Shown here one piece after another: positions 1 to 64,000 of a stretch of DNA of 64,000 nt. The notes beneath the pieces are model-generated. The model worked only from the letters and a program-made list of their open reading frames with translations. It did no database searches and had not been told where the DNA came from. The stretch is taken from positions 1 through 64,000 of the forward strand of contig NZ_JARHTQ010000007.1 of assembly GCF_029223525.1 (NCBI RefSeq), given 5' to 3'. This DNA comes from Streptantibioticus ferralitis (GTDB lineage Bacteria; Actinomycetota; Actinomycetes; Streptomycetales; Streptomycetaceae). A program made the translations under genes and the position numbers. The first letter of the stretch is position 1. Every line of letters begins with the position of its first letter.

Positions 1-140
1 CCCTGGCGGTGCTTGTGGGCGTAGTAGGTGGAGGGGGCGATGCTGCAGTCGTGCTCGGTGAGCGTTCTGCAGATCGGCTCGACACCGCCGAAGCGGGCCC
101 GGTGCTCGTCGATGAACGCTACGAGCGCAGATGTGGCCGG
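1..140 (-). CDS. IS3-family transposase OrfB, N-terminal start only (runs off window)
   Basis: Reading the minus strand leftward from about 140 gives an OrfB-type start containing LVAFIDEHRARFGGVEPICR, then a conserved stretch ending in STYYAHKHR. In IS3 elements this region lies before the DDE integrase core. It overlaps the end of OrfA in a different frame, as expected for programmed -1 frameshifting that makes the OrfAB fusion transposase. The rest, including the catalytic residues, lies beyond position 1, so intactness cannot be judged. The exact fusion point is not resolved. Confidence 0.8.
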
Positions 141-445
141 TCGAGCTCGGCCGCGAAGAAACTCGCCGCGGCTTTGAGGATCTCGTTCGCCCGCTTCAGC
201 TCCGCGTTTTCCTTCTTCAACGCCTTGACCTGCGCGGATTCCTCGGTTGTCGTTCCGGGCCGTGCCCCGTTGTCGATCTGGTCCTGGCGGACCCACGCGC
301 GCAGCGTCTCGGTCGTCCCGATCCCCAGCTTGCCGGCGACCGCCGTCATCGCGGCCCACTCGGAGTCGTAGTCGGGTCGCACCTCGGCGACCATGCGGAC
401 CGCGCGATTACGCAGTTCAGCGGGATAACGGGAAGGACGTGCCAT
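119..445 (-). CDS. IS3-family transposase OrfA
   Basis: This 108-residue protein begins MARPSRYPAELRNRAVRMV and has the OrfA layout: an N-terminal helix-turn-helix (about residues 8-55, including ETLRAWVRQ) that binds the terminal repeats, then a leucine-zipper-like helix (about 70-95, VKALKKENAELKRANEILK) for multimerisation. It ends AAASFFAAELDRPHL, the usual IS3 ending at the frameshift site into OrfB. The ATG is 50 bp inside the presumed element end near 495. It looks intact, so the element could be active if OrfB is complete outside the window. Confidence 0.92.
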   Translation of the reverse strand: MARPSRYPAELRNRAVRMVAEVRPDYDSEWAAMTAVAGKLGIGTTETLRAWVRQDQIDNGARPGTTTEESAQVKALKKENAELKRANEILKAAASFFAAELDRPHLRS

Positions 446-470
446 GACTCAATCCTCTCAGAGAATCGAG

Positions 471-495
471 CCTCCATTCGACCCGGGGCGCTTCA
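471..495 (-). repeat. Presumed terminal inverted repeat (end) of the IS3 element
   Basis: Read on the minus strand the sequence begins TGAAGCGCCCCGGGTCGAAT and leads into OrfA. A TGA-starting, C-rich terminus is typical of actinomycete IS3 elements. The reading frame of a disrupted P450 resumes immediately beyond it, which fixes the boundary at about 495. The partner repeat is outside the window, so this rests on position and resemblance. Confidence 0.6.
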
Positions 496-693
496 CTTGG
501 CGCCGCACTGGCCAGGATGGAGGCCGAAGCCGCGCTGACCGCGATCGCCACACGGCTGAGCAACCCGCGCCTCGTCGCCGACCCGCCCCCCTACCGGCCG
601 AATATGCTGCTGCGCGGACCTGAGGAACTCCGGGTCGCCTACGACCGCATCACCGGCCGGCCGCACCGTACTGGGAACTCGGGGGGCCAGTGA
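496..693 (+). pseudogene. Cytochrome P450, C-terminal fragment cut by the IS3 element
   Basis: The frame reads LGAALARMEAEAALTAIATR and then a tail with NPRLVADPPPYRPNMLLRGPEEL and a stop at 691-693. This is the P450 L-helix that directly follows the haem-ligand cysteine (C-x-GA-x-LAR), plus the C-terminal beta strands with the usual RG-x-x-x-L ending. The cysteine and everything upstream are missing: the IS3 end lies exactly where the haem-binding loop should be. The fragment cannot bind haem and is not functional. Its stop overlaps a possible GTG of the next frame (GTGA). Confidence 0.8.
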
Positions 694-776
694 GGACCAG
701 GCGATTCCCCCGAGGACGCCATCCGAAAACTCCCGTGCCCTGGCAATCAAATAGTCAATCGGGAGATCGAGGAAAA

Positions 777-1223
777 GTGCCGACTCTACTGGCCGGTGAC
801 CGCGGCGTTGCCGACGCCATCGACGTCCTGCGGTCGGGCGCTCCGGTCGTGCTGCCGCTCCCTTCGCCGCTGGCCTATGTGATCACGGGAACGGACGCCG
901 CCGCGGTCAACACCGCGAAGCAACGTCCGGCGAGCCAGCCGGTGGGAGTCAGCGTGGCCGACTTCGATGTGCTCGCCGCGTATCTCGAGGTCGATGAGGA
1001 TGTGTTGCCGCTGGCACGATGGCTGTGCGAATCCGAACTGGTCAGTCTGCTGGCTCCGATCCGGAGGAGCGCACCCGACTGGCTGGGGCCGGCGGCCTCG
1101 GACGGGATGGTGTTCTTCACGGCGGCGCCGTGGCTGCCCGAACTTCGCTCGATCTCCATCAACCAACCACCCTGTCCGTCATCGACCCGGTGTGATACCG
1201 CATGGGCCAGCCACCCGTGCTGA
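777..1223 (+). pseudogene. Sua5/YrdC-like protein lacking its C-terminal part
   Basis: From GTG 777, preceded by GAGG with 4-nt spacing, the protein reads VPTLLAGDRGVADAIDVLRS, then PVVLPLPSPLAYVITGTDAA and a KQRPASQPVGVSV segment. These match the N-terminal half of Sua5/YrdC proteins, which make threonylcarbamoyl-AMP for tRNA t6A modification: the PT-E/LxT loop region and the K-R-P-x-x-x-P nucleotide-binding segment. Homology appears to stop near residue 130 (LPELRS), followed by a short unrelated tail. The SSAN-containing C-terminal part of the fold is absent. I call it a truncated, probably non-functional paralogue; an earlier GTG at 690 is less likely. Confidence 0.6.
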
Positions 1224-1229
1224 GCTACC

Positions 1230-1463
1230 TCAGTAGGTCGGCTGCACCCACAGTTCGAACTGCCCGTCGCCGAGCGGTTGGCAGTTCCACCCCACCCAGC
1301 GTCCCTCCGGGAAGCCCGCATTACCCGCATCGGCGCAGGCAGACAGTGACGGGTACACCCCGCCCGGAACGAAGTCCGCAGCGGACGCCGTGCCCGAGGC
1401 GAGAAGAACGGTACCCAGCATGCCTGCACCGACGACGGCCGATGCCACAACCCGACGTATCAT
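1230..1463 (-). CDS. Small secreted protein
   Basis: The 77-residue product begins MIRRVVASAVVGAGMLGTVL, a short basic start plus hydrophobic core, and has a likely signal-peptidase site after TASA (about residue 28). The mature part of about 48 residues is acidic/aromatic with two cysteines (SACADAG and GWNCQ) that could form one disulfide, and ends LWVQPTY. Upstream in-frame codons exist to 1553, but the Met at 1463 directly precedes the signal peptide. Short secreted proteins of this type are frequent in Streptomyces. No function is recognised. Confidence 0.6.
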   Translation of the reverse strand: MIRRVVASAVVGAGMLGTVLLASGTASAADFVPGGVYPSLSACADAGNAGFPEGRWVGWNCQPLGDGQFELWVQPTY

Positions 1464-1918
1464 CAACGACTCCTCTGCAGCTGCGCTGACAGGCCATTTC
1501 CTGCGAACGATGATTGTTCGCCAAGCGGAAACTATCACCTTCCCACTCGGCAATCGCTCACTGTGAACAGATAGGCAGACATGAGTGCCTCTGCGTTCAA
1601 AGCTGTTTCAAAGTTGGGTTGATCAAGCAGAATTACTGGCCACGGCGTGGCGACGCTCCTCGTAGCGGCCGCTACGAATGCAACGAGCCCTTTGCTGTGG
1701 ACGGATGGCCTTGACCAGTCGCCGTTCAGAACCGGAGCCTGGATCCGCCGTCATCCAGCCATTACCTGCCTCTTCAAGTCGACTCCGCTGCCAGGGAATT
1801 GGGGGCTGAAACCGATAGAGGGGCTGGTTAGGCGCTCGACCGCCGTTCTCGCGGCGGCGGGTGGCCAGCAGCCCGAGCGCAAAGAAGACTGTGGGTGCCG
1901 ATTAATCACCTGGCCTGG
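1464..1918. other. Intergenic stretch without recognisable gene
   Basis: This holds the upstream region of the small secreted-protein gene (relatively AT-rich between 1500 and 1640) and then anonymous sequence up to the transposase stump. Short open frames here show no recognisable motif. Confidence 0.5.
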
Positions 1919-2155
1919 TCAAGCGGCACGTTGGTACTCGTGCTGAAGTTCCCCCTTGATCTTGGACAGCGTGTGCTTACGCTGCGGGGTGAAGTCGTGC
2001 TGCAGTCCGGCTCGGGATTCGAGTGGGGTGAGGTAGCCGAACTCGGGGTGCTTGCGGAGCCTGGTGCGGTTGTATTCGACCTCGATGAAGCGGAAGACGT
2101 CGGCTCGGGCGGCCTCGCGGCTCTCCCAGATAGTCGTGCCGATCTCCCTGCGCTT
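1919..2155 (-). pseudogene. IS3-family OrfB, C-terminal stump
   Basis: The minus-strand frame reads KKRREIGTTIWESREAARAD, then VFRFIEVEYNRTRLRKHPEF and GYLTPLESRA. This is the end of the IS3 integrase core, including the final catalytic Glu helix region (WESREAARADVFRFIEVEYN). It continues with an unusual tail to a stop at 1919. All of OrfA and most of OrfB are missing. The frame ends upstream exactly where an unrelated transposase fragment begins on the other strand. Confidence 0.75.
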
Positions 2156-2533
2156 CTTGCTGCGTGACCGTGATGGCAAGTACGGCGAGATGTTCGACAG
2201 TGTCTTCCAGGCCGAGGACATGGAGATCCTCAAGAGTGCGCCGCGAGCTCCTCGGATGAACGCCCACTGCGAACGGATCATCGGCAGCATCCGGCGTGAG
2301 GTCCTCGACCACGTCCTCATCGCGAACGAGGCCCATGCTCGGAAGGTCCTTGCCGCCTACGATCGGCACCACAACGAGCACCGCCCCCACCAGGCCCGGC
2401 GCCAGCCACCACGCGCCAGCCACGACCTGAGGCTTACGAACAGCCCGCCACGGTGCATGACCTCGACACCCGCGAGGCGCTACGCACCCGGATCCTCGGT
2501 GGCCTGATCAACGAGTACCGATATGCGGCGTGA
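2150..2533 (+). pseudogene. IS481/integrase-core transposase, C-terminal stump with frameshift
   Basis: Beginning abruptly at about 2150 the plus strand encodes FLLRDRDGKYGEMFDSVFQA, then MEILKSAPRAPRMNAHCERI and an IRREVLDHVLIANEAHARKV helix. This is the second half of a DDE integrase core as in IS481-like transposases (RDRDGKY Asp region; MN-x-x-x-ER Glu helix). Homology continues as YDRHHNEHRPHQARRQPP. Around 2415-2430 it switches frame and finishes as EAYEQPATVHDLDTREALRT...LINEYRYAA with a stop at 2531-2533. Loss of the N-terminus and the frameshift make it non-functional. Confidence 0.75.
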
Positions 2534-2588
2534 CGTGCAGCGACGACTTTTCGAGCGGCACACGTTCCATGATCTTGACGACGCTCAT
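2508..2588 (-). CDS. Short ORF, probably a gene start truncated by the transposase
   Basis: ATG 2588 lies 17 bp downstream of the stop of the next gene on the same strand (2606). The frame reads MSVVKIMERVPLEKSSLHVT and stops after 26 residues. Its last third is antisense to the transposase stump, and its position immediately behind 2606-2902 suggests the second gene of an operon cut by the mobile element. The original product cannot be named. It could equally be a chance frame. Confidence 0.35.
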   Translation of the reverse strand: MSVVKIMERVPLEKSSLHVTPHIGTR

Positions 2589-2605
2589 GGCGTCATCCTG
2601 CCGTA

Positions 2606-2902
2606 TCAGTCTTCGGCGGAGCGCCCGGGGCGGGCCGTGGCGTCGTCGAATGCCTGCCGGGCCAGCCGGACGGCGAACGGCAGGGCGAGCTGCACCAGCA
2701 CCCCCGCGCCCACGGCGCTGGCCGCGCTGCCCACCACGGGCTGGGCGTAGGTGCTGACCCGCCGCGCCGCGGCGGGGGTCCACGCCCGCCGTACGTGGTG
2801 CAGCACGGGGCGGACCAGGCTGGCCACCGGGACGTCGGGTACGGGGACGGTCAGGGTGCGGTCGGCGGCGTCGGAACGCGGCCAGGTCAGTTCGATGCGC
2901 AT
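2606..2902 (-). CDS. Small hypothetical protein
   Basis: The product has 98 residues. The ATG at 2902 has GGGAG 8 nt upstream, which decides the start over a longer frame to 2965. The N-terminus (MRIELTWPRSDAADRTLTVP) looks like a beta-strand domain with alternating hydrophobics. Residues about 55-85 (QPVVGSAASAVGAGVLVQLA) form a Gly/Ala-rich hydrophobic segment that could be membrane-associated, and the tail is charged. No family is recognised. It lies just upstream, divergently, of the Lys/Ala-tail protein and ATPase genes; a functional link is only a guess. Confidence 0.55.
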   Translation of the reverse strand: MRIELTWPRSDAADRTLTVPVPDVPVASLVRPVLHHVRRAWTPAAARRVSTYAQPVVGSAASAVGAGVLVQLALPFAVRLARQAFDDATARPGRSAED

Positions 2903-3488
2903 GGCTGGTCTCCCTCGCGAGACGGGCCGGATCGCGTGCGGTGGCGCGCGCCGCCGCCGACGCACACGTCACGTTCGCCGCCACGGCGAGCGGGCAGGAC
3001 GATGCGTGCGGTGCGGTTCAACGGGCGCGGAAGCCGCGATCGGACGGGAATGGGGGGTGCTGCCCCGGATCGGGCTCTGGACTGGGCCTGGGACTCATTT
3101 CCCCTCACCTCCTCACGGCCAGGACACGCGTGGGTGTCATCGAACGGGCCGAGGAGCCCCCCGTACAACGCGAGGGCACCTCTCTCGTCGGAGCTTCAGC
3201 ACTGCGCGGCGTATTCCCGGCCCGTAGGCCCGGTAGCCACTTGGGCCCACCCCTTGTGCCGAGGCGGGCTGTCCTGACCTGGGGCGTCTCTCGACGTTCG
3301 AGGTCAGTGGCCTGTGTCCGCGCAGACGCCTCGCCTAACGAGGTGCTGTCATATGACGAGATTTGCGGTTATTGCCGTAAGTTGTCAAGGAGAGTTCTGG
3401 CAAACAAAAGGGGAGGGTCAGATGAACGCAGGTGGGCCGTCGGCCTAAGTACGGCGTGTCCTGCCCCGTAGCCGCGATCGGAGACACC
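2903..3488. other. Intergenic region between divergent genes
   Basis: These 586 bp separate the divergent genes starting at 2902 and 3489. Codon phasing is weak in all frames. The last 150 bp are distinctly more AT-rich, with an imperfect palindrome TTGCGG-N6-CCGTAA near 3363-3380, which suggests the promoter region of the 3489 gene. No RNA gene is recognised. Confidence 0.5.
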
Positions 3489-4022
3489 ATGAGTGAGCGC
3501 CCCGATACAACCTCGACGGTCATGTCGAAATTGTCACATCCGGTCCAAACGATGACGGAGGCGGTGAACCATGTGCCCGGCGCCCCCGCCGTCAAGGGCG
3601 CCGTGGACGGCGTGCTGGACACTGTCGGCGCCGTGTCTCCCCACGCCCGCAGGGTCGCCGCCTATGCCGGTGTCGGCCTGCTGGGCGTCGCGGGCCTGGT
3701 CGAGTGGCCGGTGGCAGCCGCTGGCGCCGCGGTCGTATGGCTGACCCAGTCGCGCCCCCAGCACAACGGCCATACCGCGGCGCAGCAGGCCGGTCAGCGG
3801 CCGAAGGCCCGGAAGGCTCAGGCGGACCGGCCCAGGACGAAGACGGCGGCCGAGCGGCCCACGGCCAAGAAGACCGCGTCGAAGAAGACGGCTTCCAAGC
3901 GGACGACCGCCCGGAAGCCGGCCAGGACGGCCGCGGCGGCGCGCTCCCGTACGTCCGCCCAGTCCGGCGCACCGCAACGCGCCCAAACCTCGCCATCCGC
4001 CACTAGCGGGCAAAAAACCTGA
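3489..4022 (+). CDS. Histone-H1-like Lys/Ala-tailed protein
   Basis: The product has 177 residues. Residues 1-50 are polar with a repeated VM-x-K-L / V-x-GAP-x-VKGAVDGVLDTVG amphipathic section. Residues about 60-90 are strongly hydrophobic (YAGVGLLGVAGLVEWPVAAA), a likely membrane hairpin or single span. From about 105 to the end it is a low-complexity basic tail with repeated KTA/KKTASKKTASK blocks, like the tails of eukaryotic H1 and of Streptomyces HupS. Such tails usually bind nucleic acid or acidic lipid. It lies 50 bp before the giant P-type ATPase on the same strand, so the two are probably co-transcribed and it may be a small partner of the pump. That role is inference. Confidence 0.7.
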   Translation: MSERPDTTSTVMSKLSHPVQTMTEAVNHVPGAPAVKGAVDGVLDTVGAVSPHARRVAAYAGVGLLGVAGLVEWPVAAAGAAVVWLTQSRPQHNGHTAAQQAGQRPKARKAQADRPRTKTAAERPTAKKTASKKTASKRTTARKPARTAAAARSRTSAQSGAPQRAQTSPSATSGQKT

Positions 4023-4072
4023 CGCCGCGCGTCACAGCCCGTGCGATCGCTGGCTCTCCGCGAAGGTAAGGC

Positions 4073-7000
4073 ATGGTTCTGCGTCTGCTGACCCGTCTGC
4101 CACTGATCGGGCTCGGCCTTGCCATGGCCGCTCCTGCCCAGGTCACACGACGTGTCGTAGCGCCCGCAGAGGCCGCCGCCCGGATCGCGGCCGATATCGC
4201 GGACGCCGGCGTGCACGCCACGACGAGCGGTGCGGCGGCGGTGTCGAGCACCGCCGTCCGCCTCGCACGGGTCGCGCGGCACGCCCTGACGCCGGGCACC
4301 GGGTACTGGTGTGCCGGATCCCGGCTGCACCTGGTCCTGCGACCGTCGCCGGAGGCCGGCATGCGCGGCGTGCACGACCTCGAAGCGGCGGCGAGGAAGG
4401 TCGCGGTGGCGCTGGCCGAGCACCCCGATGTGCTGGTCGCCTACTGGGACGGCGGACTGGCCCGGCTGGTGGTCCAGATGACCGAGGACGCGCCCGCCGA
4501 CCGGATCGCCGAGAAGGTGTACCAACTGGCCGACAGGGAGGGACTCGCGCACCCCGGGGAGCGGGTGCTGGAGCGTGTTCACCCGGGCGACGTGGGGAGC
4601 GTGCGCACCGGGGCACTCGCGCTCGCCTGCGACCTGGCGGGCATCACCACCGCGGTCACCGCGCGGACCGTGGGCCTGAAGAGCTCCCCGCAGATGGTCA
4701 CCGCGGTGGTAACGCTGCTGCGGGAGGACTCCCGGGTACGCCGCGCCCTGCGCCGCCGACTGGGCACCGCCCCGGCCGACCTCGCGCTGGCGGCGGCAAA
4801 CGCCGCCGCCCACGGCTTCGGCCAGTCGCCGACCGCCCTGGTGCTGGACGCGGCACTGCGCGCCGCGCAGCTGGTGGAGTCGTTCGCCCGCGCCGCCGCG
4901 TTCGACGCCGCTCATGACAAGGTCTGCGCTCCCGGACGGCTGAGCCTGGCCGGGCTGGTGGAACGGCCCGCGATCCGGCCGTACCCGGGCGAGGAGTACG
5001 CGGACCAGGCGGTCACCGGAAGCGTGGTCGGCGCGGCCGCGACACTGTTGTTCACCCGCGACGTCCGGGAGGCGGCCGAAGCCGTGCTGGCCGGCTCGCC
5101 GAAGGCCGCCCGCTACGGACCGGCGGCCTTCTCCGCGGTGCTGGGCAGTGCCCTGGCGCGCGAGGACGTGCTGGTGCGCGACACCGAGCGGTTGCGGCAG
5201 CTGGAGATCGTGGACACCGTGGTCCTGCACCCCGAGGCGCTGCACGGCGACCGCCGCACGGTGCTCGAAGTGAACCCCAGCGCGCCCGGCTGGGACCATG
5301 ACCGGCTGTGGCGTGCCGCGACCGTGGCGCTGCGCCCGCCCGACGAATGGGCGCCGCCGTCCGCCGAGTTGGGACTCCGCCTGCGTCCGGTGCCCGGCCA
5401 GGAGGCGGCTCGGACGGGGCTGATGATCGCTTCGGCGCGCGGCAAGGAGGTGGGCACCGTACTGGTCGGCTGGGAGGTCGACCCGCTTGCCGAGGCCGGG
5501 TTGGACGCGGCGCGCCGGGCCGGTCTGCGCGTCGTGGTGGTGGACGATGCGTCGCTCGGCGACTTCGCCGCCCTGGTCGACGAACTCGTCTCCGCTGACC
5601 GGCCGTTGGCCGATGTCGTACGCGGGCTGCAGGAGGACGGCCGGGTGGTGCTCACGGTGGCGCGCGTTCCGGCCGAAGGCGCCACCATGGAACGGGACTT
5701 GACGGAGGAGAGCCGCGAGGTACTCGCCGGACTGCTGCAGAGCGACCTGGCCGTCTCGGTCACCGACGAGCGCAGCGCGGTGGTCTGGGGCGCGGATGTC
5801 CTTCCGCTGCGGGGACTTGAGGGAGTGTGGCGGCTGCTGGCCGCGGTCCCCGCCGCGCGCACCGTCGGCCGGCACTCCAAGATCCTCGCCGAGGCGGGCG
5901 CGGCACTGTCCGGGCTGCTGGTGCTCACCCGGGGCAGACGGACCCAACGCGCCCCGTTCAGCCTGGGGTTCCGGCTCAGCCCGGTCAACGTCGCCGCCGC
6001 CTCGGCCCTGGTGTCGGGCTGGCGCGCCGCCGTCAGGGTCAGCGCCCGCTCGACGCCCCACCCCCGGCCACGGGTGCCCTGGCATGCCCTGCAGCCCGAG
6101 GAGGCGCTCGCCCGGCTGGCCAGCATGCCGCGTCCGAGGCCGTCCGCGCTGCATCTGCTGCGCACCCGGCTCGGCGCTGTGGCGCAGCTGCCGGTGTTCA
6201 CCCCGGCCCGTCTGACGGTGCGTCTGGTGACTGCGGTACGGGCCGAACTGGATGATCCGCTCACTCCCGTGCTCGTGGTCGGCGCCGCCGCGTCGGCGCT
6301 GCTCGGGTCCACCGTGGACGCGCTGCTGGTCGCCTGCGCGATGGGGATGAACGCCCTGGTCGGCGGGGTGCAGCGACTACGCGCCGAGCGTGCGCTTTCG
6401 GCGCTCGCGGCGGGACAGCGGCGAACGGCCCGGCGGGTGGCCGACAAGGGCGGTGGTGCGACCACCACCGTCGAGGCCGGGCGACTGGCGCCGGGGGAGG
6501 TGATCGAGCTGCAGACCGGCGACGTGGTCCCCGCGGACGCTCGGCTGCTGGAGGCCGACGATCTGGAGGTGGACGAGTCCTCGCTCACCGGCGAGTCGCT
6601 GCCGACCCGCAAGGAGTTGACCGCCACACCGCAGGCGGCGGTCGCGGAGCGCAAGTCCATGCTGTTCGAAGGCACCACCGTGGTGGCCGGGCGGGCGCGG
6701 GCCGTGGTGGTCGGCACCGGCGACCAGACAGAGGCGGGCCGGGCGGAGCATCTCGCGTCGCATGTGGCGCCCGCGGCCGGGGTGCAGGCCCGGCTACACG
6801 AACTGACCAGCCGGGTACTGCCGCTCACGCTCGCCGGCGGTGCCGTCGTCACCGGACTGTCGCTGATCCGCGGGCGACCGGTCCGGGAGGCGGTCAGGGG
6901 CGGACTCGCGGTCGCCGTGGCCGCGGTACCGGAGGGGCTGCCGCTGGTGGCGACGGTCGCGCAGATGTCCGCCGCGCGCAGACTCAGCAGACACGGCGTA

Positions 7001-8674
7001 CTGGTGCGCACCCCGCGCGCCCTGGAAGCACTGGGCCGGGTGGACACGGTCTGCTTCGACAAGACCGGCACCCTGACCGAGAACCGGCTGCATGTCGTCC
7101 GTACCGTCACCGTCGATGGCGCCACGCACCCGGCCGACGCTCCCGAGGCGGCGCCCGTGCTGCGGATCGCGGCCCGGGCCTGCCCGCGGGGCGCCGAGGA
7201 CACCGGCGTGCACGCGCACGCCACCGACGAGGCGGTCCTCGTCGCGGCTCCGCCGGATCCGCAGTGGTCGCCCCTTGAAGTGCAGCCGTTCGAAGCCAGC
7301 CGTGGGTACGCGTCCGCCGTGGGCACCGACGCCGATGGAACGGACGTGCTGGTGGTCAAGGGCGCACCGGAAGTGGTGCTGCCGTGTTGCGTGGACGTCG
7401 GCGCCGATGCCGCCGCGAGGGCCCAGTCCCTCGCCGCCGAAGGACTGCGCGTACTGGCCGTCGCCCAGCGCCGGTTGGTCCCTGGCGAGGAGAGTGAGGC
7501 GCTCGGCAAGCCGCTTGAGTCGCTGGAAGTCGTCGGGTTCGTGGCCCTCGCCGACGCACCGCGCGCGAGTTCCGCCCCGCTGGTGGCCGGGCTCGGCCGG
7601 GCCGGCGTCCGCCCGGTCATGCTCACCGGCGACCATCCGCAGACCGCGCGTGCCGTGGCGATCGCACTGGGCTGGCCGAAGGACGTCACCGTGGTCACCG
7701 GTGGCGAACTCGCCGACCTGGACCGGGCCGGCCGGGCCCGGCTGCTGCGCGACTGCGGGGTGGTGGCCCGGGTGGCGCCGGAACAGAAGCTGCAGGTCGT
7801 CGAGGCGCTCCAGGAGGCCGGACGGGTGGTGGCAATGGTCGGGGACGGCGCGAACGACGCCGCCGCCATCCGCGCCGCCGACGCCGGCATCGGCATCGCC
7901 GTACGGGGCTCGGCGGCCGCCCGCAATGCCGCGGACCTGGTGATCACCACTGACGAACTGTCGGTCCTCATCGACATCATCGCCGAAGGCCGGGCGATGT
8001 GGAGCAGCGTGGCGGACGCTATCAGCATCCTGATCGGCGGCAACGCCGGAGAGGTCGGCTTCACCGTGCTCGGTACGCTGGTCTCGGGGACCTCGCCGTT
8101 GTCCACGCGTCAGCTTCTGCTGGTCAACCTGCTCACCGACATGTTCCCGGCGATGGCGGTCGCGGTCACTCCGCAGGACCCCCAGCGATCCCCGGACACC
8201 GCGAACGGGGAAACCGGCGAGGAGTCCGCCCCCGCTGGCACCGCCCCGGTGGGCATGGCCGTCCTCCGGGAGCCGCTCACCCGCCAGATCCGGCAACGCG
8301 GTGTGATCACCGGGCTTGGCGCGGGCACGGCGTGGCTGATCGGCACCCTCACCCCCGGATCCGCCCGACGCACCAGCACGATGGCCCTTTGCGGGGTGGT
8401 GGGCGCCCAGCTCACCCAGACGGTCATCGGCCGCCGCCACAGCCCGCTGGTACTGCTGACCGTGCTCGGCTCGGCCGCGGCACTGGTCGGCCTGGTACAG
8501 ACGCCCGTGGTCAGCCACTTCTTCGACTGCACTCCGCTGGGGCCGGTGGCCTGGGCGGGCGTCACCACCGCCATCGGCGTCGCCGCGCTGGGCCCGCTGG
8601 TGCTGCCGACCGCCGAGCGGGCCCTGTCGCAGATCGAGTCGCGGCTGCGCCCGATGGTACGGGTGGTCCGCTGA
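4073..8674 (+). CDS. Very large P-type cation-transporting ATPase (CtpI-like)
   Basis: The product has 1533 residues, about twice a standard P-type ATPase and similar in size to mycobacterial CtpI. The C-terminal 800 residues carry the whole catalytic core: actuator TGES (about 839-842), M4 motif AAVPEGLPLVATVAQM, phosphorylation site DKTGTLTEN with Asp about 996, nucleotide-domain KGAPEVVLP, TGDHPQTARA and the hinge GDGANDAAAIRAAD (about 1258). The PEGLPL sequence resembles Ca2+-type (P2) pumps more than the CPC/SPC heavy-metal type, so Ca2+, Mg2+ or a similar ion is plausible; the ion is not provable here. The first 650 residues are Ala/Leu-rich with no standard metal-binding CxxC. An ATG preceded by GAAGG supports the start. 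Confidence 0.9.
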   Translation: MVLRLLTRLPLIGLGLAMAAPAQVTRRVVAPAEAAARIAADIADAGVHATTSGAAAVSSTAVRLARVARHALTPGTGYWCAGSRLHLVLRPSPEAGMRGVHDLEAAARKVAVALAEHPDVLVAYWDGGLARLVVQMTEDAPADRIAEKVYQLADREGLAHPGERVLERVHPGDVGSVRTGALALACDLAGITTAVTARTVGLKSSPQMVTAVVTLLREDSRVRRALRRRLGTAPADLALAAANAAAHGFGQSPTALVLDAALRAAQLVESFARAAAFDAAHDKVCAPGRLSLAGLVERPAIRPYPGEEYADQAVTGSVVGAAATLLFTRDVREAAEAVLAGSPKAARYGPAAFSAVLGSALAREDVLVRDTERLRQLEIVDTVVLHPEALHGDRRTVLEVNPSAPGWDHDRLWRAATVALRPPDEWAPPSAELGLRLRPVPGQEAARTGLMIASARGKEVGTVLVGWEVDPLAEAGLDAARRAGLRVVVVDDASLGDFAALVDELVSADRPLADVVRGLQEDGRVVLTVARVPAEGATMERDLTEESREVLAGLLQSDLAVSVTDERSAVVWGADVLPLRGLEGVWRLLAAVPAARTVGRHSKILAEAGAALSGLLVLTRGRRTQRAPFSLGFRLSPVNVAAASALVSGWRAAVRVSARSTPHPRPRVPWHALQPEEALARLASMPRPRPSALHLLRTRLGAVAQLPVFTPARLTVRLVTAVRAELDDPLTPVLVVGAAASALLGSTVDALLVACAMGMNALVGGVQRLRAERALSALAAGQRRTARRVADKGGGATTTVEAGRLAPGEVIELQTGDVVPADARLLEADDLEVDESSLTGESLPTRKELTATPQAAVAERKSMLFEGTTVVAGRARAVVVGTGDQTEAGRAEHLASHVAPAAGVQARLHELTSRVLPLTLAGGAVVTGLSLIRGRPVREAVRGGLAVAVAAVPEGLPLVATVAQMSAARRLSRHGVLVRTPRALEALGRVDTVCFDKTGTLTENRLHVVRTVTVDGATHPADAPEAAPVLRIAARACPRGAEDTGVHAHATDEAVLVAAPPDPQWSPLEVQPFEASRGYASAVGTDADGTDVLVVKGAPEVVLPCCVDVGADAAARAQSLAAEGLRVLAVAQRRLVPGEESEALGKPLESLEVVGFVALADAPRASSAPLVAGLGRAGVRPVMLTGDHPQTARAVAIALGWPKDVTVVTGGELADLDRAGRARLLRDCGVVARVAPEQKLQVVEALQEAGRVVAMVGDGANDAAAIRAADAGIGIAVRGSAAARNAADLVITTDELSVLIDIIAEGRAMWSSVADAISILIGGNAGEVGFTVLGTLVSGTSPLSTRQLLLVNLLTDMFPAMAVAVTPQDPQRSPDTANGETGEESAPAGTAPVGMAVLREPLTRQIRQRGVITGLGAGTAWLIGTLTPGSARRTSTMALCGVVGAQLTQTVIGRRHSPLVLLTVLGSAAALVGLVQTPVVSHFFDCTPLGPVAWAGVTTAIGVAALGPLVLPTAERALSQIESRLRPMVRVVR

Positions 8675-8726
8675 ACGCTGCGCGGCCCGCCGCCGCACGC
8701 CGAGCGCGGCACCGGGACGGGCGAGC

Positions 8727-8764
8727 GGCCGTGGCGGCGGCAGGAGTTCACCGCCGCCACGGCC
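8727..8764. terminator. Bidirectional hairpin terminator
   Basis: A perfect 14-bp stem (GGCCGTGGCGGCGG paired with CCGCCGCCACGGCC) with a 10-nt loop sits between the convergent ATPase and MerR genes. There is no U-tract, as is common in Streptomyces. Confidence 0.75.
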
Positions 8765-8770
8765 ACCGGG

Positions 8771-9715
8771 TCAGTTGCCCCGCAGCCCGGCGATCAACCA
8801 CTCGACGGCAGGAGTGACGCTGGGCGCGGGCGGCCAGCCGTTGATCACCGCGAGCAGTTCCCAGTACCGGGTGTAACCCGAGTCATGACCGGTCTCCATG
8901 CGTGCCAACAGCCAGGTGCGGAACTCCGCTCCGTCCTCGCGCCCGCACAACCGCGCGCACTCGGCGGCGAGTTCGTCCAGCACCGGTCGGGCCGCCTGGG
9001 AAGTCGGCTCGATTCCGGCTTCACGTGCCGAGGCGGTGCGCGCCTGGATCAGCTCCGCGAGCCGACGGGCGGCGGCCTCGTCGGGCTGCCCGGCTTCCGC
9101 TCGGGCCCGGACCTGATCGGCGGCCGCCCGACGCATGCGAGCCCGGAAGCCGTCGTCCTGCACCAGCTCCGCCAGCTCCACCCAGGCGTTGAGCTGCTCC
9201 GCCGTCGGGTTGTCCGGCAGCTCCGGCATCGCGCCGTGCATCAAGGTGAGGAACGTGGCGTCGACGTCGAGGCCGCCGAAGGCCTGGTCGACGAAGTCGT
9301 GGATCATACGGCGGCGTTCCTGGTCGGAGAGTGTGGCGAGTTTGTGCATGAGTTGCATCTCCTCTGGTGTGGACCCGCGGTTGGCCACCGCGCGCAGCAC
9401 GGCCCGGCGCAGCCGCAAGGTGCGGATCTGCACATCCAGGGCCTCGGCGTGCGCTGACGCGACGTCGGCGACGCTGACCTCGCGTTCCAGCACCCGCTGG
9501 ATGGTGGCGAGGTCGATGCCGAGGTCGCGCAGCGTACGGACGAGACCGAGACGGGCCAGCGCGTCCCGGCCGTAGAGCCGGTAGCCGACGGGTGTGCGGT
9601 CGGTCGGCGGCACCACTCCCGCATCGGACCAGAACCGGATGGTCTTGACCGTGAGACCGGTCAGCCGGGCCAGTTCCCCGATGGTCCAGAGGGCGTCGTC
9701 GTCCATGTCCACCAC
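8771..9715 (-). CDS. MerR-family transcriptional regulator
   Basis: The product has 314 residues. Residues 10-80 are a MerR winged helix (WTIGELARLTGLTVKTIRFW, then GYRLYGRDALARLGLVRTLR), followed by the linking coiled coil to about 120. The long C-terminal domain (about 130-314) is helical with no cysteine cluster like metal sensors, so it probably senses an organic ligand or redox state. MerR proteins bind between the -35 and -10 of their target and untwist the DNA. A matching 9+9 palindrome lies 5 bp upstream of the ATG, indicating autoregulation. A second in-frame Met is at 9706. It is convergent with the ATPase gene; the target is unknown. Confidence 0.88.
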   Translation of the reverse strand: MVDMDDDALWTIGELARLTGLTVKTIRFWSDAGVVPPTDRTPVGYRLYGRDALARLGLVRTLRDLGIDLATIQRVLEREVSVADVASAHAEALDVQIRTLRLRRAVLRAVANRGSTPEEMQLMHKLATLSDQERRRMIHDFVDQAFGGLDVDATFLTLMHGAMPELPDNPTAEQLNAWVELAELVQDDGFRARMRRAAADQVRARAEAGQPDEAAARRLAELIQARTASAREAGIEPTSQAARPVLDELAAECARLCGREDGAEFRTWLLARMETGHDSGYTRYWELLAVINGWPPAPSVTPAVEWLIAGLRGN

Positions 9716-9719
9716 CTTG

Positions 9720-9742
9720 GAGTCTCCCGTCGAGGGAGACTC
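9720..9742 (-). promoter_or_regulatory. MerR-type operator
   Basis: A perfect inverted repeat, GAGTCTCCC-N5-GGGAGACTC, lies just upstream of the MerR start. On the minus strand a TTGAGT hexamer at its outer edge can serve as -35, placing the repeat in the spacer as in MerR-controlled promoters. The downstream -10 is weak. The ATG follows after only a few bases, so the leader is very short or absent. Confidence 0.75.
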
Positions 9743-9754
9743 AACCCTGGGAGC

Positions 9755-10126
9755 TCACCCTGGTGCCGGGAGGGCGGCCTCGCCGCGTAGCCGACGCAGG
9801 GCCGTGGCCGTGGGCTCGGCTCGGCGCCGGAAGCGGACGTTGTTTCGCTGCCAGTCCAGCATCAGCACCAGCTTGTCGGTCAGTGTGCCGACCAGCCGCG
9901 CGTACGCGGTCTGTTCGGCGGGGCCGGAGCTGAGGGTGCGGAACGGCGCTGGAGCGTAGGAGCGCGTCGCCGCGTCCTGGTCGAGTGATGCGAGGTCGTC
10001 GTGGGCGAGTGCCGCCAAGGCGGCGAGTTGCCAGATGCGGCGTACGAAGGGGTGGTCACGGACCGAGGCCGGAATGTCGTCGTCGAGCGTGAGCTCCAGC
10101 GTGTCCACGGCGAAGGGAACTGGCAA
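9755..10126 (-). CDS. Hypothetical protein, possibly a decayed terpene-cyclase C-terminus
   Basis: The longest frame has 123 residues and starts at TTG; an in-frame GTG 15 nt later is an alternative, and neither has a good ribosome-binding site. It contains LAALAHDDLASLDQDA, which loosely resembles the NSE motif neighbourhood of class I terpene cyclases (ND-L-x-S-x-x-x-E), and ends with LDWQRNNVRFRRR, reminiscent of the W...RY terminus. The N-terminal aromatic and DDxxE parts are missing. It sits next to the divergent geosmin synthase. The resemblance is weak and it may be an unrelated small protein. Confidence 0.45.
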   Translation of the reverse strand: MPVPFAVDTLELTLDDDIPASVRDHPFVRRIWQLAALAALAHDDLASLDQDAATRSYAPAPFRTLSSGPAEQTAYARLVGTLTDKLVLMLDWQRNNVRFRRRAEPTATALRRLRGEAALPAPG

Positions 10127-12767
<2,641 letters not shown>

Positions 12768-12798
12768 CCCTGGGCCGAGGGGGTGATGGCGCGAGGCC

Positions 12799-13173
12799 TC
12801 AGGCCCTGCTGGTGGGGTGGGTGCTGGACGCGGTGTCGATGAACAGCCCGCCGAACGCGGCGAGGGCGGCGACCATCGCCGGTAGGGCGTCCACGTGTGT
12901 CGGGCGCAGCAGGGCCATGACCGCGGCCAGGACGCTGACCGCCAGGGACGTCGCCGCCATCACCGCCCACACCCACGTACGCCACAGGGCCTGCGGGTTG
13001 GTCACCAGGCCGAGCAGCCCGGAGACCAGGAACGACACCACCGGGGCCATGTTCGGCAGCCTGCGGTCGCTGTCCAGCGCCGCGATCGACAAGAACACCA
13101 TCAGACCGAAGAAGGCCGTTGCCAGCAGCACGGGGGCCGCTCGCCTCGCGGGTTCCGACTCGTTCGCCGCCAT
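12799..13173 (-). CDS. Small integral membrane protein
   Basis: The product has 124 residues starting at MAANESEPARRAAPVLLATA; a longer in-frame extension to 13299 is less likely because this Met directly precedes the first membrane span. Four hydrophobic segments are visible (about 13-33, 43-60, 68-92 and 97-117), separated by short polar turns, with Arg-rich inner ends. No family is recognised. It is convergent with geosmin synthase, with only about 30 bp between stops. Confidence 0.65.
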   Translation of the reverse strand: MAANESEPARRAAPVLLATAFFGLMVFLSIAALDSDRRLPNMAPVVSFLVSGLLGLVTNPQALWRTWVWAVMAATSLAVSVLAAVMALLRPTHVDALPAMVAALAAFGGLFIDTASSTHPTSRA

Positions 13174-13474
13174 CACTTCCTCGCCGTCTGGTGCCCGAGG
13201 AGCCGGATCACCCGTCCGTCTCGTTGCCTTCCCATGTGCCCGCCGCGGCTGGCGCCCCTCGAATGGACCGGACGGGGTGCGCGGGGTCGCCAGCGGCATG
13301 CATCGTGATCATGGCACGTGTCCGGTCGGGTGCAGCGCCTTGACGATCGCCCGGGACGTGTCCCCACGCGATCGCGCGTGTCCACGGCCACGCACCCGGC
13401 CGTGGCGGACCAGTCGAAGCGGTGAGGACCGCCGCGGACGCGGTGGCAGGCAGCACCCGGCGGGAGGAGGAATC
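13174..13474. other. Intergenic region upstream of the phosphoesterase
   Basis: These roughly 300 bp lie between divergent genes. Frames extend through it, but without recognisable domains. It should contain promoters in both directions; none stands out. Confidence 0.4.
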
Positions 13475-15118
13475 GTGGCAGTCGTCGACCATGTGATCGT
13501 GCTGGCGCTGGAGAATCGTTCGTTCGACCATATGCTCGGTTTTGTCGAGCATCCGAACCCGAAGTTCGACGGACTCACCCGGGGCGGGCCACACACGAAC
13601 CCCGGCTGGGACTCCGCCGCACCGGTGACGGCCGAGCCGCGCGCCAAGACCGCCTTGCCGATCGACCCCGACCATTCGCATGACGCGGTCATGGAGCAAC
13701 TCGCGCTCAGGGGGACGGCAGGTGCCGCGTCCCCCACCAATCAGGGATTCGTCATGAGTCTCGAACGCAAAGGCCGCGGTCTGTCACCACCGACGTACGG
13801 TGGTGCACTCGGTCCGCTGCTCAACTGGTGGCACGCGCGCGGCGGACCAACACGCCCGGCGGCCGCCGGGCTGGGGCCGCTGGCCATGCTCTGCCAACCC
13901 CCCGCCCATGTCCCGGTGCTCAGCCGACTGGCACTCGAATTCGCCGTATGTACACGGTGGTTCTGCTCGCTGCCGGGTGAAACCTGGCCCAACCGCAACT
14001 TCCTGCATGCCGCGACATCCGACGGCGAGGTCGACATCGATCTGCGCGCGTACACCAACCGCACGATCTTCGAGCTACTGGAGGAAGAAGGGACCACCGA
14101 CCACGCGAGGACCTGGCACATCTATCACGACGACACCCCGCAGGTATGGGCCTTCCGACGACTGTGGGACACCCCTGAGCGGCACGCCAACTGGTTTCCG
14201 GCCAGCGCCTTCGCGGACCATGTCGCGGCCGGGAAACTGCCTGCCTACTCCTTCATCGAGCCCAATCACCGGCCGCCGCTGCACACCCTGGACCACGACC
14301 CGATCATCGGCGCGCCCGATGTCAGCAACAACCAGCACCCGGGCAACAACCAGGTGGACGCAGGCGGATACCCGGCGTTCGCCGACGCCTCGCCCGACAG
14401 CGACTTCAGCCGCGGCGAGGCGCTCATCGCCGGCGTCTACCAGGCGCTACGCGCCAACCCGGCGCTCTTCGCGCGATCCGTACTGCTGATCACCTACGAC
14501 GAACACGGCGGTCTGTACGACCATGTCCCTCCGCCCGTCGGCGTTCCCAGCCCCGCGGACGCCGGTACCCAAGGGCCTGGCTGGGCCGCCCGGCTACAGC
14601 ACAGCCTGTGCCATCGCAAGGCCGAGACCTTCGACTTCACCCTGCTCGGCCCGAGAGTTCCGGCCGTCATCGTCTCGCCGCTGGTGGCCGCGGGCACCGT
14701 GGACGCGCGGGTGCGCGATCACGCAGCCGTCCCCGCCACCCTGCGCGCCCTCTTCGCCCCGCACGCCCGACCCCTCACCCGCCGAGACGAGTGGGCCACG
14801 CCGTTCCACTCGGTGCTGACCCTCGCCGAGCCCCGGACGGACCTGCCTGACCTCTCCGGGTACGTCGGCGCCACGCCCGGCGCGACCGGGCTGAACGTCA
14901 CCGCACCTGACGCCCCCTACCCGGCCGAAGCGCCATCCCACTACCGGGATTTCGCACGTCAGGCGGAACTCGTGTGGCGACACCTCGCCCATGTCGGCGA
15001 ACCAGAGGTGTCCCAGCCGCCGGCGTCCACCCAACCCCAACGAGCGGTGCAGATCACCGAGGCGTTCGCGGCCGCCGCCCACCGCCACCGCTCCGTCGCG
15101 GCCGGCGACCAGCCGTAG
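13475..15118 (+). CDS. Phospholipase C-like phosphoesterase (PF04185 type)
   Basis: GTG 13475 has a perfect GGGAGGAGG 5-12 nt upstream, which decides the start over a much longer open frame. The 547-residue protein begins VAVVDHVIVLALENRSFDHM, the family's metal-binding E-N-R-S-F-D-H motif. It has a second motif DEHGGLYDHVPPP (about 350-360) and GPRVPAVIVSPL (about 395-405). Homologues are acid phosphatases and phosphatidylcholine-type phospholipases C using bound metal and a Thr/Ser nucleophile. No signal peptide is visible, unlike many secreted members, so the location is unclear. The C-terminal 100 residues are polar. Confidence 0.88.
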   Translation: MAVVDHVIVLALENRSFDHMLGFVEHPNPKFDGLTRGGPHTNPGWDSAAPVTAEPRAKTALPIDPDHSHDAVMEQLALRGTAGAASPTNQGFVMSLERKGRGLSPPTYGGALGPLLNWWHARGGPTRPAAAGLGPLAMLCQPPAHVPVLSRLALEFAVCTRWFCSLPGETWPNRNFLHAATSDGEVDIDLRAYTNRTIFELLEEEGTTDHARTWHIYHDDTPQVWAFRRLWDTPERHANWFPASAFADHVAAGKLPAYSFIEPNHRPPLHTLDHDPIIGAPDVSNNQHPGNNQVDAGGYPAFADASPDSDFSRGEALIAGVYQALRANPALFARSVLLITYDEHGGLYDHVPPPVGVPSPADAGTQGPGWAARLQHSLCHRKAETFDFTLLGPRVPAVIVSPLVAAGTVDARVRDHAAVPATLRALFAPHARPLTRRDEWATPFHSVLTLAEPRTDLPDLSGYVGATPGATGLNVTAPDAPYPAEAPSHYRDFARQAELVWRHLAHVGEPEVSQPPASTQPQRAVQITEAFAAAAHRHRSVAAGDQP

Positions 15119-15331
15119 TGCCCCGCAGGGGCGTGGGCTCGGCGCTGCCTCGTCACGGCGTTGCCGCCGCTCGCCGGGTGGCGGGACGGTCCGCCTCCCC
15201 TTCGGTACGTTCCGTGGCAGAACATGCGATCCATCAGGCAATGGGTCGTAGTGTGACCGGGACACCGGCGTCGGCTGCCGCGCTGTGAGGCCCTTCCCCT
15301 TCCCCCTCCCGCAGTCTGTTGGAGGTGCGTG

Positions 15332-15586
15332 ATGCCGGATGCCACTCGATTGAGCTTGATCGACCACATCGTGGTCCTGATGCTGGAAAACCGCTCCTTC
15401 GACCACATGCTCGGCTTCCTCTACACCCATCAGGGCAATCGCTCCGCGTCCGGGCAGCCCTTCGAAGGACCGACCTGGTGGCCCACAGACTCATCCCGGC
15501 CACATGACGATCCGGCTGATGGCAGCCGCCACACCAGTGGCCCAGTCCGTTCATTCACTCGACGCAATCTCGGCAACCCCAGGTAG
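15332..15586 (+). pseudogene. Second phosphoesterase, N-terminal fragment
   Basis: With GGAGG upstream, the frame reads MPDATRLSLIDHIVVLMLEN, then RSFDHMLGFLYTHQGNRSASGQPFEGP. This is the same PF04185 start as the gene 200 bp upstream, including the intact E-N-R-S-F-D-H metal motif. After about 50 residues homology ends and an unrelated tail runs to a stop, so the catalytic domain is missing. It seems to be the remains of a second, different phosphoesterase, more like the GNxSASGQPFEG subfamily, rather than a fresh duplicate. Confidence 0.7.
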
Positions 15587-15685
15587 CAGAGGCGCAAGGG
15601 CATTGCCAGCGTCGGGAGTGTGGCGAACCCGCACACCCACCCCACCAGACACGGCCGATGACACCGGCGGAACAAGGGAGTAACC

Positions 15686-16471
15686 GTGGCTATGGCCAAC
15701 CAGAACGGCAACGGAATGCGCATCGGCAGGCTCGGCAAAATGCCGCCCAAGGTGGACGACCGCACTTTGAACCTCGCCGACTATCTGACGCCCGCGCTGC
15801 CACCCGCTCCGCCGATGAAGACCTGGACCGAAAAGGTTCAGGACTGGACCATGCTCGGGAACGACCGGTACGGCGACTGCGTGATCGCCGCCTCGCTGCA
15901 CATGGAGCAGAACTGGACCGCCTATGAGGGTCCGCAGGAGATGGAGCCGACCGAGCAGCAGGCGTTGAACGTCTACTCCACGATTACCGGCTTCAACCCG
16001 AACGACCCCTCAACGGACCGTGGCACCAATATGCTTGATGCGCTCAACTACTGGCGCAAAACAGGCATCGGCAACGGCACGATCCTCGCCTACGCGGCGA
16101 GCGAGCCCGGAAACGTCGAGCACATCAAGGACATCGTCGAGTTGTTCGGGGCCGCCTATGTGGGTCTGCAACTGCCGGTCAGTGCTCAGAAGCAGAAGGT
16201 GTGGGCGGTGCCGCCCGGCGGGCCGGTGGGATCCGGTCAGCCGAGCAGCTGGGGCGGTCACTGCGTCCCGATGATCGGGTACACGCCCACCCAGGTCATG
16301 TGTGTCACGTGGGGCCAGCTCAAGTCCATGACCTGGGGATTCTTCGAGACGTACTGCGACGAGGCGTACGCGGTGCTCAGCTCGCAGTGGGCGGACGGCA
16401 ACCGGCCGGACCCTGACGGCTTCAGTCTCGACGATCTGAAGCAGGACCTCAACGCGGTGGTCAGCCACTGA
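15686..16471 (+). CDS. Papain-like-fold protein (C39-like), function unknown
   Basis: GTG 15686 has AAGGGAG five bases upstream; an ATG two codons later is possible. The 261-residue protein has GNDRYGDCVIAASLHMEQNW (Cys at about residue 57) and SWGGHCVPMIGYTP (His at about 193), the cysteine and histidine spacing of papain/C39-like cysteine peptidase folds, followed by VTWGQLKSMTWGFFETYCDE. Homologues of this layout are common in bacteria and phages without assigned activity. No signal peptide is seen. A strong terminator hairpin follows. Protease activity is possible but unproven. Confidence 0.65.
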   Translation: MAMANQNGNGMRIGRLGKMPPKVDDRTLNLADYLTPALPPAPPMKTWTEKVQDWTMLGNDRYGDCVIAASLHMEQNWTAYEGPQEMEPTEQQALNVYSTITGFNPNDPSTDRGTNMLDALNYWRKTGIGNGTILAYAASEPGNVEHIKDIVELFGAAYVGLQLPVSAQKQKVWAVPPGGPVGSGQPSSWGGHCVPMIGYTPTQVMCVTWGQLKSMTWGFFETYCDEAYAVLSSQWADGNRPDPDGFSLDDLKQDLNAVVSH

Positions 16472-16489
16472 TACGCGCACCGGACAGGG

Positions 16490-16516
16490 CGGGCGGCGCC
16501 GCGCAGGCGCCGCCCG
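16490..16516. terminator. Hairpin terminator after the papain-like gene
   Basis: An 11-bp GC-only stem, CGGGCGGCGCC paired with GGCGCCGCCCG around a 5-nt loop (GCGCA), starts about 19 nt after the stop codon. Confidence 0.75.
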
Positions 16517-17088
16517 GCTCGCGGTCGGGGCTGCGGCCGTGTTCAGCGGGCACGTGCCGGGGCGCGCTGGGTGCCGCCCGGCGGACCCCGTACGGGGGTA
16601 TTGATCTTGCCGGGGGCTCTGGTCACCCCCGGCCGGGGCCTGCTCCACGAGCTGGCGACACCGGGGGGACGGCCACGAGGTGGCGGCCTTGCGCCTGGGT
16701 GAGTCCGGAGACGGCAACCGGTGGTCGAGGCCGACGAGTTGGGCGTGGCTGAGGCGTGCCACTGCTGCCGCCCTCGGTGGGCCGGGTGGCCTCGACTGTC
16801 TGCGGCCGTCTGATGCGGCGACCCGGCCAGGGCCGCGGCGGCGCCCCGCGCCGCGCCCACGCCGGGGGCCGCGGCCGGTGCGTCGGCGCTGGTCAGGCCG
16901 CCGCGCACGGCCGTCGAGGGGCCGGATACCGTCGCGCGGCCGGTCCCGGCAGGTCGCGGAGCGGCTTGCTGACCGGCCGGTAGCGGTGTGCGCTCGCCGT
17001 CCGGCAGGCGGCGTAGCACTCTGGAGGTGCGGCGGCGGGTATGTGAGCGTGCTGGACCGGGACGATGACGTCTGGTGGTTTCTTGGTC
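16517..17088. other. Intergenic stretch before the SpoIIE-type gene
   Basis: These roughly 570 bp have long open frames on both strands but no recognisable protein motif and no ribosome-binding site in a useful position. It probably contains the promoter of the following gene and perhaps decayed coding sequence. Confidence 0.45.
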
Positions 17089-20000
17089 ATGCACCGATAC
17101 GAGCTGGATCCCGCGCGAGGAGCCCCCCAGGGCTCGGCGGGCGGCGCAGGGGCGCGGCTGGAGGGCCATCGGCTGATTCCCTTGGCGACCGCGCTGCTCG
17201 ACGGCGACGGACGGATCCTGCACTGGAGCGAGGACGCCGAGGCGCTGCTGGGCTACTCGGCGAGCGAGGCCGTGGGCCAGTTCGCCGCTCAGCTGCTGCT
17301 GGCCGAGGACCAGTGGACGGAGGTGCTGTCCCTGTTCGACAGCATCGCCTCCGGCCGCGGCTGGTCCGGTGTGTTCCCGGTCAGGCACCAGGACGGCCAC
17401 TACGTTGACCTGGAGTTCCGCACCTACCCGATCGTCGGCCCCGAGGGGCGGCGCTTCGTCCTCGCGACGGCCTCCGAGGTGCAGGCACTGCGCCGGGTCG
17501 AGCAGGACCTCGCCGTCCTGGACGGATTCTTCAACCAGTCCCCGATCGGCCTGGCCCTCTACGACACCGACCTGCGGTTCATCCGTATCAACGAGGCACT
17601 GGCTCGGATGAACGGCCTGACAGCGGAGCAGCACATCGGCGGACGGCTCAGCGAGGTGCTGCCGGACATCAACGCCAAGGAGATCGAGGAGGTGATGCGC
17701 CGGGTGCTCGCCACCGGCGAGCCGGTCGTCGATGCGCGGTCGCACGGCCGCACGCCAGGCGATCCCGACCACGACAGGGCCTGGTCGGCCGCGTACTTCC
17801 GGTTGGAGGCGCCGTCCGGCCAGATCCTCGGAGTCAGCTCCTCGATCATCGATGTGACCGAGCGGTTCCAGGCCGAGGCCCAGGCGGAGCAGGCCCAGCA
17901 GCGGCTCTCCCTGCTGGCCGAGGCCAGTGCCCGGATAGGCGCCACGCTGGATCTGCGCCGGGCCGCCCGAGAACTGTCCGAGGCGATGGTCCCCCAGCTC
18001 GCCGATGTGTGCTCGGTCCATGTACTTGAGCGGCTGGTCGGCGGTATGGACCCGGAACCGGCGGACGCGGCCGAGTCGCCCCTGGTCCGGCGCTTGGCGC
18101 TGGCCTCCTCGGAAGGTGACTTCCCCGCCGTCGACCTGCCGACGGAGGGCGTGTACCGCATCCCGCCCGGCTCACCGTACGAGCAGGCGATGGTGGGCCG
18201 GCGCACGGTGATCGTGCCCGCCGAGGAGCTGCCGCCGCTCACCGTGGCCAGCCCCGACCGGGTGCGTTCCTACCTCGCCCGCGAGTCCCAACCCGTGCGC
18301 GTGGTTCCGCTGGTCGCCCGCGCGACGGTGCTCGGCATAGTGATCTATGGCCGTCACAAGGACCGTGAGCCCTTCGACGCCCAGGACAGCACCTTCGGCG
18401 ATGAGTTGATCTCGCGCGCCGCGGCCTCGATCGACAACGCCCGGCTGTATCTGCGTGAGCACGAGAACCTGATGGAGCGTCAGGCGGCGCTGCGTGAGGC
18501 CAACGCCGCCCGGGAGCAGCTCGCGCTGATCAACGAGGCCAGCAGCCGCATCGGCACCACACTGGACCTGCAGCGCACCGCGGAGGAACTGGTCGAGGTG
18601 GTCATACCGCGGTTCGCCGACTTCGTCACCGTCGACCTGCTGGACCCGGTGCTGCGTGGCGAGGAGCCCGACAAGCTGCGTGCCGACCAGCCCTTGGTGC
18701 TGCGCGCGGTCGCGGTCGGCGACGCGGCCGGATCGGGATTGCTGGACGTCGCCGACTCCGTGGGGGAGACCTCCGAGTTCGAGTCCCGCAAGGTCTACGC
18801 ACAGAGCCTGCGCAGGGGACGCTCGATCCTGGTGCCGGAGGTGGACGAGGAGAGCCTCGCCGCCATCGTGAGCACGCCGGACCGGGTGGCGCCCGGCATC
18901 GCGGCGGGTGTCCACTCGTATCTGATGGTGCCCGTCCTGGCCCGCGGCGCGGTCCTCGGCGGGGCGGAGTTCATCCGTACCCGCAACCCCGCGCCGTTCA
19001 CCGCCGCCGATGTGGCGCTCGCCGAGGAACTGGTCGCCCGCGCCGCGGTGTCCATCGACAACGCCCGGCTCTACCGGCGGGAGCGGGAGACCGCGCTCAC
19101 CTTGCAGCGCAGCCTCCTGCCCCAGGAGATCCGCCACACGCTGGGCATGGAGATCGCCCACCGCTACATGCCGAGCAGCGTGGGCAGCGAGGTCGGCGGC
19201 GACTGGTTCGACGTCGTGCCGCTGTCCTGCGGGCGGGTCGCGCTCGTCGTGGGCGATGTGATGGGGCACGGCATCCGGGCCGCCGCCACGATGGGCCAAC
19301 TGCGCACGGTGGCCCGTACGTTGGCGACCTTGGAGATGCTGCCCGACCAACTGCTGACCCGGCTCGACGAGACGGCCTCGGGTGTCGGGGAGGGGCAGTT
19401 CGCCACCTGTCTGTGCGCGGTGTACGACCCGGTCGACCGCAGTTGCACCATGGCGTCCGCCGGGCACCTGCCGCCTGTGGTGGTGGCCCGCGACGGCGGC
19501 CCCCGGCCGGTCGCCCTGCCCGCCGGGGTGCCGCTGGGCGTGGGAGGAGTGGACTTCGAGAGCGTGGAGATCACCATCCCGGAGGGCGGCATTCTGGCGC
19601 TGTACACCGACGGCCTGATCGAACGGCGCGGCCAGGACATCGACGAGGGGATGGACCTGCTGTGCCGGACTCTCGCCGACGGCGAACGCAGCCTGGAGGA
19701 GACCTGCGACGCCGTGCTCGCCGAACTGGTGCCGGAAGGCTCCGAGGACGACATCGCGGTGATCATGGCCCAGGCGCTTCCGGTGCCGGAGGACAAGATC
19801 GCCACGCTTCCGCTGGCCGAGGATGTGGCGCTCGCGGGAGAGGCGCGGCGCTTCACCCGCAGCACACTCAGGTCGTGGGGGCTGACGTCACTCGCCGAGA
19901 TCACCGAACTGCTGGTCAGCGAGCTGGTCACCAACGCACTGCGGCATGCCGGCCCGCCACGTCAGCTCCGGCTCTTCCAGGACCGTACGCTGACGGTGGA

Positions 20001-20175
20001 GGTGGCCGACACCAGCCGCCAGATCCCTCTGCTGCGCCCGATCGACGAGGACGTGGAGAGCGGCCGCGGTATGCGGCTGGTCAACGAGCTGGCCCATCGC
20101 TGGGGCAGCCGCACCACGCGCCACGGCAAGGTGGTCTGGTTCGAGCTGGAGCTGCCGCCCGGCGCCGCGCCCTGA
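17089..20175 (+). CDS. PAS-PAS-GAF-GAF-SpoIIE phosphatase with HATPase domain
   Basis: The product has about 1028 residues. Order: PAS (about 30-140, HWSEDAEALLGYSASEAVGQ), PAS (about 150-265, ending in a PAC-like SSSIIDVTERF), GAF (about 285-455), GAF (about 475-655), SpoIIE/PP2C phosphatase (about 665-880; SEVGGDWFDVV, GDVMGHGIRAA, LYTDGLIERR, DDIAVI metal-binding Asp motifs), and RsbW-like ATPase (about 900-1028; SELVTNALRHAG N-box and GRGMRLVNEL G-box). Such proteins sense signals through PAS/GAF and control anti-sigma/anti-anti-sigma partner switching; the fused kinase and phosphatase suggest both activities in one chain. The start is uncertain between ATG 17065 and ATG 17089. No transmembrane segment is seen. 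Confidence 0.9.
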   Translation: MHRYELDPARGAPQGSAGGAGARLEGHRLIPLATALLDGDGRILHWSEDAEALLGYSASEAVGQFAAQLLLAEDQWTEVLSLFDSIASGRGWSGVFPVRHQDGHYVDLEFRTYPIVGPEGRRFVLATASEVQALRRVEQDLAVLDGFFNQSPIGLALYDTDLRFIRINEALARMNGLTAEQHIGGRLSEVLPDINAKEIEEVMRRVLATGEPVVDARSHGRTPGDPDHDRAWSAAYFRLEAPSGQILGVSSSIIDVTERFQAEAQAEQAQQRLSLLAEASARIGATLDLRRAARELSEAMVPQLADVCSVHVLERLVGGMDPEPADAAESPLVRRLALASSEGDFPAVDLPTEGVYRIPPGSPYEQAMVGRRTVIVPAEELPPLTVASPDRVRSYLARESQPVRVVPLVARATVLGIVIYGRHKDREPFDAQDSTFGDELISRAAASIDNARLYLREHENLMERQAALREANAAREQLALINEASSRIGTTLDLQRTAEELVEVVIPRFADFVTVDLLDPVLRGEEPDKLRADQPLVLRAVAVGDAAGSGLLDVADSVGETSEFESRKVYAQSLRRGRSILVPEVDEESLAAIVSTPDRVAPGIAAGVHSYLMVPVLARGAVLGGAEFIRTRNPAPFTAADVALAEELVARAAVSIDNARLYRRERETALTLQRSLLPQEIRHTLGMEIAHRYMPSSVGSEVGGDWFDVVPLSCGRVALVVGDVMGHGIRAAATMGQLRTVARTLATLEMLPDQLLTRLDETASGVGEGQFATCLCAVYDPVDRSCTMASAGHLPPVVVARDGGPRPVALPAGVPLGVGGVDFESVEITIPEGGILALYTDGLIERRGQDIDEGMDLLCRTLADGERSLEETCDAVLAELVPEGSEDDIAVIMAQALPVPEDKIATLPLAEDVALAGEARRFTRSTLRSWGLTSLAEITELLVSELVTNALRHAGPPRQLRLFQDRTLTVEVADTSRQIPLLRPIDEDVESGRGMRLVNELAHRWGSRTTRHGKVVWFELELPPGAAP

Positions 20176-20341
20176 CGCTCTGGGCCTGGCCGGCGGATCC
20201 TCGGCGCCGAGCCGCCGCCAGGTTGCGCCCGTCGCGGCACCACGGATCCGGACTGTTTCCGCCGGTTGGCGGACGGGCGCGGGGATTCGCGCCGTGCCAC
20301 GGCCGCTTGGTCGATAGAGCCGCGATAGTGGGCAGGCTCCC

Positions 20342-20901
20342 ATGCCGCCGCTCGATTCCCGGGACATCAACCGGCACATCTATCTGCGCCAACTCCAGGA
20401 CAACAACGAGGTGTTGTTCTACTGCCTGGTGACCCGGTACCTGGAGGAGATGCTGCCCATCGTCCATACGCCGACGGTCGGCGAAGCCTGCCGCCGCTTC
20501 AGCGCGATCTACCGCCGTCCGCGCGGACTGTTCATGTCCTGGGAGGACCGCGACCGCTTCGGGCGGATCCTGCGCAACCGCCCGAACGAGGAGGTGGACG
20601 TCATCGTCGTCACCGACGGCCAGCGCATCCTCGGCCTCGGCGACCCCGGGCGAGCCGCGTCACCGACCGGATGATGGTCGCCGCGGCGCGGGCGGTGGGA
20701 CGCTGCGCCACGCAGGCGGCTCCCGCCGACGGCCCGGCCCCGCTGCTGCCGCCGCTGGAGGGCATGCGCGCGGCGGCCCGGGAGATCGCCGTCGCGGCCG
20801 CACTGGCGGCGGTCGAGGACAAGGTGGCTCCGAAGATGACCGAACCGGAAGTGCGGACGGCGGTCACGGCGACCCAGTGGTCTCCGGCCCACGCTGACTG
20901 A
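20342..20901 (+). pseudogene. NAD-dependent malic enzyme remnant with the central part deleted
   Basis: Frame one (20342-20645) reads [20 protein letters not shown], then [20 protein letters not shown] and [15 protein letters not shown], the N-terminal malic domain ending at the conserved TDG-x-RILGLGD. A few bases later another frame (from about 20650 to 20901) reads [20 protein letters not shown], then LPPLEGMRAAAREIAVAAAL and KMTEPEVRTAVTATQW, the C-terminus. About 350 residues, including catalytic Lys/Asp and the NAD fold, are missing, and the two parts are out of frame. The gene is dead; the original enzyme was the oxaloacetate-decarboxylating form of about 560 residues. Confidence 0.85.
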
Positions 20902-21053
20902 TCCATGGTGGTTTCCGCACCTATGGGGCGCTGTGTCGGGTGGCGCGCACCCGGAGTGTCGTGAAGTCGCCCTGTATGTAGGGGAATATCGGCCCACATT
21001 CCATGATGGTGCGTCAGATTAGCCGTTGCCTGTGTGATGTACGCGACACATGC

Positions 21054-21083
21054 TTGTGGGTCACGATCTCGGCTGCCTAGCGT
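21054..21083 (+). promoter_or_regulatory. Putative promoter of the riboswitch/CAP-protein transcript
   Basis: TTGTGG at 21054-21059 and TAGCGT at 21078-21083 are 18 bp apart, a plausible housekeeping-type promoter placing the transcription start about 20-30 bp before the riboswitch. Confidence 0.45.
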
Positions 21084-21109
21084 GCGGGGTGTTCGCACAC
21101 GCGTACCCC

Positions 21110-21313
21110 TGCAGCCGGGACGCCGAGTCCTGTCCACCGGCCTACGGGCAGCCGATCACCGTAACGGGCAGGAGCGGGGGAACCAGGTAAGTCGCCGTCT
21201 CACGCCCTGTCCGGCGCCCGGGCGCGCGTGAACACGGCTCGGGGTGAAGCCGATATCCGTGCGGCCGGGCTACCTCACCGCCCGAACCCGACAGCTCACC
21301 TCGCAGGCGTCGT
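21110..21313 (+). promoter_or_regulatory. ydaO/yuaA (c-di-AMP) riboswitch
   Basis: The leader contains the conserved ydaO-type blocks in order: GCCGAGTCCTGTCC (21122 on) with its partner GGGCAGGAGCGGGGGAACCA (about 21165-21184), CTCGGGGTGAAGCCGAT (about 21239-21254), and the 3' signature CCCGAACCCGACAGCTCACC then TCGCAGGCG (about 21281-21309). Such RNAs bind cyclic di-AMP and usually switch expression off; in actinomycetes they precede cell-wall hydrolase and other secreted-protein genes. The aptamer ends a few bases before GGAGGAA and the ATG at 21327, so control of termination or ribosome access is plausible. The identification is from remembered consensus, not a covariance search. Confidence 0.85.
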
Positions 21314-21326
21314 GGAGGAAGCCTGC

Positions 21327-22166
21327 ATGCTGATACCGGGTTCCGGCCGGCACCGCCGTCCGCACCAGAGCTCCGCTCGCCGCCTCGCCGCCACCGGGAT
21401 AGCCGGTGCCGGGCTCATGCTGCCGCTGGTGGGCGCCAGCGGCGCCACCGCGGCTCCGAGCGGCCACCAGTCCGCGACGCACGACCAGTGGCATCCGCAG
21501 CGCGAGCGGCATGTGCACCACGAGCACGAACACCAGTGGCATCACGGCACGCACCACGCGCACCACGCCGCCACCCCGCGTCCGGTCACCTCGCCGGCCG
21601 GGTCCGCCACCCCGAAGCCCTCGACCGCACCCTCGCGGTCCGCGTCCCCCACGCCCTCGGCCACGCCTTCGCACTCCGCGCCCGCCACGCCGCCGCCGGC
21701 CCCGGTCACCAGCAGTACCCCGACCGCACCGACCGGCGAGAACGCGGACGCCGTCCAGCAGGTGCTGGCCCTGATCAACAAGGCGCGGGCCGCCCAGGGG
21801 CTGCCCGCCTACACCATCACCGCCGGACTGACGCGCAGCGCCGGAGCCCACAACCAGGTCATGGCGGGCGGATGCGGCCTGTCCCACCAGTGCTCGGGTG
21901 AGGCCTCGCTGGGCGACCGGGAGACGGCCGCGGGCGTGCAGTGGAACTCGGCCGGGGAGAACATAGGCGAGGGCGGCCCGGTCAGCACGGGTTCCCAGGA
22001 CATAGCCTCCATGGCCGTGTCGCTGACCCAGGGCATGCTGGACGAGAAGCCGCCGAACGACGGCCACCGCCAGAACATCCTGAGCAGCAGTTTCACCCAC
22101 ATCGGCATAGCCGTCCACCGGGACGCACAGGGCACCGTCTGGCTGACGCAGGACTTCTCCAACTGA
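21327..22166 (+). CDS. Secreted CAP-domain (SCP/PR1-like) protein under riboswitch control
   Basis: The product has 279 residues and starts at ATG 21327 after GGAGGAA. Residues 1-45 are a twin-arginine-containing basic start plus a hydrophobic signal segment (GIAGAGLMLPLVGASGATAA). Then comes a His-rich stretch (HHEHEHQWHHGTHHAHHA, about 60-85) that could bind metal, and a Pro/Ser/Thr-rich wall-spanning linker (85-150). The C-terminal CAP domain (about 150-279) has the signature HNQVMAGGCGLSHQCSGEAS, ENIGEGG and GHRQNILSSSFTHIGIAVHR. CAP proteins are extracellular and their biochemical role in Streptomyces is poorly defined. The riboswitch ties expression to c-di-AMP, a signal of envelope and osmotic state. 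Confidence 0.9.
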   Translation: MLIPGSGRHRRPHQSSARRLAATGIAGAGLMLPLVGASGATAAPSGHQSATHDQWHPQRERHVHHEHEHQWHHGTHHAHHAATPRPVTSPAGSATPKPSTAPSRSASPTPSATPSHSAPATPPPAPVTSSTPTAPTGENADAVQQVLALINKARAAQGLPAYTITAGLTRSAGAHNQVMAGGCGLSHQCSGEASLGDRETAAGVQWNSAGENIGEGGPVSTGSQDIASMAVSLTQGMLDEKPPNDGHRQNILSSSFTHIGIAVHRDAQGTVWLTQDFSN

Positions 22167-22197
22167 CCCGGCCGCTCCGGCGATGAACCCGCAGTGC

Positions 22198-22226
22198 GGC
22201 CCGCCCATCACGCTCGTGGGCGGGCC
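22198..22226 (+). terminator. Hairpin terminator after the CAP-protein gene
   Basis: A perfect 10-bp stem, GGCCCGCCCA paired with TGGGCGGGCC, with a 9-nt loop starts 32 nt after the stop codon. Confidence 0.75.
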
Positions 22227-22346
22227 GGGCTGCGGACCCGGACATTAGGCCGAATGCATTCTTTATGCCTTGTATTACGAAATAACCTACCTGGCTGGTC
22301 AATGAATACTTCCGTCGGCTAACCCAGCAGCGAGGAAGAGCACCTC

Positions 22347-23504
22347 ATGGCCCACCAGGTTTCCGTGCGCCACCGACGGTCCCGGTCCAAGCGACTGGTG
22401 ACGGTCGCGATCACCCTCAGCGCCCTCGGAGCCGTCGCACTCACGGCACCGGCCGCCTCGGGGCAGCCGTCGCACCGACGGGACCGCGGCTACCGGGAGT
22501 TCGACTTCGTGTCCAACGTGCCGGGCAGAGCGGCGGCCACGGATCCGAACCTGGTCAACCCCTGGGGCCTGTCGCAGCTCCACGGCGCGGTGTGGGTCTC
22601 GGACAACGGCAGTGACAAGGCGACGGCCTACACCGGAGCCAGGCCGGGCAAACCGGCCAGGGTGCTGCCCCGGGTGGTGTCGATCCCCGGCGCCGGTGCG
22701 CCGACCGGCAATGCGCGCAACGATACGAGCGGCTTCCGTTTCCATGCCTTCGGGCGGTCAGGTGCCGCACGGCTCGTCTTCTCCGGCGAGGAGGGAGACC
22801 TCTTCGCGTGGAGCCCACGTGTGTCGCGGCGGACGGCCGTGCGGGTCGCCCACACCGAGACGGGCGGCGTCAACGCCGTCTACAAGGGGCTGGCGCTGGT
22901 GCCGTTCCATTCGAAGTGGTCGGCGTCCCGACGCCACCGTCACCACCCGCGGCTGCTCGTCGCCGACTTCCGGGACGCCCGCATCGACGTGTTCGACGGG
23001 CGCTTCCACCGCCTGCCGTCCCACGGACGCTTTCGCGATCCCAGCATTCCCAGCGGCTTCGCACCGTTCAACGTCAGGGTCTTCGGCCCGCGGGTCTTCG
23101 TGACCTACGCCAAGCAGGACCCGGCCAAGCACGATGATGTCGCCGGTGCGGGCAACGGCTTCATCGACGTGTTCGACCTGCACGGCCGACTGCTGCGGCA
23201 TTTCGCTCGTCGTGGCGTCCTCAACTCCCCCTGGGGAATGGAACTCGCGCCCCGCGACTTCGGAAGGTTCTCCGGCGACCTACTGGTCGGCAACTTCGGC
23301 GACGGCCATATCCACGCCTTCAACCCGCGCACCGGACGCCTGATGGGAACCCTGAAGGACGCCAAGGGAAAGCCGATCACCATCCCCGGACTGTGGGGCC
23401 TGCTACGCGGTACCCACAAGGCACGACAGGACGCGGTCTGGTTCGCCGCCGGAATCAACGGCGAGCAGGACGGGCTGCTGGGCATCGTGCGGGCGAACTA
23501 CTGA
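22347..23504 (+). CDS. Secreted TIGR03118-type protein (predicted beta-propeller)
   Basis: The product has 385 residues; the ATG is preceded by GAGGAAGAG. An N-terminal signal peptide (RLVTVAITLSALGAVALTAP, cleavage likely near residue 38) leads to a domain with the TIGR03118 family signatures: DPNLVNPWGLSQLHGAVWVS-DNGSDKATAYTG near the start, a GSGFINVFD-like GNGFIDVFDLHGRLL with LNSPWGMELAP in the middle, and DLLVGNFGDGHIHAFNPRTG near the end. Repeated strand-turn patterns suggest a beta-propeller, exported to the wall or medium. Activity of the family is unknown. A His/Arg-rich insertion (SRRHRHHPR) is present. An AT-rich 120-bp promoter region precedes it. Confidence 0.82.
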   Translation: MAHQVSVRHRRSRSKRLVTVAITLSALGAVALTAPAASGQPSHRRDRGYREFDFVSNVPGRAAATDPNLVNPWGLSQLHGAVWVSDNGSDKATAYTGARPGKPARVLPRVVSIPGAGAPTGNARNDTSGFRFHAFGRSGAARLVFSGEEGDLFAWSPRVSRRTAVRVAHTETGGVNAVYKGLALVPFHSKWSASRRHRHHPRLLVADFRDARIDVFDGRFHRLPSHGRFRDPSIPSGFAPFNVRVFGPRVFVTYAKQDPAKHDDVAGAGNGFIDVFDLHGRLLRHFARRGVLNSPWGMELAPRDFGRFSGDLLVGNFGDGHIHAFNPRTGRLMGTLKDAKGKPITIPGLWGLLRGTHKARQDAVWFAAGINGEQDGLLGIVRANY

Positions 23505-23658
23505 GCCGTCCAGAGCCCGCGCGACCGCCTCGCTCCACAAGGAATCCACATGATTGCCCTCTACCGTGCCGCACGGATCGGGATTCGCCCGCCGTACGAG
23601 GAAGGCCGAAGCCGGAGCCGTGGACCCGTGCGGCTTCTGCCGGAGAAGGGCACGCGGA

Positions 23659-24981
23659 ATGGAGCACGAACGTCCGCTCGGTGAGCGGTATGCGGTCGGC
23701 AGGCTGCTGGGCCGGGGAGGAATGGCACAGGTCTATCTGGCCGACGACCTCAAGCTGCACCGCCGGGTCGCGGTGAAGACCCTGCGGCCCGAATGCGCGG
23801 GCGATCCGTCCTACCGCCAGCGCTTCCTGCGCGAGGCGCGGTCGGCCGCACTGCTCAACAGCCCCGGCATCGTGGCCGTTTACGACACGGGTGAGCAGAT
23901 CGTGCACGGGGCGAGCCTGCCGTACATCGTGATGGAGTACGTCGAGGGCCGCACGCTGGCCGAGCTGGCGCACGGCGATCCGGCGCCGACGCCCGAACAG
24001 GCGCTGCGCCTCACCGCGGGAGTGCTGGCAGCGCTGGCGCACGCGCACCACTGCGGCATCGTGCACCGCGACATCAAGCCCGCCAACGTCATGCTCGGCG
24101 CCGACGGCACGGTGAAGGTCATGGACTTCGGCATCGCCCGGCCGCTTGGCGCGCAGGGTGCGACGCTGACCCAGACCGCGATGGTCGTCGGCACGGCCGA
24201 GTACCTGTCACCGGAGCAGGCACGCGGGGAGGAGGTGGACACCCGCACCGATCTGTACTCCACCGGCTGCCTGTTGTACGAGCTGCTGACCGGACGCCCG
24301 CCGTTCACCGGAGAGAACCCGCTGGCCGTGGCCTACTCGCAGGTACGGGACGCGGCCGTGCCGCCCTCCGCCCGGGTGCCCGGACTGCCGCAGGCGTGTG
24401 ACGAGGTCGTCCACCGGGCCTTGGCCAAGGACCGGGAGGAGCGCTATCAGAGCGCTGAGGAGATGCGCGCTGACATCGAGCTCGCTCTGCGCCGACTCGC
24501 CAGCCCCGCCACCGAGGCGCCGCCGACCCTGGTGAGCAGCCCGCCCACCGCCACGGCCGCGATCCCGAACGACGAGGACACCCCCGCGCCCGCGCCGTCC
24601 ACGGCTCGGCAACCGGAGAAGCGCGATCGGCGGCCCGCCCGCAGGCTGTGGTCAGTGGCGGCGGCGGTCGGGGTGCTGCTGGCCGCGGGCGGAGCGTACG
24701 CCGCGTCCGGCCCGGATTCCGCTCCCGGCCAGGCCCGGGCGGACACCACGGTGCCGGTTCCCGATCTCGTCGGGAAGACCCTCACCCAGGCACGGACGGG
24801 GGCACAGACGGTCGGCCTGCACGTCGTCCGGGGCGGATCCGGCACCTGTGCGGCGCACACCGCCCGGCACGCCGGTGCGGCGGCGCACTACGTGTGCGGG
24901 CAGGTTCCCGCCTTCGGCACCCGCATGGCGCGAGGCGGCAGCATCCGGGTCCAGTTGTCCACCGGACCGGGGAACCCGTAG
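23659..24981 (+). CDS. Ser/Thr protein kinase with one PASTA domain
   Basis: The product has 440 residues; ATG 23659 follows GAGAAGG. The kinase domain (about 10-270) has the glycine loop GRGGMAQVY, Lys40, HRDIKPAN (136-143, catalytic Asp138), DFG (156-158) and the activation loop VVGTAEYLSPEQ. A Pro/Thr-rich linker (280-325) precedes one membrane span (about 330-350, WSVAAAVGVLLAAGGAYAAS). The exterior carries a single PASTA domain (about 365-440, VPDLVGKTLTQARTGAQTVG) with two cysteines (GTCAAH, HYVCGQ) likely disulfide-bonded. PknB-type kinases with three or more PASTA repeats sense peptidoglycan; a single repeat is short. The neighbourhood of riboswitch and secreted genes fits an envelope role. 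Confidence 0.93.
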   Translation: MEHERPLGERYAVGRLLGRGGMAQVYLADDLKLHRRVAVKTLRPECAGDPSYRQRFLREARSAALLNSPGIVAVYDTGEQIVHGASLPYIVMEYVEGRTLAELAHGDPAPTPEQALRLTAGVLAALAHAHHCGIVHRDIKPANVMLGADGTVKVMDFGIARPLGAQGATLTQTAMVVGTAEYLSPEQARGEEVDTRTDLYSTGCLLYELLTGRPPFTGENPLAVAYSQVRDAAVPPSARVPGLPQACDEVVHRALAKDREERYQSAEEMRADIELALRRLASPATEAPPTLVSSPPTATAAIPNDEDTPAPAPSTARQPEKRDRRPARRLWSVAAAVGVLLAAGGAYAASGPDSAPGQARADTTVPVPDLVGKTLTQARTGAQTVGLHVVRGGSGTCAAHTARHAGAAAHYVCGQVPAFGTRMARGGSIRVQLSTGPGNP

Positions 24982-25060
24982 CCGGGGCACGCGGGTTGCC
25001 GTACCGCCTCCGGAGTAGCCCAGGGTGCGGCGGGTCCGGGGGTGCCCGAGCCTTGGGGGT

Positions 25061-25264
25061 ATGGAACATCCACCCGTCGTTGTGCACCCGGTCGAGAACG
25101 GAGCCCGGCGGGTGACGGTTCAGGGTGAGGTGGTCGGCCAGGCCTACGGTCTGGCGGACGTCGAGGAGTTCCTACGCCGGGCCGGCTTGGATCCGGACGA
25201 TGTGGCGTTGGACGATCCGGCGCTCATCGAATGGCAGGAGGGCGGCCCGGACGTGTGGTCTTGA
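25061..25264 (+). CDS. Small conserved-looking hypothetical protein
   Basis: The product has 67 residues, beginning MEHPPVVVHPVENGARRVTV, with the acidic helix ADVEEFLRRAGLDPDDVAL and ending EWQEGGPDVWS. Sequence character is a small soluble beta-alpha protein with an acidic C-terminal half. GGGGG lies just before the ATG. Its stop is only 6 bp from the stop of the convergent sirtuin gene. Function unknown. Confidence 0.65.
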   Translation: MEHPPVVVHPVENGARRVTVQGEVVGQAYGLADVEEFLRRAGLDPDDVALDDPALIEWQEGGPDVWS

Positions 25265-25270
25265 GCGGCC

Positions 25271-26017
25271 TCACGCCGCGCCCGGTTCTTCTGCGATGAC
25301 GGCCAGGAGTGCGGGAAGCGCCGTGCCGATGGGATCGCGGACGATCTCGTCGGCCACCGGGTCGTACGGCGTCGGCTCGGCGTTGACGATGATCAGGCGG
25401 GCGTTGTGCTGGGCCGCCAGCCCGGCCAGGGAAGCGGCGGGCTGTACCTGGAGGCTGGTGCCGACCGCGATGAAGATCTCGGCGGCCTTCGTGAAGGCCA
25501 TCGCCTGTCCCAGCACCTCGGGGTCCAGCGCCTGACCGAACATCACCGTGGCGGACTTCAGGATCCCGCCGCACCGGTCGCACGCCGGATCCGGCTCGCC
25601 CGCTCGCACCCGCTCCAGCGCCTCCGCCATCGCGGAGCGCGCCGCACACCCCGTGCACACCACTTCGCGGGCGGTCCCGTGCAACTCCAGCACCTTCCTG
25701 GCGGGCATCCCCGCCTGCTGGTGCAAGCCGTCCACGTTCTGCGTGATCACCCGTACCGGCACGCCGGAGCGCTCCAGCCGGACCACTGCCCGATGCGCCT
25801 CGTTCGGCCGGGCCCGCAACGTCGGACTGTCGCACCGCATGCGCCACGCCCGGCGGCGGATCCGCGGATCCGCCATGTAGTGGTCGTAGGTGACCAGCTT
25901 CTCGGCCTCGGGATCGCGTCGCCACAGACCGTTCGGCCCACGGTAGTCCGGGATTCCGGAATCCGTGGAGATCCCCGCGCCGCTGAGGACGACGACAAGC
26001 GGCCTGTGCGTGCTCAT
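25271..26017 (-). CDS. Sirtuin (NAD-dependent protein deacylase, CobB/Sir2 family)
   Basis: The product has 248 residues starting at MSTHRPLVVVLSGAGISTDS. It has the NAD-binding GAGISTDSGIPDYRGPNGLW (about 13-32), the TQNVDGLHQQAG motif (about 107-118) with the catalytic His in ELHGTARE, two Cys pairs CTGC and CDRC for structural zinc, and VGTSLQVQPAA. All key residues are present. The family removes acyl groups from protein lysines, consuming NAD; in actinomycetes a known target is acetyl-CoA synthetase. The ATG overlaps the stop of the upstream membrane-protein gene (ATGA), so translation is probably coupled. A long N-terminal extension in the open frame is rejected because of that overlap. 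Confidence 0.92.
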   Translation of the reverse strand: MSTHRPLVVVLSGAGISTDSGIPDYRGPNGLWRRDPEAEKLVTYDHYMADPRIRRRAWRMRCDSPTLRARPNEAHRAVVRLERSGVPVRVITQNVDGLHQQAGMPARKVLELHGTAREVVCTGCAARSAMAEALERVRAGEPDPACDRCGGILKSATVMFGQALDPEVLGQAMAFTKAAEIFIAVGTSLQVQPAASLAGLAAQHNARLIIVNAEPTPYDPVADEIVRDPIGTALPALLAVIAEEPGAA

Positions 26018-26697
26018 GCGTCGAGGGTACGCAGCGGGGCAGGTGCGGGCGACTGAGATTCGGCGAAGCGCCGCGGCTCGGCCGGCCGGGTGGCCCGCAG
26101 CCACCGGGTGCGCGCCGCCAGGCAGCCGAGGGCAAGGGATATCAGGTGCCCGGCGTCCGCGAGTTGCTGGTCGTACAGCCACGCGGCGGTCAGGACCACG
26201 GTGAGCAGTGGCAGACCGTACCGTCGGAGTCTGCCTCCGGCGAGCGCGAGCAGACACGCCCCGGTGGTGACCAACCCGTAGCTGATGCCGACGTCACGGG
26301 CACGGGTCGTGATCCCGGGCATGTGGGCGATGCGCATCAGCCACAGCGCGCCCTCGGTGAGCAGCGTCGCGCTGAGGTGGCCGTAGACGAACACCCCGAC
26401 GGCCCGTAGGGCGCCCCACCGCCATTCCGCGGCGCCCAGCACGGCGGCGACGGCCGCCACGCCGAGCAGTACCGGGACACCGTCGACCACCAGGCCGCTG
26501 GTGAACAGGGTCCACCACTTGCCGACCTCCATATGGTGCACGTTGCTGCTGTTGTGCCGCATGAAGCGGGCCTGCTCGGCCGCGGGTTGGCCGCCCAGCC
26601 ACCAGGCGGTCAGCAGCAACGCCACCACGTAGACGGTGGTGGCCCGCAGCCGCTTCGCCCCGTATGCGATCTCGTTCCGAACGTCGTGCTTCGCCAT
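26014..26697 (-). CDS. Rhomboid-like membrane protein
   Basis: The product has 227 residues; ATG 26697 has GGAGCGGG upstream. About six hydrophobic spans are visible (residues about 22-40, 70-90, 98-118, 138-155, 160-180 and 183-200). Layout and charged loops resemble actinomycete rhomboid-like proteins, including an N-terminal HNSSNVHHMEVGKWWTLFTS loop (these often have N-x-x-x-x-L-x-W-TLFTSGL). The catalytic GxSG serine of true rhomboid proteases is not evident; the equivalent helix has GHLSAT. It probably lacks protease activity or uses another mechanism. The overlap with the sirtuin gene suggests one operon. Confidence 0.7.
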   Translation of the reverse strand: MAKHDVRNEIAYGAKRLRATTVYVVALLLTAWWLGGQPAAEQARFMRHNSSNVHHMEVGKWWTLFTSGLVVDGVPVLLGVAAVAAVLGAAEWRWGALRAVGVFVYGHLSATLLTEGALWLMRIAHMPGITTRARDVGISYGLVTTGACLLALAGGRLRRYGLPLLTVVLTAAWLYDQQLADAGHLISLALGCLAARTRWLRATRPAEPRRFAESQSPAPAPLRTLDA

Positions 26698-26946
26698 CCC
26701 GCTCCATCAGCCGCTCCGCGCGCGCCGAGGTGGCGCCGCGGGTCCTTCATGGAGTACAGACCACGGCCGGCCGCTGGCGGTTGCACGCCCGGTGTGCCGG
26801 TTCCCCGGGTTCGGCGGCGGATGCCCCCTTCGGATCGGCGGCGCCTGCTCGGCGGTACGCGGCGGCTGGCCGCTGGACCGCCAACGAGGCGCCGCCGCCG
26901 TCGACTTGCTCGGGTCGTGCGGGCTTCTCGTGCCGGTTCGTACCGC

Positions 26947-27909
26947 TCAGGTGTTGCGGCGCCGGGCCAGGAAGGCGGCCCGCCGTTCGTCGAACCGCTG
27001 GGCCTGATCGGCCAGTTCGCCCATGAACAGGCCGATCTCCTCCTGTGCCCGCAGCCCCTCGGCGCCGAGCCCGGAGATCTCCAGGACCTTCAGATGGCGC
27101 AGCACCGGCAGCAGTACGTCGTCGTGGTGGATCCGCAGGTTGTAGATCCCGCCGATGGCGATCCTGACCGCCGCCCGTTCGAAGCCGGGCATGCCGTGCC
27201 CGGGCATCCGGAAGCCGGTGACCACGTCCGCCACGGCCCGCATCGCCTGGTCGGGCGCGAGCTGGAGGGCCGCCGCCAGCAGGTTGCGGTAGAAGACCAT
27301 GTGCAGGTTCTCGTCCGTGGCGATCCGGGCGAGCATCCGGTCGCACACCGGATCACCGGCGTGCAGTCCGGTGTTGCGGTGCGAGATACGGGTGGCCAGT
27401 TCCTGGAAGGCCACATAGGCCACCGAGTGCAGCATGCTGTGGCTGTTGTCGGCCTCGAAACCGGCCGACATGTGCTGCATGCGCAGACGTTCCAGCTCCA
27501 CCGGGTCGGCCGCACGGGAGGTGAGCAGGTAGTCCCGCATCACGATGGCGTGCCTGCCCTCCTCGGCGGTCCACCGGTGCACCCAGGTGCCCCAGGCGCC
27601 GTCCCGTCCGAAGAGGGTGGCGATCTCGTGGTGGTAGCTGGGCAGGTTGTCCTCGGTCAGCAGGTTGAGCACCAGCGAGATCCGGCCGATGTCCGACACC
27701 TTGGACTGCTCGGGGGCCCAGGCCTCTCCGCCGAGCACACCGTCGAAGTTCCGGCCGTCGCTCCACGGCACGTACTCGTGCGGCATCCACTCCTTGGCCA
27801 CCTTGAGGTGGCGGTTGAGCTCGGTTTCCACCACCTCCTCCAGAGCGTGCAGCAGCTGGGCGTCGCTCCACCCTTCCGAGGTGCGGGGACGGACGATGGC
27901 AGTGGTCAC
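26947..27909 (-). CDS. desA: Acyl-ACP desaturase (ferritin-like di-iron)
   Basis: The product has 320 residues; start GTG with GGAG about 8 nt upstream. The di-iron signatures of soluble acyl-[ACP] desaturases are present: AEEGRH (about 125) and ATDENLH (about 206), spaced about 80 residues as in the family, plus RISLVLNLLTEDNLPSYHHE carrying the first Glu/His ligands. Such enzymes introduce a double bond in ACP-bound fatty acids using O2 and ferredoxin. The promoter holds an 18-bp perfect palindrome, so transcription is probably controlled by a dimeric, TetR-like repressor responding to lipid state. It stands alone as a transcription unit. Confidence 0.92.
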   Translation of the reverse strand: MTTAIVRPRTSEGWSDAQLLHALEEVVETELNRHLKVAKEWMPHEYVPWSDGRNFDGVLGGEAWAPEQSKVSDIGRISLVLNLLTEDNLPSYHHEIATLFGRDGAWGTWVHRWTAEEGRHAIVMRDYLLTSRAADPVELERLRMQHMSAGFEADNSHSMLHSVAYVAFQELATRISHRNTGLHAGDPVCDRMLARIATDENLHMVFYRNLLAAALQLAPDQAMRAVADVVTGFRMPGHGMPGFERAAVRIAIGGIYNLRIHHDDVLLPVLRHLKVLEISGLGAEGLRAQEEIGLFMGELADQAQRFDERRAAFLARRRNT

Positions 27910-27943
27910 AGCGGCTCCAGGTGAAACGGGGGTGATGCAGCAT

Positions 27944-27980
27944 ACCTACGGCGCCGTAGGTTACGTCACCGTAGGTTCGA
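27944..27980 (-). promoter_or_regulatory. Palindromic operator upstream of desA
   Basis: ACCTACGGCGCCGTAGGT at 27944-27961 is a perfect 18-bp palindrome. A further CACCGTAGGTT half-site at about 27968-27978 repeats the same core six bases on. Spacing and symmetry fit a TetR-family dimer site overlapping the desA promoter. The regulator gene is not adjacent. Confidence 0.75.
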
Positions 27981-28220
27981 TCCGGGTAAAGGGGGGTTCA
28001 AGCCGGGGTCCGAAGCCTCCGAGGCCGCTGCCCGCGGCAGAGCCCGAGTGGCTCACCTCACCCGCGCATCTGGCGGGCGGATCTTGTCCGGATACCACGG
28101 CCGCCAGTAGAACAGGGGTTCTTCGACTGGCCTGTGGGGGGCTCCTCAACACGTGGTGTCACGTGCGGTGGTGACCGCTGTCGCCAGTACACCGCCCGCG
28201 TACGAGAGCAAGGCAGCACC
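27981..28220. other. Intergenic region between divergent desA and the 28221 gene
   Basis: This is the rest of the 311-bp gap, holding the leader of the downstream plus-strand gene. No additional gene or RNA is recognised. Confidence 0.4.
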
Positions 28221-29405
28221 ATGACCGCTGAACCGCCGTCCATCGGCGAGCCGCCCAGACCGCCGGAGGGGGACTCCCCGGTACTCGACGAGGTGTGGGA
28301 GAAGTTCCTGCAGGACGATGAGCGCGCGATCCGTGATTCGGCGCCGAAGGAACCGTCCGCGCGGGCGCGCATCGTCACCGAGCGGTTGCGGCGCGAGGAC
28401 GCGGCCGCCGGGGCGCGGAAGGGAAAGGGCGAGGGCAAGGGCAGGAAGCGGGCCGAGCCGTGGCGGGCGGCGCCCAACGTGATCCCGCTCCGGCGCCGCC
28501 GGAAGGTGCCGAACTGGGCGCGCAACGCGCTGGCCGCCCTGCTGGCCGCCGGGCTGGCCGCGATCGCGCTCAATCCGTCCGCGGCGCTGTCGTGGGTGCG
28601 CGGTGGATCGGGCGGTAGCTCCACCGCGCCGACGGCGCCCGCGACCGCCGCGCCGACCACGGGCGCGCCGACGCCGAGCGCCGATGCCGCCCCGTTCGCC
28701 GGTTCTCCCGCCGAGAAGTGGGCCGACGGGGCCGACGGCATCGCGCTGCCGGAGGCCAAGCCGGTGGGCGCGCTGACCCGAACTCAGGTCGCCCAGGCCC
28801 TCGGTGACATCAAGAACTACCTCGTGGCGACCGACCTCGACCAGAACACGCTGCGCGGACAGCGGCCGCAGACGGCGTTCGACCTTCTCGACCCGTTGGA
28901 GACGAAGACCCTTGACCAGATGAACGCCTCACTCAAGGCGCCGGCCAAGGGGCGGGACCCGCTGGGGTTCATCAGCCGCTACAACCCGAAGGAACTGCGC
29001 TTCATCGGCCAAGTGGTCAAGACGCACGGGCTGATGACCTTCAAGGAGGGCCAGCACGGCTCACTCGAGGTGCACACCGACTACACCTTCGTCTATCCCT
29101 TCAGCAAGGCGGACGGCACCACCCAGGAGGTCGTCCGCAGCATCATCCGGCGGACCATGGACATCCGTGTGGTCGCCGACGCCTCCCAGTGGAACATGAC
29201 CCCGGGCAAGCTCTGGATCCTCTCGCAGGCGACCAACACCACCAACGTCGGCTGCAACGGGGTCTACGACGGTTACCCGCACCCCCAGTTCACCGAGGAC
29301 CTGCCGTCCCAACTGCCCACCGGCCCGGCCCACGATCCGTACGACGCGAGCCAGCCGATCGACATCAGCCACCCGGACGTCTGCGGCATCGCGACCCGTA
29401 CCTGA
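28221..29405 (+). CDS. Membrane-anchored hypothetical protein
   Basis: The product has 394 residues, start ATG 28221 with AAGG upstream. A cytoplasmic N-terminus of about 95 residues is rich in charged residues (KFLQDDERAIRDS, a Lys/Gly run GKGEGKGRKR) and leads into one membrane span (about 98-120, ALAALLAAGLAAIALNPSAA). The exterior has a Thr/Pro/Ala linker (130-165) and a 230-residue domain with KNYLVATDLDQNTLRGQRP, then FISRYNPKELRFIGQVVKTHG and a cysteine near the end (SHPDVCGIATRT). Similar single-span proteins are widespread in Streptomyces with no assigned role. It could sense or bind something outside the cell. Confidence 0.7.
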   Translation: MTAEPPSIGEPPRPPEGDSPVLDEVWEKFLQDDERAIRDSAPKEPSARARIVTERLRREDAAAGARKGKGEGKGRKRAEPWRAAPNVIPLRRRRKVPNWARNALAALLAAGLAAIALNPSAALSWVRGGSGGSSTAPTAPATAAPTTGAPTPSADAAPFAGSPAEKWADGADGIALPEAKPVGALTRTQVAQALGDIKNYLVATDLDQNTLRGQRPQTAFDLLDPLETKTLDQMNASLKAPAKGRDPLGFISRYNPKELRFIGQVVKTHGLMTFKEGQHGSLEVHTDYTFVYPFSKADGTTQEVVRSIIRRTMDIRVVADASQWNMTPGKLWILSQATNTTNVGCNGVYDGYPHPQFTEDLPSQLPTGPAHDPYDASQPIDISHPDVCGIATRT

Positions 29406-29515
29406 GCGCGGGCACTGCCCGGATCACCCGGCCAGAGACGGACATTGATCCCGTATGACGATTTCTGTGATCTTGCTGTGAATCCCGATGTCCGTCTGAA
29501 CAGAGGTTGTTCCAC

Positions 29516-29781
29516 CTGAAGTTGCACCGGTTCGCGGCGGCCGTGGCTGCCGCCGCGATAGCCCCGGCCGCTTTCCAGGGGCGGCAACCCCGACGGCGGC
29601 ACCGGCGCGTCGGACCTCGGCACTTCCGGCGCGGCGCCGACCCCCTCCGGTGACGGCGCCCAACTCGCCGAGACCGGCGCAAACCCCGCCACACCGTGGG
29701 CGGTCGGCGGCAGCGCCGTCGCGCTGACCTGGCGCGGGTCTGGTCCTGGCGGCCCGTCGCCGCTCGGCCGCGGACAGCTGA
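29516..29781 (+). pseudogene. Decayed LPXTG-type cell-wall-anchored protein
   Basis: Three parts of a sortase-anchored protein are recognisable in different frames. LKLHRFAAAVAAAAIAPAAF is a signal-peptide start with CTG where ATG is expected. A short Gly/Pro linker and the sorting signal LAETGANPATPWAVGGSAVA follow. After a frameshift near 29735 come the final hydrophobic/basic tail AGLVLAARRRSADS and a stop at 29779-29781. The body of the protein is missing and the reading frame is broken at least twice. Streptomyces sorting signals of the LAxTG type have this shape. No product is expected. Confidence 0.7.
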
Positions 29782-29825
29782 CACACCTCGCGGCCGTCTC
29801 CCGCCCGGTTGCCCCTTCGCCGGGG

Positions 29826-31061
29826 TCAGCCGGGTATGCCCGCCAGGGTCCGGTGGGCGGAAGACGGTACGCGATCGGCCGCGGTCAGCCGCAGCGGGAG
29901 CCTGCGCAGGCCGTTGACCACGATGGAGTCCAGGTACTCGGGTTCGCCGTCGACGGCCACCTGCCCCACCTGCGCGAAGAACTCCCCGAGCACCGCCCGG
30001 ATTTCCAGCTTCGCCAGCTGTGTCCCCACGCAGTAGTGTGGGCCCGCGCCCAGCGCCAGATGACGGTTCGGGGTGCGGCGGACGTCGAGGACATCGGGGT
30101 CGGCGAACTGCGCCGGGTCGCGGTTGGCCGAGGTCAGCCAGCACACCACCAGGTCCCCCCGCCGGATCCGCTGTCCGCCGAGCACCACATCCCGCTGCGC
30201 ACGCCGCAGGATGTGCGTGGCGCTCGATGTCCAACGCAGGATCTCCTCGACCGCGCTGTCCACCACGTCGTCGAAGCCGTCGCGCAGCAGCGCCCACTGC
30301 TCCGGCCGTTCCAGCAGTGCGAGCATGCCGCCGGACATCGCGAGACGTACGTTCTCCGTCCCCCCGACCAGCAGGTTGTCGCAGTTGAGCACCACCTCGT
30401 CGAGGGGCAGGTGCTCGCCCTCGAACCGCACGCCCGCCAGGACGCTCACCAGGTCCTCGCCGGGCTCGACGCGCCGCCGTTCCACCAGGTCGCCGAAGTA
30501 GTCCAGGATCTGCAGATGGGCGATGCTGCGCTCCTCGGCCGTGCCGGCGCAGAACGCGTCCGTCGACCACTCCACGATGGACGGACGGTCCTCGTCGGGG
30601 ATGCCGAGGAAGGTGCAGACCACCTCCAGCGGCAGCTTCGCGGCGACATCGGTGACGAAGTCGATCCGCGAGGCCCGCACGGCTTCCCGCACGATGGAGT
30701 GCGCCGCGGAGTTCAGGGACTGCGCCAGCAGCCGCAGGTTACGCGGCGCGAACCAGCCCGCGATCGCCCCTCGCAGCACGTTGTGCCGCGGCGGGTCGGA
30801 CAGCGCGAGGGTACGGTTGCTGCCGGGGTCCTCGCCCTGTGCCAGCGGCCGCAGCAGGATGCCCGATGACGAACTGAAGGTCGTCGCGTCCCGCAGCACT
30901 TCCCTCACCTCGTCGAACCGGGTCAGCGACCAGAACCCGGGAAAGATCCCGGGTTCGTGCCAGACCACCGGCTCGTTCTCCCGCATCCACCGCCACAGCG
31001 CGAACGGGTTGCCGTACCGATATGTCGCGCCGTCGACGAGGTGGCTGATGTCGTGCCTCAT
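29826..31061 (-). CDS. Cytochrome P450, likely amino-acid beta-hydroxylase acting on the carrier protein
   Basis: The product has 411 residues from ATG 31061, which overlaps the stop of the thioesterase gene (ATGA) and has GGGAAG 5 nt upstream; an ATG at 31073 is also possible. P450 signatures: EEILR (272-276) and haem loop LALGAGPHYCVGTQLA with Cys344. The I-helix reads LLVGGTENVRLAMSGG, with Asn where the oxygen-activating Thr normally stands. Grouped with an A-PCP didomain and a thioesterase, it fits the NovH/NovI and NikP1/NikQ type of system, in which a P450 beta-hydroxylates an amino acid held on a PCP. The substrate is inferred from this context only. Confidence 0.85.
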   Translation of the reverse strand: MRHDISHLVDGATYRYGNPFALWRWMRENEPVVWHEPGIFPGFWSLTRFDEVREVLRDATTFSSSSGILLRPLAQGEDPGSNRTLALSDPPRHNVLRGAIAGWFAPRNLRLLAQSLNSAAHSIVREAVRASRIDFVTDVAAKLPLEVVCTFLGIPDEDRPSIVEWSTDAFCAGTAEERSIAHLQILDYFGDLVERRRVEPGEDLVSVLAGVRFEGEHLPLDEVVLNCDNLLVGGTENVRLAMSGGMLALLERPEQWALLRDGFDDVVDSAVEEILRWTSSATHILRRAQRDVVLGGQRIRRGDLVVCWLTSANRDPAQFADPDVLDVRRTPNRHLALGAGPHYCVGTQLAKLEIRAVLGEFFAQVGQVAVDGEPEYLDSIVVNGLRRLPLRLTAADRVPSSAHRTLAGIPG

Positions 31062-31819
31062 ATCGCTTCCCATCCAGAACTGGTACCGACCGTGGCGAGG
31101 CACCGAGCGAGCTCGGCGAGGATCAGCGGGGCCGGAGGATCGGTGCGTAGGTAGAAGTGCCCGCCCGGGGTCACCATCGGGACGAACTCGGCTTCGGTGT
31201 GGCCCCGCCACGGTGTGAACCGGGAGCGGATCTCCGGGACGTCGTCCGCGCCGACCACGGCCACCAGCCGGGCGTCGATCCGCTTTCCGGTGTGTTCCCG
31301 GTACTCGGCGACCAGGCGGAGGTCGCCCTTGATGTAGTCGAGGATCAGGTCGAGCAGTTCCGGGTCCTCGCGGATCTCCGCGCTCACCGGTTCATAGCGT
31401 TCGAGGTAGGCCAGCACCTCCGCGGAGCTCTCGAACGGGACCGGCGGACGCAGGGCGGGCGCCGCGGCGGAGGACACCACCAGCGTCGGCACGGCCGCTC
31501 CGGCCCGCTGCAGACAGTGGGCGACCTCGAAGGCGACGTATGCGCCCATGCTGTGACCGAACAGCACGGACAAGCGCGTCGGCTCGGCGAGGATCTCCTC
31601 GGCCACCGACTCGGCGAGCTCCAGCAGACTGGCCGCCGTCGGCTCCGCGATCCGGTCCTCCCGCCCGGGGTACTGCACCGCGCACACCTGCGCCGACGGC
31701 AGCAGCGACGACCAGGAACGGAAGAAGGACGCGCACCCGCCAGCGTGCGGAAAGCACAACACGGCCTGGTCGGCGCCGGGTTGGGGGGCGAAGCGCCTGA
31801 TGGAGGTCAGTGCGGACAT
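31058..31819 (-). CDS. Type II thioesterase (alpha/beta hydrolase)
   Basis: The product has 253 residues starting at MSALTSIRRFAPQPGADQAV. It has FPHAGGCASFF (oxyanion region), the nucleophile elbow FGHSMGAYVAFE (about residues 82-93), the acid region VAVVGADDVP and the catalytic His in VTPGGHFYL. Type II thioesterases remove acyl or aminoacyl groups from carrier proteins. Beside a stand-alone A-PCP and a P450 the likely job is releasing the hydroxylated amino acid, as proposed for NikP2 in nikkomycin biosynthesis, or clearing misloaded PCP. It lies 43 bp after the A-PCP gene and overlaps the P450 gene by 4 bp, so all three form one operon. Confidence 0.88.
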   Translation of the reverse strand: MSALTSIRRFAPQPGADQAVLCFPHAGGCASFFRSWSSLLPSAQVCAVQYPGREDRIAEPTAASLLELAESVAEEILAEPTRLSVLFGHSMGAYVAFEVAHCLQRAGAAVPTLVVSSAAAPALRPPVPFESSAEVLAYLERYEPVSAEIREDPELLDLILDYIKGDLRLVAEYREHTGKRIDARLVAVVGADDVPEIRSRFTPWRGHTEAEFVPMVTPGGHFYLRTDPPAPLILAELARCLATVGTSSGWEAI

Positions 31820-31862
31820 GGCAAGTACCCATCGGTGCGGCGGCGTTGTGGGCCGGAACGAT

Positions 31863-33689
31863 TCAGAGACTGGACAGCAGCTCCACCTGCTGGGGGATCG
31901 TGCCGCAGCGGTACACCTGCTTGACCGCGACCGGCCGACCGGCGATCCTGCCCAGCGCACGGGAGAGTCGGAGCACGGTCAGGGAGTTCCCGCCGAGCTC
32001 GAAGAAGGTGCTTGCTTCGGCTCCGTTCACCGACACGCCCAGGACCTCCTCCCATGCCCGGGTGATCTGTGTCGCGAGAGCGTCGTCCGCGACCGCCTGG
32101 GCCGCGTCGGCCGGCTCGGCCGCCGGGGTCGGCGCGGCCGGGCGGACCGAGGCCAGCAGCGCGGACCGGTCGATCTTGTCGTGTGCGGTCCTCGGCAGTG
32201 TGTCGACGAACACGACCCGGTCCGGGACAACGGCGGCGCCGAGTGCCGCGGCCGCCTGCCGGCGCACCGAGGCCGCGTCGAGACGCGCGCCGGCGACCTT
32301 GACGACGAAGGCGTAGCACGTCGAGGTGTCACCGTCGTGCGCCACCGCGGCGGCCTGCACATCCGGATGCGCCACCAAAGACTCCTCGATCGCCTCGATG
32401 TTGACCCGTACGCCGCGGATCTTCACCTCGTTGTCCAGCCGTCCCGCGAACTCCAGTCCGTTCACCGCCGACCAGCGGCCGAGGTCGCCGGTCAGATAGA
32501 CCTTCACGGTCCGCCCGGGTGCCAACTCGATGTCGACGAACCTGACTTGGGTCTCCCGCTCGGCGCCGACATACCCCTGGGTCACCCCGCTGCCGGAGAT
32601 GGCGATCTGCCCCACCTCGCCCATCGGCACTTCGCGCAGCCGGTCGTCGAGCAGGTGGATCGAGGTGCCGGGGATCGGGAACCCGATGCTGGAGCCGTCG
32701 GCCTTCTCGTAGAGCCGGTAGGTGGCCCAGACGGTGCACTCGGTCGGGCCGTACTCGTTGCCGAGGGTGACATCCGGCAGCAGCGAGAAGTGCTGCTCGA
32801 TGACCCCCTGGGCGAGCGACTCGCCGGCGCAGATCACCAACCGCAGTGACGCGAGGTCGGCGACGAGCCGCTCGTTCTGCCGAGCGGTGTGCAGCAGCTC
32901 CGCGTAGAAGCTGGGTACGGTCAGGGTGTGTGTGACCCGGTGCCGTGCGATGAGCCCGACGAGCGCCGCCGGATCACGCCGCTCGTCCTCGCGCGCGATC
33001 ACCAGCGTGCCGCCCGCGGCGAGGGTGCCCCAGACACCGGCCACCGACGAGTCGAAGTAGAACGGCGACAGCAGCAGGAAGGTGGGGGTGCCGAACCCCT
33101 CGTACACCGCGAGCCGTGCGGCGTTGGAGTTCGCCAGGTTGCGCTGGGAGACCGACACGCCCTTCGGCTTGCCGCTGCTCCCGGACGTGTAGAGGACATA
33201 GGCCTCGTCCTCCGGGCTCGGCCGGGTAGCCGCGGGCCCGACGTCCGCGCCGCCCCCGGAAAGCTCCCGCAGTTCGCCGCTGCGGGGATCGGCGACCACC
33301 GACACCCCGGCCGAGGAGCGGATATGCCGGACGGCGCTTTCCGGGGATTCCGGATTGAGGAAGACGAATGACCGGCCGGACAGCGCGACGCCAAGCGGAT
33401 AGGCCGGCGCACCGGCCGTACGGTACGCCTGGATCCCGATTCTGCGTGAACTGGCGTACGTCTGGTCGGCGTTCAGTCGGCGGGAGACGTCCAGTGCCAT
33501 GGCGGCGAGTTCCCGGTACGAAACGGTGTCGTCCCCGCATATCACGGCGGTACGGTCCGGGTGCAGCCGGGGGCGTGTCAGGACCGTGTCGCAGACGCGT
33601 TGATCGGGTTCGGGCAGGTGCGGTCCGGTCCCAATTTCGTGGGCGTGAGGTTCTGGGCGGTAAGTATGAGATGTAGGCAGGCTTCCCAT
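31863..33689 (-). CDS. Stand-alone NRPS adenylation-PCP didomain
   Basis: The product has 608 residues with no condensation domain. A domain (about 35-510): YVLYTSGSSGKPKGVS (A3, 164-179), FDSSVAGVWGTL (A4, Asp213 for the substrate amine), NEYGPTECTVWAT (A5), YLTGDLGRW (A7) and catalytic Lys505 in A10. The PCP (about 530-608) carries the phosphopantetheine site FFELGGNSLTVL, Ser569. A hand alignment to GrsA gives the specificity residues D-S-A-T-I-A-E-V-W. This is nearest in pattern to histidine codes I remember (D-S-E-L-T-A-E-V-C), but the call is weak. It should load one amino acid on its own PCP for the P450. No MbtH gene is seen nearby. AGGA upstream of ATG 33689 supports the start. Confidence 0.92.
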   Translation of the reverse strand: MGSLPTSHTYRPEPHAHEIGTGPHLPEPDQRVCDTVLTRPRLHPDRTAVICGDDTVSYRELAAMALDVSRRLNADQTYASSRRIGIQAYRTAGAPAYPLGVALSGRSFVFLNPESPESAVRHIRSSAGVSVVADPRSGELRELSGGGADVGPAATRPSPEDEAYVLYTSGSSGKPKGVSVSQRNLANSNAARLAVYEGFGTPTFLLLSPFYFDSSVAGVWGTLAAGGTLVIAREDERRDPAALVGLIARHRVTHTLTVPSFYAELLHTARQNERLVADLASLRLVICAGESLAQGVIEQHFSLLPDVTLGNEYGPTECTVWATYRLYEKADGSSIGFPIPGTSIHLLDDRLREVPMGEVGQIAISGSGVTQGYVGAERETQVRFVDIELAPGRTVKVYLTGDLGRWSAVNGLEFAGRLDNEVKIRGVRVNIEAIEESLVAHPDVQAAAVAHDGDTSTCYAFVVKVAGARLDAASVRRQAAAALGAAVVPDRVVFVDTLPRTAHDKIDRSALLASVRPAAPTPAAEPADAAQAVADDALATQITRAWEEVLGVSVNGAEASTFFELGGNSLTVLRLSRALGRIAGRPVAVKQVYRCGTIPQQVELLSSL

Positions 33690-33784
33690 GGCGGTCCATC
33701 CTTTGCGGCACCGTCAACTCTGTCCACGCGGCACCCGGAACCTTGTCAGGTTCAACATTCCAACCACCGACTTGACATGACTTC

Positions 33785-33814
33785 TTGACGGCGGCGGCGA
33801 GCCGCTCCTAGGTT
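33785..33814 (+). promoter_or_regulatory. Putative promoter for the ATP-grasp operon
   Basis: TTGACG (33785-33790) and TAGGTT (33809-33814) are separated by 18 bp in the 233-bp divergent region, about 100 bp before the PLP-enzyme gene. This resembles a housekeeping sigma promoter. Confidence 0.5.
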
Positions 33815-33922
33815 CTCGGCCGTACCTCGGGCGCCACGCGTCTGCCGGGCCTGACGGCACTCCGAGTTCCTCGAATTACCGCGGGCACAGCTGAACGCGA
33901 CTCATCCGGAAAGGATTTCGAA

Positions 33923-34960
33923 GTGTACAGAACGTTCGCGGAGAAACTGGCCGAACCGGACCTGATCGAGTTGGACGACAGGATCTACGTTCTTCGTTTC
34001 GAAGTAATGAAGGTTACTTCGGTCTATGCGGCGGTAAAGGACCTGCTGGCCCGCGGAGTGATCCACCGCGGGCAGACGCTGGTCGACAGCTCCAGCGGCA
34101 TCTACGGTCATGCGCTGGCCCTGGTCTGCCGTGAACTCGGCCTGAAGTGCCATATCTTCGCCTCCGTCGCGGTGGACGCGGCGATCAGGACCCAGTTGAA
34201 GTACCTCGGCGCGACCTACGACCAGGTTCCGTCGTCGGAGAGCCTCAAGCACGACCAGGAGACCCGCGTCCGGCTCGTCCACGCGTACCTGAACGAGCAC
34301 CCGGACGCCTACTGGATGCGGCAGTACCACGACGACGTGCACTACATCGGCTACGAGAGCGTGGCCAAATCGCTGGTCAGCGAGCTGGGTTCGCACGAGA
34401 TCACGCTGGTCGGCGGGGTCGGCACCGGCGCGTCGACCGGCGCGATGAGCCGCTATCTGCGGGCCTCGTGCACCGAGGTGCGGGTGGCCGGCATCCAGCC
34501 GTTCGGTAGCCGTTCGTTCGGCTCGGAATCCGTTCCCCTCGACGGGTTCATCATCGCGGGCATCGGCAGCGGAATCCGGTTCGACAACATCGACTACCGC
34601 GCCTACGACGACATCCACTGGCTGGACTTCGACGTCGCCGCCGCCGGTTGCCGTCATCTGCTCTCCACCACCGGTGTTTTCGCCGGGCTTTCCGCGGGAG
34701 CGGGCTGGCAGGTGGCGCGCCACCTGCGTTCCACCGAGCCCACGGGCGGACCGATCGTGTTCATGGCGGCCGATCCCGGACACCGCTACGTGGACAAGGT
34801 GTTCCCCGCGGACGGGCCGCTCCTCGAAGACCCGGAGTACCGCCCGATCGTCATTTCCGACCTGGCCGACATCACCGGTCCGTGGTGCACGGCGAACTGG
34901 TCCAGGAGGCCGTTCAGCGTGCAGGACAACCTGCCGGAACTGGTGCTCCAGGCCTCATAG
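33923..34960 (+). CDS. PLP-dependent enzyme of the cysteine-synthase fold
   Basis: The product has 345 residues starting at GTG (VYRTFAEKLA). By alignment with cysteine synthase, Lys30 in FEVMKVTSVYAAVKDLLARG is the Schiff-base lysine. VDSSSGIYGHALAL takes the place of the TSGNTG substrate loop. VGGVGTGASTGAMSRYLR is the phosphate-binding loop. TGVFAGLSAGAGWQVARHL is the SSGA-like segment near the C-terminus. Family members do beta-replacement or beta-elimination on serine-derived substrates; in other antibiotic clusters they make 2,3-diaminopropionate or O-ureidoserine. Replacement of the Asn in the TSGN loop points to an unusual substrate. It heads the plus-strand operon with the ligases, so it likely supplies a non-protein amino acid. 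Confidence 0.85.
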   Translation: MYRTFAEKLAEPDLIELDDRIYVLRFEVMKVTSVYAAVKDLLARGVIHRGQTLVDSSSGIYGHALALVCRELGLKCHIFASVAVDAAIRTQLKYLGATYDQVPSSESLKHDQETRVRLVHAYLNEHPDAYWMRQYHDDVHYIGYESVAKSLVSELGSHEITLVGGVGTGASTGAMSRYLRASCTEVRVAGIQPFGSRSFGSESVPLDGFIIAGIGSGIRFDNIDYRAYDDIHWLDFDVAAAGCRHLLSTTGVFAGLSAGAGWQVARHLRSTEPTGGPIVFMAADPGHRYVDKVFPADGPLLEDPEYRPIVISDLADITGPWCTANWSRRPFSVQDNLPELVLQAS

Positions 34961-34979
34961 CGTGAAGGAAAGAATTCAA

Positions 34980-36176
34980 ATGGCCAACGTCGCGGTCATC
35001 AACTACGGTCCGCTGAACGACTATGCCGCCATGCTCCCGGAACTCGTCGACGGACTGCATGTCCTCAGCCACAACGACCTGGCGAACACGGCGGACTTCG
35101 CGCTTTACGAGTACGTGCCGGACTGCGAATTCGTACCGTATCCGGAACTGAAGATCCGGCAGCTGGCGCGGGAGCGGCGGTTCACCCACCTGATCACGGA
35201 CAACGAATACGACCTCGAACGTGCCGCCAGAATCCGGGAGGACCTCGGCATCCCCGGCCAGTCCTCGGCCAGCGCGCTGTCGTTCCGCGACAAGGTGGTC
35301 ATGAAGGAGGTCGCCCAACGCGCCGTCGCCACACCGCGTTTCGCCCGGCTCCAGGCGATCAACGACCTGACCGACTTCATCGCCGAGAACGCCTACCCCG
35401 TCGTCGTCAAGCCGGTGAAGCAGGGCGGTTCGCGCGACATCGTGGTGCTGCGCGACGAAAACGAACTGGTCGAGTTCAGCCGTCGCCACTGGCGTGACGA
35501 CCTCATGGTCGAGGGCTATGTCGAGGGCGACATCTACCACGTCGACGCGGTGCTGGCCGACGACTACCGGTTCGTGGCGTCCTCGCGGTACCTGCGCAAC
35601 TGCCTTGGCGTTCTGTCCGGGCAGAACAACGGTTCGCTGCAACTGCACCCTCAGGACAAACTCGCCAAACGGCTTGAGGAGTTCCTCGACACCACGCTCG
35701 GGGCCTTCGACACCCCGTCGACCGGCGCCTACCACCTTGAGGTGTTCCACACCCCCGAGGACGAACTGGTGCTGTGCGAGATCGCCTCACGCGTCGGCGG
35801 ATCCCGCATTCCCGCGCTGACCCGCGCCACCTACGGCCTGGACCTGCTCACCACCTGGCTGCGGCTGTCGTGCGGGCTGCCCGTCGACCCGCCGCCGAGC
35901 GCACCGCCGGCCGAGTTGCACGGCTCGGTCGCCATCGTGCCGCAGGGCCGCCCGGTACGGGCACCGGACAGCCCGCCTTTCGAATGGGTACGGCACTACC
36001 AGGTGAACAAGCAACTCGCGCCGGGCGCCACGCCCCAGAACAGCACATCCAACCTGTGCTTCGCGATCGTACGGGGCGCCGACACCCAGGAGGTCGAGCG
36101 GCGGCTGCTGGAAGTCGAGGACTGGCTCCTGGCGCACCTGCGCGAACGGCCGAGCCACGAAGGGCCGAACCCGTGA
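34980..36176 (+). CDS. ATP-grasp ligase 1
   Basis: The product has 398 residues; ATG 34980 follows GAAGGAAAG. It starts MANVAVINYGPLNDYAAMLP. The N-terminal preATP-grasp domain (1-105) is followed by the ATP-grasp fold: SFRDKVVMKEVAQRAVATPR (ATP-binding Lys), NAYPVVVKPVKQGGSRDIVV (glycine loop), MVEGYVEGDIYHVDAV (hinge and first metal ligand) and LVLCEIASRVGGSRIP (metal-binding Glu...Arg...Gly). Such carboxylate-amine ligases activate an acid as acyl phosphate and couple it to an amine. Its stop overlaps the GTG of the exporter gene (GTGA). The substrate is unknown; it resembles the BtrJ/biotin-carboxylase-like subgroup more than D-Ala-D-Ala ligase. Confidence 0.88.
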   Translation: MANVAVINYGPLNDYAAMLPELVDGLHVLSHNDLANTADFALYEYVPDCEFVPYPELKIRQLARERRFTHLITDNEYDLERAARIREDLGIPGQSSASALSFRDKVVMKEVAQRAVATPRFARLQAINDLTDFIAENAYPVVVKPVKQGGSRDIVVLRDENELVEFSRRHWRDDLMVEGYVEGDIYHVDAVLADDYRFVASSRYLRNCLGVLSGQNNGSLQLHPQDKLAKRLEEFLDTTLGAFDTPSTGAYHLEVFHTPEDELVLCEIASRVGGSRIPALTRATYGLDLLTTWLRLSCGLPVDPPPSAPPAELHGSVAIVPQGRPVRAPDSPPFEWVRHYQVNKQLAPGATPQNSTSNLCFAIVRGADTQEVERRLLEVEDWLLAHLRERPSHEGPNP

Positions 36177-37456
36177 AGACGTGGCGGCAGACGTCACCGA
36201 CCGGACGCACCCTGCTGATCGCGGTGCTCTTCACCGGCCTGACGACGTTCATGTTCCTGCCGCTGCTGGCCATCCAGCTCACCGCGCAGGGCATCCCGGC
36301 CAGCCGGACGGGATTCCTCGTGGGCCTGCTCGCCTTCTCCAGCCAGGGCTTCTCGCTCCTGTGCGGGCTGCTGGTGGACCGGATGGGCGCGCGGCGGGTG
36401 ATGATGGCGGGGTTCGCGTTGCGGATCGTCGGCTATCTGCTGCTCAGCCTCGGCGGCGGCACGCGGTTGACGCCGATCCTGGCCGGCATCGTGACCATCG
36501 GCGTCGGCGGGTCGATGCTCGGGCTGTCGATCAAGACGCTGCTGGTGTCGGAGGACAGCGTCGAGCCGCGCACCATGCTGGCGCTGCGCGCCACGTTCGT
36601 GAACATCGGCGTGGTGCTCGGCCCGGCGTTGGGCGCGGCGGTCTATCCGCTCGGTTTCCCGTTCATCCTCGGCGCCTGCGTGCTCTCGCACCTGGTCCTC
36701 GGCCTGCGCCTGGTGTTCCGGCCGGTCGCGGCGGGGCCCCGGCCGCGACCGGTCGCGGGCGCCGCGGCACATGACTGCGCACCGGAAGCGCCACGTTGGG
36801 CGCGCTGGCAGTGGGCGCCGCTGTGCCTGATCGGCGTCGCCTACTGGGCGATCTACAGCCAGCTGAACGTCGTCATGCCGATCACCGCGCGTGCGATGAC
36901 CGGCAGCACCGCCGCGATCTCGGTCGTCTTCACGGTCAACGGCGCGCTCGTCGTGCTGTGCCAGTACACACTGCTGCGCCATGTGTTCCGCCGGACCGCC
37001 ACCCGTACGCTCCTCGTCCTCGGGTTCCTCGCGTTCGGCTGTGCGTACGCGGCGCTCATCCCGCGCGCCGGCTGGTTCTCGCTGCTGGTCTTCGTGCTGC
37101 CGGTCACGGCCGCGGAGATGCTGGTCGGGCCCAGCCTCGACGAGCAGGCGATCAAGGCGAGTTCGAAGCGTGGCACCGGGCGCGCGCTCGGCACGATGAG
37201 CGCGGCCGGTGCCTGCGGGAGCCTGCTCGGCGCCAGCATGGGCGGCTACCTGCTGCAGACGCTGCGCGGTGGCAGCGGGGTCTGGCTGGTGATCACCGGG
37301 CTGTCCGTCATCGCGGCGGCGCTCTGCCTCCTCCTACCGAAAGATCGTGCCCACCATGCCTCCAGCAACGTCCCAGGGGGAGCGCCCCGTGCCGCCAGCC
37401 GAGACCCCAGGCCTGCCGCCCCGCCCGGAGCGGAACCCAGCGGCGCGGCCCGATGA
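36173..37456 (+). CDS. Major facilitator superfamily exporter
   Basis: The product has 427 residues starting at GTG 36173, translationally coupled to the ATP-grasp gene. Twelve hydrophobic helices are visible. The loop 2-3 motif reads GLLVDRMGARRVMMAGFALR, the MFS motif A pattern (G-x-L-x-D-R-x-G-x-R-R). A cytoplasmic loop with GPRPRPVAGAAAHDCAPEAP divides the halves. It most likely exports the cluster product and gives self-protection; import is less likely given the context. The last 40 residues are Pro/Ala-rich and overlap the start of the next gene in another frame. Confidence 0.87.
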   Translation: MKTWRQTSPTGRTLLIAVLFTGLTTFMFLPLLAIQLTAQGIPASRTGFLVGLLAFSSQGFSLLCGLLVDRMGARRVMMAGFALRIVGYLLLSLGGGTRLTPILAGIVTIGVGGSMLGLSIKTLLVSEDSVEPRTMLALRATFVNIGVVLGPALGAAVYPLGFPFILGACVLSHLVLGLRLVFRPVAAGPRPRPVAGAAAHDCAPEAPRWARWQWAPLCLIGVAYWAIYSQLNVVMPITARAMTGSTAAISVVFTVNGALVVLCQYTLLRHVFRRTATRTLLVLGFLAFGCAYAALIPRAGWFSLLVFVLPVTAAEMLVGPSLDEQAIKASSKRGTGRALGTMSAAGACGSLLGASMGGYLLQTLRGGSGVWLVITGLSVIAAALCLLLPKDRAHHASSNVPGGAPRAASRDPRPAAPPGAEPSGAAR

Positions 37457-38627
37457 CACCCAGCACACCGCCGTGTTGCTCAACCCGCGCGACCTCGTCA
37501 TCGGCGCCGCGCGCAAGCTCGGCGTCACCATGGTCGTCGCGGCCCTGCCCGGCACACCCGAACCCGAAGGCGTGCCCGGGCCGGTCTTCCGTACCCCGTG
37601 GGACACCGACCCCGACGAACTCATCGCGCACCTAACGGCGTTGGGCCTGTCGGGCTCGGTCAGCTGCTTCGGCTTCGGTGAACTCGGCAGCGGGGTGTCC
37701 GCCGTGGTCAACCGCCGGATGGGATGGCCCGGCAACCCGCCGGAGGCGCTCGAAGCCTTCAAGGACAAGGCGAAGCTGCGGGCCGCGGTAGGCGACCGGG
37801 CCGGGGTGCCGGTGGCCCACGTGACGTGCCGGGCGAAGGAGGAGATCCGCCCGGCGATCGAACGGATCGGTCTCCCCTGCGTGGTCAAACCGGTGGACGG
37901 CACCGGGAGTTCCGGCGTGCGCTACCTGACCCACCGGGTCGAGGCCGAGCGCTATCTGACCGCGCTCGACTTCGAAACCCCCCATCTGGTGGAGGAGTTC
38001 CTGACCGGTACCGAGTACAGCGTGGAGGCGATGAGCTCGCCCGCCGGTCACCGCATCCTGGCCATCACGGAGAAGATGACCACGGGCGCACCGCACTTCG
38101 TCGAGACCGGCCACACACTGCCCGTCCGCCTGCGCCCGGCCGAGGAGGCCGCCATCGCCGAGGTCGTCGCCGCCACGCTGGACGCGGCGGGTTACCGCTA
38201 CGGCCCTTCGCACACCGAGATCATGCTGACCGAGGCCGGGCCCCGGCTCATCGAGTCGCACGGCCGCCCCGGCGGCGATCGGATCAGCGACATGCTGGAA
38301 CTCGCTCTCGGCGAGGATGTCTTCGAGCAGGCGATGTCCGCTGTCTTCGGCCTCCCGGTGCCCACCGAGCCCACCCGTACCCGCGTCGCCGGGATCCGGT
38401 ACGTCACCTTCGACCGGACGGTGCCCATGCCCGGCATCGACACCGGGCCGGTCGGCTCGCTGCCCGGGGTCACCGAGGTCGGCATCGCCGTACCGGCGGG
38501 GCAGCTCCCGCCGGAGGTCCGCAAGTCCGGCAACCGGCACGGCTTCGTCGTCGCCACCGGCGACACCCGCGACGAGCTGGAGAGCAACCTCGCCCGCGCG
38601 GTACGCACGCTGACCGCAGGCGCCTGA
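37356..38627 (+). CDS. ATP-grasp ligase 2
   Basis: From ATG 37356 the product has 423 residues, with a Pro-rich N-terminal extension overlapping the exporter gene by about 100 bp. GTG 37473, just after the exporter stop, may be the true start of the folded part (VLLNPRDLVIGAARKLGVTM). ATP-grasp features: AFKDKAKLRAAVGDRAGVPV, GLPCVVKPVDGTGSSGVRYL (glycine loop), LVEEFLTGTEYSVEAMSS and TEIMLTEAGPRLIESHGRPG (metal ligands), with GDRISDMLELALGEDVFEQA as in carboxylate-amine ligases of the dipeptide-forming (BacD/DdaF-like) class. It is different in sequence from ligase 1, so probably forms a different bond. Substrates are unknown. Confidence 0.87.
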   Translation: MPPATSQGERPVPPAETPGLPPRPERNPAARPDDTQHTAVLLNPRDLVIGAARKLGVTMVVAALPGTPEPEGVPGPVFRTPWDTDPDELIAHLTALGLSGSVSCFGFGELGSGVSAVVNRRMGWPGNPPEALEAFKDKAKLRAAVGDRAGVPVAHVTCRAKEEIRPAIERIGLPCVVKPVDGTGSSGVRYLTHRVEAERYLTALDFETPHLVEEFLTGTEYSVEAMSSPAGHRILAITEKMTTGAPHFVETGHTLPVRLRPAEEAAIAEVVAATLDAAGYRYGPSHTEIMLTEAGPRLIESHGRPGGDRISDMLELALGEDVFEQAMSAVFGLPVPTEPTRTRVAGIRYVTFDRTVPMPGIDTGPVGSLPGVTEVGIAVPAGQLPPEVRKSGNRHGFVVATGDTRDELESNLARAVRTLTAGA

Positions 38628-38678
38628 GCCGGCAACTTCCTGCCCTGACAGACCCGTTCAACCCGAGAGGCGCTTCCC

Positions 38679-39686
38679 GTGTCGTACAAGATCCTGGTCC
38701 TGGTCTCCGAGGCGGCCACCTTCCGGCTCGACAACCACTCGATCATCCCCAGCGCGCTGCACCGCGAAGGCCACGAGGTCTACATCGGCGACATCGACAC
38801 GCTCTGCGTGCACGACTCCGTCGTGGTCTGCGACCGGGTGAAGCTGACCGAGGAGTACCTCGTCGGCAGCGACTTCCCGGCACTGAGCGAGACCTACGCA
38901 AGCGCCGAGGAGTTCGACCTGGTGTGGGTGCTCGCGGGCACCCACCCCGATGCGCTCACCGACCACTTCCAGCTGCTGTGGCTGCTCAACCGGCGGGTGC
39001 CGTTCGTCAACGAAGCGTCGGCGCTGTTCTACATGAACTCCAAGACCACCCTCGGCGCCGCGGTGCCGAACGAGAACCTCCCCGCGTCGTACGTGTCGAA
39101 CGACTTCGACTTCCTGACCAGCCTCGTCGAATCCGACAGCGAGCGGACCTGGGTGGTCAAGCCGACGAACGACGGTATCGGCGCCGACGTCTACTTCCTC
39201 AGCAAGAACGAGCGCAACCGCTCCGCGCTGCTGCAGTCTGCCACCGGCAACGCCGCACCGCGCTACGGCAGGTACGGCCGCGACATCATCGGCATGGCCA
39301 AGCGCTACACCGCCGTGCAGGAGTACATACCGAACGTGCGCAGCAACGAGAAACGGGTGATCATCGCCGGGGACGTGCCGGTGAGCGGCTTCCGGCGCTT
39401 CCACCCCGACCACGACGACCGGGCCAACGTCACACTCGGCGCCAGGTTCGAGGCCCTCACGCTGACCCCGGAGGAGGACGACTTCGTGCGCCGGCTCGGC
39501 AAGCGGATGATGGAGCTGGGCATCTTCTACTCCGGCATCGACCTGGCGTACCCGTACGTCATGGAGTTCAACCTGGTGAACCCGGGCGGGCTGAGCTACG
39601 CCTACCGCGCCACCGGAGTCGACCGGTCCTCCGAGGCCGTCAACACCGTGCTGGCCGCGCTGCGCGCCTCGGGGAAGCTGTCATGA
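38679..39686 (+). CDS. ATP-grasp ligase 3 (glutathione-synthetase-like)
   Basis: The product has 335 residues, start GTG (VSYKILVLVSEAATFRLDNH). The fold follows prokaryotic glutathione synthetase/RimK-like enzymes: FVNEASALFYMNSKTTLGAA for the RP-N-K-like start of the central domain, TWVVKPTNDGIGADVYFLSK as the ATP-binding loop, AVQEYIPNVRSNEKRVIIAG with VQ-x-Y and E-K-R-V, and AYPYVMEFNLVNPGGLSYAY, the metal-binding E-x-N-x-x-x-P-G-G-L motif. GshB-type enzymes join a C-terminal carboxylate to an amine. Its stop overlaps the ATG of the next ligase (ATGA), so the two are translated together and may act in sequence. Confidence 0.87.
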   Translation: MSYKILVLVSEAATFRLDNHSIIPSALHREGHEVYIGDIDTLCVHDSVVVCDRVKLTEEYLVGSDFPALSETYASAEEFDLVWVLAGTHPDALTDHFQLLWLLNRRVPFVNEASALFYMNSKTTLGAAVPNENLPASYVSNDFDFLTSLVESDSERTWVVKPTNDGIGADVYFLSKNERNRSALLQSATGNAAPRYGRYGRDIIGMAKRYTAVQEYIPNVRSNEKRVIIAGDVPVSGFRRFHPDHDDRANVTLGARFEALTLTPEEDDFVRRLGKRMMELGIFYSGIDLAYPYVMEFNLVNPGGLSYAYRATGVDRSSEAVNTVLAALRASGKLS

Positions 39687-41017
39687 GCCCGTGGAACTGG
39701 CTGGAGCCGCGGGCCGTTGAGGCGTGGACGGACTTCGCGGCCACCACGGACGCCGAGCCCGACCGGGCGCGCTTCCTGGCGAGCATCCACCGTCCCAACT
39801 GGCGCCATATGTACCCGCCGCAGTTCTTCACCACCGCCGCGGCCGACCGGACCGCGACGACCGGGGTACGCCTCGCCGAGCTGGTCGCCGGCTTCCCGCG
39901 ACGGGTCTTCGGCGACGACCTCGCGGCGTGGGCCGAGTACCTCGGTGTGCCGGGCGAGGACGCCGACCTGATGTGCGCTGCACTGCGCAGCCCCCGGCTG
40001 CGCCGCGCCGCCACCTCGTTCATGCGCCCCGACCTGCTGGTGACCGACGACGGCCTGAAGCTGGTCGAGATGAACGTGGCCACCTCGCTCGGCGGGCTGA
40101 GCACCCTCGCCCCGTACACCGCCGCAGCCCGGGACTCGGCCTACAACCGCTTCCTGCGGCAGCGCGGACTGGGTCTGCACGGGCCGGACACCTCGAAGGT
40201 GTGGCTGGAGATGTTCGCCGGGCTGGTGCGGCGACGCGGCGACCAACCACCGCACGTCTTCGAGGCGATCGCCAATCCGGCGGACATCGACTCGGGCCGC
40301 CGCTTCTTCGTCGACATGGTCCGCTCCGCGGGCTACGAGATCAGTTGCGGACTGGTGTCCGACCTGGAACTGACCGACGAGGGCGGGCACTTCGAGGGCA
40401 GACGGGTGGACGTCGTGGTGACGATGTACACCTGGCACGAGGCGAGGCACTTCGTACCGCCCGCGCGAACCCGGGCACTGATGGATCTCGACATCGCGGG
40501 CAAGCTGGACTTCATCGGCTCCCCGGCCGCCGCGCTCTTCGACAACAAGGCGAACCTGGAACTGCTCACCGCCCCGGAGTTCGCCACCCATCTGCGCGCG
40601 GACGAGCGGGAGTTGGTACGGGCACACGTACCGACGACCTTCCGGCTGCGGCCGGAGACCGCCGACCGCGCGGTCACCGATCGCGAACGGCTGATCTGCA
40701 AACCGGCGTCGGCGTACGGCGGCAAGAACGTGGCGTTCGGCTGCACCATGGACGACGCGCAATGGCGGGCGCTGGTTCGGGAACGACTGGCCGATCAGCG
40801 GGAACGCCATGTGTTGCAGGAGCGGCTGCGTCCGGCGGTGGTCGAGCTGCCCGGCACGACTCCGCCAGAGCGCGAGGTGGTGCTGGCGCCGCTGGTGTTC
40901 GGCGGCCGGTTCGCCGGGGTGTTCCTGCGCCAGTCTCCGCCGCAGGCCCAGTCGACGATCAACGCGTCGAACGGCGCGGAGTCCGCGGCGGTCCTGACGT
41001 TCCGGGACCAGGCTTAA
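39683..41017 (+). CDS. ATP-grasp ligase 4 (circularly permuted / glutathionylspermidine-synthase-like)
   Basis: The product has 444 residues from ATG 39683. The order of motifs differs from normal ATP-grasp enzymes: a metal-binding-type segment LKLVEMNVATSLGGLSTLAP (about 128-147) comes first. VVVTMYTWHEARHF, FIGSPAAALFDNKANLELLT (about 280-300), the Lys-containing RLICKPASAYGGKNVAFGCT (about 336-355) and VLQERL follow, and the protein ends with APLVFGGRFAGVFLRQSPPQ and NGAESAAVL. This matches circularly permuted ATP-grasp proteins related to glutathionylspermidine synthase. Such enzymes also make amide bonds. A longer open frame upstream is a GC-bias artefact; the ATGA overlap fixes the start. 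Confidence 0.82.
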   Translation: MSPWNWLEPRAVEAWTDFAATTDAEPDRARFLASIHRPNWRHMYPPQFFTTAAADRTATTGVRLAELVAGFPRRVFGDDLAAWAEYLGVPGEDADLMCAALRSPRLRRAATSFMRPDLLVTDDGLKLVEMNVATSLGGLSTLAPYTAAARDSAYNRFLRQRGLGLHGPDTSKVWLEMFAGLVRRRGDQPPHVFEAIANPADIDSGRRFFVDMVRSAGYEISCGLVSDLELTDEGGHFEGRRVDVVVTMYTWHEARHFVPPARTRALMDLDIAGKLDFIGSPAAALFDNKANLELLTAPEFATHLRADERELVRAHVPTTFRLRPETADRAVTDRERLICKPASAYGGKNVAFGCTMDDAQWRALVRERLADQRERHVLQERLRPAVVELPGTTPPEREVVLAPLVFGGRFAGVFLRQSPPQAQSTINASNGAESAAVLTFRDQA

Positions 41018-41060
41018 AACGCGTTGCCGCCGGTCGCCCTTGAATGCTGAAGTGAGCCGG

Positions 41061-41843
41061 ATGAACAGCGAAGAGGCGGTGCTGGCGGCGTTCGACCAGC
41101 AGATGAGGCAGGGCGCCCGGGTCGACGGCCCAGGCGCCCGGGTCGAGCGGGTCGGGGACGTGGTGCGTCAGGTCGGCACCGACCAGGACTGGAACGGGGT
41201 TCTTTGGTCAGCCCTGACCGAGGACACCGCGGATGCCGCGATCGCCGCACAGGTAGGCCATTTCACCTCGCTCGGGCTTCGTGAGTTGGAGTGGAAGCTC
41301 TACTCCCATGACCGCCCGGCCGACCTCCCGGGGCGGCTCCGCGCGGCCGGGTTCACCCCAGGCCCCGAGGAGACGCTGATGGTCGCCGAGGTGAGCGACC
41401 TGCCCACCGAGGTGGCCCTACCCGAGGGCATCCACCTGCGCCCCGTCACCGACCCCTCCGGGGTGGACCTCGTGGTGGACGTCCACGAGCGGGTGTTCGG
41501 CACCGACGGCTCCCGCCTCAGGCACCGGCTGCTGGCCCAACTCGCCGAGGACTCGGACACGGTCACCGCCACCGTCGCCATGTCCGGCGACCAGCCGGTC
41601 TGCGCGGCCCGGATGGAACTCCACCCGGGCACCGATTTCGCCAGCCTGTGGGGCGGCGGCACCCTCGTGCCTTGGCGAGGCAAGGGCATCTACCGTGCCC
41701 TGATCGCCCACCGAGCCGCCCTCGCCGCCGAACGCGGCTACCGGTACTTGCAGGTCGACGCCTCCGACCAGAGCCAGCCGATCCTGGGGCGGTTGGGGTT
41801 TGTCGGGTTGAGCACCACCACTCCGTGCGTATACCGGCGCTAG
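41061..41843 (+). CDS. GNAT-family acetyltransferase
   Basis: The product has 260 residues, start ATG 41061; TTG 41040 is in frame upstream. The C-terminal GNAT fold (about 130-260) shows ASLWGGGTLVPWRGKGIYRA, the acetyl-CoA pyrophosphate loop with the R-G-K-G-I-Y variant of Q/R-x-x-G-x-G/A, then ALIAHRAALAAERGYRYLQV and NxxS-like ASDQSQPILGRLGFVGLSTT. The N-terminal half is a second, degenerate GNAT-like domain. It is 43 bp after ligase 4 on the same strand, so it may belong to the cluster, for example acylating the product for self-resistance or activating a serine hydroxyl for the PLP enzyme. Both roles are guesses. Confidence 0.82.
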   Translation: MNSEEAVLAAFDQQMRQGARVDGPGARVERVGDVVRQVGTDQDWNGVLWSALTEDTADAAIAAQVGHFTSLGLRELEWKLYSHDRPADLPGRLRAAGFTPGPEETLMVAEVSDLPTEVALPEGIHLRPVTDPSGVDLVVDVHERVFGTDGSRLRHRLLAQLAEDSDTVTATVAMSGDQPVCAARMELHPGTDFASLWGGGTLVPWRGKGIYRALIAHRAALAAERGYRYLQVDASDQSQPILGRLGFVGLSTTTPCVYRR

Positions 41844-42511
41844 GTTCTGCCAGCGGCCGTCGTGTCACGGCCGCCTCACCGAGACTTGTCTGACTACCGC
41901 TCCGCATAAGGGACCAGCCCGCCTCTACGAGTTCAATCGGGGCAACAGGCGCTCCCGTATGAGAAGCGGTATGCACTGTTCCCTGTCGGCGTCTTCGGGC
42001 GTTTAATGGCATGTGGTGTGCAGTACAGCGTCGCCGAGAGATCAGAAGATGCGTTCGCGCTTGTGCGGTCCGACAGGGGCGGATAGTTCACATGCCTTAT
42101 GGGGGGGCGGTTTGATCATGGCCGGAGAGGTTCATGTCGCACCACCAGCGAAAGACGTCTCTACCTCCGGAGACCTTTCGGTCCCTTTACTCGAAAGTAT
42201 GTTTTCCACGAGTTCGGGAACCGTACTGGGTCAATAGTCCTTGATTTCTCTCTTCGTCCAGGAATGACCGGCGGTCTCGCAAGGGCCAGACCACGTCCTT
42301 CAGCCTCAACCTGCCTGGTCGGGGAGCATCCTGGCTCGACTCGACCGAAGTGCGCAGTGCTCATGGGGTTCCAGTGGTTTTCGCCGAAAAGGCAGCGGAA
42401 CAGCCTCTCGGTCTGCGAGGCTCTCGGCGCCGGGGTCACTCCCCGTGTGCCGCTCGCCTGGGGCAATTCGACGGTTCCGGCCGCCGTCTCAGCGAGGACG
42501 CGTCGGGTGCC
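41844..42511. other. Non-coding stretch after the ATP-grasp cluster
   Basis: This region has lower GC than its surroundings, for example 42170-42260. No convincing gene was found. It may mark the edge of the acquired cluster. Confidence 0.5.
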
Positions 42512-42595
42512 CTGTAATTCGTGCACGTACTCGTAGCTGGTGTTGCGCGAGACGCCGAAAATCTTGGCGATCGTGGCGACGATGTTCTCCGGCCG
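42512..42595 (-). pseudogene. Possible serine-recombinase/invertase HTH remnant
   Basis: The minus strand encodes RPENIVATIAKIFGVSRNTS and YEYVHELQ, closely resembling the C-terminal helix-turn-helix of Tn3/Hin-type resolvases (E-x-I-x-x-I-A-x-x-x-G-V-S-R-x-T-x-Y). The catalytic domain is not present upstream and the frame continues into anonymous sequence. It would be a mobile-element scar beside the cluster edge. The match is only about 28 residues, so it is tentative. Confidence 0.35.
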
Positions 42596-42717
42596 GATGA
42601 GCAGGTCGCGGCGTGGTGTACCTACTGACCCGTCATGGGTGATGGGCGGCCGCGCCACCAGTAAGCCATCCGCGGGGACAGGCCGCTATGAGATGAGAAC
42701 CCCAGAAAGGACGCTTG

Positions 42718-43725
42718 ATGTCGGCTGCATTCCCCTCAGCCAACGAATACCCCATCCGAGAGGTCGTCCTGTCCTACCCCGCGAGCTGGTCACGGCCGCC
42801 TAGTACCACCCTCCAAGGCGACCCGGAGGTTCCGTGGCTCAAACGCCTCGGTTACCTCGAAACGGCGGAAGACCACACATTCGTCAGGGATCTGCAATCC
42901 AAGATCTTCGCGGTCCACTGCTACCCCGACGCCCGGCCCGGCGCTCTCGACGTGATCACGCGGTTCCTGGCGCTTTGGACCAGGCACGATGACCGGCTTG
43001 AGAACGAAGGAGGCATCGACAAGGAGCGGGCGGACCTCATCCGATGCGCCCTCACCGGCACACTGCCCGAGCCGCCCCTCACGCCCGACCGGGAGATCCG
43101 TGCCTGGTGGGAGATCGGCCGGGACTTCGCGGAACTGGCCAGCCCCAACTGGTGTCGGCGTTTCGGGGAACGCTACGGCGACTGGCAGGACGCTGTCCGA
43201 TCCGAAGCGCAGATGGTTGCCAGCTGGGGCCGGTACCCGGAAGTCGGGATCTACTCCGGGATTCGCGTCCGCGCCGCCGGCATGGGCCCGTGGGTGGAGT
43301 TGATCGAGTTCGCCCTCGGACGGGAGCTTCCTTCTGCCGCACTGGACGTCGATCACGAGCGCATTCACGAACTCGTCGGCAGTGTGCACCTCGTTGACAA
43401 CGACCTGCACGGCGTCACCATGGACGCGAAGGCCGACTGGCCCAACCTCGTCTCCTCCATAGCCCACCACAACGGCATCACCTGGGCCGAGGCGAGTGAG
43501 GATGCCGCCCGACTGCACGCCCAACACCTGTGCCAGTTGCGCACGGTCGACTACCACCTGCGCAACCGCAGCCCGGAGATCGCCTGGTGGCTGGACGCAG
43601 TCCACCACCTTCTGGCCGGCCTGGTCACTGGCCACCAGCTCTCACCGCGCTACTCGCCTGTGCACCACCTGGAGGACGGCACGACCCTGCGCATCACGGT
43701 TAGTTGGCGGGACATGACGTCCTGA
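42718..43725 (+). CDS. Class I terpene synthase-family protein with variant motifs
   Basis: The product has 335 residues; ATG 42718 has AGAAAGGA about 6 nt upstream. The aspartate-rich motif reads HDDRLENEGG (D91 D92 ... E95), the pyrophosphate-sensor region YSGIRVRAAGMG is present, and the metal-binding triad is NDLHGVTMD (N228, G232, D236) in place of ND-x-x-S-x-x-x-E. The C-terminal S-x-RY signature appears as LSPRYSP. The family cyclises prenyl diphosphates with three Mg2+. The Asp in place of Glu and Gly in place of Ser leave activity uncertain. It is convergent with a CYP157 gene of a conservon; the product is unknown. Confidence 0.82.
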   Translation: MSAAFPSANEYPIREVVLSYPASWSRPPSTTLQGDPEVPWLKRLGYLETAEDHTFVRDLQSKIFAVHCYPDARPGALDVITRFLALWTRHDDRLENEGGIDKERADLIRCALTGTLPEPPLTPDREIRAWWEIGRDFAELASPNWCRRFGERYGDWQDAVRSEAQMVASWGRYPEVGIYSGIRVRAAGMGPWVELIEFALGRELPSAALDVDHERIHELVGSVHLVDNDLHGVTMDAKADWPNLVSSIAHHNGITWAEASEDAARLHAQHLCQLRTVDYHLRNRSPEIAWWLDAVHHLLAGLVTGHQLSPRYSPVHHLEDGTTLRITVSWRDMTS

Positions 43726-43777
43726 CTTCAAGGCGGCTGCGGGATCGTCCGCACGTTGCCTGTCGGCGCGGGTATGC

Positions 43778-43814
43778 GATGCGGGATGCACGTCGAGCAC
43801 GTGCATCCCGCATC
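43778..43814. terminator. Perfect 16-bp inverted repeat between convergent genes
   Basis: GATGCGGGATGCACGT (43778-43793) is fully complementary to 43799-43814, with a 5-nt loop (CGAGC). It lies between the stops of the terpene synthase and the CYP157 gene. It most likely serves as a bidirectional terminator. Confidence 0.75.
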
Positions 43815-43831
43815 GTCATGACCCCACTGGT

Positions 43832-45286
43832 TCACCGTGCTCGCAACCACCGGGTCAGGGAACGCCACCAGGCCCTGACCCGATCGGAGGCGGGCACGGG
43901 AGCGGCCGGGGCTTCCTGCGGTGGCGGCGCCGGCGCCGGGAACTTCGGGCTCTCGGGCGGCATTGGCATTACGGGAGACCCCGTGACCTGCGCGGCTTCG
44001 GGCTCTCGTGGCGTGAACCGCACCGGCACGGCCATCAGGCGCCGCGACAACAGCGAGGATTCCCAGTCAAGTTGGTCCTCTAGTACCGCCAACTCGATGT
44101 CGGGTAGCCGAACCAGGAGGGCGTCGATGCCGGTGTCGGCGATGGCTCGGCCGATGTCCTGGCCGGGGCACTCGTGTGGGCCACTGCTGAATGAGAGATG
44201 GGACCGGTTCCCGTGGACCGGGACAGAGAGGTCGGGACGGATCGCCGGGTCGATATTCCCCGCGGCCAGGCCGAGGACAAGCAGGTCACCGGATTTGATC
44301 TTCTGATCGGCGAACTCGGTGTCCCCGGTGGCCCAGCGGCCGTAGACGCGCCCGAATGGCGGTGCGTCCCAGAGCACTTGTTCCACCGCATCGGGAAGGG
44401 TCATGTGCCCACCCGCCAGCGAGGCGCGGAAGCGGGGGTCGGTCAGTACCATCCGCAAGGTGTTCGCGATGAGATTGGCGGTTGTTTCGTACGCGGTGAT
44501 GAGGACGAGACGTAGGTGTTCCGCTGCCTCGTCGTCAGCCAGATCGGCGCGGTGTTCCAGCAGCCACGATGCGAAGTCCTTGCCGGGCAGAGCACGTTTG
44601 GCCGCGACGAGCTGACGCAGCGTTTTCATCACGTACTCGTTGCTCGCGATGGCCGTCTCGGTCCCCTTGAGCATGTCCCGGGCAGCGTCGACAAGGCGTG
44701 GGCCGTACTCGTCGGGCATGCCGAGGAGCTGCGTCAGGGTCAGCATGGGTAGGTGCTCGGCGAACTGTTCCACCAACTCGGCCTTGCCATCAGCGGCAAA
44801 GCTGTCGACGAGCTGATTGGCGAATCGAACGACGTAGCGTCGGATTCCTCGCCGATCGAAGCGGTTCATGCTCTCGGTCACCGCCGCACGCAGCCGCTCG
44901 TGCTCCTCGCCGTCGGCGAAAACGCAGAGTGGCTGCCAAGCGACCACCGGCAGCAGTGGCGAGTCCGCCGGCACTCTCCCGTTCTGCAGTTCCCGCCACC
45001 GTCGTGAATCCCGGGAGAACCGTGATGGCGTGCGCATGACCTCCAGGTTCTCGGCGTACCCCAGGATCAGCCACGCCGGTAGGTCGCCGTGTACCAACAC
45101 CGGTGCGACCGCACCATGTTCGGTGCGGAGTTCGTTGTACAGGCCCACCGGATCGGCCTCGGCCTCCGGGCCGTAGAGCCGCCGTACGCCGCCGGGGCCG
45201 ATGGGACCGATGGAGTGGGCGGGGCACCCCGGCGGCGGGGTGAGGGGGGAGTCGGTGCGGGGGTGGTCGGGGGGAGTTGTGGTCAC
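43832..45286 (-). CDS. cvnE: Conservon cytochrome P450 (CYP157 type, CvnE)
   Basis: The product has 484 residues. The I-helix is normal (LITAYETTANL, about 263-273) and the haem loop is SFSSGPHECPGQDIGRA with Cys373, but the K-helix that should contain E-x-x-R reads EQVLW (302-306). Loss of the Arg is the known hallmark of the CYP157 family, exemplified by EQSLW in S. coelicolor CYP157C1. CYP157 genes are the last members of Cvn operons. The last 55 residues are an unusual extension: a Pro/Ala/Glu-rich linker and then RVRAWWRSLTRWLRAR, a basic aromatic amphipathic helix that could touch the membrane. It overlaps cvnD by 4 bp. Confidence 0.9.
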   Translation of the reverse strand: MTTTPPDHPRTDSPLTPPPGCPAHSIGPIGPGGVRRLYGPEAEADPVGLYNELRTEHGAVAPVLVHGDLPAWLILGYAENLEVMRTPSRFSRDSRRWRELQNGRVPADSPLLPVVAWQPLCVFADGEEHERLRAAVTESMNRFDRRGIRRYVVRFANQLVDSFAADGKAELVEQFAEHLPMLTLTQLLGMPDEYGPRLVDAARDMLKGTETAIASNEYVMKTLRQLVAAKRALPGKDFASWLLEHRADLADDEAAEHLRLVLITAYETTANLIANTLRMVLTDPRFRASLAGGHMTLPDAVEQVLWDAPPFGRVYGRWATGDTEFADQKIKSGDLLVLGLAAGNIDPAIRPDLSVPVHGNRSHLSFSSGPHECPGQDIGRAIADTGIDALLVRLPDIELAVLEDQLDWESSLLSRRLMAVPVRFTPREPEAAQVTGSPVMPMPPESPKFPAPAPPPQEAPAAPVPASDRVRAWWRSLTRWLRAR

Positions 45287-45918
45287 GAGGGCTCCGGGGT
45301 CACGGCGAGGGAGTGCAGGTAGCGCATCAGCGTCATCAGGACGTCGCGGCTAGAGGCCCGCTTGCGGGCGTCGCAGTCGACGATGGGGACGTGGGCGGGC
45401 AGGTCCAGGGCGGTCCGCAGCTCATCGATGGGGTAGCTGGGCGCGTCAGGGAAGGTGTTCATGGCGACGACGAAGGGGACGTCCCGCTCCTCCAGTCGCC
45501 CGATCACATCGAAACTCACTTCCAGGCGGCGGGTGTCGACCAGCACCACGGCACCCAGCGCGCCGCGGAACAAGCCGTTCCAGAGGAACCAGAAGCGCTG
45601 TTGGCCCGGTGTGCCGAACAGATACAGCACCAGCTCGTCGTTGATGCTGATCCGGCCGAAGTCCATGGCCACGGTGGTCGCGGTCTTGCGCTCCACCCCG
45701 GCGACATCGTCCACGCCCACACCGGCCTGGGTCATCGTCTCCTCGGTGGTCAGCGGGCGGATCTCGCTCACCGAACCGACCAGGGTGGTCTTGCCGACCC
45801 CGAAACCCCCTACGATCACGATCTTCACCGCGGCCGTGGCCGACGACGGCAACGTGTCCTCTACCCGCGGTCCGACGACAGTGTCGGCGTCGACCAGTTC
45901 AGAGCTTTTGAAGTCCAT
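45283..45918 (-). CDS. cvnD: Conservon Ras-like GTPase (CvnD)
   Basis: The product has 211 residues. The P-loop is VGGFGVGKTTLVGSVSE (Walker A, about residues 36-52). Switch II reads FGTPGQQRFWFLW, the D-T-A-G-Q equivalent, and the N/TKxD position reads VVAMNTFPDA, a usual CvnD variation. In conservons this MglA/Ras-like GTPase is proposed to work with CvnA, CvnB and CvnC in a membrane-associated, eukaryote-like switch complex. It overlaps cvnC by 20 bp and cvnE by 4 bp, so it sits within one operon. Confidence 0.93.
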   Translation of the reverse strand: MDFKSSELVDADTVVGPRVEDTLPSSATAAVKIVIVGGFGVGKTTLVGSVSEIRPLTTEETMTQAGVGVDDVAGVERKTATTVAMDFGRISINDELVLYLFGTPGQQRFWFLWNGLFRGALGAVVLVDTRRLEVSFDVIGRLEERDVPFVVAMNTFPDAPSYPIDELRTALDLPAHVPIVDCDARKRASSRDVLMTLMRYLHSLAVTPEPS

Positions 45919-46273
45919 GCATCACCGCCTCAATGAGCGCCGCATCCGGAAGTTGGGCGGGCGGTACCAGCGCACGCGCCTCCACCCGTTCACCGGCCAG
46001 CAGGTCCGCGACCAGCACGGTGACCACGCTGACCGGCAAATGTAAGTACGCCGAGATCTCGGCCACGGAAAGCGGGGACTGGCACAGCCGCAAGATCGCC
46101 GCGTGCTCCGGCTGCATCCCCGGCATCGGCCCCGACCGGGACACGACCAGTGTGACCAGATCGATGGCGGCCTTCTCGGTCGAACCGCTGCGCCCACGGG
46201 TGATCACGTAGAGGCGTTCCGGATCACCTTCATCCCACTCCTGTGCATCCGACTTCTGGTCTGATTCGCTCAT
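45899..46273 (-). CDS. cvnC: Conservon DUF742 protein (CvnC)
   Basis: The product has 124 residues. It has the DUF742 layout: a polar start, RLYVITRGRSGS-(T) leading into a winged-helix-like domain (AAILRLCQSPLSVAEISAYL, then LPVSVVTVLVADLLAGERVE), and LIEAVMHGLQKL at the end. Its fold resembles a DNA-binding winged helix, but in conservons it is taken as a protein-interaction component. It overlaps cvnB by 4 bp. No enzyme motif is expected. Confidence 0.92.
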   Translation of the reverse strand: MSESDQKSDAQEWDEGDPERLYVITRGRSGSTEKAAIDLVTLVVSRSGPMPGMQPEHAAILRLCQSPLSVAEISAYLHLPVSVVTVLVADLLAGERVEARALVPPAQLPDAALIEAVMHGLQKL

Positions 46274-46677
46274 GTGGCCTGCCCGTCGTTGCGCGGCGGG
46301 CTGCTCAGGTGCTCACCGATACGGGCCACCAGGTCCCGCATACGCTGTCCCATCAGGCCCGCGTCGACTCCTTCGTCGGCGAGTACCGCCAGATACGCTC
46401 CGGCTCCCGCCGCCATCAGATAGAAGAAGCCGCCGTTGATCTCGATCACGACCAACCGCATCGTGCCGTTGCTGTGCGGGAATTCGGCGGCCACCGCGGC
46501 CGCCAGGCTCTGCAGCCCCGCGCAGGCCGCGGCCAGGCGGTCGGCGGCGTCGGTGTCCGCGCCGTACTGCGCCATCCGCAAGCCGTCCGAGGACAGCACC
46601 ACCACCTGACGGGTGTACGGGACGCTCGACGCCAGATCCTTGAGCATCCAGTCCATGTTGGCTCGCAACTGCATCAT
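46270..46677 (-). CDS. cvnB: Conservon roadblock/LC7 protein (CvnB)
   Basis: The product has 135 residues. The roadblock/LC7 signature is present: LASSVPYTRQVVVLSSDGLR, then MAQYGADTDAADRLAAACAG and GTMRLVVIEINGGFFYLMAA. Such domains dimerise and regulate small GTPases (MglB-like), so CvnB is the likely partner of CvnD. It starts 2 bp after the cvnA stop, consistent with coupled translation. Confidence 0.93.
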   Translation of the reverse strand: MMQLRANMDWMLKDLASSVPYTRQVVVLSSDGLRMAQYGADTDAADRLAAACAGLQSLAAAVAAEFPHSNGTMRLVVIEINGGFFYLMAAGAGAYLAVLADEGVDAGLMGQRMRDLVARIGEHLSSPPRNDGQAT

Positions 46678-46679
46678 GG

Positions 46680-48212
46680 CTATTCACCCTTATCCGACGA
46701 CTCTTCACTGTTCTCGTGGACTGGAGCGGCTTCCGATGGCTCGCCGGACACAGCGCTCTGGAAGGCGGCCAACCACATACCGGGCTGCACTGGCTCCTTG
46801 GCCTGCCCCGCGTCGTCGGGGGCGGTGACAGGAGTGGGCGCGGCCGACGCGGAGGCCGTACGGGGCGGCGGAAACGGGCGCCGTCGGCGCCGCTGGGGCA
46901 GCCCGTTCGCGGTGCGCTCGGTCACCACCGGCGTGTCGTCGTCCATCGCGGTGACCGGCATCGTGCGGCGGGGGCCGGTCACCGGCCGCGGAATCGAGAT
47001 CCGCGGATGCGAAGTGTCCTGCCGGGTCACCGAGACCGCACCGATACCGTGCGCCCGTCCCACCGCGGAGGCCGTGGTGAGGTGCTCCTGAGGCACGATC
47101 AGAACCGCGCGCACCCCGCCGTACGCCGACGACCGTAGCGAGACCTGGAAGCCGTAGGCCTGGGACAGCCGTCCCACCACCGCCAGTCCGAGTCGCGGTG
47201 TCTCGCCCAGGTCGTTCAGGTCGATGCCCGCCTGCGCCTGCGCCAGCATCCGCTCGGCTCGGGTCCGGGCCTCCTCGCTGAGGCTGACGCCACCGTCCTC
47301 GATCTCCACGGCGATGCCGGCCTGCACCTCGACCGCGGTCAGATGCACCCGGGTCTCCGGTGGCGAATACCGGGTGGCGTTGTCCAGCAGTTCGGACAGC
47401 GCGTGGATCAACGGCTCGACGGTGGGACCGACGATGGCGATCTCCGACACCGAGTGCAGTTCCACCCGCTGGTAGTCCAGGATCCGCGACATCGCACCGC
47501 GCAGACAGCTGAACAGCGGTACGGCCCTGCTCCACTGCCTGCCCGGCCGGGCCCCGCCCAGTACCGCGATGCTGTCGGCGAGCCGACCGATCAGCGCGGT
47601 GCCGTGGTCCAGTCGCAGCAGGTCACCGAAGACCTCGGGGTCGTTGCCGTGCCGGTCCTCCATCTCCCGCAGGCCACGGGCCTGTTGGTGGACGATGGCC
47701 TGCACGCGCCGGGCGATGTTCACGAAGGCGCGTTGCGCGGAGTCACGCATGTCCTCCTCCGCGGACACGGCCTCCAGCACCGTACGGACCACCTTCAGGT
47801 GCACGGCCGCGGAGTCCGGATCGCGGCCGGTCCGGGTGGCGGCGATCGCCGCCAGCACGTCCTCGGGGAACTCGCCCTTCTGGATTCGGGCCACGGCGTC
47901 GGGGAGCAGTACGTCCGCCAGCCACAGCGTCTCGGCTCGTTGCTGAGCCAGACGACTGTTGAGGGCGTTCTCCTGCGCGGCGAGCCGGTCCCGCAGCACC
48001 GCGAGCTTGCGCCCGCGTCGTGCCGCCTCGGCCGCGACCAGGGCCACCGCCACCGTCGCGACGACGCCGCACCAGGCGACGGGTACCCGCGCCTGGGCGG
48101 ATGCGACCGACATGGTGACGGCCGCGCACACAGCGATCCCGCCGGCAGGCAGTAACCACGGGACAACCGAGGCAGGCCGCGAGACTCCGGATGACGATCC
48201 AGCACGAACCAT
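46680..48212 (-). CDS. cvnA: Conservon sensor-kinase-like protein (CvnA)
   Basis: The product has about 510 residues. The second in-frame ATG (48212) is preferred because TTGAGG lies 6 nt before it; ATG 48218 is also possible. Two membrane spans near the N-terminus (VVPWLLPAGGIAVCAAVTMS and VAWCGVVATVAVALVAAEAA) are followed by a coiled coil (about 70-100), a helical dimer region, and an HATPase domain (about 260-390) with ALSELLDNATRYSPPETRVH (N-box) and DGGVSLSEEAR (G1). A classical H-box and a cognate response regulator are absent, as is usual for conservons. The C-terminal 110 residues are Pro/Arg-rich. It heads the cvn operon. Confidence 0.92.
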   Translation of the reverse strand: MVRAGSSSGVSRPASVVPWLLPAGGIAVCAAVTMSVASAQARVPVAWCGVVATVAVALVAAEAARRGRKLAVLRDRLAAQENALNSRLAQQRAETLWLADVLLPDAVARIQKGEFPEDVLAAIAATRTGRDPDSAAVHLKVVRTVLEAVSAEEDMRDSAQRAFVNIARRVQAIVHQQARGLREMEDRHGNDPEVFGDLLRLDHGTALIGRLADSIAVLGGARPGRQWSRAVPLFSCLRGAMSRILDYQRVELHSVSEIAIVGPTVEPLIHALSELLDNATRYSPPETRVHLTAVEVQAGIAVEIEDGGVSLSEEARTRAERMLAQAQAGIDLNDLGETPRLGLAVVGRLSQAYGFQVSLRSSAYGGVRAVLIVPQEHLTTASAVGRAHGIGAVSVTRQDTSHPRISIPRPVTGPRRTMPVTAMDDDTPVVTERTANGLPQRRRRRPFPPPRTASASAAPTPVTAPDDAGQAKEPVQPGMWLAAFQSAVSGEPSEAAPVHENSEESSDKGE

Positions 48213-48472
48213 CAGCATCCTCAAACCGTCAGCAGACTAGGGAAACGACGACAAGCTGATACGACATCAGCGGCAACTCAGCACACAGGGCTGACTTGAC
48301 GTAACTGCCGCATCACGCTGAGCCGCAAAGCAGCATAGTCATGCTCCGGTTGTGCCTGACGCATAATCATTCTCTTTGGGACAACTGCAAGTTGGTGCTC
48401 GTGATTGCCGTATGCTGCCTCTCCCCGGGCGGTGTCGGAGCCCGGCTGTCGGCGTGCGCCGGCGGCGTTGCG

Positions 48473-49990
48473 TCAGGGGACCTCGACCCAGTTCAGGGTG
48501 CGCTGAACGGCCTTCTTCCAGCCCGCGTAGCCGTCGGCTCGCTGCTGTTCGCTCCACTGCGGCTGCCAGCGCTTGGACTCGTGCCAGTGCTCGCGCAGTT
48601 CGTCGGTGTCGCGCCAGAAGCCGGTGGCGAGTCCGGCCGCGTAGGCGGCGCCGAGCGCGGTGGTCTCGGCCACGACCGGGCGGCTGACCGGTACGCCGAG
48701 GATGTCGGCCTGGATCTGCATGCACAGGTCGTTGGCGGTGACACCGCCGTCGACCTTGAGCACGTCCAGATGCACCCCGGAGTCCTGGAACATCGCCTCG
48801 ACCACATCCCGGCTCTGGTAGCAGATGGCTTCCAGAGTGGCCCGGGCCAGGTGCCCGTTGGTGTGGTAGCGCGCCAGGCCCACGATCGCGCCGCGGGCGT
48901 CGGAACGCCAGTACGGCGCGAACAGTCCGGAGAAGGCGGGCACGAAGTAGATGCCGCCGCTGTCCTCGACGGTGCGGGCCAGCGTCTCGCTCTCCGCGGC
49001 GTCCCGGATGGTCCGCATCTGGTCGCGCAGCCACTGCACCGCGGATCCGGTCACGGCGATCGAGCCTTCGAGCGCGTAGATCGCGGGGGAGTCGCCGAAC
49101 CGGTAGCAGACCGTGGTGATCAGACCGTTCTCCGAACGCACCGGCTCGGTACCGGTGTTGAGCAGCAGGAAGTTGCCGGTGCCATAGGTGTTCTTCGCCT
49201 CCCCCGGGGCGAAGCACACCTGTCCGACGGTGGCGGCCTGCTGGTCGCCCAGTACCCCTGTGATGGGTACCGCGGTGCGCAGCGGCCGGGTGGTGCGGGC
49301 CTGGCCGTACGCCTCGGGGTGGGACGAGGGATTGATCTTCGGCAGCATGGCGCGGGGTACGCCGAACAGACCGAGCAACTCGTCGTCCCAGTCCAGGGTT
49401 TCGAGGTCCATCAGCATGGTGCGGCTGGCATTGGTGACATCGGTCGCGTGGATGCCGCCGCCGGGGCCGCCGGTGAGGTTCCACAGCACCCAGCAGTCGG
49501 TGGTGCCGAACACCGCCTCGCCGCGTTCGGCGGCCTCGCGCACGCCGGCCACGTTCTCCAGAATCCACTGGATCTTGCCCGCGGAGAAGTAGGTGGCCGG
49601 GGGCAGTCCCGCCCGTTGGCGGATCAGGTCCCCGTGGCCGTCCCGCTCCAGTGCCGCGGCGATGGCGTCGGTACGGGTGTCCTGCCAGACGATGGCGTTG
49701 CAGTACGGCTGGCCGGTGCGCGGGTCCCACACCACGGTGGTCTCGCGCTGGTTGGTGATGCCGATGGCAGCCAGGTCGGACGGCGAGATCCCGGCGTTGC
49801 GGGTGGCGGTCTGGATGGCGACGTTGGTCCGTTCCCAGATCTCCACCGGATCGTGCTCGACCCATCCCGGCCGCGGCAGGATCTGGGTGTGCTCCAACTG
49901 GTGTTTGGCCACCTCGTTGCCGTCGTGGTCGAAGATCATGAAGCGGCTGCTGGTGGTCCCCTGGTCGACCGCACCGACGAAGTCCGCCAT
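48473..49990 (-). CDS. glpK: Glycerol kinase
   Basis: The product has 505 residues, the normal length. FGGY-kinase features are complete: N-terminal phosphate-1 loop [20 protein letters not shown], the adenosine/phosphate-2 region [16 protein letters not shown], and [15 protein letters not shown] near the end. It phosphorylates glycerol with ATP to sn-glycerol 3-phosphate. It is 44 bp downstream of the glpF gene on the same strand, so glycerol taken up by GlpF is trapped here. The usual gylR regulator and glpD dehydrogenase of the Streptomyces gyl operon are not adjacent, so this may be a secondary glycerol locus. Confidence 0.96.
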
Positions 49991-50034
49991 GGCTCGCTGC
50001 CTCTCGCGGGTGGGTGGGTGCGGCGCGGGGCCGG

Positions 50035-50883
50035 TCAGCCGCCTGGAGGCGTCGGGATCTCGCCGGGCTCCTGAGGCGCGGGGACCGGCAGATAACGGCT
50101 GATCAGGACCTTGTAGAGGGCCGCCCCGACCAGGCCGCCGATCAGTGGCGCGACGATCGGCACCCAGAAGTAGAGGTTCCCGAACTGATCGCGCCAGGCT
50201 CCGTGGTAGCCGGTGATGAAGCTGGCCAGCCGCGGCCCGAAGTCACGTGCCGGGTTGATCGCGTATCCGGCGTCGGCGCCGTACGCCATGCCGATGGCCA
50301 CCACGATGAGGCCGACGACGAACGGTCCGAGGTTCGCGCCGGGAGGCGTGTTCAGCAGGTCGGTGACCGCGAGGATCAGCATCACCAGTATTGCCGTGCC
50401 GATGACTTGGTCGCGGAACGCACCCCACTCGTGGACGCCCGCGGTCAGCGAGCCGTTGCCGGGCAGGGTGGAGAAGACGATCTGGGTCTTGGTGCTGTGC
50501 GTGGGGTCGGCCCGCGCCAGCACCTCGGTGAAGTTCCAGCGCACCAGTAGGGCCGCCGCGAAGGCACCGGCCGTCTGTGCCAGCGCGTAGGGCACGACCT
50601 TGGGCCAGGGGAAGCCTTTGAACGCCGCGAGTGCCAGCGTGACCGCGGGGTTGAGGTGGGCGCCGCTGATCCGCGCGGCGATGTAGACACCGAGCATCAC
50701 ACCGAGACCCCAGGCCCAGGCGATGCTGTCGTGGTTGCCCAGTCCGCCCTTGGGGTTCGTGAGGGCGCCGCCTGCCACCACTTGGGCCACTACACCGCAG
50801 CCGAAGAGGATGAGGATCATCGTTCCGGCGAACTCCGCGGAAAGTTCGCCGATCAGCTGCGGTCTGCGTGTGGGTTCACTCAT
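50035..50883 (-). CDS. glpF: Glycerol uptake facilitator (MIP/aquaglyceroporin)
   Basis: The product has 282 residues from ATG 50883, which has GGAGG 9-10 nt upstream. Six membrane spans are visible. Both pore motifs are present: [16 protein letters not shown] (first NPA) and [13 protein letters not shown] (second NPA followed by Arg-Asp, the Asp being typical of glycerol-conducting members). It lets glycerol diffuse across the membrane. It is the first gene of the glpF-glpK unit. Confidence 0.95.
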
Positions 50884-51019
50884 GGGTGCCCGCCTCCTCA
50901 CGGCTGCGGCTTCCGCCACGCAAGGAACCGTGCTCCATCTTCCGGCACCGGGCGGGAGTCGGCCACTCGGGAGAGTGCGGCTGACGTGCGATCAGCTGGC
51001 GGGTCGATGGCGGTCCCGG

Positions 51020-51496
51020 TCAGTCCTGCAGGCTCTCGGCGGCCGAGTCCAGCGCGTCCGTCAGGCGGTTGAGGGTGGTGCGGAGCTGGATCAGTTCCTC
51101 GGGCTCAAGGCCGGTGGCGGCCAGGATCTTCAACGGGATCTGCTCGGCCTGCGCCCGTAGCTCCCGGCCGGCCGCGGTGAGGCCGACGATCACCGAGCGC
51201 TCGTCGTGCGGGCTGCGGTCCCGCTTGACGAGACCGGCGGTGTCCAGCCGCTTCAGCAGCGGGGAGAGCGTTCCGGTGTCCAGCCGCAGCAGTTCGCCGA
51301 GACGCTTGACCGGCATCTCGCCGTGCTCCCAGAGCGCCATCATCGCCAGGTACTGGGGGTACGTCAGCCCGGTGTCGCGCAGGACCTGCCGGTAGACGCC
51401 GCCGAAGGACCGGGAGGTGGCGTGCAGGGCGAAGCAGATCTGGGTGTCGAGCTGGAGCAGATCTTCCCCGTGCTCGTTCGTCGTGGACTTGACCAT
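51020..51496 (-). CDS. ohrR: OhrR, MarR-family organic-peroxide sensor
   Basis: The product has 158 residues with the MarR winged helix (about 50-110: YLAMMALWEHGEMPVKRLGE, LLRLDTGTLSPLLKRL, RSPHDERSV wing). The only cysteine is Cys21 in DTQICFALHATSRSF, the reactive cysteine of 1-Cys OhrR proteins; oxidation by organic hydroperoxide releases DNA. The divergent ohr gene and a palindrome in the 72-bp gap agree. No strong ribosome-binding site is seen before the ATG. Confidence 0.95.
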   Translation of the reverse strand: MVKSTTNEHGEDLLQLDTQICFALHATSRSFGGVYRQVLRDTGLTYPQYLAMMALWEHGEMPVKRLGELLRLDTGTLSPLLKRLDTAGLVKRDRSPHDERSVIVGLTAAGRELRAQAEQIPLKILAATGLEPEELIQLRTTLNRLTDALDSAAESLQD

Positions 51497-51514
51497 GACT
51501 TCAGCGTACTATTT

Positions 51515-51543
51515 AGTTGTGTGCAATCGAGTTGTGCACAACT
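51515..51543. promoter_or_regulatory. OhrR operator in the ohrR-ohr gap
   Basis: AGTTGTGCACAACT (51530-51543) is a perfect 14-bp palindrome. An imperfect copy, AGTTGTGTGCAAT (51515-51527), lies directly beside it. Two adjacent sites between the divergent genes fit cooperative OhrR binding that represses both. Confidence 0.8.
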
Positions 51544-51568
51544 CTCTTCTGAGAAGGACGGTTTTCCC

Positions 51569-51982
51569 ATGGACGCGCTTTACACCGCCGCTGCCACCGC
51601 CAACGGCCGCGAGGGCCGCTCGGTGAGCTCGGACGGCAGGCTTGACCTGCAGCTCGCCTTCCCGCCCGCGCTCGGCGGCAACGGAGACGGCACCAACCCC
51701 GAGCAGCTGTTCGCCGCCGGATACGCGGCCTGCTTCGCCAGCGCCCTGGGCGCCGTCGGCCGTGAGGCGAAGATCGACACCAAGGACGCCTCGGTGACCG
51801 CCGAGGTGGGCATCGGCAAGGACACCGACGGCGGCTTCGCGCTGGCGGTCACGCTCCGCGTGGAGCTGCCCGAGTCGCTTCAGGGTGAGGCGGGCCGCAA
51901 GCTGGTCGAGCAGGCGCACGCGTTCTGCCCGTACTCCAAGGCCACCCGGGGCAACATCCCGGTCGAGCTGGTGGTGGAGTAG
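51569..51982 (+). CDS. ohr: Organic hydroperoxide resistance protein Ohr
   Basis: The product has 137 residues from ATG 51569 with GAGAAGGA upstream. The peroxidatic Cys55 in AAGYAACFASALG and resolving Cys120 in AHAFCPYSKATRGN are both present. Ohr is a thiol peroxidase of the OsmC fold that reduces organic and fatty-acid hydroperoxides, usually recycled by lipoyl proteins. The length is typical. Induction through OhrR is expected from the operator. A longer open frame that begins inside ohrR is not real. Confidence 0.96.
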   Translation: MDALYTAAATANGREGRSVSSDGRLDLQLAFPPALGGNGDGTNPEQLFAAGYAACFASALGAVGREAKIDTKDASVTAEVGIGKDTDGGFALAVTLRVELPESLQGEAGRKLVEQAHAFCPYSKATRGNIPVELVVE

Positions 51983-51997
51983 TAGGCGGTCGGCGCC

Positions 51998-52015
51998 CAG
52001 CGGATCAGTCCGCTG
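51998..52015. terminator. Short hairpin between convergent genes
   Basis: CAGCGGA and TCCGCTG form a 7-bp stem with loop TCAG between the stops of ohr and the SpoIIE-type gene. A modest terminator candidate. Confidence 0.45.
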
Positions 52016-52025
52016 AGCGTCGCGG

Positions 52026-54167
52026 CTAGAGGCGCTCGGTCGGCTGGTCCCCTACCGGACCGGGCGCCTCGGGGGGCGGCCCGGGCCGCGGCTCGCGCAC
52101 GCGGGCGAGGACCAGGACCGTGTCGTCGGTCGGTGGGGTGGGGAGCAGCCGGGTCAGGACGCGGTCCGCGGTGGCGTCCAGTGGCTCCGGTGTACGGCCC
52201 AGTTCTGCGCGGAGCGCGGCCAGGCCGTCCTCGATGTCCCGACCGGGCGCCTCGATCAGGCCGTCGGTGTACAGGGCGAGCGTGGCGCCCCGCGGCAGCT
52301 TGATGTCGGTCGACCGGAAGCGGCAGCCGCCGACGCCCAGCGGAACCCCCAGGACGTCGCCGATGGTCTCGACGTGGCCCTCCGGGTGCAGAACGAGCGG
52401 CGGAGGGTGGCCCGCACTCGCGATGCGGGTGTGTCCGGTGGCGGGGTCGTACACGGCGTAGAGGCAGGTGGCCAGATCGACGCCCGCTTCCTGGGCGATC
52501 TGGTCGAGTTCGGTGAGCAGGTCCTCCGGTTCCGGGTCGCGGCGGGAGAGCACCCGAAGGGTGACGCGTAGCTTGCCCATGCTCGCCGCCGCCGGCACGC
52601 CGTGTCCCATCACGTCGCCGACTACCAGGGCGACGCGGTCGCCGGGCAGGTTGATCACGTCGTACCAGTCGCCACCGACTTCGGTGACACGGCTGCCGGG
52701 CCGGTACCGGTGGACCACGTCCAGGTAGGGGCTGGTCGCCGGGGAACGGGGGAGCAGAGCGCGTTGCAGAGTGAGCGCGATGTCCCGCTCACGGCTGTAC
52801 AGGCGGGCGTTGTCCAGGCAGAGCGCGGCTCGGGAGGCGAGCTCGCCGGCCAGGTTGAGATCCTCCTCGCTGAACATCGGCCGTGTCGCGGATCGGCCGA
52901 ACACGGCGAACCCCTGGGCCGATCCGCGGGCGATGAGCGGGGCGAGCAGCAGCCAGCCCAGATCGCTCTCGGCCAGTACTCGGGCGCACCCCTGGTCCAG
53001 CACGGTACGGGCCAGGAATTCCTCGTTCGCCGGGGCGCAGACCGGACGGCCGGTGCCGAGTACCTGGTGGACCGCGGAGCCCGGCGGGTAGCGCACGTGC
53101 TCCGCCCGGCCGACGGGTTCGGTCCCGCGCGGTGACCGCGCGGTGCCGGAGGCGATCCGCAGGGTGGTCACCGGGAGGCCGGGATCGAACGGCCGACCCT
53201 CGTCCATCCACTGCACGAGTTCGACGACGGCGCAGTCGGAGAAGTCCGGCACCGCGGCTTCGACCAGTTCCTGGGCGGTGACCCGCACATCCAAGGTGGT
53301 GCCGATCCGGGCGCTGGCCCGGTCCAGCAGCGCCAACCGCTGGCGGGTGGCGGACGCCTCCACGATGGCCTGCTCCCGGTCGGTCACATCCACCAGCAGC
53401 CCGCCCAGTCCGGGACGGGTGCCGCTGGCCTGGCTGAGCGGGAAGAAGCTCACCGACCGCACCTGGTCGCGATCGGGGTGACCGCGGGTGCGCATGCCGA
53501 CCAGCATTCCCACGATGGGGCGCCCCTCGGTGGCGACGGCGCGCAGTCTGCGCTCGTACTCGCCTCCGTCAGAGGTGATCGCGATCTCGGTGAAACGCCG
53601 CCCGAGATGCTCCGCGATGGGCAGCCCGTCCATGTCGGCCAGCGCTTGGTTGAGGTGGACGTAACGCAGATCCTCGTCGAGCATCACCAGCCCGATCGGG
53701 CAGGTTGCGAAGAGGGCGTCGAGGAAGGCGAGGTTGGTCTTCACCCGATCAAGCTCGTCGCCCCGGCTGGCCAGGGCCATGACCACCGAGCGGCCCCCGG
53801 CGCCGGTCACCGGGAAGACCCGGAACCCGCAGTCGAAGACCGCGCCGTCCCGGTGCCTGATCGGCAGCCGCCCGCGCCAGTACCCCCGGGCTCGGCTCTC
53901 CGCGGTCATACGGGCGTAGCCGTCCGGGCCATCGAGCGCGGTGCCGGGAAAGCCCTCCGCCGGAGAACCGGGAAAGAGGATGGCGGCCGGTTTCGACAGC
54001 ACCTCCGCGGAGGGGTAACCGAAAAGGTGCCCGGCGCCGGGCCCCCAGTAGCAGATGCGGTCGTCCTCGTCCACGCCGAACATCGCCACCGCCACATGCT
54101 GCAGCAGCGTCCCGGGCTCGGACCAGAACGGGCCGTGCCCCTCGTCGTCCGGCCGATCCGAAGGCAC
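52026..54167 (-). CDS. PAS-PAS-GAF-SpoIIE phosphatase
   Basis: The product has about 713 residues from GTG 54167 (VPSDRPDDEG), chosen because AGGGAAGAG lies just upstream; a TTG at 54236 gives 736 residues. Order: PAS (about 15-125, DDRICYWGPGAGHLFGYPSA), PAS (about 140-250, FATCPIGLVMLDEDLRYVHL), GAF (about 270-445) and SpoIIE/PP2C (about 465-680) with TEVGGDWYDVI, GDVMGHGVPAA, LYTDGLIEAP and DDTVLVLA metal motifs. Unlike its two relatives in this window it has no HATPase domain, ending in a short Pro-rich tail. It should be a pure Ser/Thr phosphatase acting on anti-anti-sigma-type proteins. It is divergent from a second such gene. Confidence 0.9.
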   Translation of the reverse strand: MPSDRPDDEGHGPFWSEPGTLLQHVAVAMFGVDEDDRICYWGPGAGHLFGYPSAEVLSKPAAILFPGSPAEGFPGTALDGPDGYARMTAESRARGYWRGRLPIRHRDGAVFDCGFRVFPVTGAGGRSVVMALASRGDELDRVKTNLAFLDALFATCPIGLVMLDEDLRYVHLNQALADMDGLPIAEHLGRRFTEIAITSDGGEYERRLRAVATEGRPIVGMLVGMRTRGHPDRDQVRSVSFFPLSQASGTRPGLGGLLVDVTDREQAIVEASATRQRLALLDRASARIGTTLDVRVTAQELVEAAVPDFSDCAVVELVQWMDEGRPFDPGLPVTTLRIASGTARSPRGTEPVGRAEHVRYPPGSAVHQVLGTGRPVCAPANEEFLARTVLDQGCARVLAESDLGWLLLAPLIARGSAQGFAVFGRSATRPMFSEEDLNLAGELASRAALCLDNARLYSRERDIALTLQRALLPRSPATSPYLDVVHRYRPGSRVTEVGGDWYDVINLPGDRVALVVGDVMGHGVPAAASMGKLRVTLRVLSRRDPEPEDLLTELDQIAQEAGVDLATCLYAVYDPATGHTRIASAGHPPPLVLHPEGHVETIGDVLGVPLGVGGCRFRSTDIKLPRGATLALYTDGLIEAPGRDIEDGLAALRAELGRTPEPLDATADRVLTRLLPTPPTDDTVLVLARVREPRPGPPPEAPGPVGDQPTERL

Positions 54168-54353
54168 CAGCTCTTCCCTTCCACCCGCCGTGCGCAGTGC
54201 CTGTCCGCCCTCCGGACGACGGACGGGCTTCCTCAATTATCCCCGCTGCCCTTCCCCGGGGCGCGGGCGATAGCCGGCGTACAACCCGAGTCATGCCATG
54301 CAGTTGATCGCCAAAGGGGACATAATTGACGAGTGCGGCGAGGGGTTATGAAC

Positions 54354-56825
54354 ATGCCCGAGGCGTCCGGCGGCGATACTCGACGCTGCCCGTTCGACGT
54401 CATCGATGCCGCCGTGGCAGTGGTGGATCCGCAGGGCCTGATCGAGGGATGGAGCCGAGGCGCGGAGGCGCTGCTCGGCTACCGGGCCCAGGACGTGATC
54501 GGGCAACCCGCCACGGACCTGTTGGCGACCCAGGGCGACGACACGGCCTCGGCGATGACGCAGCGCCACCGGGTCGGCGGCGGATGGCACGCGTCGCTCG
54601 CGGTGCACCACCGGGACGGCCGTCGTCTGGAGCTCAGCGCGCAGGCCTGCCCGCTCGGCGCGGACCGGCGCGGTGCGAGTTGGCTCGTGGTGGCCTGCGA
54701 CCTGGCCACGGTGCAGGGGTGGGACCGCGAGCAGGCGGTGCTGCGGGGGTTGTTCACCCAGTCCCCGTTCGGTATGGCCGTGGTGGACCCGCAGCTGAGG
54801 TTCCTGATGATCAACCCCGCGCTGGAACGGATGGACGGCGTCCCGGCACGGCTGCGGCTGGGCCGCCGACTGCGTGACACGGTGCCCGGGGCCGCGGGGC
54901 CGATGGCCGAAGCGCGGGCCCGGGAGGTGCTGGAGACCGGTGAGCCACTGGTCACCATCGAGCACGTCGACTCCGCGGTCGATCCGCACCGGCAGCACGT
55001 CCGCTCCAGTTCCTCCTTCCGACTGCAGGACTCCGCCGGTCGCACCGTGGGCGTGGGGCACGCGGTGCTCGATGTCACCAGTCACCACCGTGCCCGGCAG
55101 CGGCTGGCGCTGGTGAACGAGGCCAGCGTCCTCATCGGCAGCACGCTGGACCTGGACCGCACGGTCGAGGAGCTGGCCGAGGTCATGGTCCCACCGGTCG
55201 CCGACTTCGTCGCCGTGGACCTGCTGGCCGCCGTCGTGGGCGAGCAGGACCCGGAACCGGTCCTCGTCGAGGACCCCGCCGAGCTACGGCGGAGCGCCCA
55301 CCGGTCGATCCAGCCGAATCTCCCGGAAGCGCTGGCGGCTCTCGGTGAGACGGTCGCGTACCCGGAGGTGTCGCCGCAGGCCCGCTGCATGGCCACCGGC
55401 CGGCCGGTGCTGGACGCCGTCCTGGACCTGTCCACACCGTGGTTGCGCAAGGACCCACTGCGCGCGGCGAAGATGCGGGAGCTGGGTATCCACTCCCACT
55501 TGGTGGTCCCCTTGCGGGCCCGGGGCATCACCGTGGGCGTGGCCACCTTGATGCGCTGGAAGAACTCCGAGTCCTTCGACGCCGACGACCTGCTGCTGGT
55601 GGAGGAGTTGGCCGCCCGCGCCGCCGTCTGCATCGACAACGCCCGGCGCTTCACCCGTGAACACCGCGCCGCCCTCACCCTCCAGCGCAGCCTGCTTCCG
55701 CAGGACCTGCCCGCCCATACCGCGGTGGAGGCCGCCTACCGCTACCTGCCGGCGGACACCCAGGCGGGCGTCGGCGGAGACTGGTTCGATGTGCTGTCGT
55801 TGTCCGGCAGCCGGGTGGGACTGGTCGTCGGTGACGTCGTCGGCCACGGTATGCACGCCGCGGCCACCATGGGACGGCTGCGTACCGCCGTGCACACCCT
55901 GGCCGATCTCGAGCTGCCGCCCGATGAACTCCTCTCCCACCTCGACGATCTGGTGGTCCGCCTCGCCGTGGAGGACGAGGCGGCGGACCGGCCCAGCACC
56001 GGGGTGGTCGGGGCCACCTGCCTGTACTGCGTGTACGACCCGATCTCCCGCTCCGCCACCTTCGCCCGCGCGGGTCACCCCCCACCCGCCATCGCCCATC
56101 TGCACAAGGCCGTCGAGTTCCCCGAGATCCCGGCCGGACCCCCGCTCGGCCTGGGCGGCCTGCCGTTCGAGTCCGCCGAGGTGCAGATACCTGACGGCTG
56201 TGTCCTCGCCTTCTACACCGACGGTCTGATCACCGCGTCCGCCGACCGCGACGTCGAGACCGGCCTCGAGCGGCTGTGCTTCGCCCTGGCCCACCCCGAC
56301 CGCCCGTTGGAAGAGATATGCGACGGCATGGTCCGCACCCTGCTGCCGGACCGCCCCCACGACGACGTGGCCTTTCTCGTCGCCCGCACCCACGCGCTGC
56401 ACAGCGACAACTTCGCCACCTGGGACCTGAGCTGTGAGCCCGCCGCCGTCGGCCACGCCCGGATGATCACCGGCCAGCAGTTGGCGGACTGGGACCTGGA
56501 CGATCTGGCGTTCACCACCGAACTGATCGTCAGCGAGCTGGTCACCAACGCCATCCGCTACGCCTCCGAGCCGATCAGACTGCGCCTGATCCGGGATGTG
56601 CACCTGATCTGCGAGGTCTCCGACGGCAGCAACACATCCCCGCACCTACGGCGCGCCCGCTCCAACGACGAAGGAGGGCGAGGCCTGTTCCTGGTGGCCC
56701 AGTTCGCCCAGCGCTGGGGCACCCGCTACACCACCGACGGCAAGACCATCTGGGCCGAGCAACTCCTGCCGCAGAGCGCGCCGAACCCCGACATCGCCGA
56801 GTCGCGGCTGGACGTGTGCGGTTAG
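54354..56825 (+). CDS. PAS-PAS-GAF-SpoIIE phosphatase with HATPase domain
   Basis: From ATG 54354, which has AGGGG 8 nt upstream, the product has 823 residues; ATG 54348 and GTG 54333 are alternatives. Order: PAS (about 10-120), PAS (about 135-240, FTQSPFGMAVVDPQLRFLMI), GAF (about 260-430), SpoIIE (about 440-670; AGVGGDWFDVL, GDVVGHGMHAA, FYTDGLITAS and DDVAFLVA) and RsbW-like HATPase (about 690-810; SELVTNAIRYA and GGRGLFLVAQFAQRWG). The architecture resembles the 17089 protein with one fewer GAF. It probably forms a regulatory pair with the divergent phosphatase from a shared 186-bp promoter region. Confidence 0.9.
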   Translation: MPEASGGDTRRCPFDVIDAAVAVVDPQGLIEGWSRGAEALLGYRAQDVIGQPATDLLATQGDDTASAMTQRHRVGGGWHASLAVHHRDGRRLELSAQACPLGADRRGASWLVVACDLATVQGWDREQAVLRGLFTQSPFGMAVVDPQLRFLMINPALERMDGVPARLRLGRRLRDTVPGAAGPMAEARAREVLETGEPLVTIEHVDSAVDPHRQHVRSSSSFRLQDSAGRTVGVGHAVLDVTSHHRARQRLALVNEASVLIGSTLDLDRTVEELAEVMVPPVADFVAVDLLAAVVGEQDPEPVLVEDPAELRRSAHRSIQPNLPEALAALGETVAYPEVSPQARCMATGRPVLDAVLDLSTPWLRKDPLRAAKMRELGIHSHLVVPLRARGITVGVATLMRWKNSESFDADDLLLVEELAARAAVCIDNARRFTREHRAALTLQRSLLPQDLPAHTAVEAAYRYLPADTQAGVGGDWFDVLSLSGSRVGLVVGDVVGHGMHAAATMGRLRTAVHTLADLELPPDELLSHLDDLVVRLAVEDEAADRPSTGVVGATCLYCVYDPISRSATFARAGHPPPAIAHLHKAVEFPEIPAGPPLGLGGLPFESAEVQIPDGCVLAFYTDGLITASADRDVETGLERLCFALAHPDRPLEEICDGMVRTLLPDRPHDDVAFLVARTHALHSDNFATWDLSCEPAAVGHARMITGQQLADWDLDDLAFTTELIVSELVTNAIRYASEPIRLRLIRDVHLICEVSDGSNTSPHLRRARSNDEGGRGLFLVAQFAQRWGTRYTTDGKTIWAEQLLPQSAPNPDIAESRLDVCG

Positions 56826-57219
56826 CGCCCGCTGGATCAGTTGCCGTCCGGTCGCGGCCTGTTCCGGTGGGGAACAACGAAGTCCCAGGCGGGCACCGCC
56901 CGTTGGCCGGGTCGTGTTGTCAAATCCCTTACGACCGCTTTTGGTTCCCAGATGTGTTCATTCTGTGAGCTTCATCGCACAAGACCTTCATATCGGCAGG
57001 TCAGGGCCTTTCGGCGCGATCGTCATCGGCCCGTGCGCGCTAGTGTGGGAGGTGTCAGCGCCCCGGGGGAGGGCGGCTGACTTCTCTCTTCGCTTCCGCC
57101 GCATTCGGGACGGTGTGGAGCGGGTGCCCCGACCGGGCACCCCGCACCCGCTCGCGTAAATGGCCTCACTTGTGCACCCGCGTCGATCCGCCGGTGCGCC
57201 ATGTCCGTGTGGAGGTACC
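56826..57219. other. Leader region before the lux-like operon
   Basis: This 394-bp region is AT-richer around 56920-56990. A TAGTGT near 57040 can serve as a -10. A 10-bp stem (GAGCGGGTGC at 57118-57127 with GCACCCGCTC at 57144-57153) lies about 65 bp before the presumed first start codon and could act as an attenuator. Confidence 0.45.
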
Positions 57220-58362
57220 TTGGCCCTCGATTTTCGCGCCGCGAGTCTGGATGACATCGACGGGTTACTCCGGCTCTACCAGCAGGTCTACGGGCGCGAC
57301 TACGCGCTGCCGCTCGGCACCGACCCGGAGGTGATGGCCCGGGAGATCTCCTCGCCGCACACCACCTGGCTGGCCGCCCGGGACCCGGGAACCGGGCGGA
57401 TGGTGGGCTCGATCGTGGGGAACCATGATCCGTCCGACGGCCTGGGCAAACTCCAGGGGCTGGTGGTCCACCCGGACGTCCGGGGCTCGGGAGCCGCCCG
57501 CCAGGCCGTCCGGCAGCTCAGTGACAGTCTGCTCAGCGGGGACCGACCCGCCGACTCCGTGTACGCCACCGCGCGCACCAACTCCACGGCGCCACAACGG
57601 ATCTGCCTGCGCAGCGGCTTCCAGGCCCTGGGCATCTTCCCCAACCTCCGCAAGGCCGCCCGGCACGAGACCATGGTGCTGCTGGCCCGGCACCGCGAAG
57701 GGGTGCTGGAACGCCGGCTCCCGGTACCGCGCGTCCCCGCCGGACTGGCCGGTCTGGTCCGGGCGCTGCGCAGTGCCGGGTTCGAGACCGACACCGAGAT
57801 CACGCCGGAGACGCCGCCACGCGTCCCCGGCAGCCGCCCGGCGGCGCGCGAGGTAGAGCTCGTGGACGCACCCGAGTTCGTACTGCGCCGCTTCGCCGAG
57901 GTCGTGCCCGACCCCGGACGGCGCTTCTACCCCTTCCACTCGCCCAACGTCATGCTGGCCGCCACAGACGGGGCCTACGAGCTCTACGCCCAACTCAGCC
58001 GCGCCGACGGCTACTGCACACTGATCGGCACCGCACCGGGGATGGACGCCCTCGGCGACGACCTCGAACCGCTCATCGAGCGCCTCGGCGGTTACGGCGC
58101 CTCCTACATCGAGACCCTGGTGCCGCTGGACTGCTACGACGAACTGTGCCAGTTACTCGCCCACGGCTTCCTGCCCGCCGCCGCCTATCCGGCGATGCGC
58201 CGGGTGGGCGAACGGTTCCGCGACTACGTCGTGATGGCTCGCACCCTGCAGCCGCTGGACTTCCGTGACCTGGCCCTCGATGTGGCCTTCCAGCCCTTCA
58301 CCGAGCAGTACATCGAGCTGTGGAAGCAGCAATACCTCAACACCCGCGGGGTTTTCCAGTGA
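57220..58362 (+). CDS. GNAT-like protein, first gene of the lux-like operon
   Basis: From TTG 57220 (GGAGG four bases upstream) the product has 380 residues; ATG 57160 would add 20. Residues 1-160 form a GNAT domain: LGKLQGLVVHPDVRGSGAAR carries the acetyl-CoA loop (R-G-S-G-A-A), and ARTNSTAPQRICLRSGFQAL the C-terminal strand. Residues about 170-380 are a second domain with ELYAQLSRADGYCTLIGTAP and SYIETLVPLDCYDELCQLLA, perhaps a degenerate GNAT. The gene overlaps the LuxE-like gene by 4 bp (GTGA), implying a shared pathway. It might supply or transfer the acyl group, the role luxD plays in bacterial luminescence operons, though it is unrelated in fold; this is speculative. Confidence 0.75.
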   Translation: MALDFRAASLDDIDGLLRLYQQVYGRDYALPLGTDPEVMAREISSPHTTWLAARDPGTGRMVGSIVGNHDPSDGLGKLQGLVVHPDVRGSGAARQAVRQLSDSLLSGDRPADSVYATARTNSTAPQRICLRSGFQALGIFPNLRKAARHETMVLLARHREGVLERRLPVPRVPAGLAGLVRALRSAGFETDTEITPETPPRVPGSRPAAREVELVDAPEFVLRRFAEVVPDPGRRFYPFHSPNVMLAATDGAYELYAQLSRADGYCTLIGTAPGMDALGDDLEPLIERLGGYGASYIETLVPLDCYDELCQLLAHGFLPAAAYPAMRRVGERFRDYVVMARTLQPLDFRDLALDVAFQPFTEQYIELWKQQYLNTRGVFQ

Positions 58363-59531
58363 ACCAGTACCTGGGGCCGGTCACGGTACCCGATTCCGAC
58401 GCCCTCGCCGCCGTACAACGGCTGTGCGACATCGCCGACCCCTATGCGGTCGGCCCGGAGAACGACCGGCTCTTCGCCCAGGCGATGAACGAGTCCAACG
58501 CCTGGCACGCCGCCCGGTCGCCGTTCTTCGCCCGGATGCTGGCCTCCAGCGCCGCCGCCGGCCAACCCCTCGCCGACGTCGACGAGTTGCACCGACTGCC
58601 CTTCGTGCACGCCAACTTCTTCAAGGCGCACGAGGTGGTCTCCATACCCGGCGACGACGTGAGGCTGCATGTCACCTCCTCCGGAACCACCGGGCAGAAG
58701 TCGCAGATGTTCTTCGACGAGTGGACGCTACGCGCCGGTCAGCGCATGGTCGCCCGGATCTTCGACCACTACGGCTGGATCGGGGAGGAGGAGCCGGTCA
58801 ACTATCTGCTCTCCAACTACCAGCCCCGGCCCGGGCTGAACCTCGGCACCTCGTTCACCGACGAGTACCTGTGCCACTTCGCGCCGGTGCGGTCCGTCGA
58901 GTACGCGCTGAAGCACACCGGCGGCGGCCACGAGTTCGACCCGTTCGGCTGCGTCCGCGCGCTGATCCGCTACGCCGAGGAGGGAGCGCCGGTACGCGTC
59001 CTCGGGTTCCCCGCCTTCCTCTCCTTCACCCTTGACCGGATGCGGGAGTTGGGCGTGCCGCCGCTGGAGCTCTCCCCGCGGTCACTGGTGGTCTTCGGCG
59101 GCGGTTGGAAGGGCCACGCGGACAAGCAGGTGGCCAAGCCCGAGCTCTACCGCCGGATCAAGGACCAGCTCGGCATCCCGGACGAGCGCATCCGCGACGG
59201 GTTCGGAGCCGTCGAACACTCCGTGCTGTACATGGAGTGCCCGCGGCACCGCCTCCATGTGCCCACCTGGTCGAGGATGCTGGTCCGCTCCGTGCGGACC
59301 CTTGAGCCGCTGCCCTACGGGGAACGCGGCTATGCCCAGTTCATCTCCCCGTACATCACCTCGGTCCCGGCGCAGTCCGTCCTCATGGGCGACCTGGTCT
59401 CGCAGCACGCGCCCGAGGAGTGCGGCTGCGGCCTGCCCACGCCCTGGTTCACCGTGCACGGCCGGGCCGGGCTGAGCCGCAACCGCAGCTGTGCCGTCGC
59501 CGCCGCCGAACTGCTCAAGGGGAAGTCATGA
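58359..59531 (+). CDS. LuxE-like acyl-protein synthetase
   Basis: The product has 390 residues, start GTG 58359. It is an adenylate-forming protein of the LuxE/PaaK family: N-terminal FVHANFFKAHEVVSIPGDDV, the phosphate loop LHVTSSGTTGQKSQMFFDEW (106-115 core), then LVVFGGGWKGHADKQVAKPE, DGFGAVEHSVLYMECPRHRL and a Cys pair CGCGLPTPWF near the end. In luminescent bacteria LuxE activates a fatty acid as acyl-AMP, takes it as a thioester and hands it to the reductase LuxC. Length matches LuxE (about 370). Its stop overlaps the ATG of the LuxC-type gene (ATGA). Confidence 0.87.
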   Translation: MNQYLGPVTVPDSDALAAVQRLCDIADPYAVGPENDRLFAQAMNESNAWHAARSPFFARMLASSAAAGQPLADVDELHRLPFVHANFFKAHEVVSIPGDDVRLHVTSSGTTGQKSQMFFDEWTLRAGQRMVARIFDHYGWIGEEEPVNYLLSNYQPRPGLNLGTSFTDEYLCHFAPVRSVEYALKHTGGGHEFDPFGCVRALIRYAEEGAPVRVLGFPAFLSFTLDRMRELGVPPLELSPRSLVVFGGGWKGHADKQVAKPELYRRIKDQLGIPDERIRDGFGAVEHSVLYMECPRHRLHVPTWSRMLVRSVRTLEPLPYGERGYAQFISPYITSVPAQSVLMGDLVSQHAPEECGCGLPTPWFTVHGRAGLSRNRSCAVAAAELLKGKS

Positions 59532-62065
59532 CCACCGATCAGACAGTCACCGGCCAGGAACACTACTGGCAGGGCGAGTGGGTCGACGACGCTGAGGCGG
59601 ACCGCCGACTGGACGGGCTGGACGACTTCGTGCGCGAGGCGCTGGCGCGGCCGGTCAGCCCACTGGTCGTCGTGGCGGCCTGCGACCGCCTGGCCGAGGC
59701 GCTGGCCGACCCGGACAGTCCGCAGACCCTGCGGCTCTCCGCGCTGCTCAGCGAGGGCGGTGTTCCCGGGGAGGAGTCGGCGCGCACCCTCCGCGACATC
59801 GCCGAGGCGCTCGGCCGGGAGGCCCTGGAGACCAAGCTGGCCCGCGAGTTGGGCGGTATCGACCCCGGCCGGCTCGCCCGCTTCGATCTGCGCCGCGAGG
59901 TCTTCGAGGCCTGGCTGCCGGTCGGCCTGCTGGTGCACATCGCCCCCGGCAACGCTCCCGCGGCGGGTGCGCTCAGCGTCGTCGAGGGACTGCTCGCCGG
60001 AAACGTCAACGTGATCAAGACCAGCGGTGGGTCGCGCTTCACCCACGGTCTGCTCGCCGCCCTGGCCGAACTCGACACCACCGGGCAGATCGCCCGCCGG
60101 GTGGTCGTACTCGCCTTCTCCTCCACGCGCACCAGTTGGCTGGAGCGCCTGTGCGCCGCCGCCGACGCGGTCGCCGCCTGGGGTGGGGAGGAGGCCATCG
60201 CCGGGGTCGCCGCGCTGGTCCGGCCGGGCTGCCGACTCGTCGACTGGGGGCCCAAGCTCTCCTTCGCCTACCTCACCGCGGACGCCTGGTCCGCACCCGA
60301 GACGCTGCGCGGGGTCGCCGCCGACATCTGCCGCCTCAACCAGCAGGCCTGCTCCAGCCCGCAGGTGGTCTACCTCGACACCGATGACACAGAGGAGGTC
60401 TTCGCGTTCGCCGAGCGGTTCACGGCGGTACTCGCCGACGCCGTCAGCACGCTGCGCCCGGCCGAGCCGGAGCTGCTGGAGAGCGCGGAGATCACCAACA
60501 CCGTGCTGGTGGCCCAGCAGGAGGAGCACCTCGGCCTGACCCGGGTGCACGCCGCGAAGGACGGCAGCTGGCATGTGCTCGCCGACACCCGCAGCGCGCT
60601 GCGGGCGTCCCCGCTGCACCGTACGGTGTGGGTGAAGCCCCTTCCGCGCAAGCGGATCCAGGAAGTGCTGCGCCCAATGCGCCGCTATCTGCAGACCGTT
60701 GGCCTCGGAGCGGACCGCCGCGACACCGCCGAGCTGGCCGCGGCCGTGCTGGCGGCCGGAGCCCAGCGGGTCACCACGCCCGGCGGCATGCTCGGCAGCT
60801 ACAACGGTGAGCCGCACGACGGTGTCTACGCCCTGCAGCGCTACAGCCGCCGGGTGGACGCCCAACTCGACGACAGGTTCACCGCCGACGCCTGTCTGGA
60901 CGACCTGGTCGCCGCGCGTGAACTGCCGCCGCCCGCGGTCCCGATCACCGCCAAGTCCGACTTCGAGCGGCTGCAGACCGACCTGAGCCGGGCCGAGGTG
61001 TTCTTCCGCAGCGGCGGCAGCTCCGGAGCGCCCAAGCTGTCGGCCTTCACCTGGGACGACTACCACGAACACATGCGGCATGGGGCGGAGGGCCTGCTGG
61101 CCGCGGGGTTCGAACCGCGCACCGACCGTGCCATGAACCTCTTCTTCGGCGGTCTGCTCTACGGCGGCTTCCCCAGCTTCTTCTCGGTGCTGGAGAACCT
61201 CCGCGCGGTGCAGTTCCCGATGGCCGCGCAGCAGGACCATGCCGGGGTGGCCCGTTCGATCGTGGAGCACGGGGTGGACACCCTGCTCGGCATGCCCAAC
61301 TACCTGCTGAGGGTGTTCACCGAAGGCGCCGAGGACCTGCGCCGCTACGGCGGAGTGCGGAAGATCTTCTACGGCGGTGAGCACTTCCCGGAACGCCAGC
61401 AGGCCTGGCTGCGCGAGGAGTTCGGGGTCGAGCTTATCCGCTCCGCCGCTTACGGCAGCGTGGACGCCGGTCCGCTGGGCTATCAGTGCGCCGAGTCACC
61501 GACCAGGGTCCACCATCTGTTCAGCGGCCTGCAGACACTGGAGATCCTGCGGCTGGAGGAGGACCGTCCCGCGCCGGTGGGCGAGGCGGGACGGCTGGTG
61601 TTCACCGCGCACACCCGGCGCGGTCAGCGGCTGGACCGCTATGAGATCGGTGACCTGGGCCGCTGGGTGGCGGGCGACTGCGGCTGTGGGCGCCGTACGC
61701 CGCGCTTCGAGCTGCTGGGTCGGTTCGGCGACATCTTCCGCAGCGGCAGCCACTTCCTCAACTACCGCAGGTTCGTCTCCGTCGCCGAGGAGTCGCTGGG
61801 CCACCACGGCGCCCTGCAGATCCTGCTGGATGAGGACGACCAAGGCCACGAGCGGCTGACGGTACGACTGGAGGAGGACGGCCCCGAGCCCGCGGTGGAC
61901 GCGGTGCGCGCCTTCCTCGACGAATACCACGAGTTGGGCATCGCGGTGCGTCGTGACCGCATGCTGGAGCTGCACGTGGAGCGCGTGCCCGCGGAGCGCT
62001 TCGAGGGTACGGCCGCCAGCGGCAAACTCCTGGCGGTCGTGGACCGGCGGGCGCGCAACCGCTGA
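59528..62065 (+). CDS. LuxC-type acyl reductase fused to a LuxE/PaaK-like adenylation domain
   Basis: The product has 845 residues. The N-terminal half (about 1-455) is LuxC-like: VGLLVHIAPGNAPAAGALSV (about 132-151), NVNVIKTSGGSRFTHGL, and NQQACSSPQVVYLD with the presumed nucleophile Cys275. It ends in LPRKRIQEVLRPMRRYLQTV and a TTPGGMLGSYNGEPHDGVYA region. The second half (about 470-845) is an adenylate-forming domain: VFFRSGGSSGAPKLSAFTWD (495-503 core), KIFYGGEHFPERQQAWL, SAAYGSVDAGPLGYQCAES and YEIGDLGRWVAGDCGCG. LuxC reduces acyl thioesters to fatty aldehydes with NADPH. Fusion of reductase and activating domain in one chain is unusual; vibrio-type proteins are separate. Confidence 0.87.
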   Translation: MTTDQTVTGQEHYWQGEWVDDAEADRRLDGLDDFVREALARPVSPLVVVAACDRLAEALADPDSPQTLRLSALLSEGGVPGEESARTLRDIAEALGREALETKLARELGGIDPGRLARFDLRREVFEAWLPVGLLVHIAPGNAPAAGALSVVEGLLAGNVNVIKTSGGSRFTHGLLAALAELDTTGQIARRVVVLAFSSTRTSWLERLCAAADAVAAWGGEEAIAGVAALVRPGCRLVDWGPKLSFAYLTADAWSAPETLRGVAADICRLNQQACSSPQVVYLDTDDTEEVFAFAERFTAVLADAVSTLRPAEPELLESAEITNTVLVAQQEEHLGLTRVHAAKDGSWHVLADTRSALRASPLHRTVWVKPLPRKRIQEVLRPMRRYLQTVGLGADRRDTAELAAAVLAAGAQRVTTPGGMLGSYNGEPHDGVYALQRYSRRVDAQLDDRFTADACLDDLVAARELPPPAVPITAKSDFERLQTDLSRAEVFFRSGGSSGAPKLSAFTWDDYHEHMRHGAEGLLAAGFEPRTDRAMNLFFGGLLYGGFPSFFSVLENLRAVQFPMAAQQDHAGVARSIVEHGVDTLLGMPNYLLRVFTEGAEDLRRYGGVRKIFYGGEHFPERQQAWLREEFGVELIRSAAYGSVDAGPLGYQCAESPTRVHHLFSGLQTLEILRLEEDRPAPVGEAGRLVFTAHTRRGQRLDRYEIGDLGRWVAGDCGCGRRTPRFELLGRFGDIFRSGSHFLNYRRFVSVAEESLGHHGALQILLDEDDQGHERLTVRLEEDGPEPAVDAVRAFLDEYHELGIAVRRDRMLELHVERVPAERFEGTAASGKLLAVVDRRARNR

Positions 62066-62108
62066 CCCGGGGCGGTGCGGGGGCCTCGGTGGCGGCGACG
62101 CCGCGCCG

Positions 62109-62123
62109 CCCCCCCCCCCCCCC
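62109..62123. repeat. Homopolymer run of 15 C
   Basis: An uninterrupted C tract lies between the convergent lux-like and PaaK-like genes. It is non-coding. Its length may vary or be mis-called in sequencing. Confidence 0.85.
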
Positions 62124-62140
62124 ACCGCCGCGTACCCGGA

Positions 62141-62174
62141 CCCGCCGCCGGACCGCTTCCGGTCCGGCGGCGGG
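62141..62174. terminator. Strong bidirectional terminator
   Basis: A perfect 15-bp stem, CCCGCCGCCGGACCG with its exact complement, and a CTTC tetraloop lies between two convergent genes. Confidence 0.9.
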
Positions 62175-62196
62175 CATCCGCGTCGGCTGGGCGGGG

Positions 62197-63462
62197 TCAG
62201 CCCAGCCGTTCGTCGATCAGCCGGACCAGCTTCCCCGTCCGGGGGTTGAGGGTCAGGTCGTCCACCGCCACCCACTCGACGGCGAGCGGGTGGATCAGTC
62301 CTTGCCGTACGTGCTCGTCGAACATCGGCCGTACGCCGGCCAGCCGTTCCACCAGTACGCGCTGCACAGCCGCCCGGTCCGCGGCTTCGCCCGAGTGCGC
62401 CGCGAGGCGCAGCACCAGCTCGTCCCTGGCCTCCCGGTGCCGTAGCACCACCTGCACCCCCGCGACCAGGCCCTGTTCGTCGGCGCCCTCGACCAGCTGC
62501 CGCAGGTCCTCCAGATACACGGTGACCGGTCCGACCCGGGCCCCCTCCTCGGAGCGGCCGAGCAGCCGGAAACGGCGCCGGGGGAAGTCGACCCACTCGG
62601 CCATGTCGCCGACGGGGTAGCGGATCATCGGCATCAGCCGCCGTACCAGGTCGGTTGCGACCACCCGTCCGGGGCGGCCCGGTTCCTCGATGGGCTCACC
62701 GGTCTCGGGGTCGAGCAGTTCCACGACCTTGTCCGGGGCGAAGACCTCGTGCACCCGTGTGTCCGCTTCCCCCGCGACCGGCCCGGCCAGTACCCCGGCG
62801 TCCACGCTGGCATAGCCGATGGAGCGGACCTCGATGCCGGGGAACGCCTTGTCCAGCAGCGCGAGTTGATCGGCGTAGAGGGCCTCGCCGCTGAACAGGG
62901 CCAGACGGACGCCCGGCAGCGTACCGACCGCGTTGATGACTTCAAGGGCGAGGCGGCACAGCGAGGTCGGCGGTGCGGCGACCACGGTGGCGGAGAAGTC
63001 GCGCAGCGCGCCGACGGTGAAGTCCAGTGGACTGGCGCCGCCGATCGGCAACTGGACCGTGGGGACGGGTGCGTCCTGGAGGCAGTTGAGGGTGAAGACG
63101 AAGCTGGAGTACAGCTCACCCGCGTAGAAGAGGTTGGCGACCCGGTCTCCGGCACGCAGCCCCGCGGCCGGTAGCCCGTCACCGAACCGGCGGCTCATCG
63201 CCCGCCACTCGTCCCGGGTGTAGACGGACACCCGTGGCGAGCCCGTGGTGCCCCCGGTCTTGAAGACGATTCCGTCGGTGTGCGGCCCGGTCAGCACCCG
63301 GCTGCCGTCAATGCCGTGCGCCTGCCAGTACGCCGTGTGATCGATGAGCGGCAGTGCGGCGAGTTCGGCCGTCCCCGGAGGTAAGGCGGAATACAGGTCG
63401 CGATAGAACGGCGAGTGCTCCCGTACGAAGGATATGAGCTCGGCGGTCCGGTGATGGTTCAC
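62197..63462 (-). CDS. PaaK/LuxE-like adenylate-forming ligase
   Basis: From GTG 63462, with AGGGAAG 9 nt upstream, the product has 421 residues; TTG 63471 is an alternative. The phosphate loop is GIVFKTGGTTGSPRVSVYTR (68-77 core). It continues with FSGEALYADQLALLDKAF, RSIGYASVDAGVLAGPVAGE (A5-like) and YPVGDMAEWVDFPRRRFRLL (ATP-ribose Asp), and a C-terminal lid ending LTLNPRTGKLVRLIDERL with a Lys as in A10. This is the phenylacetate-CoA-ligase family. The order and the SVDAG motif resemble the fused domain of the neighbouring reductase. It faces that operon, so it may activate the same or a partner acid. The acceptor (CoA or protein) is unknown. Confidence 0.85.
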   Translation of the reverse strand: MNHHRTAELISFVREHSPFYRDLYSALPPGTAELAALPLIDHTAYWQAHGIDGSRVLTGPHTDGIVFKTGGTTGSPRVSVYTRDEWRAMSRRFGDGLPAAGLRAGDRVANLFYAGELYSSFVFTLNCLQDAPVPTVQLPIGGASPLDFTVGALRDFSATVVAAPPTSLCRLALEVINAVGTLPGVRLALFSGEALYADQLALLDKAFPGIEVRSIGYASVDAGVLAGPVAGEADTRVHEVFAPDKVVELLDPETGEPIEEPGRPGRVVATDLVRRLMPMIRYPVGDMAEWVDFPRRRFRLLGRSEEGARVGPVTVYLEDLRQLVEGADEQGLVAGVQVVLRHREARDELVLRLAAHSGEAADRAAVQRVLVERLAGVRPMFDEHVRQGLIHPLAVEWVAVDDLTLNPRTGKLVRLIDERLG

Positions 63463-63561
63463 GTGATCCAACTTCCCTACGAGGCAAGGATTCCAGGGTA
63501 CTGAAGCCCTGTCACCGTGGATCCGGAGGGAGCCCGGTACCAGCCATCGTCACAGGGCGGA

Positions 63562-64000
63562 CTACGGGCGGATCCGGTACAGCACGTTGCGGCGCAGCGG
63601 CCCCTCGGGCGCGCTCGGGTCGTCGAAGTCGTCGGCAGGGTCGTGGGTCATGCCGATCCGGCGCATCACCGCCTGGGAACGGAGGTTGGTGGCGGTCGTC
63701 ACCGCGACGATCTCGGGCAGGGCGAGCGTCCCGAAGCCGAAGTCCAGACCGGCCAGGGCGGCTTCGGTGGCGTAGCCGTGGCCCCACGCGGATCGGGCCA
63801 GCCGCCAGCCGACCTCCACACCCGTGAACGGCAGGCCCTCGTCCACCTCGTCCAGGCCGGTGAAGCCGATGAACTCCCCGCTCTCCCGTACCTCGACCGC
63901 CCACCACCCGAATCCCCGCCGGTCGAACTCGGCCTGGAAGCGTGCCATCGAAGCCGCGCTCTGCTCCCGCGTGAGCAGGTCGGGGGAAGTGCTCCCGGAC
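63562..64000 (-). CDS. GNAT N-acetyltransferase (RimJ/RimL type), start beyond window
   Basis: The frame is open to the right edge and the Met at 63948 is internal; the upstream residues PDLLTREQSAASMARFQAEF match the usual family start region, so the true start is outside. Visible are FGWWAVEVRESGEFIGFTGL, VEVGWRLARSAWGHGYATEA (the acetyl-CoA loop W-G-x-G-Y-A-T-E-A) and ATNLRSQAVMRRIGMTHDPA, which place it among the ribosomal-protein-serine acetyltransferase-like GNATs. All core motifs are present; the substrate is not predictable. Confidence 0.9.
   Translation of the reverse strand, partial: SGSTSPDLLTREQSAASMARFQAEFDRRGFGWWAVEVRESGEFIGFTGLDEVDEGLPFTGVEVGWRLARSAWGHGYATEAALAGLDFGFGTLALPEIVAVTTATNLRSQAVMRRIGMTHDPADDFDDPSAPEGPLRRNVLYRIRP

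Follow-up and report, generated by a model that had tools for sequence, protein, structure and literature searches.

How does a bacterium assemble a peptide when it carries four different ATP-grasp ligases beside a single set of genes for carrier-bound hydroxylation, and which amino acids enter the product? This question is raised by nine intact genes, arranged in two divergent, partly overlapping operons at positions 29826-41017 of the analysed stretch of Streptantibioticus ferralitis DNA (64,000 nucleotides, hereafter the window). On balance, we favour the view that stand-alone ATP-grasp ligases of the cluster, without NRPS assembly modules, build a small (beta-hydroxy)histidine peptide, which is then exported. 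NRPS-independent ATP-grasp peptide clusters are already a known kind, of which this cluster would be a variant. Among the matches listed by a full-text search of a PMC subset, no paper was recognised as describing this gene set or what it makes.

Gene content and limits of the cluster

The minus-strand operon encodes a cytochrome P450 (29826..31061; Pfam p450, 69 bits; heme motif GAGPHYCVG), a stand-alone thioesterase (TE; 31058..31819; Pfam Thioesterase, 133.8 bits; GHSMG motif) and an A-PCP didomain protein predicted to activate histidine (31863..33689; Pfam AMP-binding, AMP-binding_C and PP-binding; PCP motif LGGNSL). The plus-strand operon encodes a PLP enzyme of cysteine-synthase fold and divergent subfamily (33923..34960; Pfam PALP, 111 bits), the L-amino acid ligase-like ATP-grasp ligase 1 (AG1; 34980..36176; ATP-grasp Pfam over cut-off), an MFS transporter, presumably an exporter (36173..37456; Pfam MFS_1, 87 bits), AG2 of the L-amino acid ligase family (37356..38627; ATP-grasp_4, 66.5 bits; LAL_C2, 43.6 bits), AG3, which is like bacterial glutathione synthetase (38679..39686; GSH-S_ATP, 70.7 bits), and AG4, of predicted glutathione synthetase fold and CP_ATPgrasp_2/Cp1B kind (39683..41017). 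Four junctions overlap, by 4 bases each at P450/TE, AG1/MFS and AG3/AG4 and by 101 bases at MFS/AG2.

A preliminary description of the window had named these proteins, and all have intact reading frames on the strands given there. Its four distinct ATP-grasp ligases stand (Pfam scores over cut-off for ligases 1-3, predicted structure for ligase 4), as does the carrier-bound beta-hydroxylation trio as a gene set (A-PCP, thioesterase and P450). The lack of a multi-module NRPS is likewise supported: the single NRPS-like protein has A and PCP domains only, and Pfam found neither the condensation domains nor the several modules expected of a modular NRPS of the GE81112 type among the nine genes. 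For all ten proteins, including GNAT, no listed match to an NCBIfam profile exceeded its cut-off.

The tenth protein is a GNAT-like gene product (41061..41843, plus strand) that had been counted as a cluster member, and this part of the earlier interpretation did not hold. Another genome of the same genus (G001) keeps the GNAT gene at 75% protein identity beside the common right flank and has none of the nine cluster genes at that place. There, 193 bases stand where the window has 26703..41072, a stretch without DNA match in which, besides the nine genes, a fatty acid desaturase gene and one ORF without assigned function lie; AG3 and AG4 are absent from G001. The left anchor of this comparison is one gene only, rhomboid-like, with 83% protein identity. 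Because G001 keeps the GNAT gene without any of the nine genes there, we reject its membership and assign it to the backbone; the cluster stops at 41017, before it. Further, the gene lies within the fetched stretch of only two of the 13 core loci described below, and its protein, recognised as GNAT by eye only, has neither a Pfam nor an NCBIfam match.

A probable histidine hydroxylation trio

The A-domain code, taken from motif-anchored positions in the sequence, is DSATIAEVWK, identical at nine of ten positions to the published histidine code DSALIAEVWK, which accepts beta-OH (PMC12283262). DSATIAEVWK or DSATVAEVWK occurs in all seven trio clusters, and histidine is most likely the amino acid that is hydroxylated. 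Against the PDB, the P450 matched 4l0e (P450sky) at rank 1 and 3mgx (OxyD) at rank 4, two enzymes whose substrates are amino acids bound to a PCP; CYP125MRCA, which is not a carrier-bound hydroxylase, took ranks 2 and 3. The P450 is probably a carrier-bound beta-hydroxylase, and the thioesterase presumably frees the hydroxylated amino acid from the carrier.

In nikkomycin biosynthesis, NikP1/NikP2/NikQ form the beta-hydroxyhistidine trio and NikS is a ligase. Compared by role, the window offers a similar set, with an A-PCP of histidine-type code, a stand-alone thioesterase and a P450, and proteins annotated NikS share about 33% identity with AG1. However, the nine genes include no nucleoside genes, and four ligases and a PLP enzyme are found instead.

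Four ATP-grasp ligases

The best PDB match of AG1 is the L-amino acid ligase 4wd3, and AG2 matches BL00235 and BacD; the pairing of ATP-grasp with an LAL C-terminal domain is seen in AG2 only (Pfam). The nearest solved relatives of AG3 are glutathione synthetase (1gsa) and RimK-type ligases. Unlike the systems of these L-amino acid ligases, the window adds GshB-like and Cp1B-like ligases and the carrier-bound hydroxylation trio.

AG4 scores 23 bits against CP_ATPgrasp_2, under the cut-off of 32, and phmmer found no relatives in the PDB. Its predicted structure (pLDDT 80; Foldseek matches 8fbz, 2hgs and 9cjn) resembles that of Cp1B, a fungal ligase of the E-64 pathway (PMC12568646), as well as glutathione synthetases. 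R115xD117 and E129xN131 are invariant in 12 of 12 sequences, and this RxD/ExN pattern resembles residues of Cp1B, although the host and the gene set are different. AG4 is predicted, by fold and motif rather than by sequence family score, to be a glutathione synthetase/Cp1B-type ATP-grasp enzyme. Support for a product of up to five units is weak, because AG4 is missing from four of the 13 core loci.

A divergent PLP enzyme

The PLP enzyme belongs to a subfamily marked by the motifs RFExMK ... DSSSGIY. Its N-terminus is shortened and the canonical GSxKDR and SGNxG segments are absent, and therefore its chemistry may differ. K30, the presumed PLP lysine, is invariant in 15 of 15 aligned sequences. 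The predicted fold (pLDDT 74, with weak segments) has SbnA and O-ureidoserine synthase among its top matches, the latter ranked third, and a beta-substituted alanine is a plausible product. The fold is thus like that of SbnA, but the SbnA model gave 132.5 bits against a cut-off of 349.95, and the best SbnB score in the window's genome (G000) was 111.5 bits against a cut-off of 326.9. Of nine genomes or records searched, including the plasmid-only record W01, four had SbnB above its cut-off. We therefore reject the canonical SbnA/SbnB diaminopropionate route. This uncharacterised PLP subfamily is also a lead worth following by itself.

Proposed route

Folds, motifs, operon layout, recurrence, absence from G001, the histidine-type code and the co-occurrence of hisG and proBC in relatives, all read from sequence or structure prediction, accord with the following route, for which substrates, bond order, length and export are inferred. 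The A-PCP would load L-histidine. The P450 would hydroxylate the resulting histidyl-S-PCP at its beta-carbon, after which free beta-hydroxyhistidine would leave the carrier through the action of the thioesterase. The PLP enzyme would convert activated serine (O-acetyl or O-phospho) into the second building block, a beta-substituted alanine. ATP-grasp ligases 1-4 would then turn carboxylates into acyl phosphates and couple the pieces singly to give a peptide of three to five units, AG4 perhaps attaching a histidine-type unit, and the MFS protein would export the peptide.

A conserved core and its possible modules

Besides the window, 12 loci of Streptomyces and Amycolatopsis carry the core (PLP enzyme, ATP-grasp 1-3 and MFS) at no less than 60% identity, which gives 13 core loci in all. 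PLP, AG1, AG2 and AG3 occur together at at least 64% identity in 12 other loci and, since they recur together, the grouping is not due to chance. The preliminary description had looked to conserved synteny, which is supported here. The trio is missing from six of the 13 core loci, where the ligase operon is still present, and four clusters without it carry extra proB and proC, with the conserved ProB motifs kept. AG1 and AG3 occur without PLP and AG2 at two loci (L066 and L067). Seven Bradyrhizobium relatives of AG3 share 31-36% identity, and no match to PLP, AG1, AG2 or AG4 was found in their fetched stretches; one of these loci (L074) has a 24% A-domain match.

A second hisG lies directly after AG4 in six of nine AG4-bearing core clusters. 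Among 12 genomes searched, those same six have two hisG copies and the other six have one; the link is seen in none of three genomes without AG4, and the association is suggestive only. In the genome of the window itself, only one hisG is present, and it lies outside the cluster. By residue numbers hand-counted on 5u99, cluster HisG is altered at Asp218 (one copy) or Ser236 (four copies) in five of six copies, compared with none of ten housekeeping copies. Asp218 binds the inhibitor (PMC5415358), and position 236 corresponds, by offset, to G233 of C. glutamicum HisG, a published deregulation site (PMC10464499; see also PMC3896937). Ser236Ala is a mild change, and the cluster HisG of L071 retains both feedback residues.

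These clusters may form a family of swappable ligase-only pathways, in which one conserved core is combined with different building-block modules to give undescribed His-, Pro- or Asp-derived peptides, a reading we put somewhat short of probable. Candidate modules, named just as tentatively, are the beta-hydroxyhistidine trio, the extra HisG altered at the feedback site, ProB with ProC, and an aspartokinase with a beta-hydroxylase-like oxygenase. Each could conceivably bring its own precursor supply.

Alternative readings of the product

The product could be an antimetabolite or translation-inhibiting peptide, either a histidine-analogue 'Trojan horse' or GE81112-like, with the relatives' extra HisG serving in part as a resistant copy; we regard this as possible but doubtful. 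GE81112 contains histidine as well as beta-hydroxyhistidine. The predicted product would share the latter unit, which is C-terminal in GE81112A, a Streptomyces tetrapeptide antibiotic, but GE81112 is described as nonribosomally made (PMC10167690). The cluster HisG copies are altered at or beside the histidine-binding site, yet hisG is missing from the cluster in the window, though resistance would be required there as well.

A metallophore, with imidazole, beta-hydroxyhistidine and diamino-acid ligands for metal capture, is rather unlikely. Beta-hydroxyhistidine is a known chelating unit in peptide metallophores, but the siderophore histidine hydroxylases named in the same source are Fe/2-oxoglutarate enzymes, not P450 (PMC12971057). 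Relatives of the PLP subfamily in S. melanogenes and on Tsukamurella plasmids adjoin an ABC transporter (permease annotated iron), a GHMP kinase and DUF364, which Pfam lists as putative heavy-metal chelation. However, MFS is the sole transporter among the nine genes, with no importer and no SbnB, and by eye neither a metal box nor a conserved palindrome was found in the divergent promoter.

It is improbable that AG3 closes a ring, with fewer peptide bonds as a consequence, in the manner of DcsG, the ring-closing ATP-grasp enzyme of cycloserine synthesis. O-ureidoserine synthase, found in the PLP fold search, is DcsD of that pathway, but AG3 has glutathione synthetase and RimK-type ligases as nearest solved relatives. 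That the trio belongs to one pathway and the ligase operon to another, the two being neighbours by accident, is very improbable: the loci without trio and the two with AG1 and AG3 but no PLP or AG2 would fit, but the trio is divergent from and adjoins the PLP gene in all seven trio-bearing core loci.

Implications

If the ligase-built histidine peptide is right, the cluster would represent a predictable NRPS-free way to small histidine-containing peptides, and its self-contained ligases would be usable for short-peptide synthesis. Co-clustered feedback enzymes (hisG, proB) would reveal the amino acid used by a ligase cluster. Evolution, in turn, would exchange amino-acid modules around fixed ligases.

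Organization and boundaries of the cluster

With gene starts re-called, the cluster consists of nine genes: P450 (29826-31061), thioesterase (31058-31819) and A-PCP (31863-33689) genes on the minus strand, together the trio, and, on the plus strand, genes for a PLP enzyme (33923-34960), the ATP-grasp ligase AG1 (34980-36176), an MFS protein (36173-37456) and the ATP-grasp ligases AG2 (37356-38627), AG3 (38679-39686) and AG4 (39683-41017). Four junctions overlap, the pattern expected for co-translated operons, which bears out the overlapping operons of the preliminary description. Its protein identities also agree with Pfam, except for AG4 (sub-threshold) and the GNAT (no match). The P450 heme motif, thioesterase GHSMG and PCP serine motif are all intact. 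No NCBIfam match above cut-off was listed for the cluster proteins, consistent with an undescribed gene set, and among the matches listed in a full-text search of a PMC subset we recognized none describing it, which does not prove absence.

The GNAT gene (41061-41843), previously counted as a tenth member, is a backbone gene. Three genomes of the genus were compared: the window's own, G002 (AG4 81% identical) and G001. At the protein level, G001 retains a rhomboid-like gene (83%) and the GNAT (75%), followed on the right by the terpene synthase and P450, without the cluster beside them. In the DNA of G001, matches to window 26095-26702 and 41073-42155 are separated by 193 bases. Among the nine cluster proteins, the P450 alone matches this locus, at 27%, to the neighbouring flank P450. 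Searches of the G001 genome returned no AG3 or AG4 match and, for the PLP fold, one 27% paralogue elsewhere. Judging from this comparison, either the window gained segment 26703-41072 by insertion or G001 lost it. Its left anchor is a single gene, and window genes 21228-26257 found no match in the 4.5 kb of G001 past it, which leaves the precise left boundary uncertain. The segment also contains a desaturase gene and one ORF without assigned function, neither of which occurs within 1.9 kb past the P450 in G002. In the conserved right flank common to the window and G001 (42715-48224), the terpene synthase and P450 genes are joined by conservon-like genes for ATP-binding, roadblock and histidine kinase-like proteins.

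Recurrence of the core

A profile search of genome contigs with the AG3 alignment gave 27 loci, 11 of which hold the PLP enzyme (at least 74% identity), AG1 (66%), AG2 (64%) and AG3 (73%), all lower bounds. With the window and a Streptomyces globosus plasmid, 13 core loci thus show the conserved synteny anticipated earlier, and all have an MFS match (partial in L057 and L065). Within the stretches examined, mostly 10 kb either side of AG3, four layouts are found: trio, core and AG4 (window, L056, L063, L064, L071); trio and core without AG4 (L065, L100); core, AG4, proB and proC without the trio (L058, L060, L061, L062); and core alone (L057 and L059, both Amycolatopsis). A PLP/AG2/AG3 tree of 14 tips, including Curtobacterium L081, sets the seven trio loci apart from the rest (support 0.978).

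The other 16 AG3 loci comprise AG1 and AG3 only (L066, L067), AG3 at 50-55% with AG4 (L068, L069, L070, L072), PLP, MFS, AG2 and AG3 at 34-50% (L081), and nine AG3-like loci at 31-38% (seven Bradyrhizobium; Streptomyces L073 and L077), which had no PLP-enzyme or other-ligase match. The Bradyrhizobium orphans (L074-L076, L078-L080, L082; 31-36%) are in some cases close to transposase-like genes, judged by eye. Distant relatives L043, L044 (same contig as L072), L069 and L070 (AG3 ~50%, AG4 ~42%) also carry an SbnA-like enzyme (L044: 289 bits against a cut-off of 349.95) and an AG2-like ligase. Of these, L043, L044 and L069 have downstream A domains, and L043 and L070 encode an oxygenase resembling PhyH/ectoine hydroxylase.

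AG4 matched 90 of 394 family genomes at E <= 1e-10, but reached at least 66% identity in only four (G000, the window's own; G002; G367; G263), so the AG4-bearing form is rare in the family. An AG4 relative at L045:6022-6897 (genome G071), broken by stops and with no sibling genes found within the 20 kb examined, looks like a relic.

Evidence for histidine

Read at motif-anchored positions with the final lysine assumed, the A-domain code takes two forms: the window, L056 and L063 have DSATIAEVWK, and L064, L065, L071 and L100 have DSATVAEVWK. NikP1 presumably carries DSALIAEVWK. Less related A domains read DSASIAEVWK (L128), DSACIAEVWK (L106) and DSACVAEVWK (L107). DSALIAEVWK is listed as a histidine code able to accept beta-hydroxylation (excerpt of PMC12283262). 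The L106 locus (6544-36709; Streptomyces sp. NBC_01006 plasmid) also encodes four ATP-grasp-annotated proteins and a P450 49% identical to that of the window. Against the PDB, the window P450 ranked 4l0e first, CYP125MRCA second and third, and 3mgx fourth; we take 4l0e and 3mgx to be P450sky and OxyD. Both enzymes hydroxylate PCP-bound amino acids.

Independent support for histidine comes from hisG, present in two copies in 6 of 12 genomes searched, the extra copy always inside the cluster directly 3' of AG4; the window cluster has none. Sites 218 and 236 (Mtb numbering, counted by hand on PDB entry 5u99) are Asp and Ser in all 10 housekeeping copies examined, none of them from Amycolatopsis. 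The L063 cluster copy (repeated as row L090 of the alignment) has His218, the four proBC-cluster copies have Ala236, and the L071 copy (row L088) is unchanged at both. Asp218 touches the inhibitor histidine (excerpts of PMC10464499, PMC5415358), and Corynebacterium glutamicum G233, which corresponds to Mtb 236 by the offset of listed residues, is a site of deregulation, described for the combination G233H/T235Q. These substitutions make feedback release in cluster copies likely, and no more than that because Ser to Ala is a mild change. The link between AG4 and histidine is suggestive only.

The AG4 model (pLDDT 80.1, from a 12-sequence alignment) retrieved glutathione synthetases (human, yeast, plant), glutathionylspermidine synthetases and Cp1B in Foldseek. 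Its invariant R115xD117 and E129xN131 resemble, by motif comparison rather than alignment, Cp1B R139, D141, E163 and N165 (excerpt of PMC12568646).

The PLP enzyme and possible building-block modules

SbnA and O-ureidoserine synthase match the predicted structure of the PLP enzyme, which has a pLDDT of 74 and is weak in residues 196-219 and 285-302 and at the C-terminus. In this subfamily the N-terminus is shortened and the usual SGNxG loop is replaced by DSSSGIY or DSSSGTY. Because a GHMP kinase domain gene adjoins PLP relatives (43-50%) in four of five scanned loci (L081, L103, L104, L105; not L101), the neighbourhood suggests a phosphorylated hydroxy-amino acid as substrate. The product might alternatively be a metal-capture peptide, since a DUF364 gene and an iron-annotated ABC transporter lie beside PLP relatives in two of these loci; SbnB had no match above cut-off in the window's genome. 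DUF364 is associated with putative heavy-metal chelation. Loci L103:7247-13008 (S. melanogenes plasmid) and L105:6305-12987 (Tsukamurella plasmid), each with the divergent PLP enzyme, GHMP kinase, DUF364 and the transporter, are possibly an undescribed metallophore locus.

Other genes accompany the core or AG1 and AG3. The four trio-less AG4 clusters contain a second proB above family cut-off and, by similarity, proC (both families checked in L058 and in L041, the genome of L060). Below NCBIfam cut-offs, an aspartokinase-like gene adjoins AG1 and AG3 in L066, and a VioC/clavaminate-synthase-like oxygenase occurs in L066 and L067; in S. xanthii, aspartate kinase, aspartate-semialdehyde dehydrogenase and TauD are annotated near AG1 and AG3. 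The larger plasmid loci of S. xanthii (L101) and Streptomyces sp. NBC_01591 (L102), in which AG1 and AG3 are combined with the PLP enzyme and a pair of proteins resembling L-amino acid ligases, were left out of the core count for weaker matches to all four proteins (30-67%, AG2 partial) and a different layout; the S. xanthii annotations further include diaminobutyrate transaminase and TauD oxygenases.

In the proposed pathway, beta-hydroxyhistidine would be formed on the A-PCP, the PLP enzyme would supply a building block, LAL-type AG1 and AG2, GshB-type AG3 and Cp1B-type AG4 would join the units stepwise, and the MFS protein would export the product. The proB/proC, aspartokinase-like and oxygenase genes beside the core or AG1 and AG3 lead us to read these clusters as a fixed core that may be combined with exchangeable building-block modules.
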